Assembly (NCBI RefSeq): GCF_037975245.1
Contig: NC_092577.1
Coordinates: 23,648,398-23,712,397, forward strand
Reading direction: 5' to 3'
From: Apostichopus japonicus
Taxonomy: Eukaryota; Echinodermata; Holothuroidea; Aspidochirotida; Stichopodidae
Length of the DNA: 64,000 nucleotides
Shown: one piece after another, positions 1-64,000 of the stretch
How the letters are laid out: the number at the start of each line of letters is the position of its first letter
Position numbering within the stretch: position 1 is the stretch's first letter
Translations under genes and position numbers: made by a program
Notes under the pieces: generated by a model
The model's input: only the letters and a program-made list of their open reading frames with translations
What the model was told of the DNA's origin: nothing
Database searches by the model: none

Positions 1-40
1 TTTTCTGTACGCGGTTGTATGGGCGCGTACTAACTCTTTC

Positions 41-215
41 CTCTGCTGCTCCTCCACCTCCTCCTCTTCCTGCTCCCTCTCTTCCTGCTCCTCCTGCTCC
101 ATCTCCTCCCTCTCTTCCTACTCCTCCTGCTCTTCCACCTGCTCCTCCTCCTGGAACTCCTCCTCCTGGAACTCCTCCTCCTGCATCGGATCCTCCTCCT
201 GGGTCTCCTCCGACG
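41..215. repeat. Polypyrimidine CTC/TCC low-complexity tract
   Basis: The + strand is almost purely C and T here, built from irregular CTCCTC, TCCTGC and CTCCTCCTGGAA units. Open frames across it give proline-rich or arginine-rich peptides on one strand and glutamate-rich peptides on the other, which is expected from simple sequence. A Glu-rich reading on the minus strand could be the tail of the adjacent zinc-finger fragment, but simple repeat DNA is the safer call. Confidence 0.7.
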
Positions 216-235
216 ACGAAGATGCCATGACATCT

Positions 236-570
236 TCATGGTCTCTTTTTCACTTGTCTTTTGGTACGGGTGGTCAGGTTCACCTCTTCATCAGACTCGG
301 ATGAAGAGGTCACGGGCAGGTCATTCATTATCCTCATGATCCTCTTCCTTTCTTTGACTTGTCAGCGTGCACCCTGTACAGGTGCTTCCTGACGTCTCCC
401 CGGTGCTCCAGGCAGACTGGACACTGGCGCAATCCGGATTGGGCCTTGTATTGGCGGCCCTCTTTTTCCTCCTGGGCCATCTTCGCCATCACTCGGCGTC
501 TCCGCTTCACCTTGTGCACCTGCCTCAGTGCCGTGGCAGTTTTGTGTAAGCCACAAGGCAGGTAGGGCAT
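236..570 (-). pseudogene. Short CPxC...HxxxxH zinc-finger gene fragment
   Basis: A minus-strand frame (570 to 334) starts with a basic stretch containing KVKRRRR and then a compact zinc-finger-like motif, QCPVC...RKHLYRVH. The spacing is C-x2-C-x9-H-x4-H, shorter than classical C2H2. The frame ends just after the finger. A second minus frame overlapping it continues with an acidic and serine-rich segment (SSSESDEE) and a basic end, stopping at about 236. This suggests one gene broken by a frameshift, or two exons. Similar short fingers precede recombinase or transposase domains in other invertebrate mobile elements, but no such domain is visible here, so function is unassigned. Confidence 0.35.
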
Positions 571-3368
571 TGCTTGGGGTAGGTCTCCATGGGGTTCGCT
601 TCGATGAATCGGACATTCTGTGTAAAAGAATTTTGATAGAAATATGGAATGATTCCATCAGAATATCTCTGTGTTCATTACGGCAGATAATTTTATTCAA
701 AGCTGAAATGCTAATATGTAAACGGTGATTTAAGCCAAATGGCTCTTAAAATGCTCCGAAGATATAAACACTTGGAACTTAGCGTTGTCAGTTGAAGACG
801 TTACAGGTCAACGACCTCGTGTGTTAGGCAGCGAACCTTAATCCTAAGCATAACCTTTAACCTAACACTCATTTCTTAATTTAAGTTGAATGTAACGATA
901 AACCTTTCGTAAATGATTTTTTTTACGAGAGGACGTTTTCATTACCTATAGACACTTTTGCGACAACGGTAGTCTAGAATGGACTTAATTCCGATCAGTC
1001 CAACAAAGTGTAAATTTGCTTTAGAAGAAATTCAATATTAACAATCAACACCCAATTCCAAAATAAACTTGAGATTCGTGATCAGGCTATTATTTAAAAA
1101 GAAATTTTCGTTCAAACATTAATATAACATTAATATCTCATAGAAAACGTTATGCCGACGATTTTATAGCACCACATTTATCGTTATAAAAAACATATTT
1201 TAGAGGCTCTTTTAAAAATGATATAATAACGTTTTGTGTTTGCTCCTGCCCCCCTCCCAATGGTTTTTTTGCCCTTCACGCCCCAACACAACACCTAATT
1301 CCAAAATAAACTTCAGATTCGTGATCAGCGTGTCGAGAACAATCAGAAAAGATACACATTGCCCGTCTTTGCGTCAAAAATTCTTTTCACCCCAAAAAAC
1401 CGTAACTTGTCCAAAAAATGGATTTCGTCAAAATTACGTGACAGGAAGTAATGGATGCCCAGGAGCCCAAATCTGCAACTTGCACGTCCATATCTGCTTC
1501 CGTTCGGGAGATACGTGGTCCCAAAGGACCCGATAGAAATACGTGTTCTTCATACGTGCAAAAGTTGGAAAACTCCCTCTTGTCAACCGCCCCTTCTTTC
1601 CTCTCTGAAGTACCCATCGACATGAAATTTGGACGTGGAGTAGAAGACACACCCTTGTCATTGTCATACACTAAGTTCGTGTAATTATCTGACCGGAAAA
1701 AGGTTTTTGTCTATATAATTTCCATTTGCGCCAAAAATAGCTGTTTTTGTCTTGAAAAGTTTCAAAAAGTACCACTCAGGGTATGTGACTGGGCTGAATT
1801 TTTGTTATGTGGGAGACGAGAGTCGTAGCTACGTGTTGACAACTCATACGGTAGCATTAATCTTCGGGAAGGGGGTATAGTCTATACGTTTTGGACACCC
1901 CCCCGAAAAATAGGTGTTTTTCACCGGTGGTAGCTATGATAACCCTAAACAAGGACGCCAGCGCCGACGTCAACTTTTGAGTATCTTTTTTACCACCTTA
2001 GGTCAAATGGAAATTACCCAAAGTTATAATCGATGGATAGCCCTATGTGTGACCTATTATCACCGGATGTCCCGTTTCCACCGGATCCCCGGTTTTGATG
2101 TAGCACATCGACCCACTTTTCGACTCATCTCTACCCATATCTCAACAACGGAACATTCGATCGTTCCCAAAATAGCACGAATGGACTCAGCATGTCCGAA
2201 ACTATCGGGAACAATATTTTCATGTATTTCGCGCGATTTTTATTTTCTGACGTCATCCGGTGGTGGCGCTATTTTCTGTGAAAAATTCAAATTCACCCAA
2301 TTTGCTTGAAGTTTCAGATTTAGTTAAAACTAATAATTAGAGATTATATAAACATCGTTTAATCTAATTCCGGTCTTTCATTATTTTTTATACTTTTGTT
2401 AAATATGATTAATATTTATTTTCTTATTAATATCCGCCATTTTGTCAAACATTCCTGAAAATGTGTTAAATTCACAGAATCGATACAACATGTCGCGATA
2501 TATTTTTGCTGCTATTTAAAAGGTAATCGATTATCTAGTTTTGTAAAAATCGATGATAATGTGTTTTGTGACGTCACTTCCGGTCAGAATAAAAAAAGGT
2601 CAAAAGCGGAACTTATTTTGCACAGACTCAAGTGATAAGTCTTCGGTGTGAGTTACAGGTCGATAGCTCATTCCTCCCGTCTAAAAAACGGACCCCTAGG
2701 TAAAACTTTAAAGCGCCCTCATTCAGAAAGTAAAGTTTAAGATAATCACGTGATAGTACGCATCGAGTTACATCACGACAGCAATTTCTGTCCCGAAAAA
2801 CTATATCGTGTACACACAGGAGTCGAATATGCTAACCCCAAGCTAACCGTAGCTAACCCTAGGGGTTGGGCTTAACTTTGAGTGGCAGCCATCTTGGATT
2901 GGTATGACCTTAGGTAAAAAAAAACCTTTTTGACCACTTTCGGTGGTCCGACTTATGATATCCAATAAAAAAAAAAAGTGAACTACATTTTTCACCTGTG
3001 ATTGACCCGATGACCTCATGACCTCACAGGTCATCGTTGCAATTTTCGTGGAAATCGGTAACTCTCACGATTTTTGACCTTTTTTGGAAGGAACGACATT
3101 TTTCACCTTTGACCCCCTATAACACATGAACCGGAAGTGACATATACTTGCCCTTTGCATATGTCAGTGCCCTATTCCCCCTTAACATCCACGAGAAATT
3201 TGGAGGTCAAAGGTCAAAGTTTACGATTTTCGACCTTAACCCTAGGGGTGGTCATTTTCAAAAATGAAACAGTAAGGTAGTATACACAGTCAACTGCATT
3301 TTTTGGCTGTAATAAAAAGACCCAAGCTTTGAGGGGGTGACCTATCACATCAGTTCCACCCCCAAAAA
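571..3368. other. Non-coding repeat-like DNA, no gene seen
   Basis: AT-rich sequence with no convincing coding region; open frames of 60-130 codons have no recognisable motif. A segment of about 40 bp (CAACACC..TTCCAAAATAAACTT..AGATTCGTGATCAG) occurs twice, near 1047-1085 and 1285-1327, in direct orientation. From about 2840 onward the text is full of AGGTCA, TGACCT and TTTGACC words, the same flavour as the repeats near 14 kb and 37 kb. Confidence 0.5.
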
Positions 3369-3605
3369 TGGACACTCGGGACCTAGAAATGGACGACCGG
3401 GACTTACATACATATAACGTTAGCTATTTTTATGGTCACTTTGGGTCACTGTACTCGTCCAGCCGCATCTCTATGAATAAAAAAAAAATTCATGGGGGCA
3501 ACATTTCTTTTTGACTCCCGGGGGTGGGACTGACGAGAAAAAAAGTTTGTTTTGGGTCGTAGGTCCCGGTCGTCCATTTTTAGGTCCCGGTCGTCCTCTG
3601 GTCCT
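3369..3605. repeat. Foldback (inverted) repeat, about 235 bp
   Basis: The left arm near 3369-3405 contains ATGGACACTCGGGACC and then ATGGACGACCGGGAC. The reverse complement of the right arm, near 3566-3605, carries the same two related units in the same order. The arms could pair over about 40 bases around a roughly 160-bp loop. No coding capacity is visible, and no target duplication could be fixed by eye. A MITE-like or foldback element is the likeliest reading. Confidence 0.5.
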
Positions 3606-3970
3606 AATTAGGGTTAGGCCATGAATGCAGTGCCATGAATGGAATGGGACTAGCTCTGATGTTACTGATGTAGTCAAGTATAATCATTGTAAATTCAAAC
3701 TATTTCATTGTGTTGGTCTGATGGTTCCACAGGAGGATTCCATGTTTATTGGGAAGGGGTTGACTTATTGATTATTGATTATGAGCTGTGGTGAAGCTCA
3801 ATCGATTATCTTAATTCATGGCTTATGAGGGTGAACATGAAAGGGATTGCTGCACTGAAGCCAATTATACATACTGTTCCACAGATAGTCCTGATTGATA
3901 TGGTGTGGGAATGTTGGGTATATAGAGTGGACCCAAATGCCCTGGTCATCACAATTTTTCAATTTATACC

Positions 3971-4137
3971 ATGGAGACTGAAGGAAGTGATAGATTTGCT
4001 GATTATTTATTTGATTACTGCTTGAATCAAGCATATCCTGAGGGACTTAGCGGTGATCAGAAGAAAGAATTCAGAAGAAACTTGTCGGAATTTCACTATC
4101 AAGGATGGCGCACTTTTCTACATTGGACACAAACAAG
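3971..4137 (+). CDS. Possible first coding exon of an unidentified host gene
   Basis: An ATG in good context (ACCATGG) opens a frame of 55 codons plus 2 bases, ending at AAACAAG|GTATAT, a plausible splice donor. The peptide is rich in charged and aromatic residues (METEGSDRFADYLFDYC...) and reads like real protein rather than repeat. I do not recognise its family. It leaves phase 2, so it cannot splice directly to the exon at 32741, which needs a phase-1 partner. It sits immediately upstream of the LINE-A insertion, which would then lie in an intron. Chance remains a real alternative. Confidence 0.35.
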
Positions 4138-4344
4138 GTATATATTTATTCTTTCAAATATGCATAATGATTAGACAGCTGGCATTGAAAAAAAGACAAG
4201 TACAAATGATATTTCCAACAATGCACTGAAATTTCTGAAACCCATTTAATGGCTAGGGTTTCTATTATACCAAATGTGTCAACCAGAGATGCCAAAAATG
4301 AAGCCATTGTGGAAAGTTCTAGTGCATTGTTCTGACACATGAAT

Positions 4345-4358
4345 ACAAGTTTTATATT
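4345..4358 (+). repeat. Left target-site duplication of LINE-A
   Basis: ACAAGTTTTATATT here is repeated exactly at 9305-9318, on the two sides of the LINE. A perfect 14-bp direct repeat is typical of target-primed reverse transcription and fixes the element borders. Confidence 0.9.
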
Positions 4359-4594
4359 GGTTGGCAGTTGGCAGAGTTGGCAGTTGGCTTTCGTGGAGTG
4401 CGGACGTGTTTTTCGCTCTCGCTCTTCATCTGTTACAGCTGTTTTTGTACTGTGCTGTGCTATACTTCCCGCCAGGCGGGTGTGATAGCTTGTGTTCGTG
4501 TGTTTTCCTCAGTTCGTATATCGTTTGTTGTTTCACTATCCGGTCTTTTGTTTGTTTTGTGTTACTCCCCTGTGGCCTAGCCACCTTCGGTATC

Positions 4595-5737
4595 ATGGCA
4601 TCGCGCCGTGATTCTCGGATAGTTAAGTTGTCGTTCACCGGTGAACAAGCTGTTCCACCGGTGCAAGTTTTTAGTATTTTGAAGAGCAAGGGTGTTGTTG
4701 TGCCTGGAGAGGTTGATGCTTTGCAAGCTCTCCAGGGTCGTAATACGTACGATTTACGTTTTACCAGTGACGTGGCCCGTCAGAAAGGGGTCACGTTGCT
4801 GAGTAACGTCGAGGGGATGACAGTTACTCCATACGAGCGATCCGTATGGGTAACTATCATCCACGTAGGACTAGAGGTGCGGCAGGAACTTGTCGTAACG
4901 GTTTTGGGTCGGTTCGGGGCTGTCAAGGCTGCCAAAATGTGCTCCTATGCACAAGCCCCTGGGGTGTTGAACGGGCACCGACAGGTTCGGATCGACCTGA
5001 AACAGGACATTCCCTCCTTCCTGTTTATAGCAGGGCACAAAGCCCACGTGCGGTATCCCGGTCAGCCCCGTACCTGCTTCAGGTGTGGGGAGACCGGGCA
5101 CGAAGCCAAGGGCTGCCCAAACAAGAAATGTGGGCGCTGCCTTCGTCTTGGGCATGATAGTACCGCTTGCCCAAACGAGGTTGTGTGTTCACTATGTGGG
5201 AAGGAGGGACATGTCTTTCGAGCTTGTCCCTCCTCTTATGTCTCTAGGACTAAGAGTGGGGGTAAGTCAAGTTCCGACGCACCTAGTACTTCACGAGAGG
5301 AGGGGGAATCTGGTGGGATTTTACCCTCCCCTGCACCTGGTTCACCCTCCCCCGTCGTTGCAGACCCCAACCCCGTGCCCGCACCGAGAAAGTCTCCACC
5401 AGCTTCCCCCATCAACTCGTCCAGTTCCGTCCCCAGTCCGCCGCCGGTATCGCCAGATCCGGAGGCTTTGTCTGACGGAGAATCGGTGGTCATCGATTCT
5501 CCGGAGGTTCTGTCCGACGGCGACTCCGGGGACTCGGTGGTCATCGGGTCTCCGGAGGCTCTGTCTGACAGCGACTCCGGGGGCTCGGTGATCGTCGAGC
5601 CAAAACGTGCCACTGGGACGAGCTGGTACGACGAGATGGGGGAACCCTCTCTAAAAAGGTCGGCCTCAAGTGACGACTCGGACGACGATATGTCGTCTAG
5701 AGCGCGCTTGAAGCTTACAGAATCGTCGTCGGCGTAG
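4595..5737 (+). CDS. LINE-A ORF1 protein (CCHC zinc-knuckle nucleic-acid-binding protein)
   Basis: This 380-residue protein should bind LINE RNA and form the ribonucleoprotein used for retrotransposition. The first ATG in the frame is at 4595 (MASRRDS); the frame is open upstream to 4361 but has no ATG there. Residues 1-150 are likely two RRM-like folds, as in Tx1-type ORF1 and ZCCHC3-like proteins. From residue 161 come three zinc knuckles in a row (CFRCGETGHEAKGC, CGRCLRLGHDSTAC, CSLCGKEGHVFRAC). The C-terminal third is low complexity, proline- and serine-rich, then acidic with repeated LSDGDSG-like units. ORF2 begins 20 bases after the ORF1 stop, in another frame. Confidence 0.9.
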   Translation: MASRRDSRIVKLSFTGEQAVPPVQVFSILKSKGVVVPGEVDALQALQGRNTYDLRFTSDVARQKGVTLLSNVEGMTVTPYERSVWVTIIHVGLEVRQELVVTVLGRFGAVKAAKMCSYAQAPGVLNGHRQVRIDLKQDIPSFLFIAGHKAHVRYPGQPRTCFRCGETGHEAKGCPNKKCGRCLRLGHDSTACPNEVVCSLCGKEGHVFRACPSSYVSRTKSGGKSSSDAPSTSREEGESGGILPSPAPGSPSPVVADPNPVPAPRKSPPASPINSSSSVPSPPPVSPDPEALSDGESVVIDSPEVLSDGDSGDSVVIGSPEALSDSDSGGSVIVEPKRATGTSWYDEMGEPSLKRSASSDDSDDDMSSRARLKLTESSSA

Positions 5738-5757
5738 TTTTGCCCCATTGCCCTCTC

Positions 5758-8700
5758 ATGGCCCATACATTTTCAGTTGCCACTTTGAACGTGAATGGCA
5801 TGAGGGATCATCGCAAGCGCAGTCGCATTTTCCAATATTGTATTTCAATGGAGGTCGACTGCGTTTGCCTGCAAGAAACACATATTTTGGAAGAAGATGT
5901 CCCTCTATGGGCTTATGAGTGGGGTGGTGGGCTGCATGCTTCGTTTGGTTCGTCTTCATCCTGTGGCACTGTCATCCTTCTGTCACCTCGTCAGGCGGGT
6001 TGTGCCACTAGGGTGGAGACGGATCACGAGGGCCGATTGGTTTGCATTCTTTTCAAGTATCCACAGGGTAACATCTCCCTCTGCAATGTGTATGCTCCCA
6101 ATCGGCCTTCTGCTAGACGAGAATTTTTTAACACGCTGCCTTCCTTTGTTCCTGGTAGTGCACCATGTGTCATGGTCGGAGACTTTAACTGTGTCCCAGA
6201 CTCGGGTCTTGACAGACTCGGGGCTTCTGTGTCTGCTAGTCCTGACGCTGGGATCACAGAATTGGAAAGATTCACTTCGGCACACCTTTTAGCCGATGTC
6301 TGGAGGCATATGCACCCGTGTTGTACGGTGTATACGTGGGTGAAGCCTAACGGAGAAGATGCCTCCAGGATAGATCGAGTGTATGCGCCCGTAAGTTTTA
6401 ATTTTTCGGGTTGCGAGACGCTCAGCTGTCCGCTCTCTGACCATGACACTGTGGTAGCACGTTTTGTTTTGCCTTCCATTTTCCCCATCGGGCGGGGCCT
6501 ATGGAAGCTTAACTGTCGGATTCTTGGCGAGGCAGAGTTCCGCCAGGGTTTCGAGACCAGGTACAAAGGATGGCAAACATTGAAGCCGGCCTTTGCTTCT
6601 ACATCCCAATGGTGGGATGATGTCAAGTTGCGCATCAAACGCTACGCAATTCAGTATTGCGTGACCCGCGCACGGCGTCGAAGAGAAAAATTCTCGAAGC
6701 TGTGCGCGGAGGTGAAGTTTGGCGACCCTTCGGCTGTCATCGCTTTGCAGACCTATCTCGATGAAAAGTACCACGGTGCCCGCGTCAGGGCCCGTGTCGA
6801 AGCGGTGGAAGCCGAGGAGCGCCCTTCACTGAGGTTTTACCAGTCCGTTAGCTCATCGGCAGGTGACAGACGCGTCCCGTCTGTGCGCGCTACTGATGGG
6901 AGCGTGGTTAGTGACCCTCACGGCATTGTCCGCGTATATAGAGAGTATTATTCGAGTTTGTTTACGCGTGGCAATGTCGACTTGTCGGCACAGGCTAAAT
7001 TATTGAGGGGAATCTCAAAAACCGTTCCCCACGATGTCAATGATATTTTAGGGGGCGGAATAACCACTGTTGAGCTTTGGAAGGCGCTTTCGAAGATGAA
7101 GAATGGCAAGTCCCCGGGTTCGGACGGGCTTCCGAGGGAGTTCTACCGAACCTTCTGGGCAATAATAGGACCCGACATCAGAGCCGTCTTCGAGGACGCC
7201 TTCCAAAACGGACTGTTAAACCAAAGTCAACGTATGGGCATGATTACTTTGCTGCCCAAGTCTGGGGACTCCTTGGATCCCCGTAACAAGCGTCCGATCA
7301 CCTTGTTAAATGTGGACTACAAGTTGCTGGCTAAGGCTTTGTGCAACCGCCTTGCACTGGCTATGCCGCATCTTGTGGGTGATCTCCAGACTTGTGCAGT
7401 GAAGGGTCATTGCATCCAGCAGAACTTGTGGTTGATGCGCGACTTGACCGACTTTGTTATTGAGCGTGATCTGCCATGTGCATTGGTGTCTCTGGACCAG
7501 CAGAAGGCCTTTGACATGGTGGATCGCGGTTTTTTAATGAACGTATTGGAGACGTTTCAGTTGCACCCAAATTTTGGTAAATGGATTTCTGTTTTGTATG
7601 AAGAAAGTTTCAGTTCTGTTATCGTAAATGGGTTTTGTTCGGAGGTTTTTAACGTAGAGAGGGGGGTGCGCCAGGGGTGCCCTCTGTCTCCATTACTTTA
7701 TGTTTTGTTTAGCGAGTCCCTCTCTCGTCTTTTGGAAAGGGACTCCAAACTTGTTCCATTCGTTGTGCCAGGGGGTGCCAAAGTGAAATGCGCTCAATAT
7801 GCAGATGACGTGACATGTGTTGTTTCGAGTCTGGGCTCCTTTCGCGCACTCTCGCAGGATTTATCTATTTTTGAGAGAGCTACCGGGGCGAAGTTGAATC
7901 CAGAAAAGACAAAGGGCCTTCGTCTTGGTAGCTGGAGATACAGAGACTTACCATTCGGTGCGTCGTGGTCGGATCAGAATATCAAAATTAATGGTATATG
8001 GTTCGGCTACGATGCACCTGGTGATGTCACCTGGAGCGAGAGGGCTGAGGTATTTGAGAGCAGGCTCGAAACCTTTGGCACCCGCTGGCTTTCGATCCTA
8101 GGGAAAGTCACCGTAGTTAATCGTTTTGTTTCGCCCATCTTGTGGTACCCGGGCGCGGTGTATCCAATTCCGCGTCGCGTCCTGGTGCGGTTGGAGAGAG
8201 CGATATTTTCATTTATTTGGTCGGGTGGTACAGAGCTTGTCAAAAGGGCGGTAATGTACCAAAAACTGGAGAAGGGTGGGTTAGGGGTGGTTCATCTGGG
8301 AAGTAAGTTAACTTGCTTGTTATTTAAGCAGTTGTTTGTAGCGGTAACTGACCCAGGGTTGCCTTGTTCATATTTTGTACGTTTTTGGGGCGGTTTGCAC
8401 CTGCGTCGATGGGTCCCGGCGCTGTTTAGCAACAGAGAACCGCATAGTAGTACTCCAAACAGGGCGGTGCGTGTCATTTGCTCCGCTCTGATTGAGTTGC
8501 CCCCTGTTGACCTGTCACAGCCGGCCCTCGTTCACATTTCGTTGCGGGATAGGGCCTTGAATGCAATTTTTGTACAGGGACGTCATCCTGTCGAAGTATG
8601 GCGTTCGGTGCATTCAAGGCTGAATGGTTGCAGGCTCCGTGACCTTGCATGGAGAATTGCACACGGTGCCTTGGTGACCAATCTGAAAAGGTATCAATGG

Positions 8701-9135
8701 CTATTGGGTGATGGACTGTGCTCGAGGACCGGCTGTGACAGCTTAGAGAGTACTGCCCATGTTTTTTGGCATTGCCCCTTTGTTTTGAACTTGTGGGAGT
8801 GGTTTCAGTCCTGGACCGACCGTTTAACGGGAGACCGTTCCTGGTCGGTAGGACGGGGTTTTGTTTTGTATGGATTAGATCCTCCAGTTTGTTCCGTTGC
8901 TGTGTTGCAGCGTATTATTTATGTTTGTTCTGTTGTAAAAAAACTTATTTGGAGGAATAGATGTGATGTTGTTTTTAGGGGGAAATTTGCCAGTTGGCAG
9001 GCAGTCCTGGAGGCGGTGAAGTCTGACATTCGCCTTCAGGTGATTTTCGCCGTTTATCTAGGGCTGCCTTTTTTGGACGGTGGTGTGCTGGGGAAGGGTG
9101 TTTTGTTTCGCTGCGTGCTGGTCGTCCTTTTGTAG
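5758..9135 (+). CDS. LINE-A ORF2: AP-like endonuclease and reverse transcriptase
   Basis: This 1,125-residue polyprotein nicks target DNA and copies LINE RNA. The first ATG is at 5758 (MAHTFSVATLNVNG); the frame is open for only a few codons upstream. Residues 1-235 are an exonuclease-endonuclease-phosphatase domain with LNVNGMRD, CLQETH, VGDFN and SDHD motifs. The reverse transcriptase follows, with KSPGSDGLPREFY, VSLDQQKAFD (D580), RQGCPLSPLLY and QYADDV (D683, D684). Near the C terminus is a Cys/His motif (CSRTGCDSLESTAHVFWHC). Compared with the copies at 46.5 kb and 42.3 kb, seven bases are missing after 9041, so the last 30 or so residues are read out of frame. Endonuclease and RT motifs are intact. 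Confidence 0.93.
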   Translation: MAHTFSVATLNVNGMRDHRKRSRIFQYCISMEVDCVCLQETHILEEDVPLWAYEWGGGLHASFGSSSSCGTVILLSPRQAGCATRVETDHEGRLVCILFKYPQGNISLCNVYAPNRPSARREFFNTLPSFVPGSAPCVMVGDFNCVPDSGLDRLGASVSASPDAGITELERFTSAHLLADVWRHMHPCCTVYTWVKPNGEDASRIDRVYAPVSFNFSGCETLSCPLSDHDTVVARFVLPSIFPIGRGLWKLNCRILGEAEFRQGFETRYKGWQTLKPAFASTSQWWDDVKLRIKRYAIQYCVTRARRRREKFSKLCAEVKFGDPSAVIALQTYLDEKYHGARVRARVEAVEAEERPSLRFYQSVSSSAGDRRVPSVRATDGSVVSDPHGIVRVYREYYSSLFTRGNVDLSAQAKLLRGISKTVPHDVNDILGGGITTVELWKALSKMKNGKSPGSDGLPREFYRTFWAIIGPDIRAVFEDAFQNGLLNQSQRMGMITLLPKSGDSLDPRNKRPITLLNVDYKLLAKALCNRLALAMPHLVGDLQTCAVKGHCIQQNLWLMRDLTDFVIERDLPCALVSLDQQKAFDMVDRGFLMNVLETFQLHPNFGKWISVLYEESFSSVIVNGFCSEVFNVERGVRQGCPLSPLLYVLFSESLSRLLERDSKLVPFVVPGGAKVKCAQYADDVTCVVSSLGSFRALSQDLSIFERATGAKLNPEKTKGLRLGSWRYRDLPFGASWSDQNIKINGIWFGYDAPGDVTWSERAEVFESRLETFGTRWLSILGKVTVVNRFVSPILWYPGAVYPIPRRVLVRLERAIFSFIWSGGTELVKRAVMYQKLEKGGLGVVHLGSKLTCLLFKQLFVAVTDPGLPCSYFVRFWGGLHLRRWVPALFSNREPHSSTPNRAVRVICSALIELPPVDLSQPALVHISLRDRALNAIFVQGRHPVEVWRSVHSRLNGCRLRDLAWRIAHGALVTNLKRYQWLLGDGLCSRTGCDSLESTAHVFWHCPFVLNLWEWFQSWTDRLTGDRSWSVGRGFVLYGLDPPVCSVAVLQRIIYVCSVVKKLIWRNRCDVVFRGKFASWQAVLEAVKSDIRLQVIFAVYLGLPFLDGGVLGKGVLFRCVLVVLL

Positions 9136-9304
9136 TTTTTTAATATTTCAGTGGGGGGTTGGGCGTTTTGTCTCTGCAGGTCGGTGAGCGTATGTACTTT
9201 TTTTGGCTCGCTTGACCTGAGGTTCGTTTGTAAGAATGGGATGGTTTGGTAGTGCCGTTTGGCCGTGACGTTTTGTATCCCGTATGACGGGTCACGTAAA
9301 AAGC

Positions 9305-9318
9305 ACAAGTTTTATATT
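9305..9318 (+). repeat. Right target-site duplication of LINE-A
   Basis: An exact copy of 4345-4358, lying directly after the LINE 3' end GTAAAAAGC. Confidence 0.9.
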
Positions 9319-9889
9319 CAATGGAAACCTGAAAGTTGGAGCTTTACTGTGGAGTTTTTTATGCTACATGTATATATGGAACCGAGAGCAAAAGCATTAT
9401 TTTTGTAAAAGCAAAGTTCCGAATAGATGAGTGTTAACAGATTTTAGTGACAACCCAAATAAACTATAAGGAATGTAAATAGGAAGTGAACATCCTGGAG
9501 GGAATACAGTACAACTATCATACAGCAACAACTGAATTAATATTTCACATCAGTCTTTCTGAGAGATATATACAAGAGTTGTGTAGGAAACTGACTTTTC
9601 AGGTTGGTGTATGCCTGTAAAAATTACTTGTTGCTAGTCGCTCATCCTACATGATGTAATTTGAGAAAGGTTTGTGCTTGTTGCGATCTATATTTTGGCT
9701 TGGTATGTATGTATTTCAGACGTCACATTCCAAATGTTAACTTTCTGCTTTCTTGGCTGTACAGCATTCCCATATACAGTTGGCTTGTAATGGTTTATAT
9801 ATACATCTTCAAATATTGGAATGCAATTTAGCCAAAAATACTTATTAATTAGCTCTACTGTCATTTCCCTTCACAGATCAGATGGCTCG
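9319..9889. other. Non-coding flank, nothing recognised
   Basis: AT-rich sequence between LINE-A and the Ginger1-like remnant. A polypyrimidine run ending in CAG near 9876 could be a splice acceptor for the integrase reading frame that starts just after it. I saw no terminal inverted repeat for the Ginger1-like element here. Confidence 0.4.
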
Positions 9890-11740
9890 GGTGATATCCA
9901 GTAGAGAGGAGCAATAACGCATAGTTGCGGCATGCCACGAAGGACTCGGAGACACGAAGGAGGCTCAAGCACTAAGTGGACACTTTGGGAGGGACAAGAA
10001 CCAGGCCCGAATCAAGGAGAGGTTTTACTGGCCCACAATTACGAAAGATGTCCATGACTTCCTTCGAACATGTGACACGTGCCAGAGGGTTGAACAAAGC
10101 GTTCAAGAAAGTACGCGGGTAACTTCAGCCACTTCCAGTGAAACCCGAGGCATTCTAGCGAATCGGAATAGATCTAGTGGGTCCACTGCCCAAGACAAGA
10201 GAGGGCTATCAGTATTTTGCTACAGCGATCTGTGCATATACAAAGAGCAAGAGTGCTACACAGGTGGCCCAATTCATCTATCGGATCATCTGTCGGCATG
10301 GTTGCCCCCAAATTCAACTATCAGACCAAAGTCGGGAGCTCGTTAATCGTGTGTCTGAGGAACTACAGGGGTGGACCATCGCATAACAACAGCTTACCAT
10401 CCCCAGTGCAATGGCTTGGCAGAGAAGCAGAACCAGACCACACAGAATGTACTGTTGAAGTACCTGGATAATCAGGATGAGTGGTCTGACATCTTGGACA
10501 GTGTTCTATTTGCCTACCGGACGTCAAGGCATGCATGAACTGGTTACAGCCCTTTTTACCTCCTCTATGGTCGTCAGCCGCGTTTACCAGTTGGAAATGA
10601 CGAGAACACTGATGATGCAAGAGGACCAACAGAACAAAATGGAGCTACCATGGAGGATCGAGTAAAAGCCATGGAAACTCTCCGCCAAGCTGCGGCAGAC
10701 ACTGCTATGCAAAACATAACCACGGCCCAGGCACGGCAGAAGAAGAACTACGACAGGCGCTGTAACCCAGAGGGGTTCACACAGCTGGACCCCAAGTGCT
10801 GATGGAGGTAGTTAAGAACCACGACAGGTGTGGTGGAAAGATGGCACCAAGGTACACTGGCCCATACCTGATTCATTGCGAGGTAAAGAAGGGTGTCTAC
10901 AGACTAGAGAAGGATGATGTCACCATGAAGAAAACAGTGAATGCAAGCAGACTCAAAGTGTACTGTAAGCGTGAGTCTAGCGAAGCAATAGAGACTGAGC
11001 CAGAAACAAAGAGATGAAAGACAGACAATTATCCATCTGGTGGAAAGGCAGCAGCGGAGAGACAGAGGCCGACAAGGTAGAATGTAAGCCAGAAGCAGAG
11101 ACAGCAGCGAGAGAGACCGAGGATTGTGTCATCACTGGGAAGTCCACCGACAGCACCTTCAAGCCATCGACCAGACCAAAGTTCAGGCCACTGGGGAAGA
11201 AGCAGTTGGAAGATGTCGTGAAACCTCGGTATTGGATGCGGGACACACAAATGAATGCTACCCAGGCACTGATAAGACACCAGTACCCAGCTGCGGGGGG
11301 CCTCCAGGATACATGTTTAGGGGAGAACCTGCTTTGGAGTCCAGTCGCAAGAGTTCATCCAAGTACATAATGCCAACAGGAACCATTGGATTGTCATATC
11401 CACTGTTGGGTGTAAGCCAGGTCAAGTACGTGTATATGACAAGGAGAGTCATAGCCAGCCTGTTACAGAGCCCCCTTTGAGGCCATCACCGTTGAGATGC
11501 CATCCACTCAGAAGCAGACAAATGGTTCAGACTGTGGGCGTATGCTCTGGCATTTGCAATGACCATTGTTGTTGGTGTAGATCCGGGTGCAACATTCTAC
11601 GACAGAACCCAGTTGAGGGCACACCTGAGACGATGCCTGCAAGAAGGAGTGATGACCGGAGTATGAAGAAGGAGTTTTCCCCCCAGTGCTGCCAACCGAG
11701 AACTTCAAGATAGACTTGTCGTGCCCATGTCGGCTGCCAA
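9890..11740 (+). pseudogene. Ginger1-like transposase remnant: integrase plus Ulp1-like protease
   Basis: Reading across several frames gives an ordered integrase: an HHCC zinc-binding segment (HFGRDKN..., CDTCQRV) at about 9935-10095, a DDE core beginning with IDLVGPLPKT near 10165, and a GPY/F motif (RYTGPYLIH) near 10850. After this, at about 11210-11680, come WMRD...ALIRHQYPAAGGLQDT, then NHW, VYD and GSDCG signatures, the His-Asp-Cys pattern of Ulp1/C48 cysteine proteases. Gypsy-like integrase followed by an Ulp1 or OTU protease is the known architecture of Ginger1 cut-and-paste transposons. Several frameshifts and a stop near 9920 make it non-functional. No TIRs or CCGG-type duplications were found. 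A KRBA2-like or GIN1-like host derivative is the alternative, but the decay argues against it. Confidence 0.7.
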
Positions 11741-12165
11741 GTAGCAGATCGATGAAGGTGTGTCAGAGATGTAGTGTTCGATGTCATGTTTCTTTGTCTG
11801 TGGGAGAAGGTCATATGTAATCAATGTGTCTCAATTGTAAGTAGCCTAGTAAGCTCAACATTGTGTGAGTTGGAGAATGGAGTGAACAGTGCGTCCTAAT
11901 TGTTACTCATTAACACTGTTGAGTTTGAAATATATTGTGAGAGGCAGTTGTAAACCAGTGCCCACTAGTCACATTTTTAGGTTGATATGTACTAAGTTTC
12001 ATCACACAACACCATGACCTGAATGTCACTCTGAGTGTGTACATCCATCATCAAGGAAAACGTGTGGTAATGTGGTGTGACTAACACTAAGGCCACTATG
12101 AGATATAATGCATAGCAGGGGGAACATTTTTGGTGTAATTTTGCACATATGAAAGGGATGCCAAC
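11741..12165. other. Non-coding, no feature seen
   Basis: Sequence downstream of the Ginger1-like remnant with no open frame of note and no recognised terminus. Confidence 0.4.
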
Positions 12166-12393
12166 TTAAAGCCCCAATCAGCCTTTGAGATATTCGCAGA
12201 AATAAACATCAATGATATCGAAAACGAATGCCATCATTCGATACCCCATCCCTGAAAAGTAATTCAGCCGAAATTATAGCACTCTATCTTCTGTGGTCTT
12301 GGAGAAAAATGGTGATCAATCTTCAATTTCCCTTACTATCGATATCCTCTATTTGAAAGGAATACATGAAATAAAGGCTGATTGGGGCTTTAA
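12166..12393. mobile_element. MITE with TTAA target duplication
   Basis: AGCCCCAATCAGCCTTT at 12170-12186 is the perfect reverse complement of 12373-12389, giving 17-bp terminal inverted repeats around a 220-bp element. TTAA lies directly outside each end (12166-12169 and 12390-12393). TTAA duplications are made by piggyBac and Kolobok transposases, among others, so one of these probably mobilised it. The interior is non-coding. Confidence 0.8.
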
Positions 12394-13325
12394 TGAACAG
12401 ATTGAATGTTGTATTCTACATGTAACATTATTCAGGACTTCATTATATATTCCAAGAGAGTTCAGCTACCTCTACTTTCTTACATACTAACTCTTTCCTT
12501 CAGGCAATTCATTGTAATAATGATATTTCATTTTCTTCTACCAGTAGTGGAGTTTCGATATGTTGATAAGTTGCATAATAAATATATATATAATAAATAT
12601 TATATCGTGACTGACTGATTCATTCTTTTCCCCGTTGGGTACCGACATTCTTAATCAAAATCAATAGTAATAACACGTGGGTTTGAACCCCCAACCCCCC
12701 CTCCCCGTGCGTACGCCCCTGTTCCATGTCAATCATGATTTGAGTCTAACCTCAATCAATAGATGACAATTCTCCCCACTTGAACAAGACTGAATGAAAT
12801 CCCTACACTAACAAGGTTAAAGATTATTATCAACTCCAATCAATGTAGATAGTAAACTTCACTGTGGATAAACTTTATTCTGTGAACCATTTGAAGAAGC
12901 AAGAAGAAACTGATTGAACACCATTGAATTACTCTAGACACTGAACTTCCTCGATATGAAATTGGATATTGGGAGTTGGCTACTGATTTTCTCAACTGGC
13001 TAAATTGCACCAATCCTTGCAACTAACTGTCCGCTGGCCACTAACAAAATGTTGCGAATACGTGAAGGATATATTCGTAGCGTTTAATTGCCATGAACAA
13101 GCGATCGACCATCTCATCATACACTCAATTTGAGATATCGCCTATTGGAATATAGGCATATTATGAAATTCATTGCAAGCTAAAGACTTGCGCAGGTGCT
13201 GGCAGGAACATTGATCATGCTTATGGTGGGGGAGTAAATTTTCAGGGTGGGGGGGGGGGGTGAATTTATCGTAGTAAAAATTCCCCCCGTTGGGGGAAAA
13301 TTGTTAGGGGGAAAAAATGTTCTGT
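12394..13325. other. Non-coding, includes a poly-G run
   Basis: No coding region recognised. Features are AT-rich DNA near 12580-12610, a C-rich stretch near 12690-12710 and a run of G near 13248-13260. The 5S-like fragments begin just downstream. Confidence 0.4.
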
Positions 13326-13381
13326 TACACCGCTTCTCGTCCGATCACCGACGTCACCTGGGAATACTGGGTGCCGTAGGC
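13326..13381 (+). rRNA. 5S rRNA fragment with internal deletion
   Basis: It matches the middle (CTTCTCGTCCGATCACCGAC) and 3' end (CCTGGGAATACTGGGTGCCGTAGGC) of the 5S gene at 13646, with the central 40 or so bases missing. The downstream spacer (CTTTTCTTTTAATAATT, then GCCACGACGAACGCGATTTTAAAATGG) is shared with the full copy, so this is a decayed 5S rDNA unit rather than a random fragment. Confidence 0.75.
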
Positions 13382-13476
13382 TTTTCTTTTAATAATTAAA
13401 AAACTGTCTTGCCACGACGAACGCGATTTTAAAATGGAATATATTAAAAAATATTTCGATTGTTTTCATATATTAT

Positions 13477-13477
<1 letters not shown>

Positions 13478-13506
<29 letters not shown>
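13478..13506. repeat. (TA)n microsatellite
   Basis: An uninterrupted alternating TA tract lies directly upstream of the second 5S fragment. It probably arose in the spacer and coincides with loss of that copy's 5' half. Confidence 0.85.
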
Positions 13507-13507
<1 letters not shown>

Positions 13508-13513
13508 TGTAAA

Positions 13514-13568
13514 AGCGCAGTCAGTACTTGGATGGGTGACCCGCCTGGGAATATTGGGTGCCGTAGGC
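13514..13568 (+). rRNA. 5S rRNA 3'-half fragment
   Basis: It starts AGCGCAGTCAGTACTTGG and runs to CCGTAGGC, matching the 3' half of the full copy with a few changes (an extra C in GACCCGCC, TATT for TACT). The same spacer follows (TTCTTTTCATAATTGAT). The 5' half is absent. Confidence 0.8.
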
Positions 13569-13645
13569 TATTCTTTTCATAATTGATAAAATTATGTTGC
13601 CACGACGATGAAAAATTGCAATAACCAACATTGGCTTCTTCTAAT

Positions 13646-13763
13646 GTCTACGGCCATATCGCGTTGACTATACCGGTTCTCGTCCGATCACCAAAGTCAA
13701 GCAACGTAGAGCGCAGTCAGTACTTGGATGGGTGACCGCCTGGGAATACTGGGTGCCGTAGGC
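13646..13763 (+). rRNA. 5S ribosomal RNA gene, full length
   Basis: This 118-bp sequence starts GTCTACGGCCATATCGCG and ends GCCGTAGGC, followed by a TTTT pol III terminator. It keeps the highly conserved GGTTCTCGTCCGATCACC and TACTTGGATGGGTGACCGCC blocks that include the internal control region. The two ends pair (GTCTACGGC with GCCGTAGGC). ACGTAGAGCGCAG replaces the usual ACGTCGGGC-type segment, so it is a variant or slightly decayed gene. Two more partial units lie just upstream in the same orientation, indicating a small tandem 5S array. A further copy is at 38762. Confidence 0.88.
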
Positions 13764-13904
13764 TTTTCTTTTCATAATTAGAACACTGCCTTGCCGCGAG
13801 GAACGTGATTTTAAAATGGAAAATATATCAACAGCGTGATATATCAACAGCTGACGTGCTGCAGTGGTTGTGCTCTGTTACTCTGTATTTTGTTATTGCT
13901 TTTT

Positions 13905-16007
13905 GGTTCCTTGCTAAAAGCAAAGGAACCTATGTATTCAGGTTGGCGTGTGTGTGTGTATGTGTGTGACGCTTTAGCTTGTATGCACGATAACGCAACA
14001 AGGGATTGACTGATCATGATCAAACTTGGTGGGTGGGTGGCCCATAGTGAGTAGATGAACCCTATTGTTTTTGGTGCCCACAAAGGTCACCAAAGGTCAG
14101 TTTTGGTCCAAAAACCCAAAATACTAAAACTGCAATAACTCCCAGTGCCAATGTGCGACAAGGTTGATATTTTGGGACAAGTTGTGAACTGGTTAGGGGA
14201 ACATTTTCAAACTTAACGGTCATGTGATCTGAAGTCACCAAAGGTCAATTAATATTAAAAAAGTAGTATTTTTGCGATAACTTGAGAACGAATTGTCCGT
14301 TAGGGTTGGGAGTTGCTTCAGTGTAATCCAATTGTCGACCCACACCTGGGTGACCCTTGACCTCAATTTGACCTCTGGTGACCTTTTCATGTTTTGGGGA
14401 TGTTTACAGTTTCGATGCTATTTTCAGATGTCAAAGGTACCTTCCGATCATAAATATCGATAGGTTGACCCCCGTGTGACCTTTGTGTGCGAACTTATAT
14501 GGGGTCAAAGTTTTCGGTCGGAGTTAGGATGGCTGTACAGACTTGTGTTGATTTTTGGAATCAGCAGATGAAACTACATTTGAAACCAAGGTCAAAAGGT
14601 CAGGTCACATTTAAAAAAATGTGCTTAGTTTGGGAGAAAACGGGCGAAAAAGAAAATGTTTGGTGTTGATGCTAGATTTGGATATCAAAGGTACCTTCCG
14701 ATCAAAAATGTCAATGGGTTGACACCCAGGTGACCTTTGTGTGTAAAGTTATAGAAGGTCAAAGTTAATTTTCAGACATTTAATGCAATAACTCCCAGTG
14801 CCAAGGTGTAACAAGGTTGATATTTTGGGACAAGTTGCAAATGGTATAGAGGAATTATTTCAAACTTAACGGTCATGTGATCCGAGGTCATCAAAGGTCA
14901 ATTAATGTTAAAAATGTAGTATTTTGGGTGAGAAAATGGGCAAAGAAAAAAATGGTTGAATTTTTACAGTTTTAATGCTATATTCACGTCTCACCAATCA
15001 AAAATGTCAATAGGTTTACCCCAGGTGACCTTTGTGTGTGAAGTTATATGAGGTCAAAGTAAATTTTCAGACATTTAGTGCAATAATTCCCAGTTCCAAG
15101 GTGTGACATGGTTGATATTTTGGGACAAGTTGCAAATGGTATAGGGGAATATTTTCAAACTTAACGGTCATGTGATCCAAGGTCACCAAAGGTCAATTAA
15201 TGATAAAAAACTAGTATTTTTGTGATAACTTGAGAACGAACTGTCCGTCAAAGTTGGGAGTTGCTTCAATGTAATCCAGTTGTCGACCCGCATCTGGGTG
15301 ACCCTTGACCTCAATTTGACCTCTGGTGACCTTTTCGTGTTTTGGGGATTTTTACAGTTTCGATGTAATTTTCAGATGTCAAAGGTACCTTCTGATCATA
15401 AATGTCAATGGGTTGACCCCCTTACCTTCGTGTGCGAAGTTATACGAAGTTAAAAAATATTAATGAGGTCACAGGTCAAACGTGAAAAACTCCGAAGTTG
15501 CAATAACTTGGCTACTATTTATTTGAATTTCGTCAAACTTGGTGATATTGGTAGATAGTCTCCACACACTGATGTGTGTTGCAATTGATATCATGCATGT
15601 TTATAGGGGGGGGGCTAGCATTATTTTGTTATGAAAAGTTTGTATGCACAATAACTCAACAAGGGAATGACCAATCATTACCATACTTGGTGAGTGGGTG
15701 GCCCATAGTAAGTAGATTAACCCTGTTGATTTTGGTGCTCATATCATGAATATTAATGAGGTCATGGGGTCAAAAGTGAAATACTCCAAATTGCAATTAC
15801 TTGGCTACTATTACTAGTCGGAATTTCGTCAAACTTGGTATGATGATAATGGTAGATAGTCTTCACACACTGATGTGTGTTGCAATTGATATCAGGGCTT
15901 AGCATTACTTTGGCAACAAAGTTTGTGAGCATAAATTACTGTTGTTGTATTAGGGCTTTGTTAGAAATTTCCCTATGAATGGAACTAATGAACAGCAGCA
16001 AGGAACC
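13905..16007. repeat. AGGTCA-rich non-autonomous repeat element with inverted termini
   Basis: GGTTCCTTGCT at 13905-13915 is the reverse complement of 15997-16007, so about 2.1 kb is bounded by 11-bp inverted ends. Just inside the left end is a hairpin (GGTTCCTTGC..GCAAAGGAACC), then a (TG)n run and GACGCTTTAGCTTGTATGC. The interior repeats a module (TGCAATAACTCCCAGTGCCA... to CACCAAAGGTCAATTAAT) at about 14129, 14783 and 15078. Related sequence is seen near 21815, 34480 and 37140-38440. No coding capacity; no target duplication could be fixed. Confidence 0.5.
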
Positions 16008-16159
16008 ATCAAATGTTTTCATTCTGGTTTCCTAACTGGAACCTTCTTTCCTCTTAATTATTTTTTTTATTAGCGGAAGGACGATATTATCCTTTAAACA
16101 CGTCTTATTGTTGTGTAATCGGGCTGATAAGGATTTTCATATAATATTTTTCGTATTTT

Positions 16160-17221
16160 TTGCTTGCCACGGCGTCTCGCGACGCACGGGCAAACCTAAG
16201 CTTTCAGATGAGTTCCACGAAAATTAGAGATGTACTGAATACGTACAGTGTAAGAGTAGTGGACAATACCTATAACCCGATCGATGTTATTAACGCCGTT
16301 TCCATGGATATTGGTAGAGAAAACGTGAGAGGCTGTGTTAAGTTTAACGGACAGTGGATAATCACAATGAAAACGAAAGAAGACGCAGAGCTTTTGCAAG
16401 AGACATGATTGAAAATCGGGAAAGATTCTTGTACAGTGACAGGAATTTCTAAAAGTATCATAACGGTGAGTTGTTATGGAGTACCCAGCTATGTTGAAGA
16501 CGATGAACTGTCCGGAAAAGTAACAGAATTTTGAGGTCTAATTAAATCACAATGGACACATAAGCACTACACAGTTCCCTGGTGTAGAAAACGGCATTAG
16601 ATTTGTTCGAGTCGAACTTCCCCCAAACGCAACAAGTTGACCTTATGCAATCAACATTGGTGGTGAACACATTAGAATAAAGCACAACGTCCAAACTAAG
16701 GTTTGCAACAAATGTCTCAGTGACAGTCACATAATGCGAGACTGCCCACATTACACATGCCGGGAGTGTGGTAGCCAGGGCCATGCAGAGAGTCGGTGTC
16801 CACAAGTCAAGTGCTTCCGCTGCAACTCATATGGCCACAAAAGCTTTCTATGCCAGACAATCACCGCAAACTATATCTGTCGATTGAACAATGAGACCTC
16901 CACCAAAATCAAAACCAGTTCAACCAACGGAACAGGAAAAGTCAGCACCGTCAGTATGGACACCACCCCGGAAACACCAGAAAAAGCAACCAAACCAGCC
17001 GTTCCGCCGGAACTAATCAGAGAACCAAAGAGAAATCAAGTAACAAAGCAAAGGATGATCAGAAATCTGACAAAACAGGGTCAAAACGATCAATGTCCAG
17101 CGACGAAGACGCGATGCTCGAAATTATGGTTAAACAAAACATACAAGCTCTAGCTCGCAGAAGGAGTATTTCGCGAAATCTCAGACTAACGAGGAATTAT
17201 ACCCCAAGAAAAGCTAGCTTC
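16160..17221 (+). pseudogene. LINE-D ORF1 remnant (CCHC knuckle protein)
   Basis: Broken frames encode a LINE ORF1-type protein. An N-terminal segment at 16160-16408 has an RRM-like flavour. Zinc knuckles follow at about 16695-16860 (CNKCLSDSHIMRDC, CRECGSQGHAESRC, CFRCNSYGHKSFLC), then a lysine- and threonine-rich linker. Stop codons and frame changes near 16410 and 16640 break it. It is a different family from LINE-A and LINE-B. It lies directly upstream of an endonuclease-like frame, as expected for ORF1. Confidence 0.65.
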
Positions 17222-18775
17222 ATGACTTCCCTACTCTTCGCAATGTTTCTTCTAGCAACCCTAAACTGTAATGGATTACGAAACAGTGAAAAGGGGAAAG
17301 CTTTTCGGTTCACTGAAAGCCAAAAGGTATGACATTATTGTTTTATATTGATAGAAAAGCATCTGCTGAATGGGATGCAAAAATGTATTCTTCAATGTAT
17401 GCCTCTAAAAAACGACGGGGGGTAACCCTTTTGTTTAAGGAAACATCTGACTGCGAAGTAACAAGGTGCATAACAAATGACAATGGCCGTTACATTCAAT
17501 TACACCGAACTATTGATGAACGGCCCCTTACTATAATTGATATCTATGCAGCGAATATACAAAGCGAGAGAACGAACCTTTTCCTGAATCTACATTGCGA
17601 ACTCAATCAAATTGATAATGAAGTCATTATAGCAGGGAATTTCAATAAGTATTTAAATATTTACTTAGACAAATTCCCAAGCAGAGCATACCCAGATCCT
17701 TCTCGCAAAGTTGTAAATGATACTACGACAAAATATCAACTTGTGGATATTTGGAGAGAGAGAGAAACCCTCGCAAAGGGAATTTCACGTGCATTCGCAA
17801 GACTATTTACGGTCGCTCCTCATGTAGGATTAGTAACTGTGTTTCCTATTGTAACATCACCACATACCCTCGTTCTGATCACGACTTTGTTGAGATTAGT
17901 TTGGATGTTTCTGCTCAACCAAGAGGACATGGTTACTGGATTTTTAACAATTCCCTCCTCCATGATGAAGAATACTTATGACTAATGCGCAAGCTAATCC
18001 AAAATGAGAAACTCTGCGACGATGTTGAAGTTAACTTTCTTCTATGGTAGGACAATCTCAAGGCAAAAATAAAGACTACAACAATAAAGTTCAGCAAAAG
18101 AAAATAGAAATTGCAACGCCGGATAAAGAAGGTACTAGCTTAAAAAACTTAACTACGAGAAACATAAAGCACAGAAAATTCCTCATTATGATTGTACTCG
18201 CCTTAAAAGTCTGGAGGACAAATTTGGCACGAAAGAGCTTAAAGGGATAGCCCTCAGATAAAAAAATTCAATACTATGAGGAAGGCCAAAAATCAACAAA
18301 GTGTTTCTTCAATCTAGAAAAGTCTCGACAGAAAAAGAAAGTAATGAAGCATTTGCTTACCAATCAAGGCACTGTTATAAATAATCAGGAAGACGAATTA
18401 AATGAACAAGTTAAATTTTACAGAGACCTCTACAGAGATGAACCTACAGAAGATAAACCAAAAGAAGAATTACTACCACACATCACCAAAAAGCTTGTCA
18501 AAAAGCTTTGTCAATGTCTTAGATAAAATGGGATTCGGTCCCAATTTTCAATCCTGGATTCGTATACTTGATACTAATATTAACACAGTTGCATCAAACA
18601 CAATGGCCATATTTCAAAGAGGGATGTACGACAAGGTTGTCCCATATCTGCCATGTTGTATGTTTTAAGTGCCGAGCCTTTCCACGATGTGTAGAGTTTT
18701 GTGGAACCGACACCAAAATGTTCCAACATGCTGACGACACAACCTTTTTTTTACCAGTATTTACTCTATGTTAAA
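17222..18775 (+). pseudogene. LINE-D ORF2 remnant (endonuclease and partial reverse transcriptase)
   Basis: An endonuclease domain starts at 17222 with LATLNCNGLRNSEKG. It continues in other frames with GRYIQLHRT, IIDIYAAN and IIAGNFN. Reverse-transcriptase pieces follow: MGFGPNFQSWIRIL near 18520-18570 and QHADDTTF near 18725, the D-D catalytic box. At least four frame changes and an internal deletion between endonuclease and RT are evident. The C-terminal part resumes at about 20590, suggesting an insertion in between. Clearly non-functional. Confidence 0.65.
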
Positions 18776-20589
18776 GACCAACTATTGAGACCAATTTTTT
18801 TAATTTTTTTTTTTTGGGGGGGGGGGGATTTTCCATTAATTTGGGAGTTAACATCTTCGAAAACTTATCAAAAAAGACAAGCCATCAAAAAAGACCACGA
18901 AAATGGACATTTTGGGTAGTCACGTGACATGAACCTCTGGAATGTCTGAAAACAGAGATTGACCCAAAGGAGCCTCTGGTCACCGTGTGACGTCATTGTT
19001 TGTATACCGCGAAAATCAAACGCTGATATAGACACTGTTTATACACAGATAGCGAACAATTGTTCTGTATTTGACTTCCAATTTCGAGCGTTTGAGAAGC
19101 TGTTAGCTTAAAACAAGAACACATAAAGGTAAAGAAATAGTTCCAAGACAAATTTAAGAAGAAAATTTAGTTAAATTGGTTATTTTATTAGCAAAATTTC
19201 CACTCAAATGGAAGCATCTTTTACATAGCGGAGCGTCAATAGGTACAATATACGGTACAATACGGTACAATATACTGTAGAACATGCAAGCAGCTTGGCG
19301 ATTCCGTAATACAATTTCATCGCAAGATACCGTAAACTAAACAGAAGAATAGACCGAAAAGATGCCTCATGCGTGATATGTAACGGGAAAATGGCTTACG
19401 TTACTGTCAACGAATTACGAAAAAGACACTAAACATAATCGAACAACTACGAGAAGACGCTGACCCGAATCGACCAGGGTAGCATATACATGACTAAGCT
19501 TCAGCTGAACATAGAAAAAGTATCCTTTCAATAAACCAAATTTAGCAGTGAATATCCAAATCCACCTTTCTCGTTCAATCCTGGGCGAAATACTACCGTG
19601 ACTCTGTGTAATCCCATAGAGTTAGGTCTAGTTGAAACAGGCCTTGACCAGTAACATCCCACAAGACAGTCACTAACGAAATAAAACGTCCGATCGCTAC
19701 ATAGAACCGTTTTTATTCAACTCCTTGGACCATGCACATGCAGATGCAGAATAAACATAACGGACAATATAACTCACGATACTGGAATACAACAAATGAA
19801 ATAGATAAATGCGATGAAACCCTAACATGACTATTTACACATGCTGTGAGTTGTAACTCACTACATGTACTAACAATGCTACCCTAGGTACGGTCTATGC
19901 ACGGTCATCTCTTACAGTAAATATTATACTGTCAATTGCATGATATAATGTTACATGTAAGGACGTCCGGAGCTTGTTTACGAGGAGACTTGAAAGGGTA
20001 AATTTCACATTAGCTATGTCCGACGCAGCTATCGACAGTATATAATTTTCGCAGAATGAGACATTTGCAGCATACACAAAGGCAGGGTCATGCATGTGGA
20101 CTCATGGGCAAGAGATACTGTGGGTACTGAAAAATCTTTCCGCGTGGATGTCACAAAATTTATCCAAAGTCTGCGGCGTTTTACGTCGGTTCTTTTACTC
20201 GGAAATCTAAAAAAGCTGATGCTTTTGTTGGGTGAGGTATAACTGCAACCTTCAACAACACAGAATTATGGCATTTCGGGGGGGGGGGGGGAAGGAGTAA
20301 TATCGTTGATGTTTTTGGCAGCTCAAGTATACAACTTTACACACTAAAATTCTTCTTGTGAGTGAGGTATACAGTTACGTCACAGGGTCACCTGATGTCT
20401 TCGGAATGTTTCAGGAATGTCTGAAATAGGTTTTATAAAAAGCTGACCTTTCTTCCCATTTTTCACGTATTTAACGTCCGAAATTGGTAACGTTAATTAC
20501 AGCAATGTAATTGGAGTGAGTTAAGGATTACATGTTCATCAAAAAGTCACCATAGTTGGTTTTTAACAATAATTAACTTGTATGAACGA
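18776..20589. other. Insertion or unassigned DNA inside LINE-D
   Basis: About 1.8 kb separating the RT catalytic box from its C-terminal part. A run of T and G lies at 18806-18831 and a G run at 20278-20292. No open frame has recognisable content. Both edges contain GGAATGTCTGAAA (near 18937 and 20413), but I could not define inverted or direct repeats that would prove one transposon. Confidence 0.4.
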
Positions 20590-20985
20590 GCGTCTGGCTC
20601 AATGTGTAATTTGGACAAGACTGAGCTTCTCGTTTTTGGTAAATCCAACATCAGTCATTATGATAAGTCAGAAATGACTATATTATAGTTGTAGTCGTTG
20701 CTATTGGCAACGACAAGACAACTATTGAGGAGGTTAACTGGGAGGGAAAAGTAAGAACCTGCAGCCTTTTGCTGAGCCGGTGGAAGGGGCGCAAACTCTC
20801 AATGAGAGGAATATTATTGTGAATTCCCTTGTCGTTTCCCGTCTAGTGTATCTCATTTCCACTATACCAACACCAAGCGGGGTGATTGAATCCTTCCACG
20901 ACGGTATAATTGACTTTATTCGGCGTGGTAAACCGAGTCCTATTAAATACACCAACCTGTTATTACCTGTTGTTGCAGTGTAAGA
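20590..20985 (+). pseudogene. LINE reverse-transcriptase C-terminal fragment
   Basis: The reading begins with SGSMCNLDKTELLVFGK, the conserved stretch after the YADD box in L1-like enzymes. It resumes in another frame at 20780 with LNERNIIVNSLVVSRLVYLISTIPTPSGVI, the thumb segment. It probably continues LINE-D. It ends near TPTCYYLL/NLLLPVVAV with no visible 3' tail. Confidence 0.6.
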
Positions 20986-22406
20986 TTAGAGCCATCTTCT
21001 TCATTTGCGAAGTGCGCCACCACTTCACATGGCAACGCTGACTTATCAAAACTTGTTGTTCGTTTGCCCAGGTAAAGCGAAAAGCCGTTTAGTTTCGCTC
21101 TGTTCTGCTAACCTGTATGTATTTGAACTGAAACATCTGATGAACGTAAGTTTCTAGATCATTTTGGACCATTTGTTGTAGTAAGATGTAGTATAAGTGT
21201 CGAGTATTATTGAAAATAGTTTGATTACGTGTGCCTGGTTATTTTGTGCAAGTCGTCATTTTGTTATCATGGGTTTACTTGTCAGGCCTAGAGTCTCGCG
21301 TAATTGGTCCATGTAGTTTGCGGTGTCAATTTTGCGCCAAGAATGTATGTTAAGGTATTTGACGAATCAAGAGTTGTTTAGATCAATGCAAATTGTAATT
21401 CCAGATCCATGTAAATAATGTTGAAGCCCAAGTGAGAGATTGTTTGCTTATGCTGGGTAGATTGTCTGTATTCTTTATATCCAACATCCAGTGCTTCATG
21501 AATGATTCGTACTGACTCCTGCTAACCTGGCTAACCTGTAAATGACGACAGCAGTCGCCGGCAAAGTGGTAAGTGTCTCCAACATTCTGAGAACGCTTCG
21601 AACAAAGGATTATGTGACATATATACTTACACTTGGGTATTACGTATAATTATCTTACCAGTTATTATATTTTATTGTTTCATGTTTTACCATAGATTCG
21701 AATGAGACTACCAGAGAATAGATTCATACGAACTTAATAGCTGCTACTGTCCTACTGTACTTATTTCTGTGTCGTCTGACCCTTTCTTACATTAAGTCTT
21801 TGGCAGTTTTACATCCTTTTTGATTCCTTGCCGAAGTCCGAAAGGTATCTATGCGATGGTGATAGCGTGTGTGTATGAGTATGTGACGCTTTGCTTGTAA
21901 ACACGTTCTTTCAAGAAGTTAAAGTTGGATGAACTTAAAACTTGGTATGTGGGTAGCAGGGTCTTAGCCAGAAATTTCAAACAGGGTGTCTCATCTGTTA
22001 CTGATTGCTCAGGAGACTAGCCATCTGGCGCCGAAGGCGCCTGCGCGAGCGCTAAGCCTTAAAGGGTGGGGTCCAGGGGCCCGCCTTAGGCCCCCTGGAA
22101 GCCCAGCCCCTATCAATGGTTTATTTCACACAATTGGGGTAAAAAGTACGCTCAGAAAGCTGTGGAAACACCTAAGCCATCATGATTTTTTGGGGCATTC
22201 AAACATAAAAAATGCTATAAAACACTAGGTGCTAAAGTGCACCATGAAGAAAGCTTATAGTAATTACAATTATAGTAATTACAAAGAATTTGAGCACCAA
22301 AAAGTTCAGACAATATCTTGTGGAATTATTCCTTTTATTCAAAAATATTAAACACATGTTCACATGCTTGGTTGCTTAAATCCTAAAAATGGTTGCAGCC
22401 TGCATG
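20986..22406. other. Non-coding repeat-like DNA
   Basis: No gene recognised. At about 21815-21960 there is a diverged copy of the left part of the AGGTCA-rich element (TTGATTCCTTGCCGAAG, GTGTGTATG, GACGCTTTGCTTGTAAACACG). A GC-rich block (GGCGCCGAAGGCGCCTGCGCGAGCGC, then GGGGCCCGCCTTAGGCCCCC) lies at 22026-22110; short palindromes inside it could fold. Confidence 0.4.
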
Positions 22407-24038
22407 CTACAACCTTCGAGGTCCTGTTTCGAACTTCCTGAGGGCGACTTCAAAGGGAAATTCATCAATAGGGATTCCCTGGAAGCTCAGTCGGATTAGT
22501 TGATCCAGGGTATCTATGGAGAGGCGGGAACGCAGTGCTGTCTTAATCCTGTTCTGGCATGAGAACACTCGCTCGGCTTCTGCATTCCCGACCATCACGC
22601 AGAGACAGGCAGAAAACAGTCTGAATATTTCTGTATAGGGGAGAGAAAGGTGTGTGATGTAAAATGTGATATTATAAATTGTTATTGACAGGTGCAACTC
22701 CACCACAATACCTTAAAAAGTGGCATATTTTTATGGGAAAATGCCTTCAGCGTTATTCAGCTGCACTGCTCTTTTATTACAATGTGAATGTGTATATATA
22801 TGGGTATGAATGGAAGAAACTGTCCCAGACAACTCTCTTTGTCTATGGGATTGGGAAACTCCTTGTTTTTGCTGACTTTGGGGGATCCGAAATGGTTCAA
22901 CAAGGCCTTCAGCTTGTCATTCCCCCAGCCTAAAAGTAGCCCTGGATTGTGTCGGTCAGGATAGGCAGATGGCTGAAATATCTGTGTGGAAAATTTAACA
23001 TGACATTATTGATGTATTCTAATAAAACAAAACACCAAAAAATATAGTGTGAAGAGAACTCTTGTCTTACCTCCATAGCATCAAACAGGGCAACATTGGG
23101 GAATCGTTCCCTGAGGTTCTTCACCAGCTCGTGAAGAAGCTCACCCCTGATCGACTCGAACTTGGCCCTGCCATCAACATCGCAACTCCTCCTTCCCCTG
23201 GCTGCATAGTTTATTTCAACCCCTTTAAAATTACTGGTGTCCTCTAGTTGACTTTTGAAGTCACTGAGATGTAGGCCATCCTGCTCTTTCATGCTCTCTA
23301 GGCTGTTGATGCATCCCTGAATCTGCAATGATGAGGTTAAAACTCTACCAATGTCTGAATACATATTTAACCAGGTTTCTAGCTACATGTACGGTGAAGT
23401 CAAATATCAAATGCCAATTCCATATCGTGAAAACAGCATTGCATTTTTTTTCATCACTGAATGATCTGTAATAACCCTGTACTTGTGTACTTCAGTGAAA
23501 ATTACATAAAATGTAACATAATTTTTATTCTAAAGAGTTGTGTTTCTTATATTAAGAAGGCCTAATGAAATGAAAAACAACTTACCTGATTCGCAATGAC
23601 ACCGAATGAGATGTCTCGGTGCTGAAAGACCTTGCTCAGGTGATTGGTCTCCACAAGCATGTCACACGCCATGTGCAGCAATGCAGTGTACTTTAAGACG
23701 ACAGCTGCTGTAACAACCCAATGGCTGTCGGATCACCCCCGTTGGCATCTCGGGAAACTAGCACCATCAGGGCTCCATAGTTTCGAACAATAGCAGTGAC
23801 AGCGTTCCCTAGACTCAGCCATCGGATTTCATAGAGCCGTTGGAATTTCACAGCATCCATGTCGAGGATCTGGGCAATGTCCTTGTATGCTCGAAGCTTC
23901 GTCTCGCTTTGCTGGACATAGTTATAAACTGCTGAAATAATTTGCATAAAGTAACTCATCTCGGGTACCGCTTTGCTTGCTTGGCTTACCGCCAACTGTA
24001 GGCGGTGGCAGACGCAGTGAACAAAAACGATGAAGGTA
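22407..24038 (-). pseudogene. hAT-type transposase gene remnant, multi-exon
   Basis: Read on the minus strand this is a spliced hAT-family (ZNF862/ZMYM1-like) transposase. Exon at 24038-23588: VHCVCHRLQLAVSQA, RLYEIRWLSLGNAV, then LLHMACDMLVETNHLSKVFQ; it ends at CAG|GTAAGT. Exon at 23322-23072: begins after a TTGCAG acceptor and ends GAG|GTAAGA. An exon starting at 22972 after TTTCAG encodes YPDRHNPGLLLGWGNDKLKA. The last exon, 22630-22407, carries the C-terminal dimerisation motif NAEAERVFSCQNRIKTALR. A frameshift near 23705 breaks the first of these. The 5' end is cut off by the LINE-B insertion. Introns imply an older, possibly domesticated gene that later decayed. Confidence 0.7.
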
Positions 24039-25866
24039 GTTCAGTTCAGTTCTCGTGGAGTGCGGACGTGTTTTCGGCTGCTCTCCACCTTTCGTTGACC
24101 ACACCTTTATTGTGTTTTTACGTTGGCCCTTCATTAGTTTACAGTTTGTTTTAGTGTGTTTTGGGTTTGTTTCGTTTTGGTTTGTGTATAGGTGCGTGGC
24201 TTTGCCACACCCCTAGCTGTCATGGCGACTCGCCGTGACAGCAAAATCGTATTGTTGAGTTTTTCGGGGGAGGCTAAGGTCGTCCCCGTACAAGTTTTTT
24301 CAGTTTTGCGTTCTGTTGGTTTAAAGGTCCCTGGAGAGGTTGACGCGCTTCAGCGTAAACCTCTCCGGGGTAAGAATTAGTTTTGATGTTCGTTTTACCT
24401 CGGAGGCTGCCCGCGTCCGAGGCGTCCATGTGTTTGGAGGGAGTCGAGGGACTGAAGGTCACACCGTATGACAGTTCGGTGTGGGTGACAGTCCTCCATC
24501 TCCCTCTGGACATGTCTGAACAGGTTGTTGTGCGGACACTGGGGCGTTTTGGGAAAGTGACCGGCTACGAGGAGCCGGAATTCCTTGAATGTAAAGGTGT
24601 CAAGACCGGGACTAGACGAGTTAGAATCGAACTCAAGTCCGATATCCCCTCTACCTTGTGGGCTAATGGGCACAGGGCCCACACTGCATATCCGGGCCAG
24701 CCTCGCACTTGTTGGAGGTGTGGGCTGGAAGGGCATGAGGCCAGGTTGTGCCCGAACAAGCGGTGTAGCCGCTGTTTACAGGTTGGGCATACCCTGGCCG
24801 AGTGTAAAGGGGATATCGTGTGTAACTCGTGTGGGAAAACGGGCCATCTGGCCCGTCTATGCCCAGACCGCTCATACGCCGCGAGAGTGGCTACGGGCGT
24901 GTTTGAAGCGGTCCCCGTCCCGGCCTCTGACACCGTACCACCTGATGCTCCTGTCATCGCCCCAGTGTCCGACACTAGCGCCCCGGTGGAGGCTTTGTTC
25001 CCCCTTTCGTGTCCGACCTCTCCCCTGATCGAGACTGCCAGCCTGCCCACTGAGGCAGAGCAGGACAAAACGGCGGAGATGGTACTAACGGAGTGGCATG
25101 CGGCGCAGGATGCCGTTTGTACTGGTTTACCGGTAGCTTCGCCCGCTATCGGTGATACTAGTTGGGCCCCGAGTCAACCGGCCCAAGAGACATTGAGTGG
25201 CCCAGAATCTGACTCGCCAATGGAGGACTGCACTACAGCCTTATTAGTTGTGGCTAAGGAGTCCTCCGATTGGTTTGATGAGACGAAACAGGCCACTGAT
25301 CTCATTGACTCGAGTGGCCCTTCCACCCGACCCGCAGCCGCTTCCGTTATACCGGACACGATGGTCGCTAGTGGACCTCCTGTTCCTAACAGGGAGGTCC
25401 ACTCGATCAATGACGAGAAGCTATGAACTCTGCTCCCTCGTAAGAAAAGGGGGAACACTGCCAGGGGCCTGAAAAGACCCATATTGGGAAAACTTCGCAG
25501 GTAATGCGCAGGCATGTTGTCTACCATCGGGACGGCGTACCCCGGATGAAGTTTTGGAGTGGGTTATTTTTCAGGTGTGTGGGGGGGGTTGTGTGGTCGT
25601 TACATAATATGGGTTGGGGGGGTTCTGTTTGGAGTTGGCTTCTGGGGCTGGTTTGTGTAGCGTTATTGTTTTGGTTCTGTTGGCCTTTGGGTCCGTGTCC
25701 ATTTCATGTCACGTTCAACGCTACATTGAATACATTTGTGGGTGACTGAGAGATTTCTGTTTGTGGGTTTTCAGTTGGGTTTATGGTGGTTGTTAAACAG
25801 ACTGGAATTGTTTTTGGTTTTGTTGACCTTTGGTCCGTGTCCGTTTTTTCTTTGCACGTAAAAAGC
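24039..25866 (+). mobile_element. LINE-B: ORF1-only non-LTR element, copy 1
   Basis: A 1.83-kb element starting GTTCAGTTCAGTTCTCGTGG and ending GCACGTAAAAAGC. It shares the GTGGAGTGCGGACGTGTTTT leader block and the CACGTAAAAAGC end with LINE-A. It carries only a CCHC ORF1 and about 440 bp of T/G-rich 3' UTR, with no endonuclease or RT. It separates the hAT remnant (left) from the truncated Gypsy element (right). I could not see a target duplication, so the insertion may have come with a deletion. Confidence 0.8.
24222..25426 (+). pseudogene. LINE-B ORF1 (CCHC protein), frameshifted copy
   Basis: The start is the ATG at 24222 (MATRRDSKIVLLSF), a close relative of the LINE-A ORF1 start. Domains follow the same order: RRM-like N-terminus, RTCWRCGLEGHEARLC and two more knuckles (CSRCLQVGHTLAEC, CNSCGKTGHLARLC), then a Pro/Ser/Thr-rich tail with SDSPMEDC. 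Compared with the intact minus-strand copy at 50999-52291, an extra base near 24376 shifts the frame, and a stop at 25424-25426 removes about the last 25 residues. It should therefore be inactive. Confidence 0.85.
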
Positions 25867-25911
25867 ATCACAAAATTCTTTGCAAACCTGGTCTAGTCCT
25901 GCCCATTTTCC

Positions 25912-26046
25912 TGCGGGTGGCCCACCTGCTCCTACAGGTACGGCATTTGTTCCGAGTCCTAGACAACCAGAACCATATCAGTGCTGGTATTGTAGACAGT
26001 GGGGGCACATTAGCAGAAATTGTCCACAAAAAAACATGGGAAACTA
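25912..26046 (+). pseudogene. Gypsy gag C-terminal fragment with zinc knuckle
   Basis: The frame reads a proline-rich segment and then CWYCRQWGHISRNC (C-x2-C-x4-H-x4-C, about 25978-26019), the nucleocapsid knuckle that binds element RNA. It stops at TAA 26044-26046. Protease begins in a different frame just after, as is usual for Gypsy elements using frameshifting. The upstream capsid region is absent. Confidence 0.75.
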
Positions 26047-29000
26047 AACACAGTTGAGCAGGAGGATCGCCTCTCAGCTGATGGTAAAGAGATCCAACAA
26101 ATTGGAAAGAGTGAAAGAGGGAGGTTATATGTAGATGTATTGTTAAATGATACCAGTGTTCCTTTCTTGTTAGACACCGGCTCCGACTTCACCATTTTGA
26201 GTGAACATGTATGGAAACAGTAATAGTAGATTCCATTATGACGGGGGTAGATGGAGCGCCCCTACAGGTTAAAGGTGAATGCCAATTGAATTTAAAGGTG
26301 GGTAGTTTAGTGTCTAAGATGCCTGTCGTGATTGCTGATATTACTACCACTGGTTTGTTGGGTATGGATTTTTTGAATTTCAATTCTTGTCAATTACAAA
26401 TGGGTGATAATCCTACTTTGTATGTGGGTACTGGTCATTGTTCGGTGCCATTGAATGTGAACATTCCGAGTCTTACTCTAGGGGTATCTTTGGCTGATTC
26501 AATCACCATCCCGGCAGAAAGGGAAATAGTGGTAGAAGGGAACATTGTTGCAAAAGGGCTGATTCATAAGTTGAATGGAAATGGTATAGTGGAGATGGCT
26601 CAGAGCTTTGCTGAAAGGCCCAATGTCCTAATTGGTCGGGTTTTGGTAGATACCTCTAAGGATGTAGTACCCTTAAGGATTCTTAATCTCACCAGCACTC
26701 CTCTTACGATTACCAAGGGTACTGTTGTGGCGATGGTCACAGAGGTCAATGAGGTAATAGGGGTAGAGACTTCATCTGTTAATACATCTGGTGGTCTCCC
26801 TCCAGATTTAGAAGAATTGTACAGTCGTAGTGGGGAACAGTTGGATGATAAGGATAAAACAGTCCTTTGGAAATTTTTGGAGGCAAATAGGGATGTTTTC
26901 TCATGTAAGGGCGAACCCCTCGGCAGAACAGGTATCGTTAAGCATAGTATAGCAACGGGTGATGCCCGCCCAATTCGTCAGGCTCCTCGGCGAATGCCCT
27001 TCCATCAACGAGTTCAAGCTCAGGCTGAAGTAGACAAGATGTTGGAGGAGGGGGTTATAAGTCCCTCTAACAGTGCATGGGCTTCCCCGGTTGTTCTGGT
27101 GAAAAAGAAAGATGGGTCGATACGATTTTGTATTGATTATCGTAAACTTAATAATGTCACTAACAAAGATGCATTTCCCTTACCTAGAATAGATGACAGT
27201 TTGGATGCTCTCTCTGGATCTCAGTGGTTCTCGACCCTAGATCTAAGAAGTGGGTACTGGCAGGTAGAGATGGAGAATGTGGACAAAGTGAAAACCGCAT
27301 TTTCTATGGGAACCGGTCTGTATGAATTTAATGTCATGCCATTTGGGTTGTGCAATGCCCCGGGGACATTTCAAAGATTGATGGAGCAGGTCTTACGAGG
27401 GTTACATTGGAGAACTTGCTTAATTTACATTGATGATATTATTATTTATGCTAGGACCTTAGAGGAGCATATGAGTAGACTTAATGAGGTTATGACAAGG
27501 CTACGGGAGGCTGGTCTGAGGCTGAAGCCATCTAAGTGTGAGTTGATTAAGAGGAAGGTGAATTATTTGGGATTTGGGATTTCTAACCAGGGGGTAGAAG
27601 CGGACCCAGAAAAAGTTGGGGTGGTGGCCAACTGGCCTACTCCGACCAATATCAAGCAACTACGGGGTTTCCTTGGTCTGTGTTCCTATTATAGGAAATT
27701 TGTGGGTCATTTCGCAGAGATAGCAAATCCCCTTCACGCACTTACCCGAAAAGGAGAGAAATGTTTCGACTGATCATTGTGAGGAATGGTTTCAGCTCCT
27801 AAAGTCTAAATTGGTATCTGCCCCAATTTTGGCATATCCAAATTTTGATTATATGTTCATACTAGACACTGATGCGAGTGACCGAGCGGTGGGAGCTGTT
27901 CTCTCGCAAAAGATTAATGGCGAGGAGCACCCTGTAGCATATGCTAGTAGGACATTGAGTAACAGCGAAACGAAGTATGATGTAACCAGGAAAGAGCTCC
28001 TTGCGGTTGTTACGTTTGTAAAATACTTTCGTCCCTATCTTTATGGTAACAAGTTTCACCTTAGAACAGACAACAGATCTTTGAGATGGCTCTATAACTT
28101 CAAATCCCCTCAGGGTCAAGTGGCCAGGTGGATCGAAGTATTAAATACTTATGATTTTGAGATAGAGACGAGACCTGGTAGAGTACACGGTAATGCCTAT
28201 GCATTATCTAGAGTGGAATTTAGTTCACGTACTTTGAAGAACGAGCTTACCACAGAGGTAGTTGGTAATGGTCCCCTTAGGTGTAATCTCGTAACTGCCG
28301 ATAGCAATTGGGTGGGATGTTGTAGTAAGGCCCAACTGCGACAGTATCAGAGCGATGACCCGGATATTGGGGTCATTTTGCACTGGAAGGAAGCTGGTGT
28401 TCCCCGGCCTGGATGGGAGAAGGTTAGCGGGATGAGTAGGGAAGTAAAAGCCTATTGGTATCAGTGGAATTTATTCCATGTTAGGGAAGGGGTGCTCTAC
28501 AGGTTATGGGTTTCAGACTCTGGTGAGCAGAATAGTTACTTATTGGTGGTGCCCCACAATTTGAGAAGTGATATACTTTACGAGCTGCATAATTCCCCCA
28601 CTGGTGGTCATTTGGGTCAAAACAAAACTAGGGCCAAAGTACGAGCAAGGTGTTATTGGTATTCTATGAGAAGGGACATCGAGGACTGGTGTCGTAGATG
28701 TGAGTTATGTTCCCGACGGAAACCCCCTACTCCTCGTAGTAAAGCCCCTATGGAAATAGTGAAGGCGGGAGAGCCAATGCAACGTGTAGCGATTGATGTT
28801 CTAGGTCCTTTACCTGAGACTTACAACGGCATGAAGTATTTATTAGTAGTTGCCGACTACTTTACTAAGTGGACGGAGGCTTATCCCATTCCTAATCAAG
28901 AGGCCAAAACTGTGGCCTCAGAATTGGTTACTAAGTTCATTGCTAGATTTGGGGTACCACAGATCATACATTCTGACCAAGGTTGAAATTTTGAATCTGA

Positions 29001-29663
29001 ATTATTTGGTGAATTATGTAAATGTCTATGAATTCATAAAACTAGAACGACTGCATATCGACCTCAGTCTGATGGGTTAGTAGAGAGATTCAACAGGACG
29101 TTGGAACAGATGATAAGCGTATATGTGCATGAGAATCAAAGAGACTGGGATGTGCATATCCCCATATTATTAATGGTTTATCGTTCAAGTTTGCAGGAAA
29201 CCATTAGATTTACGCGAAACTTCCTGATGCTGGGACGGGAAACAACACTACCCATCGAACTTATGATTGGATCCCCAGAAGCAGAATCGACCCAGACACG
29301 AACGTTCCAGAGTATGTGGCTAATTTCAAGGACCGCTGCAATAAAGCATATCGGGTTGTTCGAGAAAGAACCTCACTGTCACAAGCTCGGCAGAAAAAGA
29401 ACTATGATGAACACATTTGTTCAAAGGCAACTCCACTGAAGATTGGTGATAAGGTATGGATGGCAATTAACTATAAGACCAAAGGTAGATCTCCAAAACT
29501 ACAGCTGAGATGGGATGGTCCTCACGTGGTTGTTAATACATTATCAGACTCTTTGTACCGGGTAAAAAACTCCATTACAGGGAGGCGGAAAGTAGTTCAC
29601 ATAGACAGACTGAAGCGGTATCTTGAGCCGGACGCATTATGCACGAGTTCCGGGCTGCGGTAG
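26047..29663 (+). pseudogene. Gypsy pol: protease, RT, RNase H and integrase, with disruptions
   Basis: Protease has FLLDTGSDFTIL near 26165 and LLGMDFL near 26360, with a frame change between them near 26215. RT spans about 26980-27520 with SPVVLVKKKDGSIRFCIDYRKLN, FSTLDLRSGYWQ and LIYIDDIII. A frameshift near 27770 separates RT from RNase H, which has FILDTDASDRAVGAVLSQ (27853) and LRTDNRSL. Integrase has an HHCC finger (ELHNSPTGGHLGQ, CRRCELC) and a DDE core (VAIDVLGPLPE, SDQG, DGLVERFN). In-frame TGA stops fall at 28984 and about 29029, with further shifts near 29220-29330. The C-terminal part (PKLQLRWDGPHVV) ends at 29663. Confidence 0.88.
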
Positions 29664-30113
29664 ATGTTTCACGAAGAAAATACTTCATATGCGACTACTG
29701 GGGATAGGGCTGAAGGGGAAAGTTGTGACAGAGATATATCGAGCGAAGTAGAGGCTAGGAGCGATGAACATTATGATAATGATTGTGAGGAGGCGGCCTC
29801 GCTAGGTAATATAGGACCTACAGGACGAAGACGTCGACCTCCGGTGTGGTTAAGTGATTATGTACAATATTAGCGTGACTGATCACCATACTAATATTTA
29901 AAGGAAATGTAATTGCTTGTTAATCGTTAGTAACCGGTTTGGATGCAGAACTGTGGATTGTGCGCAGGTTCATTGTTCTGCGGGTGTTTGGCATACAACA
30001 TAGAATGGTTGGGACGGCACGAGTGTTGTATGTTTGGGCATTTCATTGGGAACTACCTAACCATTGTAATTTCCTGTTGTAGACTCGAGGGCGAGTCCTA
30101 ATCATTAGGGTGG
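29664..30113. other. Gypsy 3' region between pol and LTR
   Basis: A short open frame (29664-29873) rich in Glu, Asp and Arg, ending RPPVWLSDYVQY, looks like a tail often seen at the end of Gypsy pol. The rest is non-coding and ends in a purine-rich ATTAGGGTGG just before the LTR, in the position of the polypurine tract. Confidence 0.5.
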
Positions 30114-31131
30114 TGTGACGCCCAGGGGGCGTCACGTAAACGCCTCCGCACATAGGTGGCATTACTGCTGGAGTAGTTGTCCGGTTAGTGTGTATTGTGT
30201 TATTGTTCTCTGGGGGTCTATTTTATCTAATATCTTTTTATATGTAAAGTGAATTGTTGTAGTTTGATATGCTAATTTATACCTTTTGTTTCCGTCTCCC
30301 TTTCAGCTGTCCAGCTCTCGTGACAATAGTCTGGTCCCTCCGTAGCTATGTGGAATGTTCGAGCCACGCGAATTTGCAATGTTTCGTTTGAGTTTGTGTT
30401 AAGTTAGGGCACTTGCTATTTTGGGTTCTAAGAGTGTGTTCCATTTTTTGGTGTTTGCTGCTGCCTAGTGAGGTCCGTTGGTCAGTTCGTTAAGTGAAAT
30501 GTTCTTTTATAGTTTAGGCAAGTCCGAGTCCTATTTCTTATAATATTGTGGGCGTATTTCCCCGTTTGTCAGGATCCCTTTAAATTATTACATCTAAATT
30601 TACTAAAAGGTTGGGAACACGGTCGATATTATCGCCGCACCCTGCGGGGTAATTGTTATATTTGTGGCGAGGGGGTGACTTTAATTCGGGTTGAATTTTC
30701 CCCGAGGCAACGCCTACGTATTGTAGATTTAGGACTCGTAATTATACGTTTGGCCACGGACTTCGCAGGTACGTATAGTTATCATTTATGTAAATTATAA
30801 GCTGGAATTTATGTGGATTTGTATGTTATTAACTGAATATTGGTCCTAATTTATCACCTTACAACCTTATATTTGGAGGTCACTGCGTTGACCTCGTGTA
30901 TTACTATTATTTAATTTGGTTTTTACAGACACCTGCCCAAGTGGAGAAGGCGAAGGTTTTGTATTAAATGTATTAGAAGCTTAAAAAGCAATTTCTTTGT
31001 TCGTGTGTTTATTGGTTCAGTCTGTCTCAACTTGTAGTTGCCCCACATTCATCCTGACATAGGGTGGCCGACAGCGGCCCTATCGAACCCACGGCCGCTC
31101 GGCAAGTTATAACCCCGCTTGGGGCGCTACA
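30114..31131 (+). repeat. Gypsy 3' LTR
   Basis: A block of about 1,018 bp begins TGTGACGCCCAGGGGGCGTC and ends GGGGCGCTACA, with the TG...CA termini expected of an LTR, directly after the purine-rich tract. The start forms a short hairpin (GACGCCC/GGGCGTC). No second LTR is present in the window, so borders rest on termini and position only. Confidence 0.65.
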
Positions 31132-32740
31132 ATGTAATAAATGATCAAGATGTTACACCAATACACTCTTTATTTCTTGACCCAAATAATATTTGATAGT
31201 GGGCTCCTTATTCATCAAATCGGAAATTTCGCGCCATTTTGTAACTAGACAGACTGCCTGGTCGTTACTACGACGCAAAACTTTTCTTCCTGCCTTATAG
31301 GTATATTACGAAAACATCGCAGGAGCTGTCACTATAAACTCACTCTTTCCACAGTACCGTGATACAAAACACCTAGCTAGGAGGGGAAAAAATACACATA
31401 CACGTGTTGTGCGAAAGTGATCACGCGACGAAACGATATTTTTTTAGCTAGCTAGGTGGTTGGCTATTGAGTGTGGGACTGGACTGTATTAATTCTTGTG
31501 TAAGCGAACGTACAAACCAAGCTGTTGTAACAACAGGATCGACTTTTTTTTCCACAAATTTATTTCACTGTGTTGGCATGCGGCGCCCGTTGACTGAGCA
31601 GTACATGGAAATAACTAATAGTTACGTAAAATTGGGAGGCTGGACAGTATGGCGGGCCATCAGTCTCGAATCATGGGAGATCGGCTTATACTGATTTAAA
31701 TCGACATTTTTGCAATATGGGTAATGTTTTGTATAATTATACTTTTTCTGTGTGCAGTGCATTGCAGCATTGTGGTCTTGGACAGAATGCCCTATATAAA
31801 AACGTTTTATTATTATTAAGGTTATTAGAACATGTTTGAAGTTATGGATATGGATATAGAATGTCTATTCCAATTTCCAAAAATATATTGTTCAATATGC
31901 AAATCCATGGGTGGAAGTAGGTGGTATGTGACAACCTGCCCCCACTTCCCCCTATATGCCTATATGTATTATAGGCTACACGATATGCAGTTTGATCCAT
32001 TCATATGATGCAATGTTACATTGTTACAAGCTGAGTATATGGAAATAAAGTCTACTTACTCTACTTTGGAAACAAGAGGCATTTCAATTTATCACTGTCT
32101 GCATATTCTCAAATAATATCTTCCTTGTGCAATTTTCACACTAGTTCATGCTCTGTTGCCAGCTGAATCCTGAGGTTAAAATTTTCATGTGTCAATCTGC
32201 TTGCTAGTCTGCTTTCTATTATCTTCATTTTACTGAAGACCTCAGAATATGATATATGGTTGTTAATTCAGTGAAAACATGTTCTTGGACTTCAGGAATC
32301 TGCTTTGGGTCCAAGATACGAGTTTGACAACTGATACATATTCTTGACAAATGGAGCAACTCTTTCAATACAATCTCAGTATTTCATATTTTTCCATTAA
32401 TGGTTCTATAAATTTGGCTTCAAATGTTCCTTATCAGTTTTCATTGTCTTGAATCCCTGAAGCTGAAACAATGACATGGATGCAATCATTTTTTATGGCC
32501 CATGCCAGTAGGGGCCCACGACAAATAACTGAACAATTGGCATAACTTAAAGATGCTTGCTTCGGTTGAGCTCATACTTCATATTACTTAGCTAAGTAGC
32601 CTAGACCTTATCAAATGATACAAATATCTTTGCTGAAAATAAGACCTGTCATGTATTTAGTACTCTACTTTAATATTATCACTCTTCTGAAATGTGATGT
32701 TATGAGCGCTTTAACATTCTGTTGTTGATTTTTCTTTTAG
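31132..32740. other. Non-coding, no gene recognised
   Basis: AT-rich DNA with scattered short frames and no family motif. Confidence 0.4.
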
Positions 32741-32829
32741 AGTCTAGAATGCATGCAGCAATTCTGTCAGTTCTGACTCTACTGAATGAGAAGTTGGGTG
32801 CTATGATTGTATTTGCAGATGAGGATAGT
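32741..32829 (+). CDS. Possible internal exon of an unidentified host gene
   Basis: A pyrimidine-rich acceptor (TTTTTCTTTTAG) precedes it and a consensus donor (AGT|GTAAGT) follows. After 2 bases the frame is open for 29 codons (SRMHAAILSVLTLLNEKLGA...VFADEDS) and ends in phase 0. The next exon at 34035 starts in phase 0, so the two join cleanly. I do not recognise the family. The text is not repeat-like and neighbouring repeats lie outside it. Confidence 0.45.
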
Positions 32830-32889
32830 GTAAGTACCCAATGTATTATTTAAATCAACAGTATGTAAACTATGGGTCGAGGCCATCAG

Positions 32890-33310
32890 AGGTGGTCTGA
32901 AATTGTATGTTACAGTGTTGAGGGTTCATCATGATAGTGTTCTGGTAGTGTTTCCTCTGGGGTACTCAGCAATTTTAGGTCTGATGCCATATGGGCTATT
33001 TCAGGAAATTAATATTTTCCTACAGATTGTATGGTCACAATGCTTAGAGTTTAATTGTCACGATAGTGTTTTGGTACTGCTCCTTTGGGATGTTTGGAAT
33101 TTTAGGCCAAAGGTCATGTATGGGCCATATGGACCATTATGAACTCCTGAACTCTGCCTGAAATCACACAAAATGTTTCTTTTCCTATGAATTCTATGGT
33201 GCAGTGTTGAGCATTTTTCACAGTGGTACTTTGCCTACTTTGGGTTTTTAGGATTTGGGGGGCCTAAGTCACCTGCAGACCATATGGGCCAATTTATGAA
33301 ATCACTCAAA
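32890..33310 (+). repeat. Three diverged tandem units of a dispersed repeat
   Basis: Units of roughly 130-150 bp start with TACAGTGTTGAGGGTTCATCATGATAGTGTTCTGGTA and recur near 33035 and 33200. The same sequence in inverse orientation occurs at 52681-52780, the site where the rearranged LINE-A inserted. Confidence 0.6.
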
Positions 33311-34034
33311 ATGATACTTTTCATACAAATTTGCCCTAAAATTGGTTTAGCCCTAACATTTGTTGGGGCATCTTTTTTTTGGGGAGGGGGGCAATTTTTG
33401 GCATCCTTATTTCTAGGGGGCCTTGAAATATTTGGGCCCTGAAAACCTGTCTGCAACAAAGGCCTGCACATCTGGTCATTATTCCCTAACTAAATATCAC
33501 ATGTATGACCTGGGAGTGTTCATAGCTGTAAATATAGTGAGGGCATCATCACAAAGGTAGAATAGCCTAGTATGTATGTGATAACTGGAACAGAATGTTG
33601 GACAGATTTCAATCTGTAGTTGTAGTAACCATAATCCAATGTGGAAATCCTGATCAGCCCCAAGTGTATTAAAATCATCTAGTGGAATGAATCCCTACCA
33701 TGATGTAATTAGCTGTAACAAGATATCATAACTCATGGCAAATATTGATTTCTCTCAAAAATACACGGAACCAGTGCACCATTTAGCTCTGTTGTTTCAT
33801 TTATACTCTGCTATTATTTATATCATCAAAAATAGTATTACTTGTAGTGAATACAATGTACTGTAAATTGATTTGAAAAATAATTTAAGAAATTATTTAT
33901 TTTGATTCCTTCGTTGGTGGGGTATATTTCTTTGTTGGTCACTCAGGGCCATCATGGTGGATCAGCCACCCCTCCCATTTTCTGAAACTGGAAAGCGCTG
34001 TATATTGAATACAAATACCTTAATATCTTTGCAG
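33311..34034. other. Non-coding, putative intron remainder
   Basis: If the flanking exons are real this is the 3' part of their intron; it ends in TATCTTTGCAG at 34034. No other feature was seen beyond a T/G-rich run near 33371-33391. Confidence 0.4.
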
Positions 34035-34160
34035 GTTACAGACTTGTCAGACGTGCCAGTTTATATCCAGGTGACAGAGGATGAAGGTGTTCCAGAGTAC
34101 ACTGTGATAGTGGAAACCTTGGAAGTAGCTACTTCGAAAAGTTTGCGAACAATGTCCTAA
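34035..34160 (+). CDS. Possible terminal exon of the same host gene
   Basis: After a good acceptor (TCTTTGCAG|GTT) the frame reads VTDLSDVPVYIQVTEDEG... and ends ...KSLRTMS with TAA at 34158-34160. At 41 codons it is in phase with the exon at 32741-32829. An AATAAA polyadenylation signal follows at 34257-34262, which fits a last exon. The acidic, beta-strand-like text is protein-like, but I cannot name it. A short frame by chance, or an old retrogene piece, remains possible. Confidence 0.45.
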   Translation, partial: VTDLSDVPVYIQVTEDEGVPEYTVIVETLEVATSKSLRTMS

Positions 34161-34256
34161 ATATGGCATTTGAGCCTTTGCTGAAGAAAACCCTTCAGTT
34201 TTTAAAAAAAAATCATTTTGAATGTTGATGATACTACACCAGCAGATAAATCAGTC

Positions 34257-34262
34257 AATAAA
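34257..34262 (+). promoter_or_regulatory. Candidate polyadenylation signal AATAAA
   Basis: A canonical AATAAA hexamer about 97 bases after the stop of the putative terminal exon. Such hexamers are common in AT-rich DNA; only position supports it. Confidence 0.35.
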
Positions 34263-34479
34263 ATTCTGGAGAAACTAAACATGCAAATGGGTAAAAAATG
34301 ATGGCCTAATTACTGCTCCAGGCACCTACCATTTTTTGTACAGTTTTTTTGGCTCAAACTGTCATGACATTTATAACATAGAATACTGCCTATCATTTGG
34401 CACTAGCATATATGAGTCAAAATAGGCGTTATAAAAAGGTGTTATAAAACTGTAACTAACTTGCAAAAAATAAGTCGTT

Positions 34480-36110
34480 GAAACCTATGCGATCAAGGTG
34501 GCGTGTGTGAGTGTGTGTGGGTATGTGTGTGTGTGTGATGTGACAGCTTGATCGTAAACATGATATCTCAACAATGACATGTTGGATCAATGTCATATTG
34601 GACTGGTGATGTGTAGATGGTCCCTATTGTTTTTGTTCTCCATCACATGAATATTAATAAGTGGGCAGGGTTTAAAGTAAAATTCTTAAAATGTCAATAT
34701 CTTTGCAACGGTATGTCCGATCTGCTTCATACTTGGTATGGTGATGTAAGTGGTTCATTGTCACATGACAATGGAATTCCATCTAATTAATATTCATGAG
34801 TAGGTGGGGCTTAATCCTTAATTGCTAGAAATAGCTTGTAAACCTGAAATCTTAAAATTAAATGTTGACTGTAATTTTGAACTAGTAGATGCTCCATGAT
34901 TAGTAGATGTGCCCTATTGTTTTTGTTGTTCATGACATGAATATTAATGAGTAGGCAGCAATTAAAGTGAAATTCTTAAAATGTCAATAACTTTGCAACG
35001 GTATAACCGATCATCTACATACTTTGTAGATTGGTGGTGGATAATAATAGTTACATTTTCATATGAAAATAACTTGTAACCTCATTAATATTCATGTGTT
35101 TGTGGGCCATATAGCATTTGTTGTCCCTCATTCCTAAACTCCTGTCATTCGTCACAATTGACATGTTTTCCTGGTTCCTGGGAGCTTGCTGATCTTATCT
35201 ATATTTGTTTTGCTTTATAAAACCATGAAATTGGCTAGCCAGACCATTAAAGGAGTAGTCCAGTGACAAATTAAACTGGACTGAAAAAAAGTAACCTTTG
35301 CAAGTTGGCATATGTGTATGTTGTGATGAGTTAGCATGTTTGTATGTGTTGATCAAGTTGGCATGTGTGTATATGTATGTTGCATAAATAGCTGGCTCAG
35401 ACAATTAAAGGGATAGTCTATAGTGAAAATAGGAATGAACTAAATAATCTGGTATTACATGTACCTATAGAGTACAGGGAAATCTTATGTGAGTGGGGTA
35501 GATTAATGTGTTGGTAGTAAGGTGTGAAACTGGTAAAATCTGATGGGTGGGGGGGGGGTTGTCAGATGATTAGGGTGATGTTGGGGTCAGGGTTGTAGGA
35601 TGGTAGGTGAGGCTGCAGGTGGTATGATGGTAAGGGTTCCGCTCTGGGTTGGGGATATGGGTTGTGTCGTATGATCCCCATGTGTTTGTCTGGAGAGGGG
35701 GTGTGGGGTGATGAAATGCCTAGGGTCAACTATATCACTTTTTTTTCAACTTTATATGTACACATCAATAAAGGCATTAATTTTTGGTTTTGTTTACGAT
35801 GGCCCGGTAATCTACAGTTTAGCATGTTTACAAGTGTATGTGTAATCTTAAAAACAATATATTTAATTACTGTAAATATATTGAATAACTTGTAGATATG
35901 CTACATTATCATTACATGGACCTCATTGTTTTTGTTGTCCAGTACATGAATATGTGGGTGGGGCTTGTAATCAAATTCTTAAAATGACGATATTTTTTCA
36001 AATATATGTCTGATCACCTTCATACTTCGTAGGTTGGTACAGTAGTGCCACATGAAACTGAAATTTCATTTATATTCATGAGTGCAACTGACAACTTTAT
36101 GTCTGATCAG
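34480..36110. repeat. Diverged repeat array related to the AGGTCA-type element
   Basis: A left-end-like segment (CCTATGCGATCAAGGTGGCGTGTGTGAG and a (TG)n run at 34488-34540) is followed by modules beginning CCTATTGTTTTTGTT.TCCA..ACATGAATATTAAT at about 34622, 34912 and 35930. Each is followed by a CAACGGTAT..CCGATC..CATACTT segment (about 34700, 34995, 35995). Around 35230-35420 a second short segment (CAGAC.ATTAAAGG..TAGTC) is duplicated. No genes. Confidence 0.5.
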
Positions 36111-36449
36111 CTTCAGTTGTCTGGCAATAAGTACAATACAGGTATATAACAATAAGAAATTCTGACTTATATTATTTCATAAACTCTCATCGGCATCAGA
36201 ACCACTAAACCTTTGGGTTTTCTGGCTCTTCAATTACTGATGAAATCAGACACTCTTTTGTACTTATTATTGAGGCGAAGCATATGTAGTGTTTAAGAGA
36301 AAATATAAAATGTGATTCCAAGTTAATACAGAAATTCTTGCTTTCTTTATTTTATGTTTAAATTTAATGTGTGGTTATTTTCATGTGAGAGGGCTTGATG
36401 GTCTAGCAGTGGTTAAGGCCCAATCAGGTTTTATATCCAAGAATTGTTT

Positions 36450-36519
36450 CCACCAGTTAGCTCAACAGACAGCTTTGTACCTATAAGGGAGTTGTCGCAG
36501 GTTCGAATCCGTGGTGGGT
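36450..36519 (+). tRNA. tRNA-like sequence, probably a SINE head or pseudo-tRNA
   Basis: About 70 bp with an A-box-like TTAGCTCAACAGA (36457-36469) and a perfect B box GGTTCGAATCC (36500-36510) at tRNA spacing. The ends CCACCA and TGGTGG can pair as an acceptor stem. The T-stem pairs poorly and no clear anticodon loop forms, so this is not a functional tRNA by eye. A tRNA-derived SINE promoter is likely. Confidence 0.45.
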
Positions 36520-36579
36520 CATATAAAACTAGTATAGACATACTACTTTTATCCATGGGCAAGACTAACTAGATTAGTC

Positions 36580-36900
36580 AAGTAACTGCTGGACTAATCA
36601 TTTAGGTCGCTTGACAAAAGCCTGGTCGATAGAGCATCATTGAATGACTAGCAAAAACTGTTCATGTGACTAATTGAATTAGTCAATTGACATCTTGACT
36701 AATCGTTTAGGTCGCTTGACTAAAGCCTGGTCGATAGAGGCATAATTGAATGACTAGTAAAAACTGGTCATGTGACCAGGCTTACTTAGTCATATGACCA
36801 GAACTATTTGGTCACTGGACCAAAATTTAGTCAAGTGACTAGAATTAATTGGTCGATAGAAGCATTGTCTGGACTAATGTACTCTAGTCATCTTGACTAG
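36580..36900 (+). repeat. Direct repeats of a GACTAATCRTTTAGGTCGCTTGAC unit
   Basis: A unit of about 110 bp (ACTAATC.TTTAGGTCGCTTGAC.AAAGCCTGGTCGATAGAG...GAATGACTAG.AAAAACTG) occurs near 36592-36665 and again near 36700-36770. It is followed by shorter GTCA..TGACTAG variants to about 36900. Confidence 0.6.
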
Positions 36901-37139
36901 ATTATGTTTACAGTGTATATGTCAATTTAAATCGGTAGAAGTCAATTTCAGGTGCTGGAAACTGGTATATGTCGATTTAAATCGGTATAAGTCGATCTCC
37001 CATGATTTCAGACTGATGGCCATAGGACAGAGCCATTTATTGGCGTCTCAAAAGCCGTCTCACTCAAATTCGGCCGTCTTTCATTTCGATCTAGCCGTCT
37101 CAAAGACGGCGAGACGCATCACTAGCTAAGACCCTGCAC

Positions 37140-38440
37140 TGGGTAGCCCTTAGTAAGTGCATGATCCCTATTGTTTTTCATAGAGTTGAAAGGTCATTTG
37201 AGGTCAAAGTCTGAAAACCTTGTAAGCACAATATCTCAAGGAGTAAAAGTTTTTGGAATTTCAAACTTAGTATGTGGGTAGCCCTTAGTGAGTAGATGGT
37301 CTCTATCTTTTTTGTAAGCACTGTATCTCAAGAAGTACAAGATGCTTCAACTTGAACATTAGACTGTGGGTTGACCTGGGATAGCAGATGATCCCAACTC
37401 TTTTTCATGGAGATCAAAGGTCATTTAGGGTCACCAGAGGTCAAAGTCGAAAAGCCATGTAAACATGATATCTCAAGAAGTAGACAATGCATGAACTTTA
37501 AACTTGGTGTGTTGATAGTAATATCTATCGTTTTTCATGGAGGTGAAAGGTCATTTGGGGTCAGCAGAGGTCAAAAGTTCAAAAACTTGTAAGCACGATA
37601 TCTGAAGAAGTAAAAGATGCTTGAACTTTTAACTTGGTGTGTTGATAGTAATATCTATCGTTTTTCATGGAGGTGAAAGGTCATTTGGGGTCAGCAGAGG
37701 TCAAAAGTTCAAAAACTTGTAAGCACGATATCTGAAGAAGTAAAAGATGCTTGAACTTTTAACTTAGTGTCGATAGCCCTTGGTGAGCAGGTAATCCCTA
37801 TGAATTTATGGGAGCCAAAGGTCATTTAAGGTCACCAGAGGTCAAAAGCTGAAAACCATGTAAACACGATATCTCAAATAGTAAAGTTGACTTGAGCTTG
37901 AAACATAGTATGTTGGTAACCAGAGGTCAAAGGCTGAAAACAATAACTCCCATTGACAAGGTCCGACATGTTTTTTGTTTAGAAATATGCTCATTTTAGG
38001 AGATACAGGGCAAAGAAAAAAATGTTTATATATGATAGAGCTCTGTGTGCTCTATAGACGAAACCAACTGCCACTTCGATCGGACACCTGCTTCTTAAGT
38101 TATGAGGTGCATAACAATTTTAAGATGGAGTGCACATCATCAAGGGGAAAAATTTTCATAAAAACCTAACGCCATCCAAGGTCGTGTATGGGCAAAAATA
38201 TGCTCACTTACGTTAATTTTTGCAACAACTTCCAGTGACGAAGTCTGACATGGCTGATATATTGGGACATATTGTGAATGAAGTAGGGGCACGTTTTCTA
38301 AAATAACCGTCATGTGATCCATGGTCACCAAAGGTCAATTATGGGTTAAAATGTGTTTTTTGCAATAACTTGTGAAACTACCATTGACAGGTTTCGACAT
38401 AGCTGATATTTTGGGGGCAATACGTGTGGAACTCCAACTG
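37140..38440 (+). repeat. AGGTCA-rich tandem repeat region
   Basis: Successive modules of about 120-150 bp contain GAGTAGATG..CCCTATTGTTTTTCATGGAG.TGAAAGGTCATTTGGGGTCA and then ACTTGTAAGCACGATATCTCAAGAAGTA. The last part (38214-38440) resembles the CAATAACTCCCAGTGCC module of the element at 13905. Two modules are essentially identical (37501-37630 and 37631-37760). Confidence 0.7.
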
Positions 38441-38462
38441 ATGGGGTCCGACATGGTTTTTC

Positions 38463-38741
38463 ATGTTTTTTGAAAGTCTACACCGTGATTATATCCACGG
38501 TGGCCTTGTAAGGGTTAGTGACCTTATGTACGATGTACTCCCAGTTGCTATACCTGCTCTGGCAGTCCATGAGTCCATCATTCTTTATAATACTGACAAT
38601 CCGATTTCAATCGATGATGTTGAAGATTTCCTTCACTTCATTTTGGCTGCACTACCCGTTGCATGGGTTTGGGTTAACACTTTCTATTCATCCGACAAAA
38701 ATGTCTCCTCACAACCTTACCCTGATCCTATTACCCTGATC
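38463..38741 (+). pseudogene. Possible C-terminal tail of an upstream LINE-C copy
   Basis: An open frame (38463-38750) reads ...LVRVSDLMYDVLPVAIPALAVHE... without a recognised domain. It ends in a short duplicated tail (TACCCTGATCCTAT twice near 38721-38741) and then abuts the 5S upstream spacer. LINE 3' ends often carry short tandem repeats, and another LINE starts on the far side of the 5S gene, so a LINE tail is a reasonable but unproven reading. Confidence 0.3.
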
Positions 38742-38761
38742 CTACATTGACCTCTTCTAAT

Positions 38762-38878
38762 GTCTACGGCCATATCACGTGACTATACCGGTTCTCGTCC
38801 GATCACCGACGTCAAGGAACGTAGAGCGCAGTGAGAACTTGGATGGGTGACCGCCTGGGAATACTGGGTGCCGTAGGC
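38762..38878 (+). rRNA. 5S ribosomal RNA gene copy, isolated and slightly diverged
   Basis: This 117-bp sequence runs GTCTACGGCCATATCACGTG to GCCGTAGGC and is followed by TTTTC. It keeps GGTTCTCGTCCGATCACC and TTGGATGGGTGACCGCC. Differences from the copy at 13646 include CAAGGAAC for CAAGCAAC and GTGAGAACTT for GTCAGTACTT, which would weaken conserved positions. It retains about 18 bp of 5S upstream spacer (ACATTGACCTCTTCTAAT) and about 20 bp of downstream spacer (TTTTCTTTTCATAATTGAT) before LINE-like sequence on both sides. Confidence 0.85.
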
Positions 38879-38889
38879 TTTTCTTTTCA

Positions 38890-39960
38890 TAATTGATTAA
38901 CACTATGGCGATAATAAATTTAAATAGCCTACATTGCATCAAGAGCATCATGGCTGCTGTTAGTCGAGACACGTCCATACGGCTTCACCTAGATTGTAGT
39001 GTGGTAAAGTCAGTTCTTTTGAAGGAAAAGTGCATAGATCCAGGAGAACATCTAACGGCGGTTGAAGAACACCCTGGTAGAGTATGGGATGTGACATTCA
39101 ACACAGTAGATTTGAATAAATTTTGGCCTGCTCTGTCGAGCGTAGTCTGCTGCACTGCAAAAACATAGCGGTTGCACGACGCTCGTTATGGTTTTGCACG
39201 TAACGTATGAATCGGGGGACAACGTGGTGAGGTATATACTAGGCTGTTACGGTAAAGTTGTGAGTGGTCGTTTCCTCACACTTCTCGACTATCCACATGT
39301 ATTTAATGGGATTCGGCAGTACCAGGTTGAAATCACAAAAGATATCCGTTCATGATTAAGACTTGGTGGAAGGAACTGTTGGGCGAGATATATAGGCCAG
39401 TCCAAAACTTGCTTGAAATGTGGAGCAAACGGACATGAAGCAAAACACTGTGACCAGATAACTGCTGTGACTGTGTGCTACAACTGTCATGAAATTGGCC
39501 ATACAGCAAAGCAATGTGTCACTGAAGTTAAATACACCGTATGCGAAAAGTTGGGGGACACCTCTCGTAGCTGCCCAATTTCCTTTGGAAACAAAATCAG
39601 CCCTACCGCCAGAGCCTGAATCAAGGGGTCTGCTGTCGTGCAACAGGAGGCAACGATTGCGGAAGAAACTGACGAGCCAACGGCAAAAGTATCTGACGGC
39701 AACACCAATGCCAAAACGGTTGATACACAAGGTATGACACAGGACCTAGAGAATAAAGAAGAAAGTCAAATAATCAACGGACGGTGACACAAATTTGTTC
39801 GAGAACACAGAGGTTATGGAGACAATGTCAATAGCAAATCGAACCTCGGGAAGTATCTAATAGCGGAAGGAGAGAGTCTAAACTTCACTTGAAATATCGC
39901 CGCAAGAGGACAGCGTTAATGGGTTAAGAGGACAAGGGTTAACGCTTTCCGTCCCAGCTT
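38890..39960 (+). pseudogene. LINE-C ORF1 remnant (CCHC protein)
   Basis: An opening frame from about 38893 (MAIINLNSLHCIKS.., GRVWDVTFNTVD) passes through frame changes near 39170 and 39355. Zinc knuckles follow at 39411-39585: CLKCGANGHEAKHC, CYNCHEIGHTAKQC and a damaged third (CEKLGDTSRSC). The order RRM-like, QVEITKDI, knuckles mirrors LINE-A ORF1, so this is a relative of a different family. It begins about 30 bp after the 5S gene. A foldback insertion interrupts the LINE downstream. Confidence 0.6.
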
Positions 39961-40326
39961 AAGACCCAAATGAAAAAGTGTCTCAAACCTGAGGCAGTCA
40001 AAAGACCAGAAAGATCCACGTCAAGTCTTCGCTTCCCCACCGATGATCCAAAAGATAGTGTGAAAATGTCACAACTTTTTCTACAGGATGAGCCATGGCA
40101 CTCATGTAAAAGTAAAGGGGTGCCCGGACGCGATTTTTTTTTCACAAACGGGTTTGCAAGTGTGCGTAAATGTGCGTCGGAAAAGTTACGTCATCACCAT
40201 AGAAACCTTCACTTCGAGGTTCTGCATCCATTTGCTGCAACGAAGTTATACCTGTTCAAAATTACCCGTAGCTTTTCGTGCATAAATTTGGATATGTTTG
40301 CAATTGGTTTAGACCTATGTAATGTG

Positions 40327-40475
40327 CTTTTTACGTGATCCGCCATGCGGGATAGAAAACGTCACGGCAAAACGGCACTACCGAACCATCCCATTCTGAA
40401 AAACGAAACCCAGGTCAAGCGAGCCAAAAAAACAACATACGCCCACCGACCTGCAGCGACCAAAAACGCCCTATT
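40327..40475 (-). mobile_element. LINE-A 3'-end fragment
   Basis: On the minus strand it ends ...CACGTAAAAAGC and shares the ATCCCGCATGGCGGATCACGT-type terminal hairpin and upstream 3' UTR with the LINE-A 3' end at 9185-9304. It is heavily 5'-truncated. Confidence 0.75.
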
Positions 40476-40610
40476 TAGTACACTAGTATTGTATGATCTA
40501 CTTTGATCGAAGTTTTCTGTGAAGGCATTAATCGATAACATCGCACATTGGAAGTTTCGTAGAGGGTACATCACACATGCGCTGTAGGCCTATATGTATT
40601 ATAACTATGT

Positions 40611-41062
40611 ACACAGTGCAGTGACGGAAATATATCATACTATACTGTTTTGCGTAAATTTACTGGCGTCGTGAAGTTGCTTTTAGTGTAGGCCTACCCA
40701 TTCCACGAAACGAATTCTGATTTCAATAGAACGGCTCACGAATCGTGGATAACGTAAACACGAACCAAACAAGGTAGCGTATGTATCGTAAGTGAGGTCA
40801 ACATGTAATCCAAGCATTAAACTCTGTGCACAGTGCAGTGTCGGAAATATATCACATCTATACACTATACTGTTTTGCGTATATTCACTCAAGACTCATG
40901 AACTCGCGTCGTGAAGTTGCTTTTAGTGTAGGCCTACCCATTCCACGAAACGAATTCTGATTTCAATAGAACGGCTCACGAATCGTGGATAACGTAAACA
41001 CGAACCAAATAGAATGTAGCGTATGTATCATAAGTGAGGTCAACATGTAATCCAAGCATTAA
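40611..41062 (+). repeat. Tandem duplication, two units of about 220-240 bp
   Basis: CACAGTGCAGTG.CGGAAATATATCA to GAGGTCAACATGTAATCCAAGCATTAAA occurs at about 40611-40820 and 40829-41062. A core of over 90 bp (GTCGTGAAGTTGCTTTTAGTG...) at 40669 and 40909 is nearly identical, so the duplication is recent. The second unit has extra bases (CTCAAGACTCATGAACTCG). Confidence 0.75.
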
Positions 41063-41343
41063 AAGTAAAGTTAGGGCGTTTGAAGGGAAACCCCTTAACT
41101 AGACTCAATCAAGTGTCAGTGTGTAACCCAGTATGTCTTCGAACTTCCAAGCGATGGTTATTATTTATGCTGACGTCACGAGCAATCTGATTGGCTGAAA
41201 ACCCCGTAATTGCAAACCTGCTTGGGAAAAAAACTCGCCGCCGGGCACCCCTTTACTTTACATGAGTGCCATGGCTCATCCTGTAGATCTTTGGATCCTC
41301 GGTGGAGAAGCGAAGACTTGACCTGGATCTTTCTGGTCTTTTC

Positions 41344-42075
41344 TGGACATTTTTTCTGAGTATCACATTGAAAGAGCACTTGCTTAACGCCCACCCAAAG
41401 CTGAAACCGTCAGAGTACCAATGTGCTAGGAAGTCATGTAAGAATACGTGTAAGTACCCCCAGGAATGGATCTTGCATATGGCTGATGAGAACCGAGAAT
41501 TTGTCAGTAAAAAGGAGATCGAATGTATTGACAGGTATTTTTTAGGAATGCCTGAACATCGGAATCTCATTGTGTCATACATCTCGTTCTGTTCTTTACT
41601 ATATCTCTCACTATGACTACTATAAACCTATCGATTGCTTGACTTAACGTTAATGGACGACGGGACAACAACAAAATGTTCAAAGACTCTACAATGGGCT
41701 AAGATATTCAATTTCTGCGAGAACTATATATGTCAGGTAGTGCTGAGTCTCAATAGTCTCAACTGTTTCAGACGTGAATGGGGTGGTCCATCAATTTTCT
41801 CCCCTACTTTTTCTAATCACTCATGTGGGGTGGGTATTGCTTTCAGTAGTAAACTGTGTTGCGTCATTTCGCAAGTAAGACACGATTCCTGTGGTCGTTG
41901 CATTTCTGCCCTCCACATAACAGCACTGTACGGGTTTGTAACATCTATGCGCCACCATTTCCGGTTTCGTTTCAACAACAAAGTTGTAGAATTGATTGAA
42001 TCTACTCGTGAGATTTTGTTGTTAAGAAAGCGACTACGCCACACTGCTACTCGGGGAAAGGTTATTGGAAGTGCT
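41344..42075 (+). pseudogene. LINE-C ORF1 end and ORF2 endonuclease start
   Basis: The frame to 41616 encodes a Cys/His-rich segment (AHPKLKPSEYQCARKSC..., WILHMADENREF). ORF2 starts near 41613 (MTTINLSIA, a stop, then LNVNGRRDNNK), the first endonuclease motif. WGGPSIFSPTFSNHSCGVGIAFSS and CNIYAP follow in shifted frames. Stops and frameshifts show it is dead. A LINE-A fragment inserted at 42076 cuts it off; no RT is seen. Confidence 0.55.
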
Positions 42076-43822
42076 TTTTAGGTGACCAGCCATGCGGGAT
42101 ACAAAACGTGACGGCCAAACGGCACTACCGAACTTTCCCATTCTTACAAACGAAAACTCAGGTCAAGCGAGCCCAAAAAGTACATACGCCCACCGACCTG
42201 CAGAGACAAAACGCCCAAGCAACCACTGAAACATTTAAAAAACTAGAAAAGCGAAACAAACGCCCCTCCCTAGCACACCACCGTCCAAAAAAAAAGGCAG
42301 CCCCAGATAAAGGGCGAAAATCGCCTTCAACCTGAAGGTGAATGTCAGACTTCACCGCCTCCAGGACTGCCTGCCACCTGGCGAATTTACCCCTTAAAAA
42401 CAACATCACATCTATTCCTCCAAACAAGTTTTTTGTTTACAACAGAACAAACACAAATAATACGCTGCAACACAGCAACTGAACAAACTGGAGGATGTAA
42501 CCCATATAAAACAAAGCCCTGTCCCACCGACCAGGAACAGTCTCCCGTTAAACGGTCGGTCCAGGTCTGAAAGCACTCCCACAAGCTTAAAACAAAGTAG
42601 CAATGCCAAAAAACATGGGCAGTACTCTCTAAGCTGTCACAGCCGGTCCTCGAGCATAGTCCATCACCCAATCGCCAGTGATACCTTTTCAGATTGGTCA
42701 CCAAGGCACCGTGTGCAATTCTCCATGCAAGATCACGGAGCCTGGAACCATTCAACCTTGAATGCACCGACCGCCATACTACGGCAGGATGACGTCCCTG
42801 TACAAAAATTGCATTCAAGGCTATATCCCGCAAGGAACTGTCAACGAGGGCCGGCCGTCACAGGTCAACAGGGGGCAACTCAATAAGAGCGGAGCAAATA
42901 ACACGCACCACTCTGCTTGGTGTGCTACTATGCGGTTCTCTGTTGCTAAAAAGCGCCGGAACCCATCGACGCAAGTGCAACCCGCCCCTAAAACGTACAA
43001 AATATGAAGAAGGCAACCCTGGGTCAGTTACCGCTACAAACAATTGCTAAATAACAAACAAGTTAATTTCCTTCCCAGATGAACCACCCCTAGTCCCCCC
43101 TTCTCCAGCTTTTGGTACAATACCGCCCCCTCCTGACAAGCTCTGTACCACCCGACCAAATGAATGAAAATATCGCCCTCTCCAACCGCACCAGGACGCG
43201 ACGCGGAATAGGGTACACCGCGCCCGGGTACCACAAGATGGGCGAAACAAAACGATTAATAACGGTGACTTTCCCCAAGATCGAAAGCCAGCGGGTGCCA
43301 AAGGTTTCGAGCCTGCTATCAAATACCTCAGCCCTCTCGTTCCACGTGACACCACAAGGTGCATCATAGCCGAACCATATACCATTAATCTTGATATTCT
43401 GATCCGACCACGATGCAGCGAATGGTAAGTCTCTGTATCACCAGGGCGAATGCCCTTTGTCTTTTCCGGATTTAACTTCGCCCGGTAGCTCTCTCAAAGA
43501 TAGATAAATCCTGCGAGAGGGCACGAAAGGAGCCCAGACTAGAAACAACACATGTGACGTCATCTGCATATTGAACGCATTTCACTTTGGCACCCCCTGG
43601 CACAACGAATGGAACAAGTCTGGAGTCCCTTTCCAAAAGACGAGAGAGGGACTCGATAAACAGAACAAAGTAATGGAATCAGAGGGCACCCCTGGCGCAC
43701 CCCCCCTCTCTACGTTAAAAACTTCCGAACAAAACCCATTTACGATAACAGAAGTGAAACTTTCCTGATACAAAACAGATATCCATTGACGAAAATTTTG
43801 GTGCATCTTAAACGTCTCCAAT
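42076..43822 (-). mobile_element. LINE-A 5'-truncated copy, minus strand
   Basis: On the minus strand it carries the ORF2 part from VNGFCSEVFNVERG through the YADD region and the C-terminal Cys/His motif to the 3' UTR, ending CACCTAAAAAGC. Similarity to the full-length element stops near 43822. Frameshifts occur at about 43385-43500, 43130, 43010 and 42410. It keeps the 7-bp segment lacking in the copy at 4359. No target duplication was found. Confidence 0.88.
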
Positions 43823-46460
43823 GCAGCTGTATCTCCATCTATATTATTCCACCGATGTAAAATGCTATTGAAACATTTCTTGAGAAATAAATCAAGTTGA
43901 TCCGTCTCAAGTGTCTCGCCTGGTTCAGCTATCAGTGGGTTTTTCATCGGTATCCATGCAAATCAGCAGTTCCAGAGCAAATGAGCCTACAACTATATAG
44001 CAAACCATGTCAATATAGCTGCTGCGGTTAATAAGATATACTTCCTGTGAACTTTGATGATAATTACCAAATTTGCTCCAATGACCTTATGTACCAAGTT
44101 TCATGTTGATCTAACAATTAGGGTTTATTTCACTGTCTAGAGTGAGGTTATATATTGCATAATCAACGCTCTGGGTTTAATACAAGCTAAGCCAGAGTGC
44201 ATCCAGCGATAGCATTAATTACAGAGCGTTGATTATTCGTTACATAACCTTACGATAAGACCAATCAAATTTGAGGATTCTATTCAAGCATGAATGAATG
44301 TCTAGTAAAATGACCTCCCCATTTTGCAGCACGAAATGTTGGCAAATGGTACCAAGTTTCATGTTGATCCAACAATGTCTAGTAATTTGACCTCAAATTT
44401 TGAGCATTTTCAACATATTAAAATGTACAGAAATGACATAGTCGTAATTGTTTGTTTTATAGGCTCGTTTTATTTCAACACTATTCTAGAAATGGCTGAT
44501 AGAACTATAAACATAAAAATAAAGAAGAACAAATGATGTAAAAGGAATATAAAAAGAAACTTAAAACAATAACCATGTCATAGTCTGTCTAAAGACTAAA
44601 TGGCAGGAATGTGTTGGATATTACATGTCGGCAAGGTGATATAAATTTTTCTAGTTGAAATATAGGTGACATTTGGAGCACACATGATAAATACTGTAAG
44701 TACTATTTTGGGGGAAAGAATCGGTTGAGAAGACTGGGGAAGTATAAAATGATATGTTGTGAATGTAAAAGCCCCCTCCGGTTTGTTCTCTCTGAATAAA
44801 TATCATGCACAGCTGCCACTGATTGTGGACCTGTCCATCAAATATGAAGTTTGACCATAGCTGTGCTTCATGTGGAAAAAGTAATTTGAACCTCTGTTAT
44901 TACTGGATTACTGGAACAATAAATAAACAAGAGCATCAATGACGCAGTATCTCAATACTGGAAGTTCTAATTTTGATTCCTAGTTTCTTATCTTTGCTCT
45001 GTCTCTACAATTATCAATATCAACATATATAATATTTTTGGTGATATAGTTTGACGTCAATGACAACAGTCAAATAAGAAGAGGCGAACAACTCGACCAT
45101 ATTCTTGATGCCCGCCTTGAGAAAGCTAGGCCTATCGACCTACTGTAGGTTACTGTAGACTGTAGTGGTGACTACCATGAAAACTGTGTACACTTCCAAT
45201 TATCAAAACAACCCACGTTTTTCCGTCTCAATAATTTTGACATGAAGATTTCGTGGATTTATGACTTAGAAAAAATAATGTACATATGTAGAATATAAGA
45301 CTTGGAGGCGGGGCTTAATCATCAAAAACAATGAAACAAACAAGTTTTGGAGCGTGTGCAAAAAGGCCTCATTTCAACTGTTTTTCAAAGGGATTTGGCC
45401 AAATTTGGACATAAATCGGTGAAAAAGTCATAGAATGAGATACAATTCTGGAATTAAAAATAGTAACTTTTGTTGGCCTATATGATATATGCTTGCTCAG
45501 GAAATTCCAGAGAAAAAGAACTTTGTATGAAGACGCTAAAAAATTTTTAAGAGAGGAGAGAGTCCCACCTACTGTTACAATATCTCTATACATGTAATGT
45601 ATTGAGATAACTAGAGCACCAATGGTGCAGAAGCTCATACCTTTTCGAGCTGAAAAATGTAGGGCCCACAAAACCAAATTTGGGCCCGTGAGGGATAAAC
45701 CCCCCCCCCCCCTCCGTTAGCAGAATCCTGGCCACACCACTGGCTAGAATTCCTATTTTCCCCTTTAAATCCTATTTTACCCACTCTCTCAAACAATACC
45801 ACTGGCCTACCCTATTAAACTTTATCCCCTCTACCTTAGCAGACATAACAAGCACTCCCTACAAGACATAACTTCACAAGCTGCCTACATACCTCAGGCT
45901 CAAAGACTTCTAAGAATCGGCAAGTGCTGATTGGCTATAGGGCTCTCATGCTTACAGTTCAACAGTTAATAACAACTCCCAGTCCTGCTTTAATTCCACT
46001 AACAGCCTCTGCAGAGCTTAACCACAAAGGTAAACAAACACTGAAGGGACTGGGAGACAAATTAAAGGAGCTTTGGCAAAAAGTGAAGGCTGAGATTTTT
46101 TTAAACAATGGGGATTAATTGTAATTAATTAACTTTTCACCACAAATTTTTAGGCATCACCTTATTCATACACAATCCAACAATCATCACTTCAACTTTG
46201 AATATGATCCATCAAAATCTTGAGAAGATTGAGATATTTGAAAATATTACAAAGAATGACCCTCGATGACCCCCTAAATGACCTTTGACCTCAATTTTCC
46301 GAACACCCCTCGTAACTCTCATACCGAGGAACATCGTGACCAAGTTTCATTATAATTGGCCATACACTGTACAAACAGGAGCAATTTTAAAATATAGGGC
46401 CGCGGCCCGGGCCACAAAAGACCCCTAGTTGCTCTTTGATCTCAAATTCATGAACACCCT
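43823..46460. other. Non-coding repeats, no gene recognised
   Basis: It contains a palindromic element at 44145-44250, and a direct repeat GTACCAAGTTTCATGTTGAT at about 44091 and 44350. There is a C run near 45700 and, from about 46140, a repeat with CCAAGTTTCATTATAATTGG..TACACTGT. The last is related to the sequence at 52840 and forms the left flank of the LINE-A insertion. Confidence 0.5.
44145..44250. mobile_element. Small palindromic (hairpin) MITE
   Basis: The arm 44145-44173 and the reverse complement of 44222-44250 match at 25 of 29 positions, the inner 15 (ATAATCAACGCTCTG) perfectly. The whole unit of 106 bp could form a hairpin with a 48-base loop. No coding capacity. Confidence 0.65.
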
Positions 46461-46477
46461 ACCCTGAAGGTAAAACT
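46461..46477 (+). repeat. Left target-site duplication of rearranged LINE-A
   Basis: ACCCTGAAGGTAAAACT recurs exactly at 52664-52680. The 17-bp duplication brackets everything from 46478 to 52663 as one insertion event, later modified by LINE-B. Confidence 0.85.
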
Positions 46478-46674
46478 GAAGGAATAGATGTAATGTTGTT
46501 TTTAGGGGGAAATTTGCCAGTTGGCAGGCAGTCCTGGAGGCGGTGAAGTCGGACATTCGCCTTCAGGTCGAAGGCGATTTTCGCCGTTTATCTAGGGCTG
46601 CCTTTTTTGGACGGTGGTGTGCTGGGGAAGGGTGTTTTGTTTCGCTGCGTGCTGGTCGTCCTTTTGTAGTTTTT
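46478..46674 (+). mobile_element. Forward LINE-A ORF2-end block
   Basis: GGAATAGATGTAATG... to CCTTTTGTAG matches the full copy at about 8952-9135 and includes the 7-bp CGAAGGC absent there. With it, the ORF2 end reads ...LQVEGDFRRLSRAAFFGRW.., which I take as the normal C terminus. Confidence 0.85.
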
Positions 46675-49350
46675 TTGCTAAACAGCGCCGGGACCCATCG
46701 ACGCAGGTGCAAACCGCCCCAAAAACGTACAAAATATGAACAAGGCAACCCTGGGTCAGTTACCGCTACAAACAACTGCTTAAATAACAAAAAGGTCAAT
46801 TTACTTCCCAGATGAACCACCCCTAGTCCCCCCTTCTCCAGTTTTTGGTACAATACCGCCCTCTTGACAAGCTCTGTACCACCAGACCATATGAATGAAA
46901 AAATCGCCCTCTCCAACCGTACCAGGACGCGACGCGGAATAGGGTACACCGCGCCAGGGTACCACAAGATGGGCGAAACGAAACGATTAATAACAGTGAC
47001 TTTCCCCAAGATCGAAAGCCAGCGGGTGCCAAAGGTTTCGAGTCTGCTCTGAAATACCTCAGCCCTCTCGTTCCAGGTGACATCACAAGGTGCATCGTAG
47101 CCGAACCATATACCATTAATTTTGATATTCTGATCCGACCACGACGCACCGAATGGTAAGTTTCTGTATCTCCAGCTACCAAGACGAAGGCCCTTTGTCT
47201 TTTCTGGATTCAACTTCGCCCCGGTAGCTCTCTCAAAAATAGATAGATCCTGCGAGAGTGCGCGAAAGGAGCCGAGACTCGAAACAATACATGTCACGTC
47301 ATCTGCATATTGAGCGCATTTCACTTTGGCACCCCCTGGCACAACGAATGGAACAAGTTTGGAGTCCCTTTCCAAAAGACGAGAGAGGGACTCGCTAAAC
47401 AAAACATAAAGTAATGGAGACAGAGGGCACCCCTGGCGCACCCCCCTCTCTACGTTAAAAACCTCCGAACAAAACCCATTTACGATAACAGAACTGAAAC
47501 TTTGTTCATACAAAACAGAAATACATTTACGAAAATTTGGGTGCAACTGAAACGTCTCCAATACATTCATTAAAAAACCGCGATCCACCATGTCAAAGGC
47601 CTTCTGCTGGTCCAGAGACACCAATGCACATGGCAGATCACGCTCAATAACAAAGTCGGTCAAGTCGCGCATCAACCACAAGTTCTGCTGGATGCAATGA
47701 CCCTTCACTGCACAAGTCTGGAGATCACCAACAAGATGCGGCATAGCCAGTGCAAGGCGGTTGCACAAGGCCTTAGCCAGCAACTTGTAGTCCACATTTA
47801 ACAAGGTGATCGGACGCTTGTTATGGGGATCCAAGGGGTCCCCAGACTTTGGCAGCAAAGTAATCATGCCCAGACGTTGACTTTCGTTTAACAGTCCGTT
47901 TTGGAAGGCGTCTTCGAAGACGGCTCTGATGTCGGGTCCTATTATTGCCCAGAAGGTTCGGTAGAACTCCCTCGGAAGCCCGTCCGAACCCGGGGACTTG
48001 CCATTCTTCATCTTCGAAAGCGCCTTCCAAAGCTCAACAGTGGTTATTTCGCCCCCCAAAATATCATTGACATCGTGGGGAACGGTTTTTGAGATTCCCC
48101 TCAATAAATCGGCCTGTGCCGACAAGTCGACATTGCCACGCGTAAACAAACTCGAATAGTACTCTTTATATACGCGGACAATGCCGTGAGGGTCACTAAC
48201 CACGGTCCCATCAGTAGCGCGTACAGACGGGACGCGTCTGTCACCTGCCGATGAGCTAACGGACTGGTAAAACCTCAGTGAAGGGCGCTCCTCGGCTTCC
48301 ACCGCTTCGACACGGGCCCTGACGCGGGCACCGTGGTACTTTTCATCGAGATAAGTCTGCAAAGCGATGACAGCCAAAGGGTCGCCAAACTTCACCTCCG
48401 CGCACAGCTTCGAGAATTTGTCTCTTCGACGCCGTGCGCGGGTCACGCAATACTGAATTGCGTAGCGTTTGATGCGCAACTTGACCTCATCCCACCATTG
48501 GGATATAGAAGCAAAGGCCGGCTTCAATGTTTGCCATCCTTTGTACCTGGTCTCGAAACCCTGGCGGAACTCTGCCTCGCCAAGAATCCGACAGTTAAGC
48601 TTCCATAGGCCCCGCCCGATGGGGAAAATGGAAGGCAAAACAAAACGTGCTACTACAGTGTCATGGTCAGAGAGCGGACAGCTGAGCGTCTCGCAACCCG
48701 AAAATGTAAAACTTACGGGCGCATACACTCGATCTATCCTGGAGGCATCTTCTCCGTTAGGCCTCACCCACGTATACACCGTACTACACGGGTGCATATG
48801 CCTCCAGACATCGGCTAAAAGGTGTGCCGAAGTGAATCTGTCCAATTCTGTCATCCCAGCGTCGGGACTTGCAGACACAGAAGTTCCGAGTCTGTCAAGA
48901 CCCGAGTCTGGGACACAGTTTAAAGTCTCCGACCATGACACACGGCGCACTACCAGGAACAGAGGAAGGCAGCGTGTTAAAAAAATCTCGTCTAGCAGAA
49001 GGCCGATTGGGAGCATACACATTGCAAATGGCGATGTTACCCTGTGGATACTTGAATAGAATGCAAACCAATCGGCCCTCGTGATCCGTCTCCACCCTAG
49101 TGGCACAACCCGCCTGACGAGCTGACAGAAGGATGACAGTGCCACAGGATGAAGACGAACCAAACGAAGCATGCAGCTCACCACCCCACTCATAAGCCCA
49201 TAGAGGGACATCTTCTTCCAAAATATGTGTTTCTTGCAGGCAAACGCAGTCGACCTCCATTGATTTACAATATTGGAAAATGCGACTGCGCTTGCGATGA
49301 TCCCTCATGCCATTCACGTTCAAAGTGGCAACTGAGAATGTATGGGCCAT
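46675..49350 (-). pseudogene. LINE-A ORF2, frameshifted and 3'-truncated
   Basis: It starts at the ATG at 49350 (MAHTFSVATLNVNG) with the endonuclease domain. An extra A near 48928, just after VGDF, shifts the frame. From there a frame of over 700 codons continues through SDHD, the RT with VSLDQQKAFD, RQGCPLSPLLY and QYADDV, to WVPALFS, where LINE similarity stops at the inversion joint (46675). Apart from the one-base insertion and the missing C terminus, the protein is well preserved and about as similar to the 5758-9135 copy as a recent relative. Confidence 0.88.
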
Positions 49351-49370
49351 GAGAGGGCAATGAGGCAAAA

Positions 49371-50475
49371 CTACGCCGACGACGATTCTGTAAGCTTCAA
49401 GCGCGCTCTAGACGACATATCGTCGTCCGAGTCGTCACTTGAGGCCGACCTTTTTAGAGAGGGTTCCCCCATCTCGTCGTACCAGCTCGTCCCAGTGGCA
49501 CGTTTTGGCTCGACGATCACCGAGCCCCCGGAGTCGCTGTCAGACAGAGCCTCCGGAGACCCGATGACCACCGAGTCCCCGGAGTCGCCGTCGGACAGAG
49601 TCTCCAGATCTGGCGACACCGGCGGCGGGCTGGGGACGGAACTGGACGAGTTGATAGGGGAAGCTGGTGGAGACTTTCTCGGTGCGGGCACGGGGTTGGG
49701 GTCTGCAACTTCAAGGGAGGGTGAAACTAGGTGCATCCGGCCCTCCCTCTTTGCGTGGAGCTTCCTCCGAGGCAGTAGGTGCGCCAGAACTTGGCGCCTT
49801 TGATTGACCCCCACTCTTTGTCATAAAGACATAAGAGGAGGGACAAGCGCGAAAAACATGCCCCTCCTTCCCACAGAGTGAGCACACAACTTCGCTTGGG
49901 CAAGCAGAGGTATCATGCCCAAGACGAAGGCAGCGCCCACACTTTTTGTTTGGGCAGCCCTTGGCTTCGTGCCCGGTCTCCCCACACCTGAAGCAGGTAC
50001 GGGGCTGACCGGGGTATCGCACGTGAGCTTTATGTCCGGCAATAAAAAGGAAGGAGGGAATGTCCTGCTTGAGGTCGATCCGAACCTGTCGGTGCCCGTT
50101 CAACACCCCGGGGGCCTGTGCGTAGGAGCACATTTTCATGGCCTTGACAGCCCCAAACCGACCTAAAACAGTTGCGACAAGTTCCTGACGCACCTCTAGT
50201 CCTACGTGGATGACAGTTACCCATACGGAACGCTCGTACGGAGTAACTGTCAAACCTTCAACCCCACTAAGCAACGCGACACCCTTCTGCCGGGTCACGT
50301 CACTTGTAAAACGTACATCATAAGTATTACGACCCTGGAGAGCTTGCAACGCATCAACCTCTCCAGGCACAACAACACCCTTACTCTTTAAAATACTAAA
50401 AACTTGCACCGGTGGAACCGCTTGTTCACCGGTGAAGGTTAACTTAACAATTTTGGAATCACGGCGCGATGCCAT
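49371..50475 (-). pseudogene. LINE-A ORF1, frameshifted copy
   Basis: It starts at the ATG 50475 (MASRRDSKIVKLTF) and keeps the RRM-like region and all three knuckles (CFRCGETGHEAKGC, CGRCLRLGHDTSAC, CSLCGKEGHVFRAC). Near 49730-49760 the frame shifts; one frame stops at 49711 while the acidic C-terminal part (ADPNPVPAPRKSPP.. to the stop at 49371) continues in another. The linker differs from the full copy by several codons and a shortened acidic repeat. Confidence 0.88.
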
Positions 50476-50633
50476 GATACCGAAGGTGGCTGGGCCACAG
50501 AGGAGTAACAAAACAAACTAAAGATAGGTTGGATAAAATACAGTATACGATGACTATATACGATAACGATATACGAACTGGCGCACACCCGCCTGGCGGG
50601 AAGTATAGCACAGTACAGTGAAAAAAACAGTTA

Positions 50634-50641
50634 TCAGATGT
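50634..50641 (-). repeat. Target-site duplication at LINE-B 3' end
   Basis: TCAGATGT (ACATCTGA on the minus strand) is repeated at 52484-52491 on the other side of LINE-B. Both copies are LINE-A 5' UTR sequence. Confidence 0.75.
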
Positions 50642-52483
50642 GTGCTTTTTACGTGCAAAAAAACGGACACGGACCAAAGGTCAACAAAACCAAAAACTGT
50701 TTAACAACCACCAAAAACCCAACTGAAAACCCACAAACAGAAATCTCTCACTAACCCACAAATGTATAAAATATAGCGTTTAACGTGACCGTGAAAAGGA
50801 CACGGACCCAAAGGCCAACAGAACCAAAACAATAAAGCTCCACAAACCAGCCCCAAAAAGCCAACACCAAACCACAAACAGAAAACCCCCAACCCATATT
50901 ATGTAAGGACCACACAAACCCCCCACCCCACACATAACAACTAACTCCAAAACTCATCCGGGGTACGCCGTCCCGATAGCAGACGACAGGCTTGCGCATT
51001 ACCTGCGAAATTTTCCCAATACGGGTCTTTTCAAGCCCCTAACAGTATTCCCCCTTTTCTTACGAGGGAGCAGAGTTCTTAACTCCTCGTCAACCTTGGT
51101 CGAGTGGACCTCCCTGTCAGGAACAGGAGGTCCACTAGCGACCATCGTGTCCGGTATAGCGGAAGCGGCTGCGGGTAGGGTGGAAGGGCCACTCGAGTCA
51201 ATGAGATCAGTGGCCTGTTTTGTCTCATCAAACCAATCGGAGGACTCCTTAGCTACAACTAATAAGGCTGTAGTGCAGTCCTCCATTGGCGAGTCAGAAT
51301 CTGGGCCACTTAATGTCTCTTGGGCCGGTTGACTCGGGGCCCGACTAGTATCACCGATAGCGGGCGTAGCTACCGGTGAACCAGTACAAGCGGCATCCTG
51401 CGCCGCGTGCCACTCCGCTAGTACCATCTCCGCCGTTTTGTCCTGCTCTGCCTCAGTGGGCAGGCTGGCAGTCTCGGCAAGTTCGATCAGGGGAGAGGTC
51501 GGACACGAAAGGGGGAACAAAGCCTCCATCGGGGCGCTAGTGTCGGACACTGGGGCGATGACAGGAGCATCATGTGGTACGGTGTCAGAGGCCGGGACAG
51601 GGACCGCTTCAACCACGCCCGTAGCCACTCTCGCGGCGTATGAGCGGTCTGGGCATAAACGGGCGAGATGGCCCGTTTTCCCACACGAGTTGCAAACGAT
51701 ATCCCCTTTACACTCGGCCAGGGTATGCCCAACCTGTAAACAGCGGCTACACCGCTTGTTCGGGCACAACCTGGCCTCATGCCCTTCCAGCCCACACCTC
51801 CAACAAGTGCGAGGCTGGCCCGGGTATGCAACGTGGGCCCTGTGCCCATTAGCCCACAAGGTAGAGGGGATATCGGACTTGAGTTCAACTCTAACTCGTC
51901 TAGTCCCGGTCTTGACACCCATACATTCAAGGAATTCCGGCTCCTCGTAGCCGGTCACTTTGCCGAAACGCCCCAGTGTCCGCACAACAACCTGTTCAGA
52001 CATGTCCAGAGGGAGATGGAGGACTGTCACCCACACCGAACTGTCATACGGTGTGACCTTCAGTCCCTCAACTCCCTCCAACACATGGACGCCTCGGACG
52101 CGGGCAGCCTCGGAGGTAAACCGTACATCAAAACAATTCATACCCCGGAGAGGTTCACGCTGAAGCGCGTCAACCTCTCCAGGGACCCCCAAACCAACAG
52201 AACGCAAAACTGAAAAAACCCGCACGGGGACGACCCCAGCCTCCCCCGAAAAACTCAACAACACGATCCCGCTGCCACGGCGAGCCGCCATGACAGCCAG
52301 GGGCGTGGCAAAGCCACGCACCCACACACAAACCAAAACGAAACAAACCCAAAACACACAAACCACACCAAAACAAACTGTAAACCAATGAAGGGCCAAC
52401 GCAAAAACACAATAAAGGTGTGGTCAACGAAAGGTGGAGAGCAGCCGAAAACACGTCCGCACTCCACGAGAACTGAACTGAAC
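50642..52483 (-). mobile_element. LINE-B: ORF1-only element, copy 2, nested in LINE-A 5' UTR
   Basis: On the minus strand it runs from GTTCAGTTCAGTTCTCGTGG (52483) to GCACGTAAAAAGCAC (50642), 1,842 bp. It carries one intact ORF1 and about 350 bp of 3' UTR. LINE-A 5' UTR lies on both sides and an 8-bp duplication brackets it, so it moved as an independent unit. It lacks endonuclease and RT. Confidence 0.85.
50999..52291 (-). CDS. LINE-B ORF1 protein, intact
   Basis: 430 residues from the ATG at 52291 (MAARRGSGIVLLSFSGEAG) to the stop at 50999. The frame is open further upstream, but without a start comparable to LINE-A's MASRRDS. Residues 1-150 are RRM-like, with VWVTVLHLPLDMSEQVVVRTLGRFG resembling the LINE-A equivalent. 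Three knuckles follow: CWRCGLEGHEARLC, CSRCLQVGHTLAEC, CNSCGKTGHLARLC. A Pro/Ser/Thr-rich region and a basic C terminus (LLPRKKRGNTVRGLKRP) complete it. It should bind RNA and may package its own transcript for LINE-A's machinery; that is inference. Confidence 0.88.
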   Translation of the reverse strand: MAARRGSGIVLLSFSGEAGVVPVRVFSVLRSVGLGVPGEVDALQREPLRGMNCFDVRFTSEAARVRGVHVLEGVEGLKVTPYDSSVWVTVLHLPLDMSEQVVVRTLGRFGKVTGYEEPEFLECMGVKTGTRRVRVELKSDIPSTLWANGHRAHVAYPGQPRTCWRCGLEGHEARLCPNKRCSRCLQVGHTLAECKGDIVCNSCGKTGHLARLCPDRSYAARVATGVVEAVPVPASDTVPHDAPVIAPVSDTSAPMEALFPLSCPTSPLIELAETASLPTEAEQDKTAEMVLAEWHAAQDAACTGSPVATPAIGDTSRAPSQPAQETLSGPDSDSPMEDCTTALLVVAKESSDWFDETKQATDLIDSSGPSTLPAAASAIPDTMVASGPPVPDREVHSTKVDEELRTLLPRKKRGNTVRGLKRPVLGKFRR

Positions 52484-52491
52484 TCAGATGT
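52484..52491 (-). repeat. Target-site duplication at LINE-B 5' end
   Basis: The partner of 50634-50641 (TCAGATGT). Beyond it, 52492-52545 is the first 50 or so bases of LINE-A in minus orientation. Confidence 0.75.
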
Positions 52492-52545
52492 AGCGCGAGA
52501 GCGAAAAACACGTCTGCACTCCACGAAAGCCAACTGTCAACTGTC

Positions 52546-52663
52546 CTATATGTACTTTTTTTTGGCTCGCTTGACCTGAGGTTCGTTTGTAAGAATGGGA
52601 GGGTTTGGTAGTGCCGTTTGGCCGTGACGTTTTGTATCCCGTATGACGGGTCACGTAAAAAGC
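52546..52663 (+). mobile_element. Forward LINE-A 3' terminus
   Basis: TATGTACTTTTTTTTGGCTCGC... to CACGTAAAAAGC matches the full copy at about 9190-9304 almost base for base, and is followed by the 17-bp duplication. Confidence 0.88.
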
Positions 52664-52680
52664 ACCCTGAAGGTAAAACT
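52664..52680 (+). repeat. Right target-site duplication of rearranged LINE-A
   Basis: An exact copy of 46461-46477. Confidence 0.85.
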
Positions 52681-52986
52681 ACCATAGTACTATCGTGACA
52701 AACCCTCAACATTGTACCATGGAATCTGTAGGAGAAGCATTTTGCGTATTTCCACAAAATGGCCCATTACGGCCCACAGGTGACCTTTGACCCCAAATTT
52801 TGGACCATCTCTGATGGCCCTATACCCAATGGTCCTTGTGTCCAAGTTTCATGAAATTCAATCGAACACTGTGCGAGTGGGAGCGGTTTTACCAATTGTT
52901 CACGGATAGAGTTATAGATGCGCACTGTAACAATAGCTCACACCAGCATGCTGGTATGAGCATACTGCACGTTATAGCCAGAAATC
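52681..52986 (-). repeat. Dispersed repeat, flank of both insertions
   Basis: The reverse complement contains GTACAATGTTGAGGGTTTGTC and CGATAGTACTATGGTAG, the family seen at 32890-33310. Further right, CCAAGTTTCATGAAATTCAATCG..CACTGTGCGAG belongs with the repeat at 46140-46440, so this was one repeat before LINE-A landed in it. The large transposon inserted at its right end. Confidence 0.6.
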
Positions 52987-52990
52987 TGTA
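52987..52990 (+). repeat. Left TGTA target-site duplication of the large DNA transposon
   Basis: TGTA directly precedes the left inverted repeat and recurs directly after the right one (63996-63999). A 2-bp duplication with an 18-bp repeat (ACAG..CTGT) is the only other consistent parse. Confidence 0.65.
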
Positions 52991-53007
52991 CAGTTGGAAG
53001 TCTGACC
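52991..53007 (+). repeat. Left terminal inverted repeat
   Basis: CAGTTGGAAGTCTGACC, the exact reverse complement of 63979-63995. The putative start codon lies only about 108 bases inside the repeat. Confidence 0.85.
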
Positions 53008-53114
53008 TCAATATATGACCGTTACTAGCAAATTTTCGAGCACAGCTACTTGACACGGAAGTAATTGTTTCGCGCAAATCCGGTTCTACGGACTTCGGTT
53101 CGCTACTTCCATGT

Positions 53115-53288
53115 ATGGATGTAATCGGCAAAATTCGCAGACATCCCAATGTAATTCGGGTTCACGAGTATCGTAGATCGATACTGGATACATTAGAGAA
53201 TCAAATACGATCATTTCCGGAAAAAAACGAAGATTTTTCCACTAGAACAGTGCATTTTCTTTTCGACGACCAACGTGAAAACATAAAG
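53115..53288 (+). CDS. Transposase gene exon 1
   Basis: ATG at 53115 (TGTATGGATG context) opens exactly 58 codons (MDVIGKIRRHPNVIRVHEY.. to DDQRENIK), ending at AAAG|GTAAGT, a strong donor. Phase 0 matches the acceptor at 54740, so the frame continues into the long exon. The peptide is charged and helical-looking, with no recognised domain; it could be a DNA-binding or dimerisation arm. If this exon is not used, translation could begin at the ATG at 54750. Confidence 0.65.
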
Positions 53289-54740
53289 GTAAGTCAAATC
53301 GAGTCGACGTCTATCGTTATGTGACTTTTGCGTCTTAGACAACCTTTTACCGTAAAAATAGCATTTTTGTAATATTTAAGCTTAAATCTTACTCATATTT
53401 GTCAGAAAAGTTGTAACTCTCCCGAAAAGAGTGATTTTTTGGTCAACGAAAGTAGTGCCCTATTGGGTTTTGGTTGCCTCAAATTTCTGTATCCTAACGT
53501 ACATAATACAACAATACACGAAAACACCATATCCAATAACGTGCAACCTAGCTCTAAATGGTTACTATGTAGTGTGTCCTAGTGCAACATTTGCAACGTC
53601 TCGTATTTATAGTGAAGTTACTAGTCCGTATAGACCTAGATTCCCCTCATTTTGTGCGTTAATATGAAAAAAATCAGGTAGTTGACATGTTACGGTACTA
53701 GGCCTACTTAGGCCTACCTAATAGTTAAAATTTCGAGGGCATAGCGGACAGTAATAACTAGTAATAGCCTATATATTACTGGAAGTGAGGCCTAGTACAT
53801 CACTGTACTAATGATAATTTATTAATATTAGAATATTAGTTCTGGTAGTAGTAGGCTAGTACCCAAGTTACTAGTGCTACTACTGTATCCTATAGGCACT
53901 AAGTCTTGAACTTATAATTATCCTCGGCTAAACACTGGCTCTCGGCCATCTTTACTACCAGCAGGTCTCAGTTTTAGTAGGCCTTCAAGGCTACTGACAG
54001 TGACTGACAGTATGACGTACTACTACTAGCCTACTAGTAGTGGTACTAGGCCCTTGTAAATAGTAATAGAATACTACTTCTACAGTTACAGTAGGCCTAA
54101 GACTGATAAATTAAGTAATTAGGCATAGCCAAGTCCAATATTAATAATGGCTTCAGCCATTCTAGTCCTTAGCCTACGTCCTGTCCTTTGGTAATATTTC
54201 TAAGGCCTGAGGTTGAGAAGATTTGGACTGCATTTAAAATACGATAGTAGCAGAACGCCTTTGTACATTGTATTATTTAAGGTCGTAGCCCAGTTATAAT
54301 ACTACTGGCAGCAGCAGTAATACTTGAACTACAGTAGCTGGATTCATCACTTTAAGTTAAGGCCTTAGGCCCTACTGTATGCTTTAAATGTAGTTAGGTA
54401 GACAATATACAGACACAGAAATATTACCAGCTTGCTATATACTGCTTCGCCTTTGATATTTTGTGCTATTACAATTAGACTAATTGCTTTTACTTAAGGG
54501 ATCAGAGTGTGACATTGCTTGGCTGACAACTACAATTAAACACATTGTATTTACTGGAAGGTGCTTTCTCTGATAGGTATTGTAGTAGTTAGTTATTGTT
54601 TAACCTTTAAGAGTTTTGACAAATGTTTGTTAGCATTATTCACCAAGCAGTTTCTAGCATGACGCTAGCTCAGTAATTTAAATACTGCTTTTTAATTCCT
54701 TAAAATATTGCTTACTTTTTCATGTTTTGTATATGGACAG
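53289..54740 (+). other. Intron of the transposase gene
   Basis: 1,452 bp from GTAAGT to TATATGGACAG. AT-rich with many stops, simple CTACTAG/TACTAGTA-like words at 53750-54080 and no other coding text. The polypyrimidine signal before the acceptor is modest (TTACTTTTTCATGTTTTG). Confidence 0.6.
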
Positions 54741-57700
54741 TATATAGCAATGCCCAAAGAAAGTTCTTGCCAAATTTTGCACCCTGAAAGACCAGGTGGA
54801 CCATGTAAGGTTTGTTTGAAAGAAAAGCCACGATACTGGCACATTGGGCAAGCATTACCCAGACATGCTCAAACAGTTATTAATCTTCGGGCTGTGAATT
54901 GCAGTGATGATGACTGCATTTGTCAAGCTTGCAAGAAACACCACGCCACAGATTCTGAACATAGTTCAAAGCGTGGTGTTAAAAGATCATTATCTCAGAG
55001 TTGTGCTGTGGAGGGGTGCACAAATTTGCAGAAGCTCCACCAAACTAATTTAATATCTTTTCCTGCTGAAGTTTTACAGTTGTATGGCTTAGATTTTTCA
55101 CCAGAAAGTGCTACTCCATCAACCATCATTGCCACATTATGTCACCATCATTACTGCAGTATTTATAACCAGTCTTCTGTCAAGCATTGTACATTGTGTG
55201 GATCAGCAAAGTCATGTCTTAACTTGTGTAGTAATGTTAGTGCTGCTCGATTATATTCTGTGGATGTCATGCAAAAGGAAGAGTTAAAAGGTGAAGCAAC
55301 TTTCAACTTATGTACTGTTTGTCATGCTTCTGTTACTAGGTATTGTAAAGGCCAGAAATTCATTGCATTCAATCGTAGCAGTAAGCTATACTTGTCATCT
55401 CTGCTACGGCCTTTCATTGAAGCCTCCTCCGCTGGTTTTATTGATTCAGTGGATGACTTTGCTTTTGCTCATACTTTATCTGAGATTGGTACAGCATTAC
55501 TCAATGACAAGGCATTGCTAGTTCAAAATGCCTTTAATGACTACTGTTTTAAGTTTAAGGAAGTTGTGTCGTCTGAGGGTTTAGAGGCACAGATAGCTTC
55601 TTCCCACCGTTCTCTCCATTTATTTCTGTCTTCAGTGAGGTCAGCAATAGGTGAATGTATCATTACTTCTTGTATTCAAGGAAATAACAGGTGTGGAACT
55701 ATGATGAGAAGGTATGGAACTGATCTGTGTACAGCTCTTCACCTTACCTTATACAATCAGAAATCGTCTCAAGCTGTTCAAGCTGAACCAGCACCTTCTA
55801 CTTCAGTATCATCTTTGTGGAACATGCATCTTTCTGACATTTCAAGTGAAATTAATCAAAACTTGTCTGCAAGTGCTAGAGATATTATTTCTCAGGACAG
55901 GTCCACATCGTACAGTTTGGATACATTTGATTTTGTATCTGAAATTAAACGTATTCCTGCTGTCGTCTGGAATTTTGTTGTAGCATGCACACAAGGTACA
56001 TCAGAACTTTCAGCAACCCATTTTAATAGCAGATTTAACTGGAGTGAGCACTTTCTTTCTGATACTCATCCATCCGAGGCAGTCAGTCGGTCAAAGTTAA
56101 TGAAACGTTACTTTATTGTTTGCAGTCTTTTGTATACAACTAATGAATCTTGTTTTAGTCATCTTCACATGGCTATTTCTGACCTGGTTGATCGGTTTAC
56201 ATCTTCCTCAACTTTATGCTTCAATTACCTCTCAAACTTTGGTATAACTGTGTCTAAAAGCACTTTCCTTCGTTTTCAAACCACCATTTCAAAGGCTGAA
56301 ATGAATGATAAGCCAGTTATTCTTTCAAACAGTTTCTGTGTGGCATCAGTGGACAACATCGATAGAAATAGTGCTTATGCATCTGTCAAAGTTGGTCAGG
56401 CCAATAGGGGTTTTCATGGAACATCTGTTCAGTCTGTTGAACCGTTGCCTGTTACATCTTCTATTGGCAGTGCTGCAGGTAAGTCAGTACATAGTTATAA
56501 TAGAGTAGGTCAATGCAGTAATTTATCAGTTGATGACATCAGGGATTACCAAGCCTCATCAAACCAAACTTATTCAGCAGTAATGTCTTTTAGGAATCCT
56601 TTTCGTGTCCTTTCAGTTAGTGATTTTTCTCTCGCTGAAAGTGAAGCAACTGCTCTCTCCTGTTTTGAAAGGAAAGTTTTCTGTTACATGCTTGTCAAGC
56701 AGTTGCAATACTCTAGACATCCAGACATTGTCATGCCAGATCTGAAAACATGTTTTACAGACCTGGATTGTCCCACAGAGAAGTCAACAGTCCATTATAT
56801 TTCCATTCTACCTGAGCCAGCTGAAAGTCAGCAAACTATTCTTAATGTTTTAGACATACTTTATCGGAAGCACCAAGTTGGTTCGCAGATACAGCACTTG
56901 GTTGTTGCTGGTGACTGTAAAACATATGATGTCATCCTTAACTTGAAACGACTGTACGGCGAAGAACTGGACTGGGTAATCCCATATTTGGGAGAGTGGC
57001 ACCTCTTGAAAAACAGTCAACCACCTTTAATGAAGTTGTACTCTGATGCTGGACTGAAGACACTTTTGTCCCAGTTTCATAAGGGTAAAACCCTGCAAAC
57101 TGTTCTTTGTGCTTCTGGGTTTAAGAAAACCCATCACTTTCTTTTGCAGTCATGGGAGGCACTGTATAGGCACATTCTTCATTTGTATATTTCGGATGAG
57201 TCTAGACTTGACCAATCTTTCTTTACTCTACTAGAGAAAGAGATTGGGCAGAAGAAGTCTAATCTGTTTCCAACTATTTTCAGTAGTTCATTGATGGAAC
57301 ATCTTGAGGCTGTTTACCTTACCTTTAAGGAATTTGTTCAGTCAAAGTGTATGTCTGACACAACCTTTCAGTTCTGGTCAAATTTTTGTTTGAGAGACAT
57401 GATGTTTTATGGAGGTTTGTATATGTCTATCAGATCTAGGGATTTTAGTCTTAGAGGTGCATGTGTTCGCCAGATGTGTCCATTATTTCATGCGATGGAT
57501 CGAACCAATTATCTAAGAGTAGTTCCCATCCACATTGCAACTTTAAAAACTTGCCCAAGTTATGTTTTACGTCATCTTGAAGCAGGTGCTTTTGCTGTCA
57601 GTCTCAGTGGCAACCATAATCAGTGTGTAGCGCTAGATGAGGCTCATGAGATGTGCATAAACAAAGACATGAAAATGGCCATGAATGCAACCGATCCTCA

Positions 57701-59909
57701 AGGACTCAATCGACTAATGCATTATTTACCTTTCAGGTCACGTGTAACCAATAACTTGGCAAAGCAGGTGAAGCCTTTCCGTAGTTCTTTAGAAGTTGAT
57801 TCAGCCAACCATTCTGTGATAGAGTCCAATATTCGATGCTATCTAGAAAAATTAAGACAGTCTAAAGTGTTTAGCGTCTCAGATCGAGTAGCCCTTGTCC
57901 ATTTGTTTGATGAGAAGGTGGCAAGCCCCCTTGTTACTACTGATCTTACTACTTTCTATTCAGTTGGTGAGGCAGACTTTATTTCCTATGTGTCATGTTT
58001 TATAATAGCAGAAGCTTCTGCTAAACCCTCCAGAAAGCGAAGGAACCTTCACACTTTTGCAGATAAGAAGAAAACAACGATCAAGAAGCGCCAAGAACTG
58101 AAAGATCATAAGCTGCAAATTGCTTGTCTTCGAAAGCAGGTAGCATGGTCTAAAAGCAACAATGCTGCAGTGTCTTCCCTTAACCAGTTTATTCCTCTTC
58201 CTAGGGCCATCTGTGACAGTGATGGCATCCCAAACAAAGGTAACAAGGCAGCTTCTGCCTCTTTTCTGCAGAAAAGGTTTCCACAGACTTTTTGTGAAAA
58301 GCCTTGTCATGAACATCTTTCATCTGGTGGTGTTTGTGTAATTATGGAAGGTATGTTCATGATCAACCTCACAAGACCCCTCGATTGTCACAAGACATTT
58401 GGTGACTATGCTTCATTTTTATATAAGCAGTGGGTTGTTTATGCAGTTCGTTTTTTGAAGGCTTCTGAGGTTCACATCATTTTTGACCATCCTGGAAGGC
58501 ATGGTGTTTTGCCCAAAGACATAGAGCGTCAGCGTCGAGATGAGCATTCTGATGCATCTCATAGTGATGATTGCATCACAATAATTTCATCTTCTACACC
58601 TAAGCCTGGAAATTGGACACAATTTATATCCAACCGAACACAGAAACGCCTTCTTGTATCATTCTTATCACATGAGGTTATGCAGATTGCTCAATTGGTT
58701 GACACCTGTCCTGGGAGACTAGTGACTGCTGGAGGGTTTGATGGCGAACATACAGACAAAGCCAGTGAACTAATTGATGGTACTGTGTCCTTTGTTCCTT
58801 CTCTATTTTCTGACCATGAAGAAGGCGATTCACGTGTTTGGTTCCATGCTAGTAAAACAACCTGTAAAAGCATTGTTATATTCAGTCCAGATCGAGACAC
58901 TTTTCATATTGGTCTTCCCTTCATGCAGTCTATTTTTGCTAACAAATTTGTGTATGTACAGCTTAGAAAGCAATTCAGGAATGACTTGTTTGTGTTGGTT
59001 GGTGATATTTGTTCTTCACTCTTGAAAGACTTTGACCTTCAGTCTCTTGGTGACAGATTGGAACTTGCTCCATCTTTCTTGGAAATGGTTTTTATTTGTA
59101 GCGGTTGTGATTATGTTTCATTTTTCAAGGGGCAGTCCAAATTGACTTTCCTCAAAGCTTTCTTTCGGCACGCCAAATTTATTACAGGTGGCGTCCAGCC
59201 TGGACTTCTGCTGGCTGATTCTTGTCATTCAGAGGAAGGTTTATATGCATTTTATAGACTTATTGGCTCAGTTTACTTCCAGACTCATGCAGGTGGATTT
59301 TCAGAGGATAATCCCGAAGAACTTTTTCACTCTTTGTACACACCAGAAATAAATGTACTAGACCATCACAAAGCTTTTGTTTCGAAGATTCGTGAAGGTC
59401 ATTTTCATCGTATTTCTGATGAGTCATACTGGATGCCATCTGCATCAGCCTTGTATTATCATTGGCTACGCTGTTGTTGGACTTCTCAGCTTTGGGCACA
59501 AGCATGCTCAGGTAAAGTTATAGTCCCTGATGTGTCACGTTATGGCTGGAAGAAGATAGACACAGGGTTACAGGCTATTTGGGATACTCCAGAGAATTTG
59601 TCACATATTGCAGAAGTAACCCATTTCTTGAAAACTGGTTGCAAATGTAAGACAGGTTGCAGTTCTAAGAGATGCAAGTGTGTTAGGATGGAGACAAGTT
59701 GTGGACCATCATGTTCATGCTTAAATTGCAAAAATAGGTTGGAGACCAGCAGAGCAGTAAGTGACAGAGATGACATAGGTGAAGTAGAAAGCAGCTCTGA
59801 CTATACCACATCAGAGTCGGACAGTGATGTGGACCATCCATTTCATTCTCCAGGTCATATTCCTACTTCATTCACTGCTTCAGACTCAGATTCTGAGGAT
59901 ATGTATTAG
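54741..59909 (+). CDS. Transposase gene exon 2: RNase H-like core, XPG/PIN nuclease and CXC domain
   Basis: 1,722 codons open to the stop at 59907-59909. N-terminal part (to about 55215): Cys/His clusters (CKVCLKEKPRYWH, CICQACKKHH, CAVEGCTNL, CTLCGSAKSC). Core: VVAGDCKTYD (Asp codon 56913), GEWHLLKN (His 57000) and LDEAHEMCINKD (Asp 57636, Glu 57648), with spacing like DUF6589/KDZ-type RNase H-fold transposases. A basic, coiled-coil-like linker lies at 58020-58160. Nuclease: HIIFDHPG (Asp 58485), EEGDSRVWFHA (Asp 58827), FSPDRDTFHI (58890, 58896) and CSGCDYVSF (Asp 59109), the acidic pattern of PIN/XPG enzymes. CXC zinc domain at 59640-59741 (CKCKTGC..KRCKC..CSCLNC), then an acidic tail. It likely cuts and inserts the element in the nucleus. 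Catalytic assignments are inferred from motif order only. Confidence 0.8.
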   Translation, partial: YIAMPKESSCQILHPERPGGPCKVCLKEKPRYWHIGQALPRHAQTVINLRAVNCSDDDCICQACKKHHATDSEHSSKRGVKRSLSQSCAVEGCTNLQKLHQTNLISFPAEVLQLYGLDFSPESATPSTIIATLCHHHYCSIYNQSSVKHCTLCGSAKSCLNLCSNVSAARLYSVDVMQKEELKGEATFNLCTVCHASVTRYCKGQKFIAFNRSSKLYLSSLLRPFIEASSAGFIDSVDDFAFAHTLSEIGTALLNDKALLVQNAFNDYCFKFKEVVSSEGLEAQIASSHRSLHLFLSSVRSAIGECIITSCIQGNNRCGTMMRRYGTDLCTALHLTLYNQKSSQAVQAEPAPSTSVSSLWNMHLSDISSEINQNLSASARDIISQDRSTSYSLDTFDFVSEIKRIPAVVWNFVVACTQGTSELSATHFNSRFNWSEHFLSDTHPSEAVSRSKLMKRYFIVCSLLYTTNESCFSHLHMAISDLVDRFTSSSTLCFNYLSNFGITVSKSTFLRFQTTISKAEMNDKPVILSNSFCVASVDNIDRNSAYASVKVGQANRGFHGTSVQSVEPLPVTSSIGSAAGKSVHSYNRVGQCSNLSVDDIRDYQASSNQTYSAVMSFRNPFRVLSVSDFSLAESEATALSCFERKVFCYMLVKQLQYSRHPDIVMPDLKTCFTDLDCPTEKSTVHYISILPEPAESQQTILNVLDILYRKHQVGSQIQHLVVAGDCKTYDVILNLKRLYGEELDWVIPYLGEWHLLKNSQPPLMKLYSDAGLKTLLSQFHKGKTLQTVLCASGFKKTHHFLLQSWEALYRHILHLYISDESRLDQSFFTLLEKEIGQKKSNLFPTIFSSSLMEHLEAVYLTFKEFVQSKCMSDTTFQFWSNFCLRDMMFYGGLYMSIRSRDFSLRGACVRQMCPLFHAMDRTNYLRVVPIHIATLKTCPSYVLRHLEAGAFAVSLSGNHNQCVALDEAHEMCINKDMKMAMNATDPQGLNRLMHYLPFRSRVTNNLAKQVKPFRSSLEVDSANHSVIESNIRCYLEKLRQSKVFSVSDRVALVHLFDEKVASPLVTTDLTTFYSVGEADFISYVSCFIIAEASAKPSRKRRNLHTFADKKKTTIKKRQELKDHKLQIACLRKQVAWSKSNNAAVSSLNQFIPLPRAICDSDGIPNKGNKAASASFLQKRFPQTFCEKPCHEHLSSGGVCVIMEGMFMINLTRPLDCHKTFGDYASFLYKQWVVYAVRFLKASEVHIIFDHPGRHGVLPKDIERQRRDEHSDASHSDDCITIISSSTPKPGNWTQFISNRTQKRLLVSFLSHEVMQIAQLVDTCPGRLVTAGGFDGEHTDKASELIDGTVSFVPSLFSDHEEGDSRVWFHASKTTCKSIVIFSPDRDTFHIGLPFMQSIFANKFVYVQLRKQFRNDLFVLVGDICSSLLKDFDLQSLGDRLELAPSFLEMVFICSGCDYVSFFKGQSKLTFLKAFFRHAKFITGGVQPGLLLADSCHSEEGLYAFYRLIGSVYFQTHAGGFSEDNPEELFHSLYTPEINVLDHHKAFVSKIREGHFHRISDESYWMPSASALYYHWLRCCWTSQLWAQACSGKVIVPDVSRYGWKKIDTGLQAIWDTPENLSHIAEVTHFLKTGCKCKTGCSSKRCKCVRMETSCGPSCSCLNCKNRLETSRAVSDRDDIGEVESSSDYTTSESDSDVDHPFHSPGHIPTSFTASDSDSEDMY

Positions 59910-60544
59910 TAAAATGTTTTATGTATTTTATACAAGGATACAACAGTTCTTGAATGTTGTTTTTGTAGTAATGATCTTTCTCATTTTGTCTGCAGGTATT
60001 TAGAACTTACATTATTGGGAGTCTTTATCTTTAAAAACTTCTCTTTAATGAATATCATTAACTCTTTTTTTGTTTTGTTCAGTGCAGCCGTACTATGCAA
60101 CAACATGGTGTAGAGTGCTAACTAAAATGCCATCATCTACTGTCACTTTTATCGGTAGTGTATGCAACATTCAGATGTAAGTATTAGTGTACTTGAGGGA
60201 AGGAAGGGGGGGGGCAAGGGGGAAAACAAAGGGGATGGGAAGAAAGCAGGGGAAGTGGGTGGAGTAATTTGAGGCATCATTAGTGAAGTGAATTGGCTTG
60301 CAATACTTAAATAGTCAAACTTGGGCATATCAAGAACAAAAGCATCATGTTGATTTACTTTGTCAAATCATGGGGCTTTCACTTGGGAATTGATGATTTA
60401 TTACTTAGTGGAAGGTTTTACTGGTGGTAAAAGAAAAAAATTCCTAAAATGTATTCATTTATAAGCTTGCCATTGGAATGTAATGTCCTACTGAAAAACT
60501 GCCAATATAGAAAGGTATCTTGCATCTTGCCAGTGACCAGTCAC
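59910..60544. other. Transposon 3' non-coding region, first part
   Basis: AT-rich, with a G-rich purine stretch at 60195-60255 (GGAAGGAAGGGGGGGGGCAAGGGGG). No clear poly(A) signal was found directly after the stop. Nothing else recognised. Confidence 0.45.
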
Positions 60545-61800
60545 TAATAGTCTTTCATGTGTCTGTTCTACAAGCAGAACTCTAAAATGTGCTTTCCCAA
60601 TCAGGGGACAAAAACATTATCTTGCCAAAAAAAAAGGAAACTGTCATTCACTTTTCATATTTACATGTACTCTCAAAGCCTTTTATAAATGTATGCCTCA
60701 TACATATTATTGTCATTGACTTAGTCTTTCCTGTATGTGTTACACTCAAAATACTTAAATGTGCTCTCCTATTCAGGAGCCAAAAAATATCTTGCCAAAA
60801 ATAAAATCTTCCATAAACTTTTGATATTTATGTTTCCATTTACTCCTGAAGCCTTTGATGTATGTATGTCACATACAAGTTACTACCGTTGACTTATAGT
60901 CTTTCCTGTGTGTTACACGCAAGACACTTAAATGTGCTTTCCCATTTAGGAGACAAGAAAAAGTATCTTCCTAATAAACAAGGAAGCTTTCATTCACTTT
61001 TGATATTTACGTTCCATTTACTGTATGTATTCCACATACAAATTATTGACTTAGTCTTTCTTGTGTGTGTTACATGCAAAACACTAAAATTTGCTGTCCC
61101 ATTCAGGAGACAAGCAAAAAAAACTTGCAAAATATAACATCTTTCATTCTCTTTTGATATTTACCTTCCATTTACTGTATGTATATTACATACAAACTAT
61201 TGCCATTGACTTAGTCTTTCCTGTGTGTGTTACATGCAAAACACTAAAATTTGCTTTCCCATTCAAGAAAAGACAAGAAAAATATCTTGCCAGAAATAAT
61301 AACTTTCATTCACTTTTGATATTTCCGTTTACTCTTGAAGCCTTCAGTGGAGAAAAACAACAACGTTATTGCCAAGTTTTTGCCATTGAATAATAGTCTT
61401 TCCTGTGTGTTAGTTACACACAGAACACTAAAATGTGCTCTTCCCATTTAGTGGACAAGAGAAACTTTTCTTGCCAAAAATTAAGAAACCTTTCATTAAA
61501 TTTCAATAGTAACATTTCCATTTCTCTTGAAGCCTTCAGTGGTCAAAAAAAAAAAAAAATATTGCCAAGTTATTGCCATTGACTAATAGTCTTTCCTGTG
61601 TGTTACTTACACTCAGAACACTAAAATGTGCTCTTTCCGTTCAGTGGACAAGAGAAACTTTTCTTGCCAAAAATTAAGAAACCTTTCATTAAATTTTAAT
61701 TTTACTCAAGATGCCTTGATGCATGTTTGTCACATACACATTATTGCCATTGCCTATAGTATTTGATGTGTGTGTTACACATAAATTTCTCTAAGGTGCT
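60545..61800 (+). repeat. Minisatellite of about eight units inside the transposon
   Basis: Units start TAGTCTTTCCTGTGTGTTAC..CA.AACACTAAAATGTGCTTTCCCATTCAGG.GACAAGAAAAA.TATCTTGCC. Successive starts at about 60549, 60723, 60898, 61053, 61213, 61394, 61588 and a weak one at 61758 give periods of 155-194 bp. Divergence between units suggests age or relaxed copying. The role is unknown; subterminal arrays in large transposons sometimes bind transposase. Confidence 0.85.
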
Positions 61801-63570
61801 TCCAAATGTATATTTGCCAAGAAAAAAACATTCTCAAAGAAGGAAAGTTTTATTCATTCTTGAAGTCTATTTGTTTTGTTACAGTATGTTGTATTAAGAC
61901 TGTTGCAACAATTTCACCAGTATTCAGTCTAAGGTGAAGCGTGAACACACAAAATGTATCCATGTGCTTAACATACCTCATTCTTACGGTGAACAGAGCT
62001 TTCCAGATTTTATTACATCCTCATGTATATTACCTCATATCTAAAGTCTTCATATAAGAGTTTATTTATATAAATCATTTTAAGTTTTCTGTCAAGTTTT
62101 AAGCCATATATTTACTTTCTACTTTAACCATTTACTTTTCCATATCTTTTCATTAATTTAAATCTTACGTTTTATGTCAAAGTTATATCTCACCATCTCA
62201 AAGTACCATTTCATAATTAACTTGTATTCAAGATGCAAAAGTTTGTCAAACCATCCATCCTGCCACCTGTGCTGTTTTTGCTATGTCATGCCTTTCACTA
62301 TGCCACCTTGTAATACAGTCATAATGCACTTGCCACTATATCAGACAATATTATTGTATGAAGTCTTCATTGTATAAAGTGTGTGTTTCATATTAAGTAT
62401 TATTTAAGTTTTATAAACCATTCCTTCCATTTTATCAAAGCATTTCACTTTGAAGTGACTAATGTAAATTATGCAACCTTTACTGCATGTCTTCATTTTC
62501 TTCCATGTATGTAAAATATATATCATATTGCACAGTACATTTAAACATGTTCTTTCAAGGGGAGTGTCGCATCAAGAGATTAATAAAAGACCTGGCAATT
62601 CTCTTTCCATTGTTAGACTAATGTTTCTCTGTATGTATTTACAAAAAGAAGAAAGCAGTCCCTACTCAAAAAAAAATTTGGTCGGATTATCCGTAGTAAC
62701 TAATGCATCCAAACATGTCCTGTGTATAGTTCCCGACCCAAAGAACAGCAAACCCACCTTATCCCTCCGAAATACCCTAACCATTCCCAAAGCTAGTACA
62801 CACCCCACTCATCCCAAAGCTGGTGAACACCACATCCTTCCCCGAATCCCCACAGCCGACTACATCCCCTCCAAAAACCCTAAAAACACCCCAGCCCCTA
62901 AACACCACACCCCTCCCCTACACCCCTACCCAAGCCCCAGTAATTCACTCCTTTATAAACAAGTGGTAATGTTATGTAATATATCAATCAACAAAAAGAT
63001 TGGTATTGACTGGAAAACTGTTAACTGATGTTTATTCATGGATATAAGCAGCAGATGGAGGACCCAGCTTTGCAGATCCTCACTGAGTAAAGGTCTACTG
63101 TTGAACTACTGTAAGGTGGGTAAGTATAAAACATTTGGTATTGCAGGTGTAAATATTTGGGTATTGTGGAATTCCTTACAATAAAGCAACAGACTTTGGG
63201 GGGAAAAGTTTGTGTTACCTTCACAATTACTACCAATGATCTTGTAAGAAATTCAACACTTGCATCTCCCCCCCCCCCCCCATCTTGCCACTCTTACCCC
63301 TCCCATATGCTACTCTCAGTAATTCCACGTTTTACCTACTCATACATTAGAATTTGGGACATAATTTCTTCAAAACCTAAGCACAACTTAAATTACTTCA
63401 TTTCACGCTACAAAAACTAGCATTCTTAATAAACCGAACACTGTAGGAATGGGTTCCACTACATTGAAAACGATTTGAGTGAAGTCTTGTCGGTTGTAGC
63501 CCATAGCATGCAAACGACTTGGCGAAAGTCTAACTAATTTCAAAATGGCGGCGGTAGCAACAAAGTCGCG
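61801..63570. other. Transposon 3' non-coding region, second part
   Basis: No gene recognised. A C- and A-rich stretch (62730-62950) yields a frame of low-complexity Pro/Thr/His text that I do not accept as coding. A C run lies at 63267-63281, and AAAATGGCGGCGG at 63541 is a GC-rich island in AT-rich surroundings. Confidence 0.45.
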
Positions 63571-63613
63571 CGTGTCGAGCTAATCGTTTTGTGACTGGCC
63601 GTCTTAGACAACC
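63571..63613 (+). repeat. Subterminal direct-repeat partner of 53301-53344
   Basis: GTCGAGCTAATCGTTTTGTGACT..CGTCTTAGACAACC is a diverged direct copy of the segment just after exon 1, whose CGTCTTAGACAACC lies at 53331-53344. The shared 14-mer is perfect and a GTAACTCTC word recurs further on in both places. Confidence 0.55.
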
Positions 63614-63978
63614 ATTTCACCTAATCTTTACAGCATCATGTAGGAGAGTAGAAGATCCACAAATGGGAGAACTTTTTTGCTGTAACTCTCTTTCGTTGGT
63701 TCGTTTTGGCCTATTTTGTGTCACCTAGGAATACTTGTGTGAGGACGAAGTTGGATTGCAAACGTTGTTTCATAGGTTGTTGTTGATTTTTTCTCGGATA
63801 TCTTTGCCCTACCATACATAAGAATTACTTTTAATCCATTCTGTGAAGTTTTGGTAAGTTGTAAACCTTCAATGTCTGTAAATTCTGTGATTCAATAGTA
63901 GGACCTACTTTACGTAAAATGCGGGGAAATTCAAATTTAATGATATGCGTAATCGTTGATCTTTCTTCGAGGTCACGG

Positions 63979-63995
63979 GGTCAGACTTCCAACTG
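63979..63995 (-). repeat. Right terminal inverted repeat
   Basis: GGTCAGACTTCCAACTG, the exact reverse complement of the left terminus. It is followed by the TGTA duplication (63996-63999), one base before the window ends. Confidence 0.85.
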
Positions 63996-63999
63996 TGTA
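63996..63999 (+). repeat. Right TGTA target-site duplication
   Basis: Matches 52987-52990. Confidence 0.65.
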
Positions 64000-64000
64000 A

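Follow-up and report, generated by a model that had tools for sequence, protein, structure and literature searches.

An apparently complete 11-kb Academ-like DNA transposon with a single-exon transposase-nuclease gene

The element, its borders and its noncoding parts

The window (the whole stretch of DNA analysed, 64 kb in length) contains an apparently complete element of about 11 kb spanning positions 52991-63995, in which a single long gene is enclosed by inverted termini and flanked by a short duplication. Its features are as follows.

52987-52990, no strand: left copy of the target-site duplication, TGTA, read directly
52991-53007, plus strand: left terminal inverted repeat, 17 bp, an exact match to the reverse complement of 63979-63995
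53008-54749, plus strand: 5' noncoding leader, CpG-rich at 53101-53500
53300-53355, plus strand: left copy of a subterminal direct repeat, locally aligned to 63571-63624
54750-59909, plus strand: transposase-nuclease gene, 1719 aa, single exon, from its open frame and its relatives
54768-55322, plus strand: N-terminal Cys/His clusters, residues 7-191, probable zinc fingers by conservation
56352-57650, plus strand: DDE/RNase H-like catalytic core, residues 535-967, by predicted fold
58245-59534, plus strand: 5'-nuclease domain of the FEN1/EXO1/XPG/XRN fold, residues 1166-1595, by predicted structure
59634-59738, plus strand: CXC (Tesmin/TSO1-like) domain, residues 1629-1663, from Pfam TCR and lin-54
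59910-63978, plus strand: 3' noncoding part, CpG-depleted to about 63500
60536-61696, plus strand: tandem repeats within the 3' noncoding part, with units of about 160-193 bp
63571-63624, plus strand: right copy of the subterminal direct repeat, in the same orientation as the left copy
63979-63995, minus strand: right terminal inverted repeat, 17 bp, the exact reverse complement of the left end
63996-63999, no strand: right copy of the target-site duplication, TGTA, read directly, with the window ending 1 base further

The left terminus, CAGTTGGAAGTCTGACC, occupies 52991-53007 and returns as its reverse complement at 63979-63995 with 0 mismatches over 17/17 bp. Each of these ends occurs a single time within the 64-kb window, and a search allowing up to 3 mismatches returned 2 matches, both exact, and no third site in the window. 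In 100 shuffles the mean number of matches was 0.19, with two or more in 2 of them. Perfect 17-mer inverted pairs are expected by chance about 0.12 times in 64 kb of even composition; the pairs listed include one other within the element, a local palindrome at 58006. An origin of the termini as chance inverted repeats was rejected in view of the 17/17 bp agreement around a transposase gene and the matching 4-bp flanks. Direct reading places TGTA at 52987-52990 and at 63996-63999, although the duplication is read from one insertion and the visible right flank is 5 bases long, the window ending at 64000. Both the perfect 17-bp termini 11 kb apart and the TGTA on either side had been claimed in a preliminary description of this DNA, and both hold. 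A duplication of 4 bp is the sole fit, as lengths of 3 bp and 5 bp give mismatches. The inverted repeat extends one base into the flanks; a reading as 18-bp termini with a 3-bp duplication was rejected because the flanks would then be unequal. The DNA of the element has no match to the rest of the window at E <=1e-3.

The gene runs from an ATG at 54750 to a TAG at 59907-59909 and comprises 1719 codons with 0 internal stops, in agreement with the earlier claim of a single long uninterrupted gene. In five of nine relatives inspected (P0001, P0004, P0005, P0007 and P0009) the protein starts at the position matching the ATG at 54750; the N-terminus of P0002 is longer, P0012 starts later, and P0011 and P0016 start nearby. 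Because these five relatives start at the equivalent ATG, a 101-aa frame at 53019-53321, which has no Pfam match at E <=0.001, probably lies outside the transposase protein. Searching the window by tblastn for a second copy of the protein returned the gene itself and chance matches (E 3.2 and 6.9). A possible leader intron was read by eye; its donor would be at 53289 and its acceptor would end at 54740, and splicing there would remove most of the leader. No further gene was found in the 3' part, and a search of the 186-aa frame there (62468-63025) against Pfam gave nothing at E <=0.001. The alignment of the two subterminal direct repeats scores 45; in 300 shuffles the mean score was 24.8 and the highest 33. 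Both copies lie in CpG-rich stretches whereas the interior is CpG-depleted, and they may represent a promoter or binding block.

The protein, its domains and its relatives

The N-terminal region of the protein is marked by conserved cysteines and histidines, comprising C19 (12 of the 12 rows with a residue), C85 (14/14), C131 (13/13), H134 (12/12), C150 (16/16), and C188 and C191 (14/14 each), together with the variable C51 (1/11) and C136 (5/12). The catalytic core was aligned as the window fragment with 23 of the 26 relatives. Its conserved catalytic candidates are D535, D722 and E964 or E967, and Pfam DUF6589 matches at residues 621-983. Foldseek alone gave no match for the core at E <=0.001, and VIA-align, a second look at Foldseek's own match list, revealed a resemblance of the predicted structure to DDE/RNase H transposases, most clearly Hermes and the P element. 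As in Hermes (a hAT element), the P element and RAG1, the modelled core has an RNase H-like fold in which a helical segment is inserted ahead of the last acidic residue. To our knowledge, none of these three has a FEN-type nuclease within the same polypeptide. The predicted fold suggests that Pfam DUF6589, a "family of unknown function", is an RNase H-type transposase core; the name DUF6589 was absent from the literature searched, and PF20231 occurred only in unrelated optics work.

The nuclease domain, aligned as the window fragment with 17 of the 26 relatives, possesses seven conserved acidic positions (E1200, D1246, E1358, D1360, D1381, D1383 and D1454). Its assignment is based on predicted structure and residue pattern, since the sequence-profile searches gave no nuclease match: the Pfam XPG models had none at a limit of E 10, where the HMMER filters drop most matches above 0.1. 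Herpes_ORF32, the sole match of this part of the window protein (E 0.025-0.085), was dismissed as below the cut-off. The FEN1/EXO1/XPG and XRN nucleases have the same fold and acidic-residue spacing as the nuclease of the element, which differs from them in lying within a transposon protein and shares 9-14% identity with them among the matches listed. At the CXC domain, the Pfam TCR match of the window protein (E 0.01) is below the cut-off, and 9 of the 27 family members match at E <=0.1. The profile of alignment A3 matches lin-54 with E 0.001, its sole PDB match by sequence profile. The window protein has no match in NCBIfam and no helicase among its Pfam matches.

A search with the whole protein recovered two proteins of Holothuria leucospilota, P0001 (54% identity, covering 93% of the window protein) and P0002 (42%, covering 97%), both of which have the same catalytic residues as the window protein. 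The P0001 gene model, unlike the window protein, is without the CXC domain. A search with residues 530-1640 extended the family to 26 relatives, including proteins of Antedon, Amphiura, Mytilus, Lytechinus and Amphimedon; relatives are thus found in echinoderms, mussels and a sponge, and the nearest is from the sea cucumber H. leucospilota, at 54%. A tree was built from 19 of the 27 rows, P0018 to P0025 having been dropped as shorter; 12 of its 16 inner branches are well supported, and several rows are long-branched. In this tree the window protein pairs with P0001 (support 100/100), and the pair is placed inside a nine-row group (100/100) of holothurian, brittle-star and feather-star proteins and two unnamed ones. 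This placement makes an echinoderm, perhaps a sea cucumber, the probable host. Viral contigs scanned with the three-sequence and 27-sequence alignments yielded 28 and 11 matching stretches, respectively, none encoding a relative; genome contigs scanned with the 27-sequence alignment yielded 3, again none encoding a relative, and tblastn with residues 1-750 found no relative in plasmids.

A search with the alignment of DUF6589 rows returned 40 proteins from 7993 candidates scored. P0054 has an OTU protease domain besides DUF6589, and one of the 27 members of alignment A2, probably P0011 judging by its sequence, also matches OTU (E 0.0014). A further H. leucospilota model, P0057, is named a fucosyltransferase and shows 50% identity over 19% of the query; it is likely an annotation merge.

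Classification and rival readings

The nuclease encoded by Academ elements of the AcademX lineage is of the XPG type. The superfamily and this lineage reportedly trace to Kapitonov and Jurka in 2010 and to Kojima in 2020. Excerpts of PMC10045372 give duplications of 3 or 4 bp for AcademX and of 9 or 10 bp for AcademH, and tie this difference to the encoded nuclease or helicase. Given those excerpts, the combination of a transposase, a nuclease and a 4-bp duplication points to AcademX, with which the element has in common an RNase H-like DDE core, an encoded nuclease, a duplication within 3-4 bp and terminal inverted repeats. By architecture and duplication length, the element is thus very probably a cut-and-paste DNA transposon of the AcademX lineage, complete and seemingly autonomous. 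On this reading it adds a new, well-preserved member to an already described superfamily, Academ. The Academ-like architecture noted in the preliminary description is borne out by the DDE-like predicted fold of the core, the FEN1/EXO1/XPG/XRN fold of the C-terminal third and the 4-bp duplication. At 11 kb the element is long compared with curated bivalve Academ elements, which average 5565 bp in an excerpt of PMC10294476. AcademH was rejected: the Pfam matches include no helicase, and AcademH duplicates 9-10 bp where this element has duplicated 4 bp.

The reading that fares best beside that of an autonomous-looking transposon, and which we rate at somewhat under an even chance, is that the copy is structurally complete and yet silenced or immobile. 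Stop-creating changes make up 732 of the 15471 possible single changes in the gene, and under an assumption-laden bound the chance of zero stops falls below 5% beyond about 1.2% unselected divergence. With no stop in 1719 codons the copy looks recent, and this suggests, from the reading frame, a recent insertion; this and the presence of all the conserved catalytic residues argue against an immobile copy. In favour of one are the single copy seen, within the window, and the CpG profile of the element. Observed/expected CpG falls to 0.32 across the gene and 0.35 across the 3' part, whereas it reaches 1.61 at 53101-53500 and 0.97 at 63501-63900, at the ends of the element, and elsewhere in the window is 0.91 in a LINE, 0.60 in a Gypsy-type element (both described below) and 0.83 in the left flank. 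The depletion of the interior is accompanied by an excess of TpG/CpA. This pattern suggests a transcribed, methylated body with unmethylated ends, in a lineage that, if not this insertion itself, has long been methylated in the germline. CpG-poor 2-kb bins also occur outside the element, at 32001 (0.13), 34001 (0.29) and 44001 (0.43), and the element is therefore not alone in being depleted. The earlier description of the copy as young is therefore upheld by the intact frame and called into question by the CpG-depleted interior. Outside the element, the stretch at 32001-36000 is strongly CpG-poor.

A second alternative, which we consider unlikely, concerns the nuclease, which might be of the XRN type (5'-3' exoribonuclease-like) instead of the XPG/FEN type. 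All 15 Foldseek matches of this domain at E <=0.001 are to XRN1, XRN2 or Rat1, with query TM-scores of 0.37-0.46, and XPG appears only at rank 16 (E 3.1e-3); VIA-align likewise aligns 350 residues with XRN1 and 271 with EXO1. The fold and the spacing of the acidic residues are those of both groups.

It is also conceivable, and in our estimate quite improbable, that the core derives from a lineage outside Academ and was joined independently by the nuclease. Membership rests on architecture and duplication length, and both nucleases and short duplications are found outside Academ too. Furthermore, no helicase is among the listed Pfam domains of the 40 proteins of the DUF6589 search, so a bridge to AcademH was not found. 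Kolobok elements, for their part, target TTAA, not TGTA. A short duplication also occurs in EnSpm (3 bp) and in some IS481EU copies (4 bp), as stated in the source excerpts, and KolobokP encodes a nuclease, although one of another kind, a His-Me finger homing endonuclease (PMC9587614, in excerpt). Additionally, excerpts of PMC12730594 give duplications of 8 bp for Zisupton, 7 bp for Kyakuja and usually 8 bp for hAT, against the 4 bp found here; Zisupton/Kyakuja (KDZ) was rejected on this ground, only 4 bp matching where 7-8 bp are duplicated. The PMC10045372 excerpts do report both features, a nuclease and duplications of 3 or 4 bp, for AcademX. A literature search for Academ, transposon and XPG gave no title on Academ elements among the matches listed, and one for Academ, Tesmin and transposase found nothing.

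That the gene is instead a domesticated host gene kept open by selection, its ends being remnants or chance, is highly improbable: a CpG-rich 5' end with a depleted interior is like a transcribed, body-methylated invertebrate gene, and among the named tree rows the grouping of the echinoderm relatives broadly follows that of their hosts, but perfect inverted ends and a matching 4-bp duplication would decay in an old insertion, at least three different H. leucospilota relatives (P0001, P0002 and P0008, at 42-54% identity) suit a transposon family, and bins as CpG-poor as those at 32001 and 34001 show that depletion is not gene-specific.

A proposed mechanism, and the other elements of the window

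For the AcademX transposon, a path of transposition can be proposed in which the protein would bind the 17-bp ends through its N-terminal Cys/His clusters, its CXC domain or both, and the RNase H core (D535, D722, E964 or E967) would cut these ends and join them to the target. The target would be cut with a 4-bp stagger, and repair by the host would fill this in, leaving TGTA duplicated. At the junction with donor or target, the FEN-type nuclease of the same polypeptide may cut or trim a flap or the 5'-ended strand, and such an action would tie the nuclease to the short duplication. In its strongest form, which we hold to be rather doubtful, the proposal is that two DNA-cutting centres, DDE and FEN-type, reside on one polypeptide and are both needed, with the nuclease making the second-strand or flap cut and setting the 4-bp duplication, and with the CpG-rich direct repeats serving as promoter or transposase-binding blocks. 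Should it be true, the element would provide intact natural material with which to test it. We know of no biochemical test of any Academ transposase. A copy with clear ends, a duplication and conserved catalytic residues is a candidate for probing the role of a FEN/XPG-type nuclease inside a transposase; that role is the testable question, and DUF6589 as a transposase core is a by-product.

The window is otherwise rich in repeats. In a LINE at 4343-9135 two frames, of 464 and 1144 aa, are open; ORF1 contains zinc knuckles, and ORF2 an endonuclease and a reverse transcriptase. The earlier statement that almost every other element is broken thus fails for at least this one. A related, partly broken LINE copy lies inverted at about 42-50.5 kb, and the pol of a Gypsy-type LTR retrotransposon at 26205-29663 is split over frames encoding reverse transcriptase, RNase H and integrase. 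Rfam matches to 5S rRNA at 13646-13764 (100.3 bits) and 38762-38879 (79.3 bits) may be genuine genes, pseudogenes or 5S-derived SINEs.
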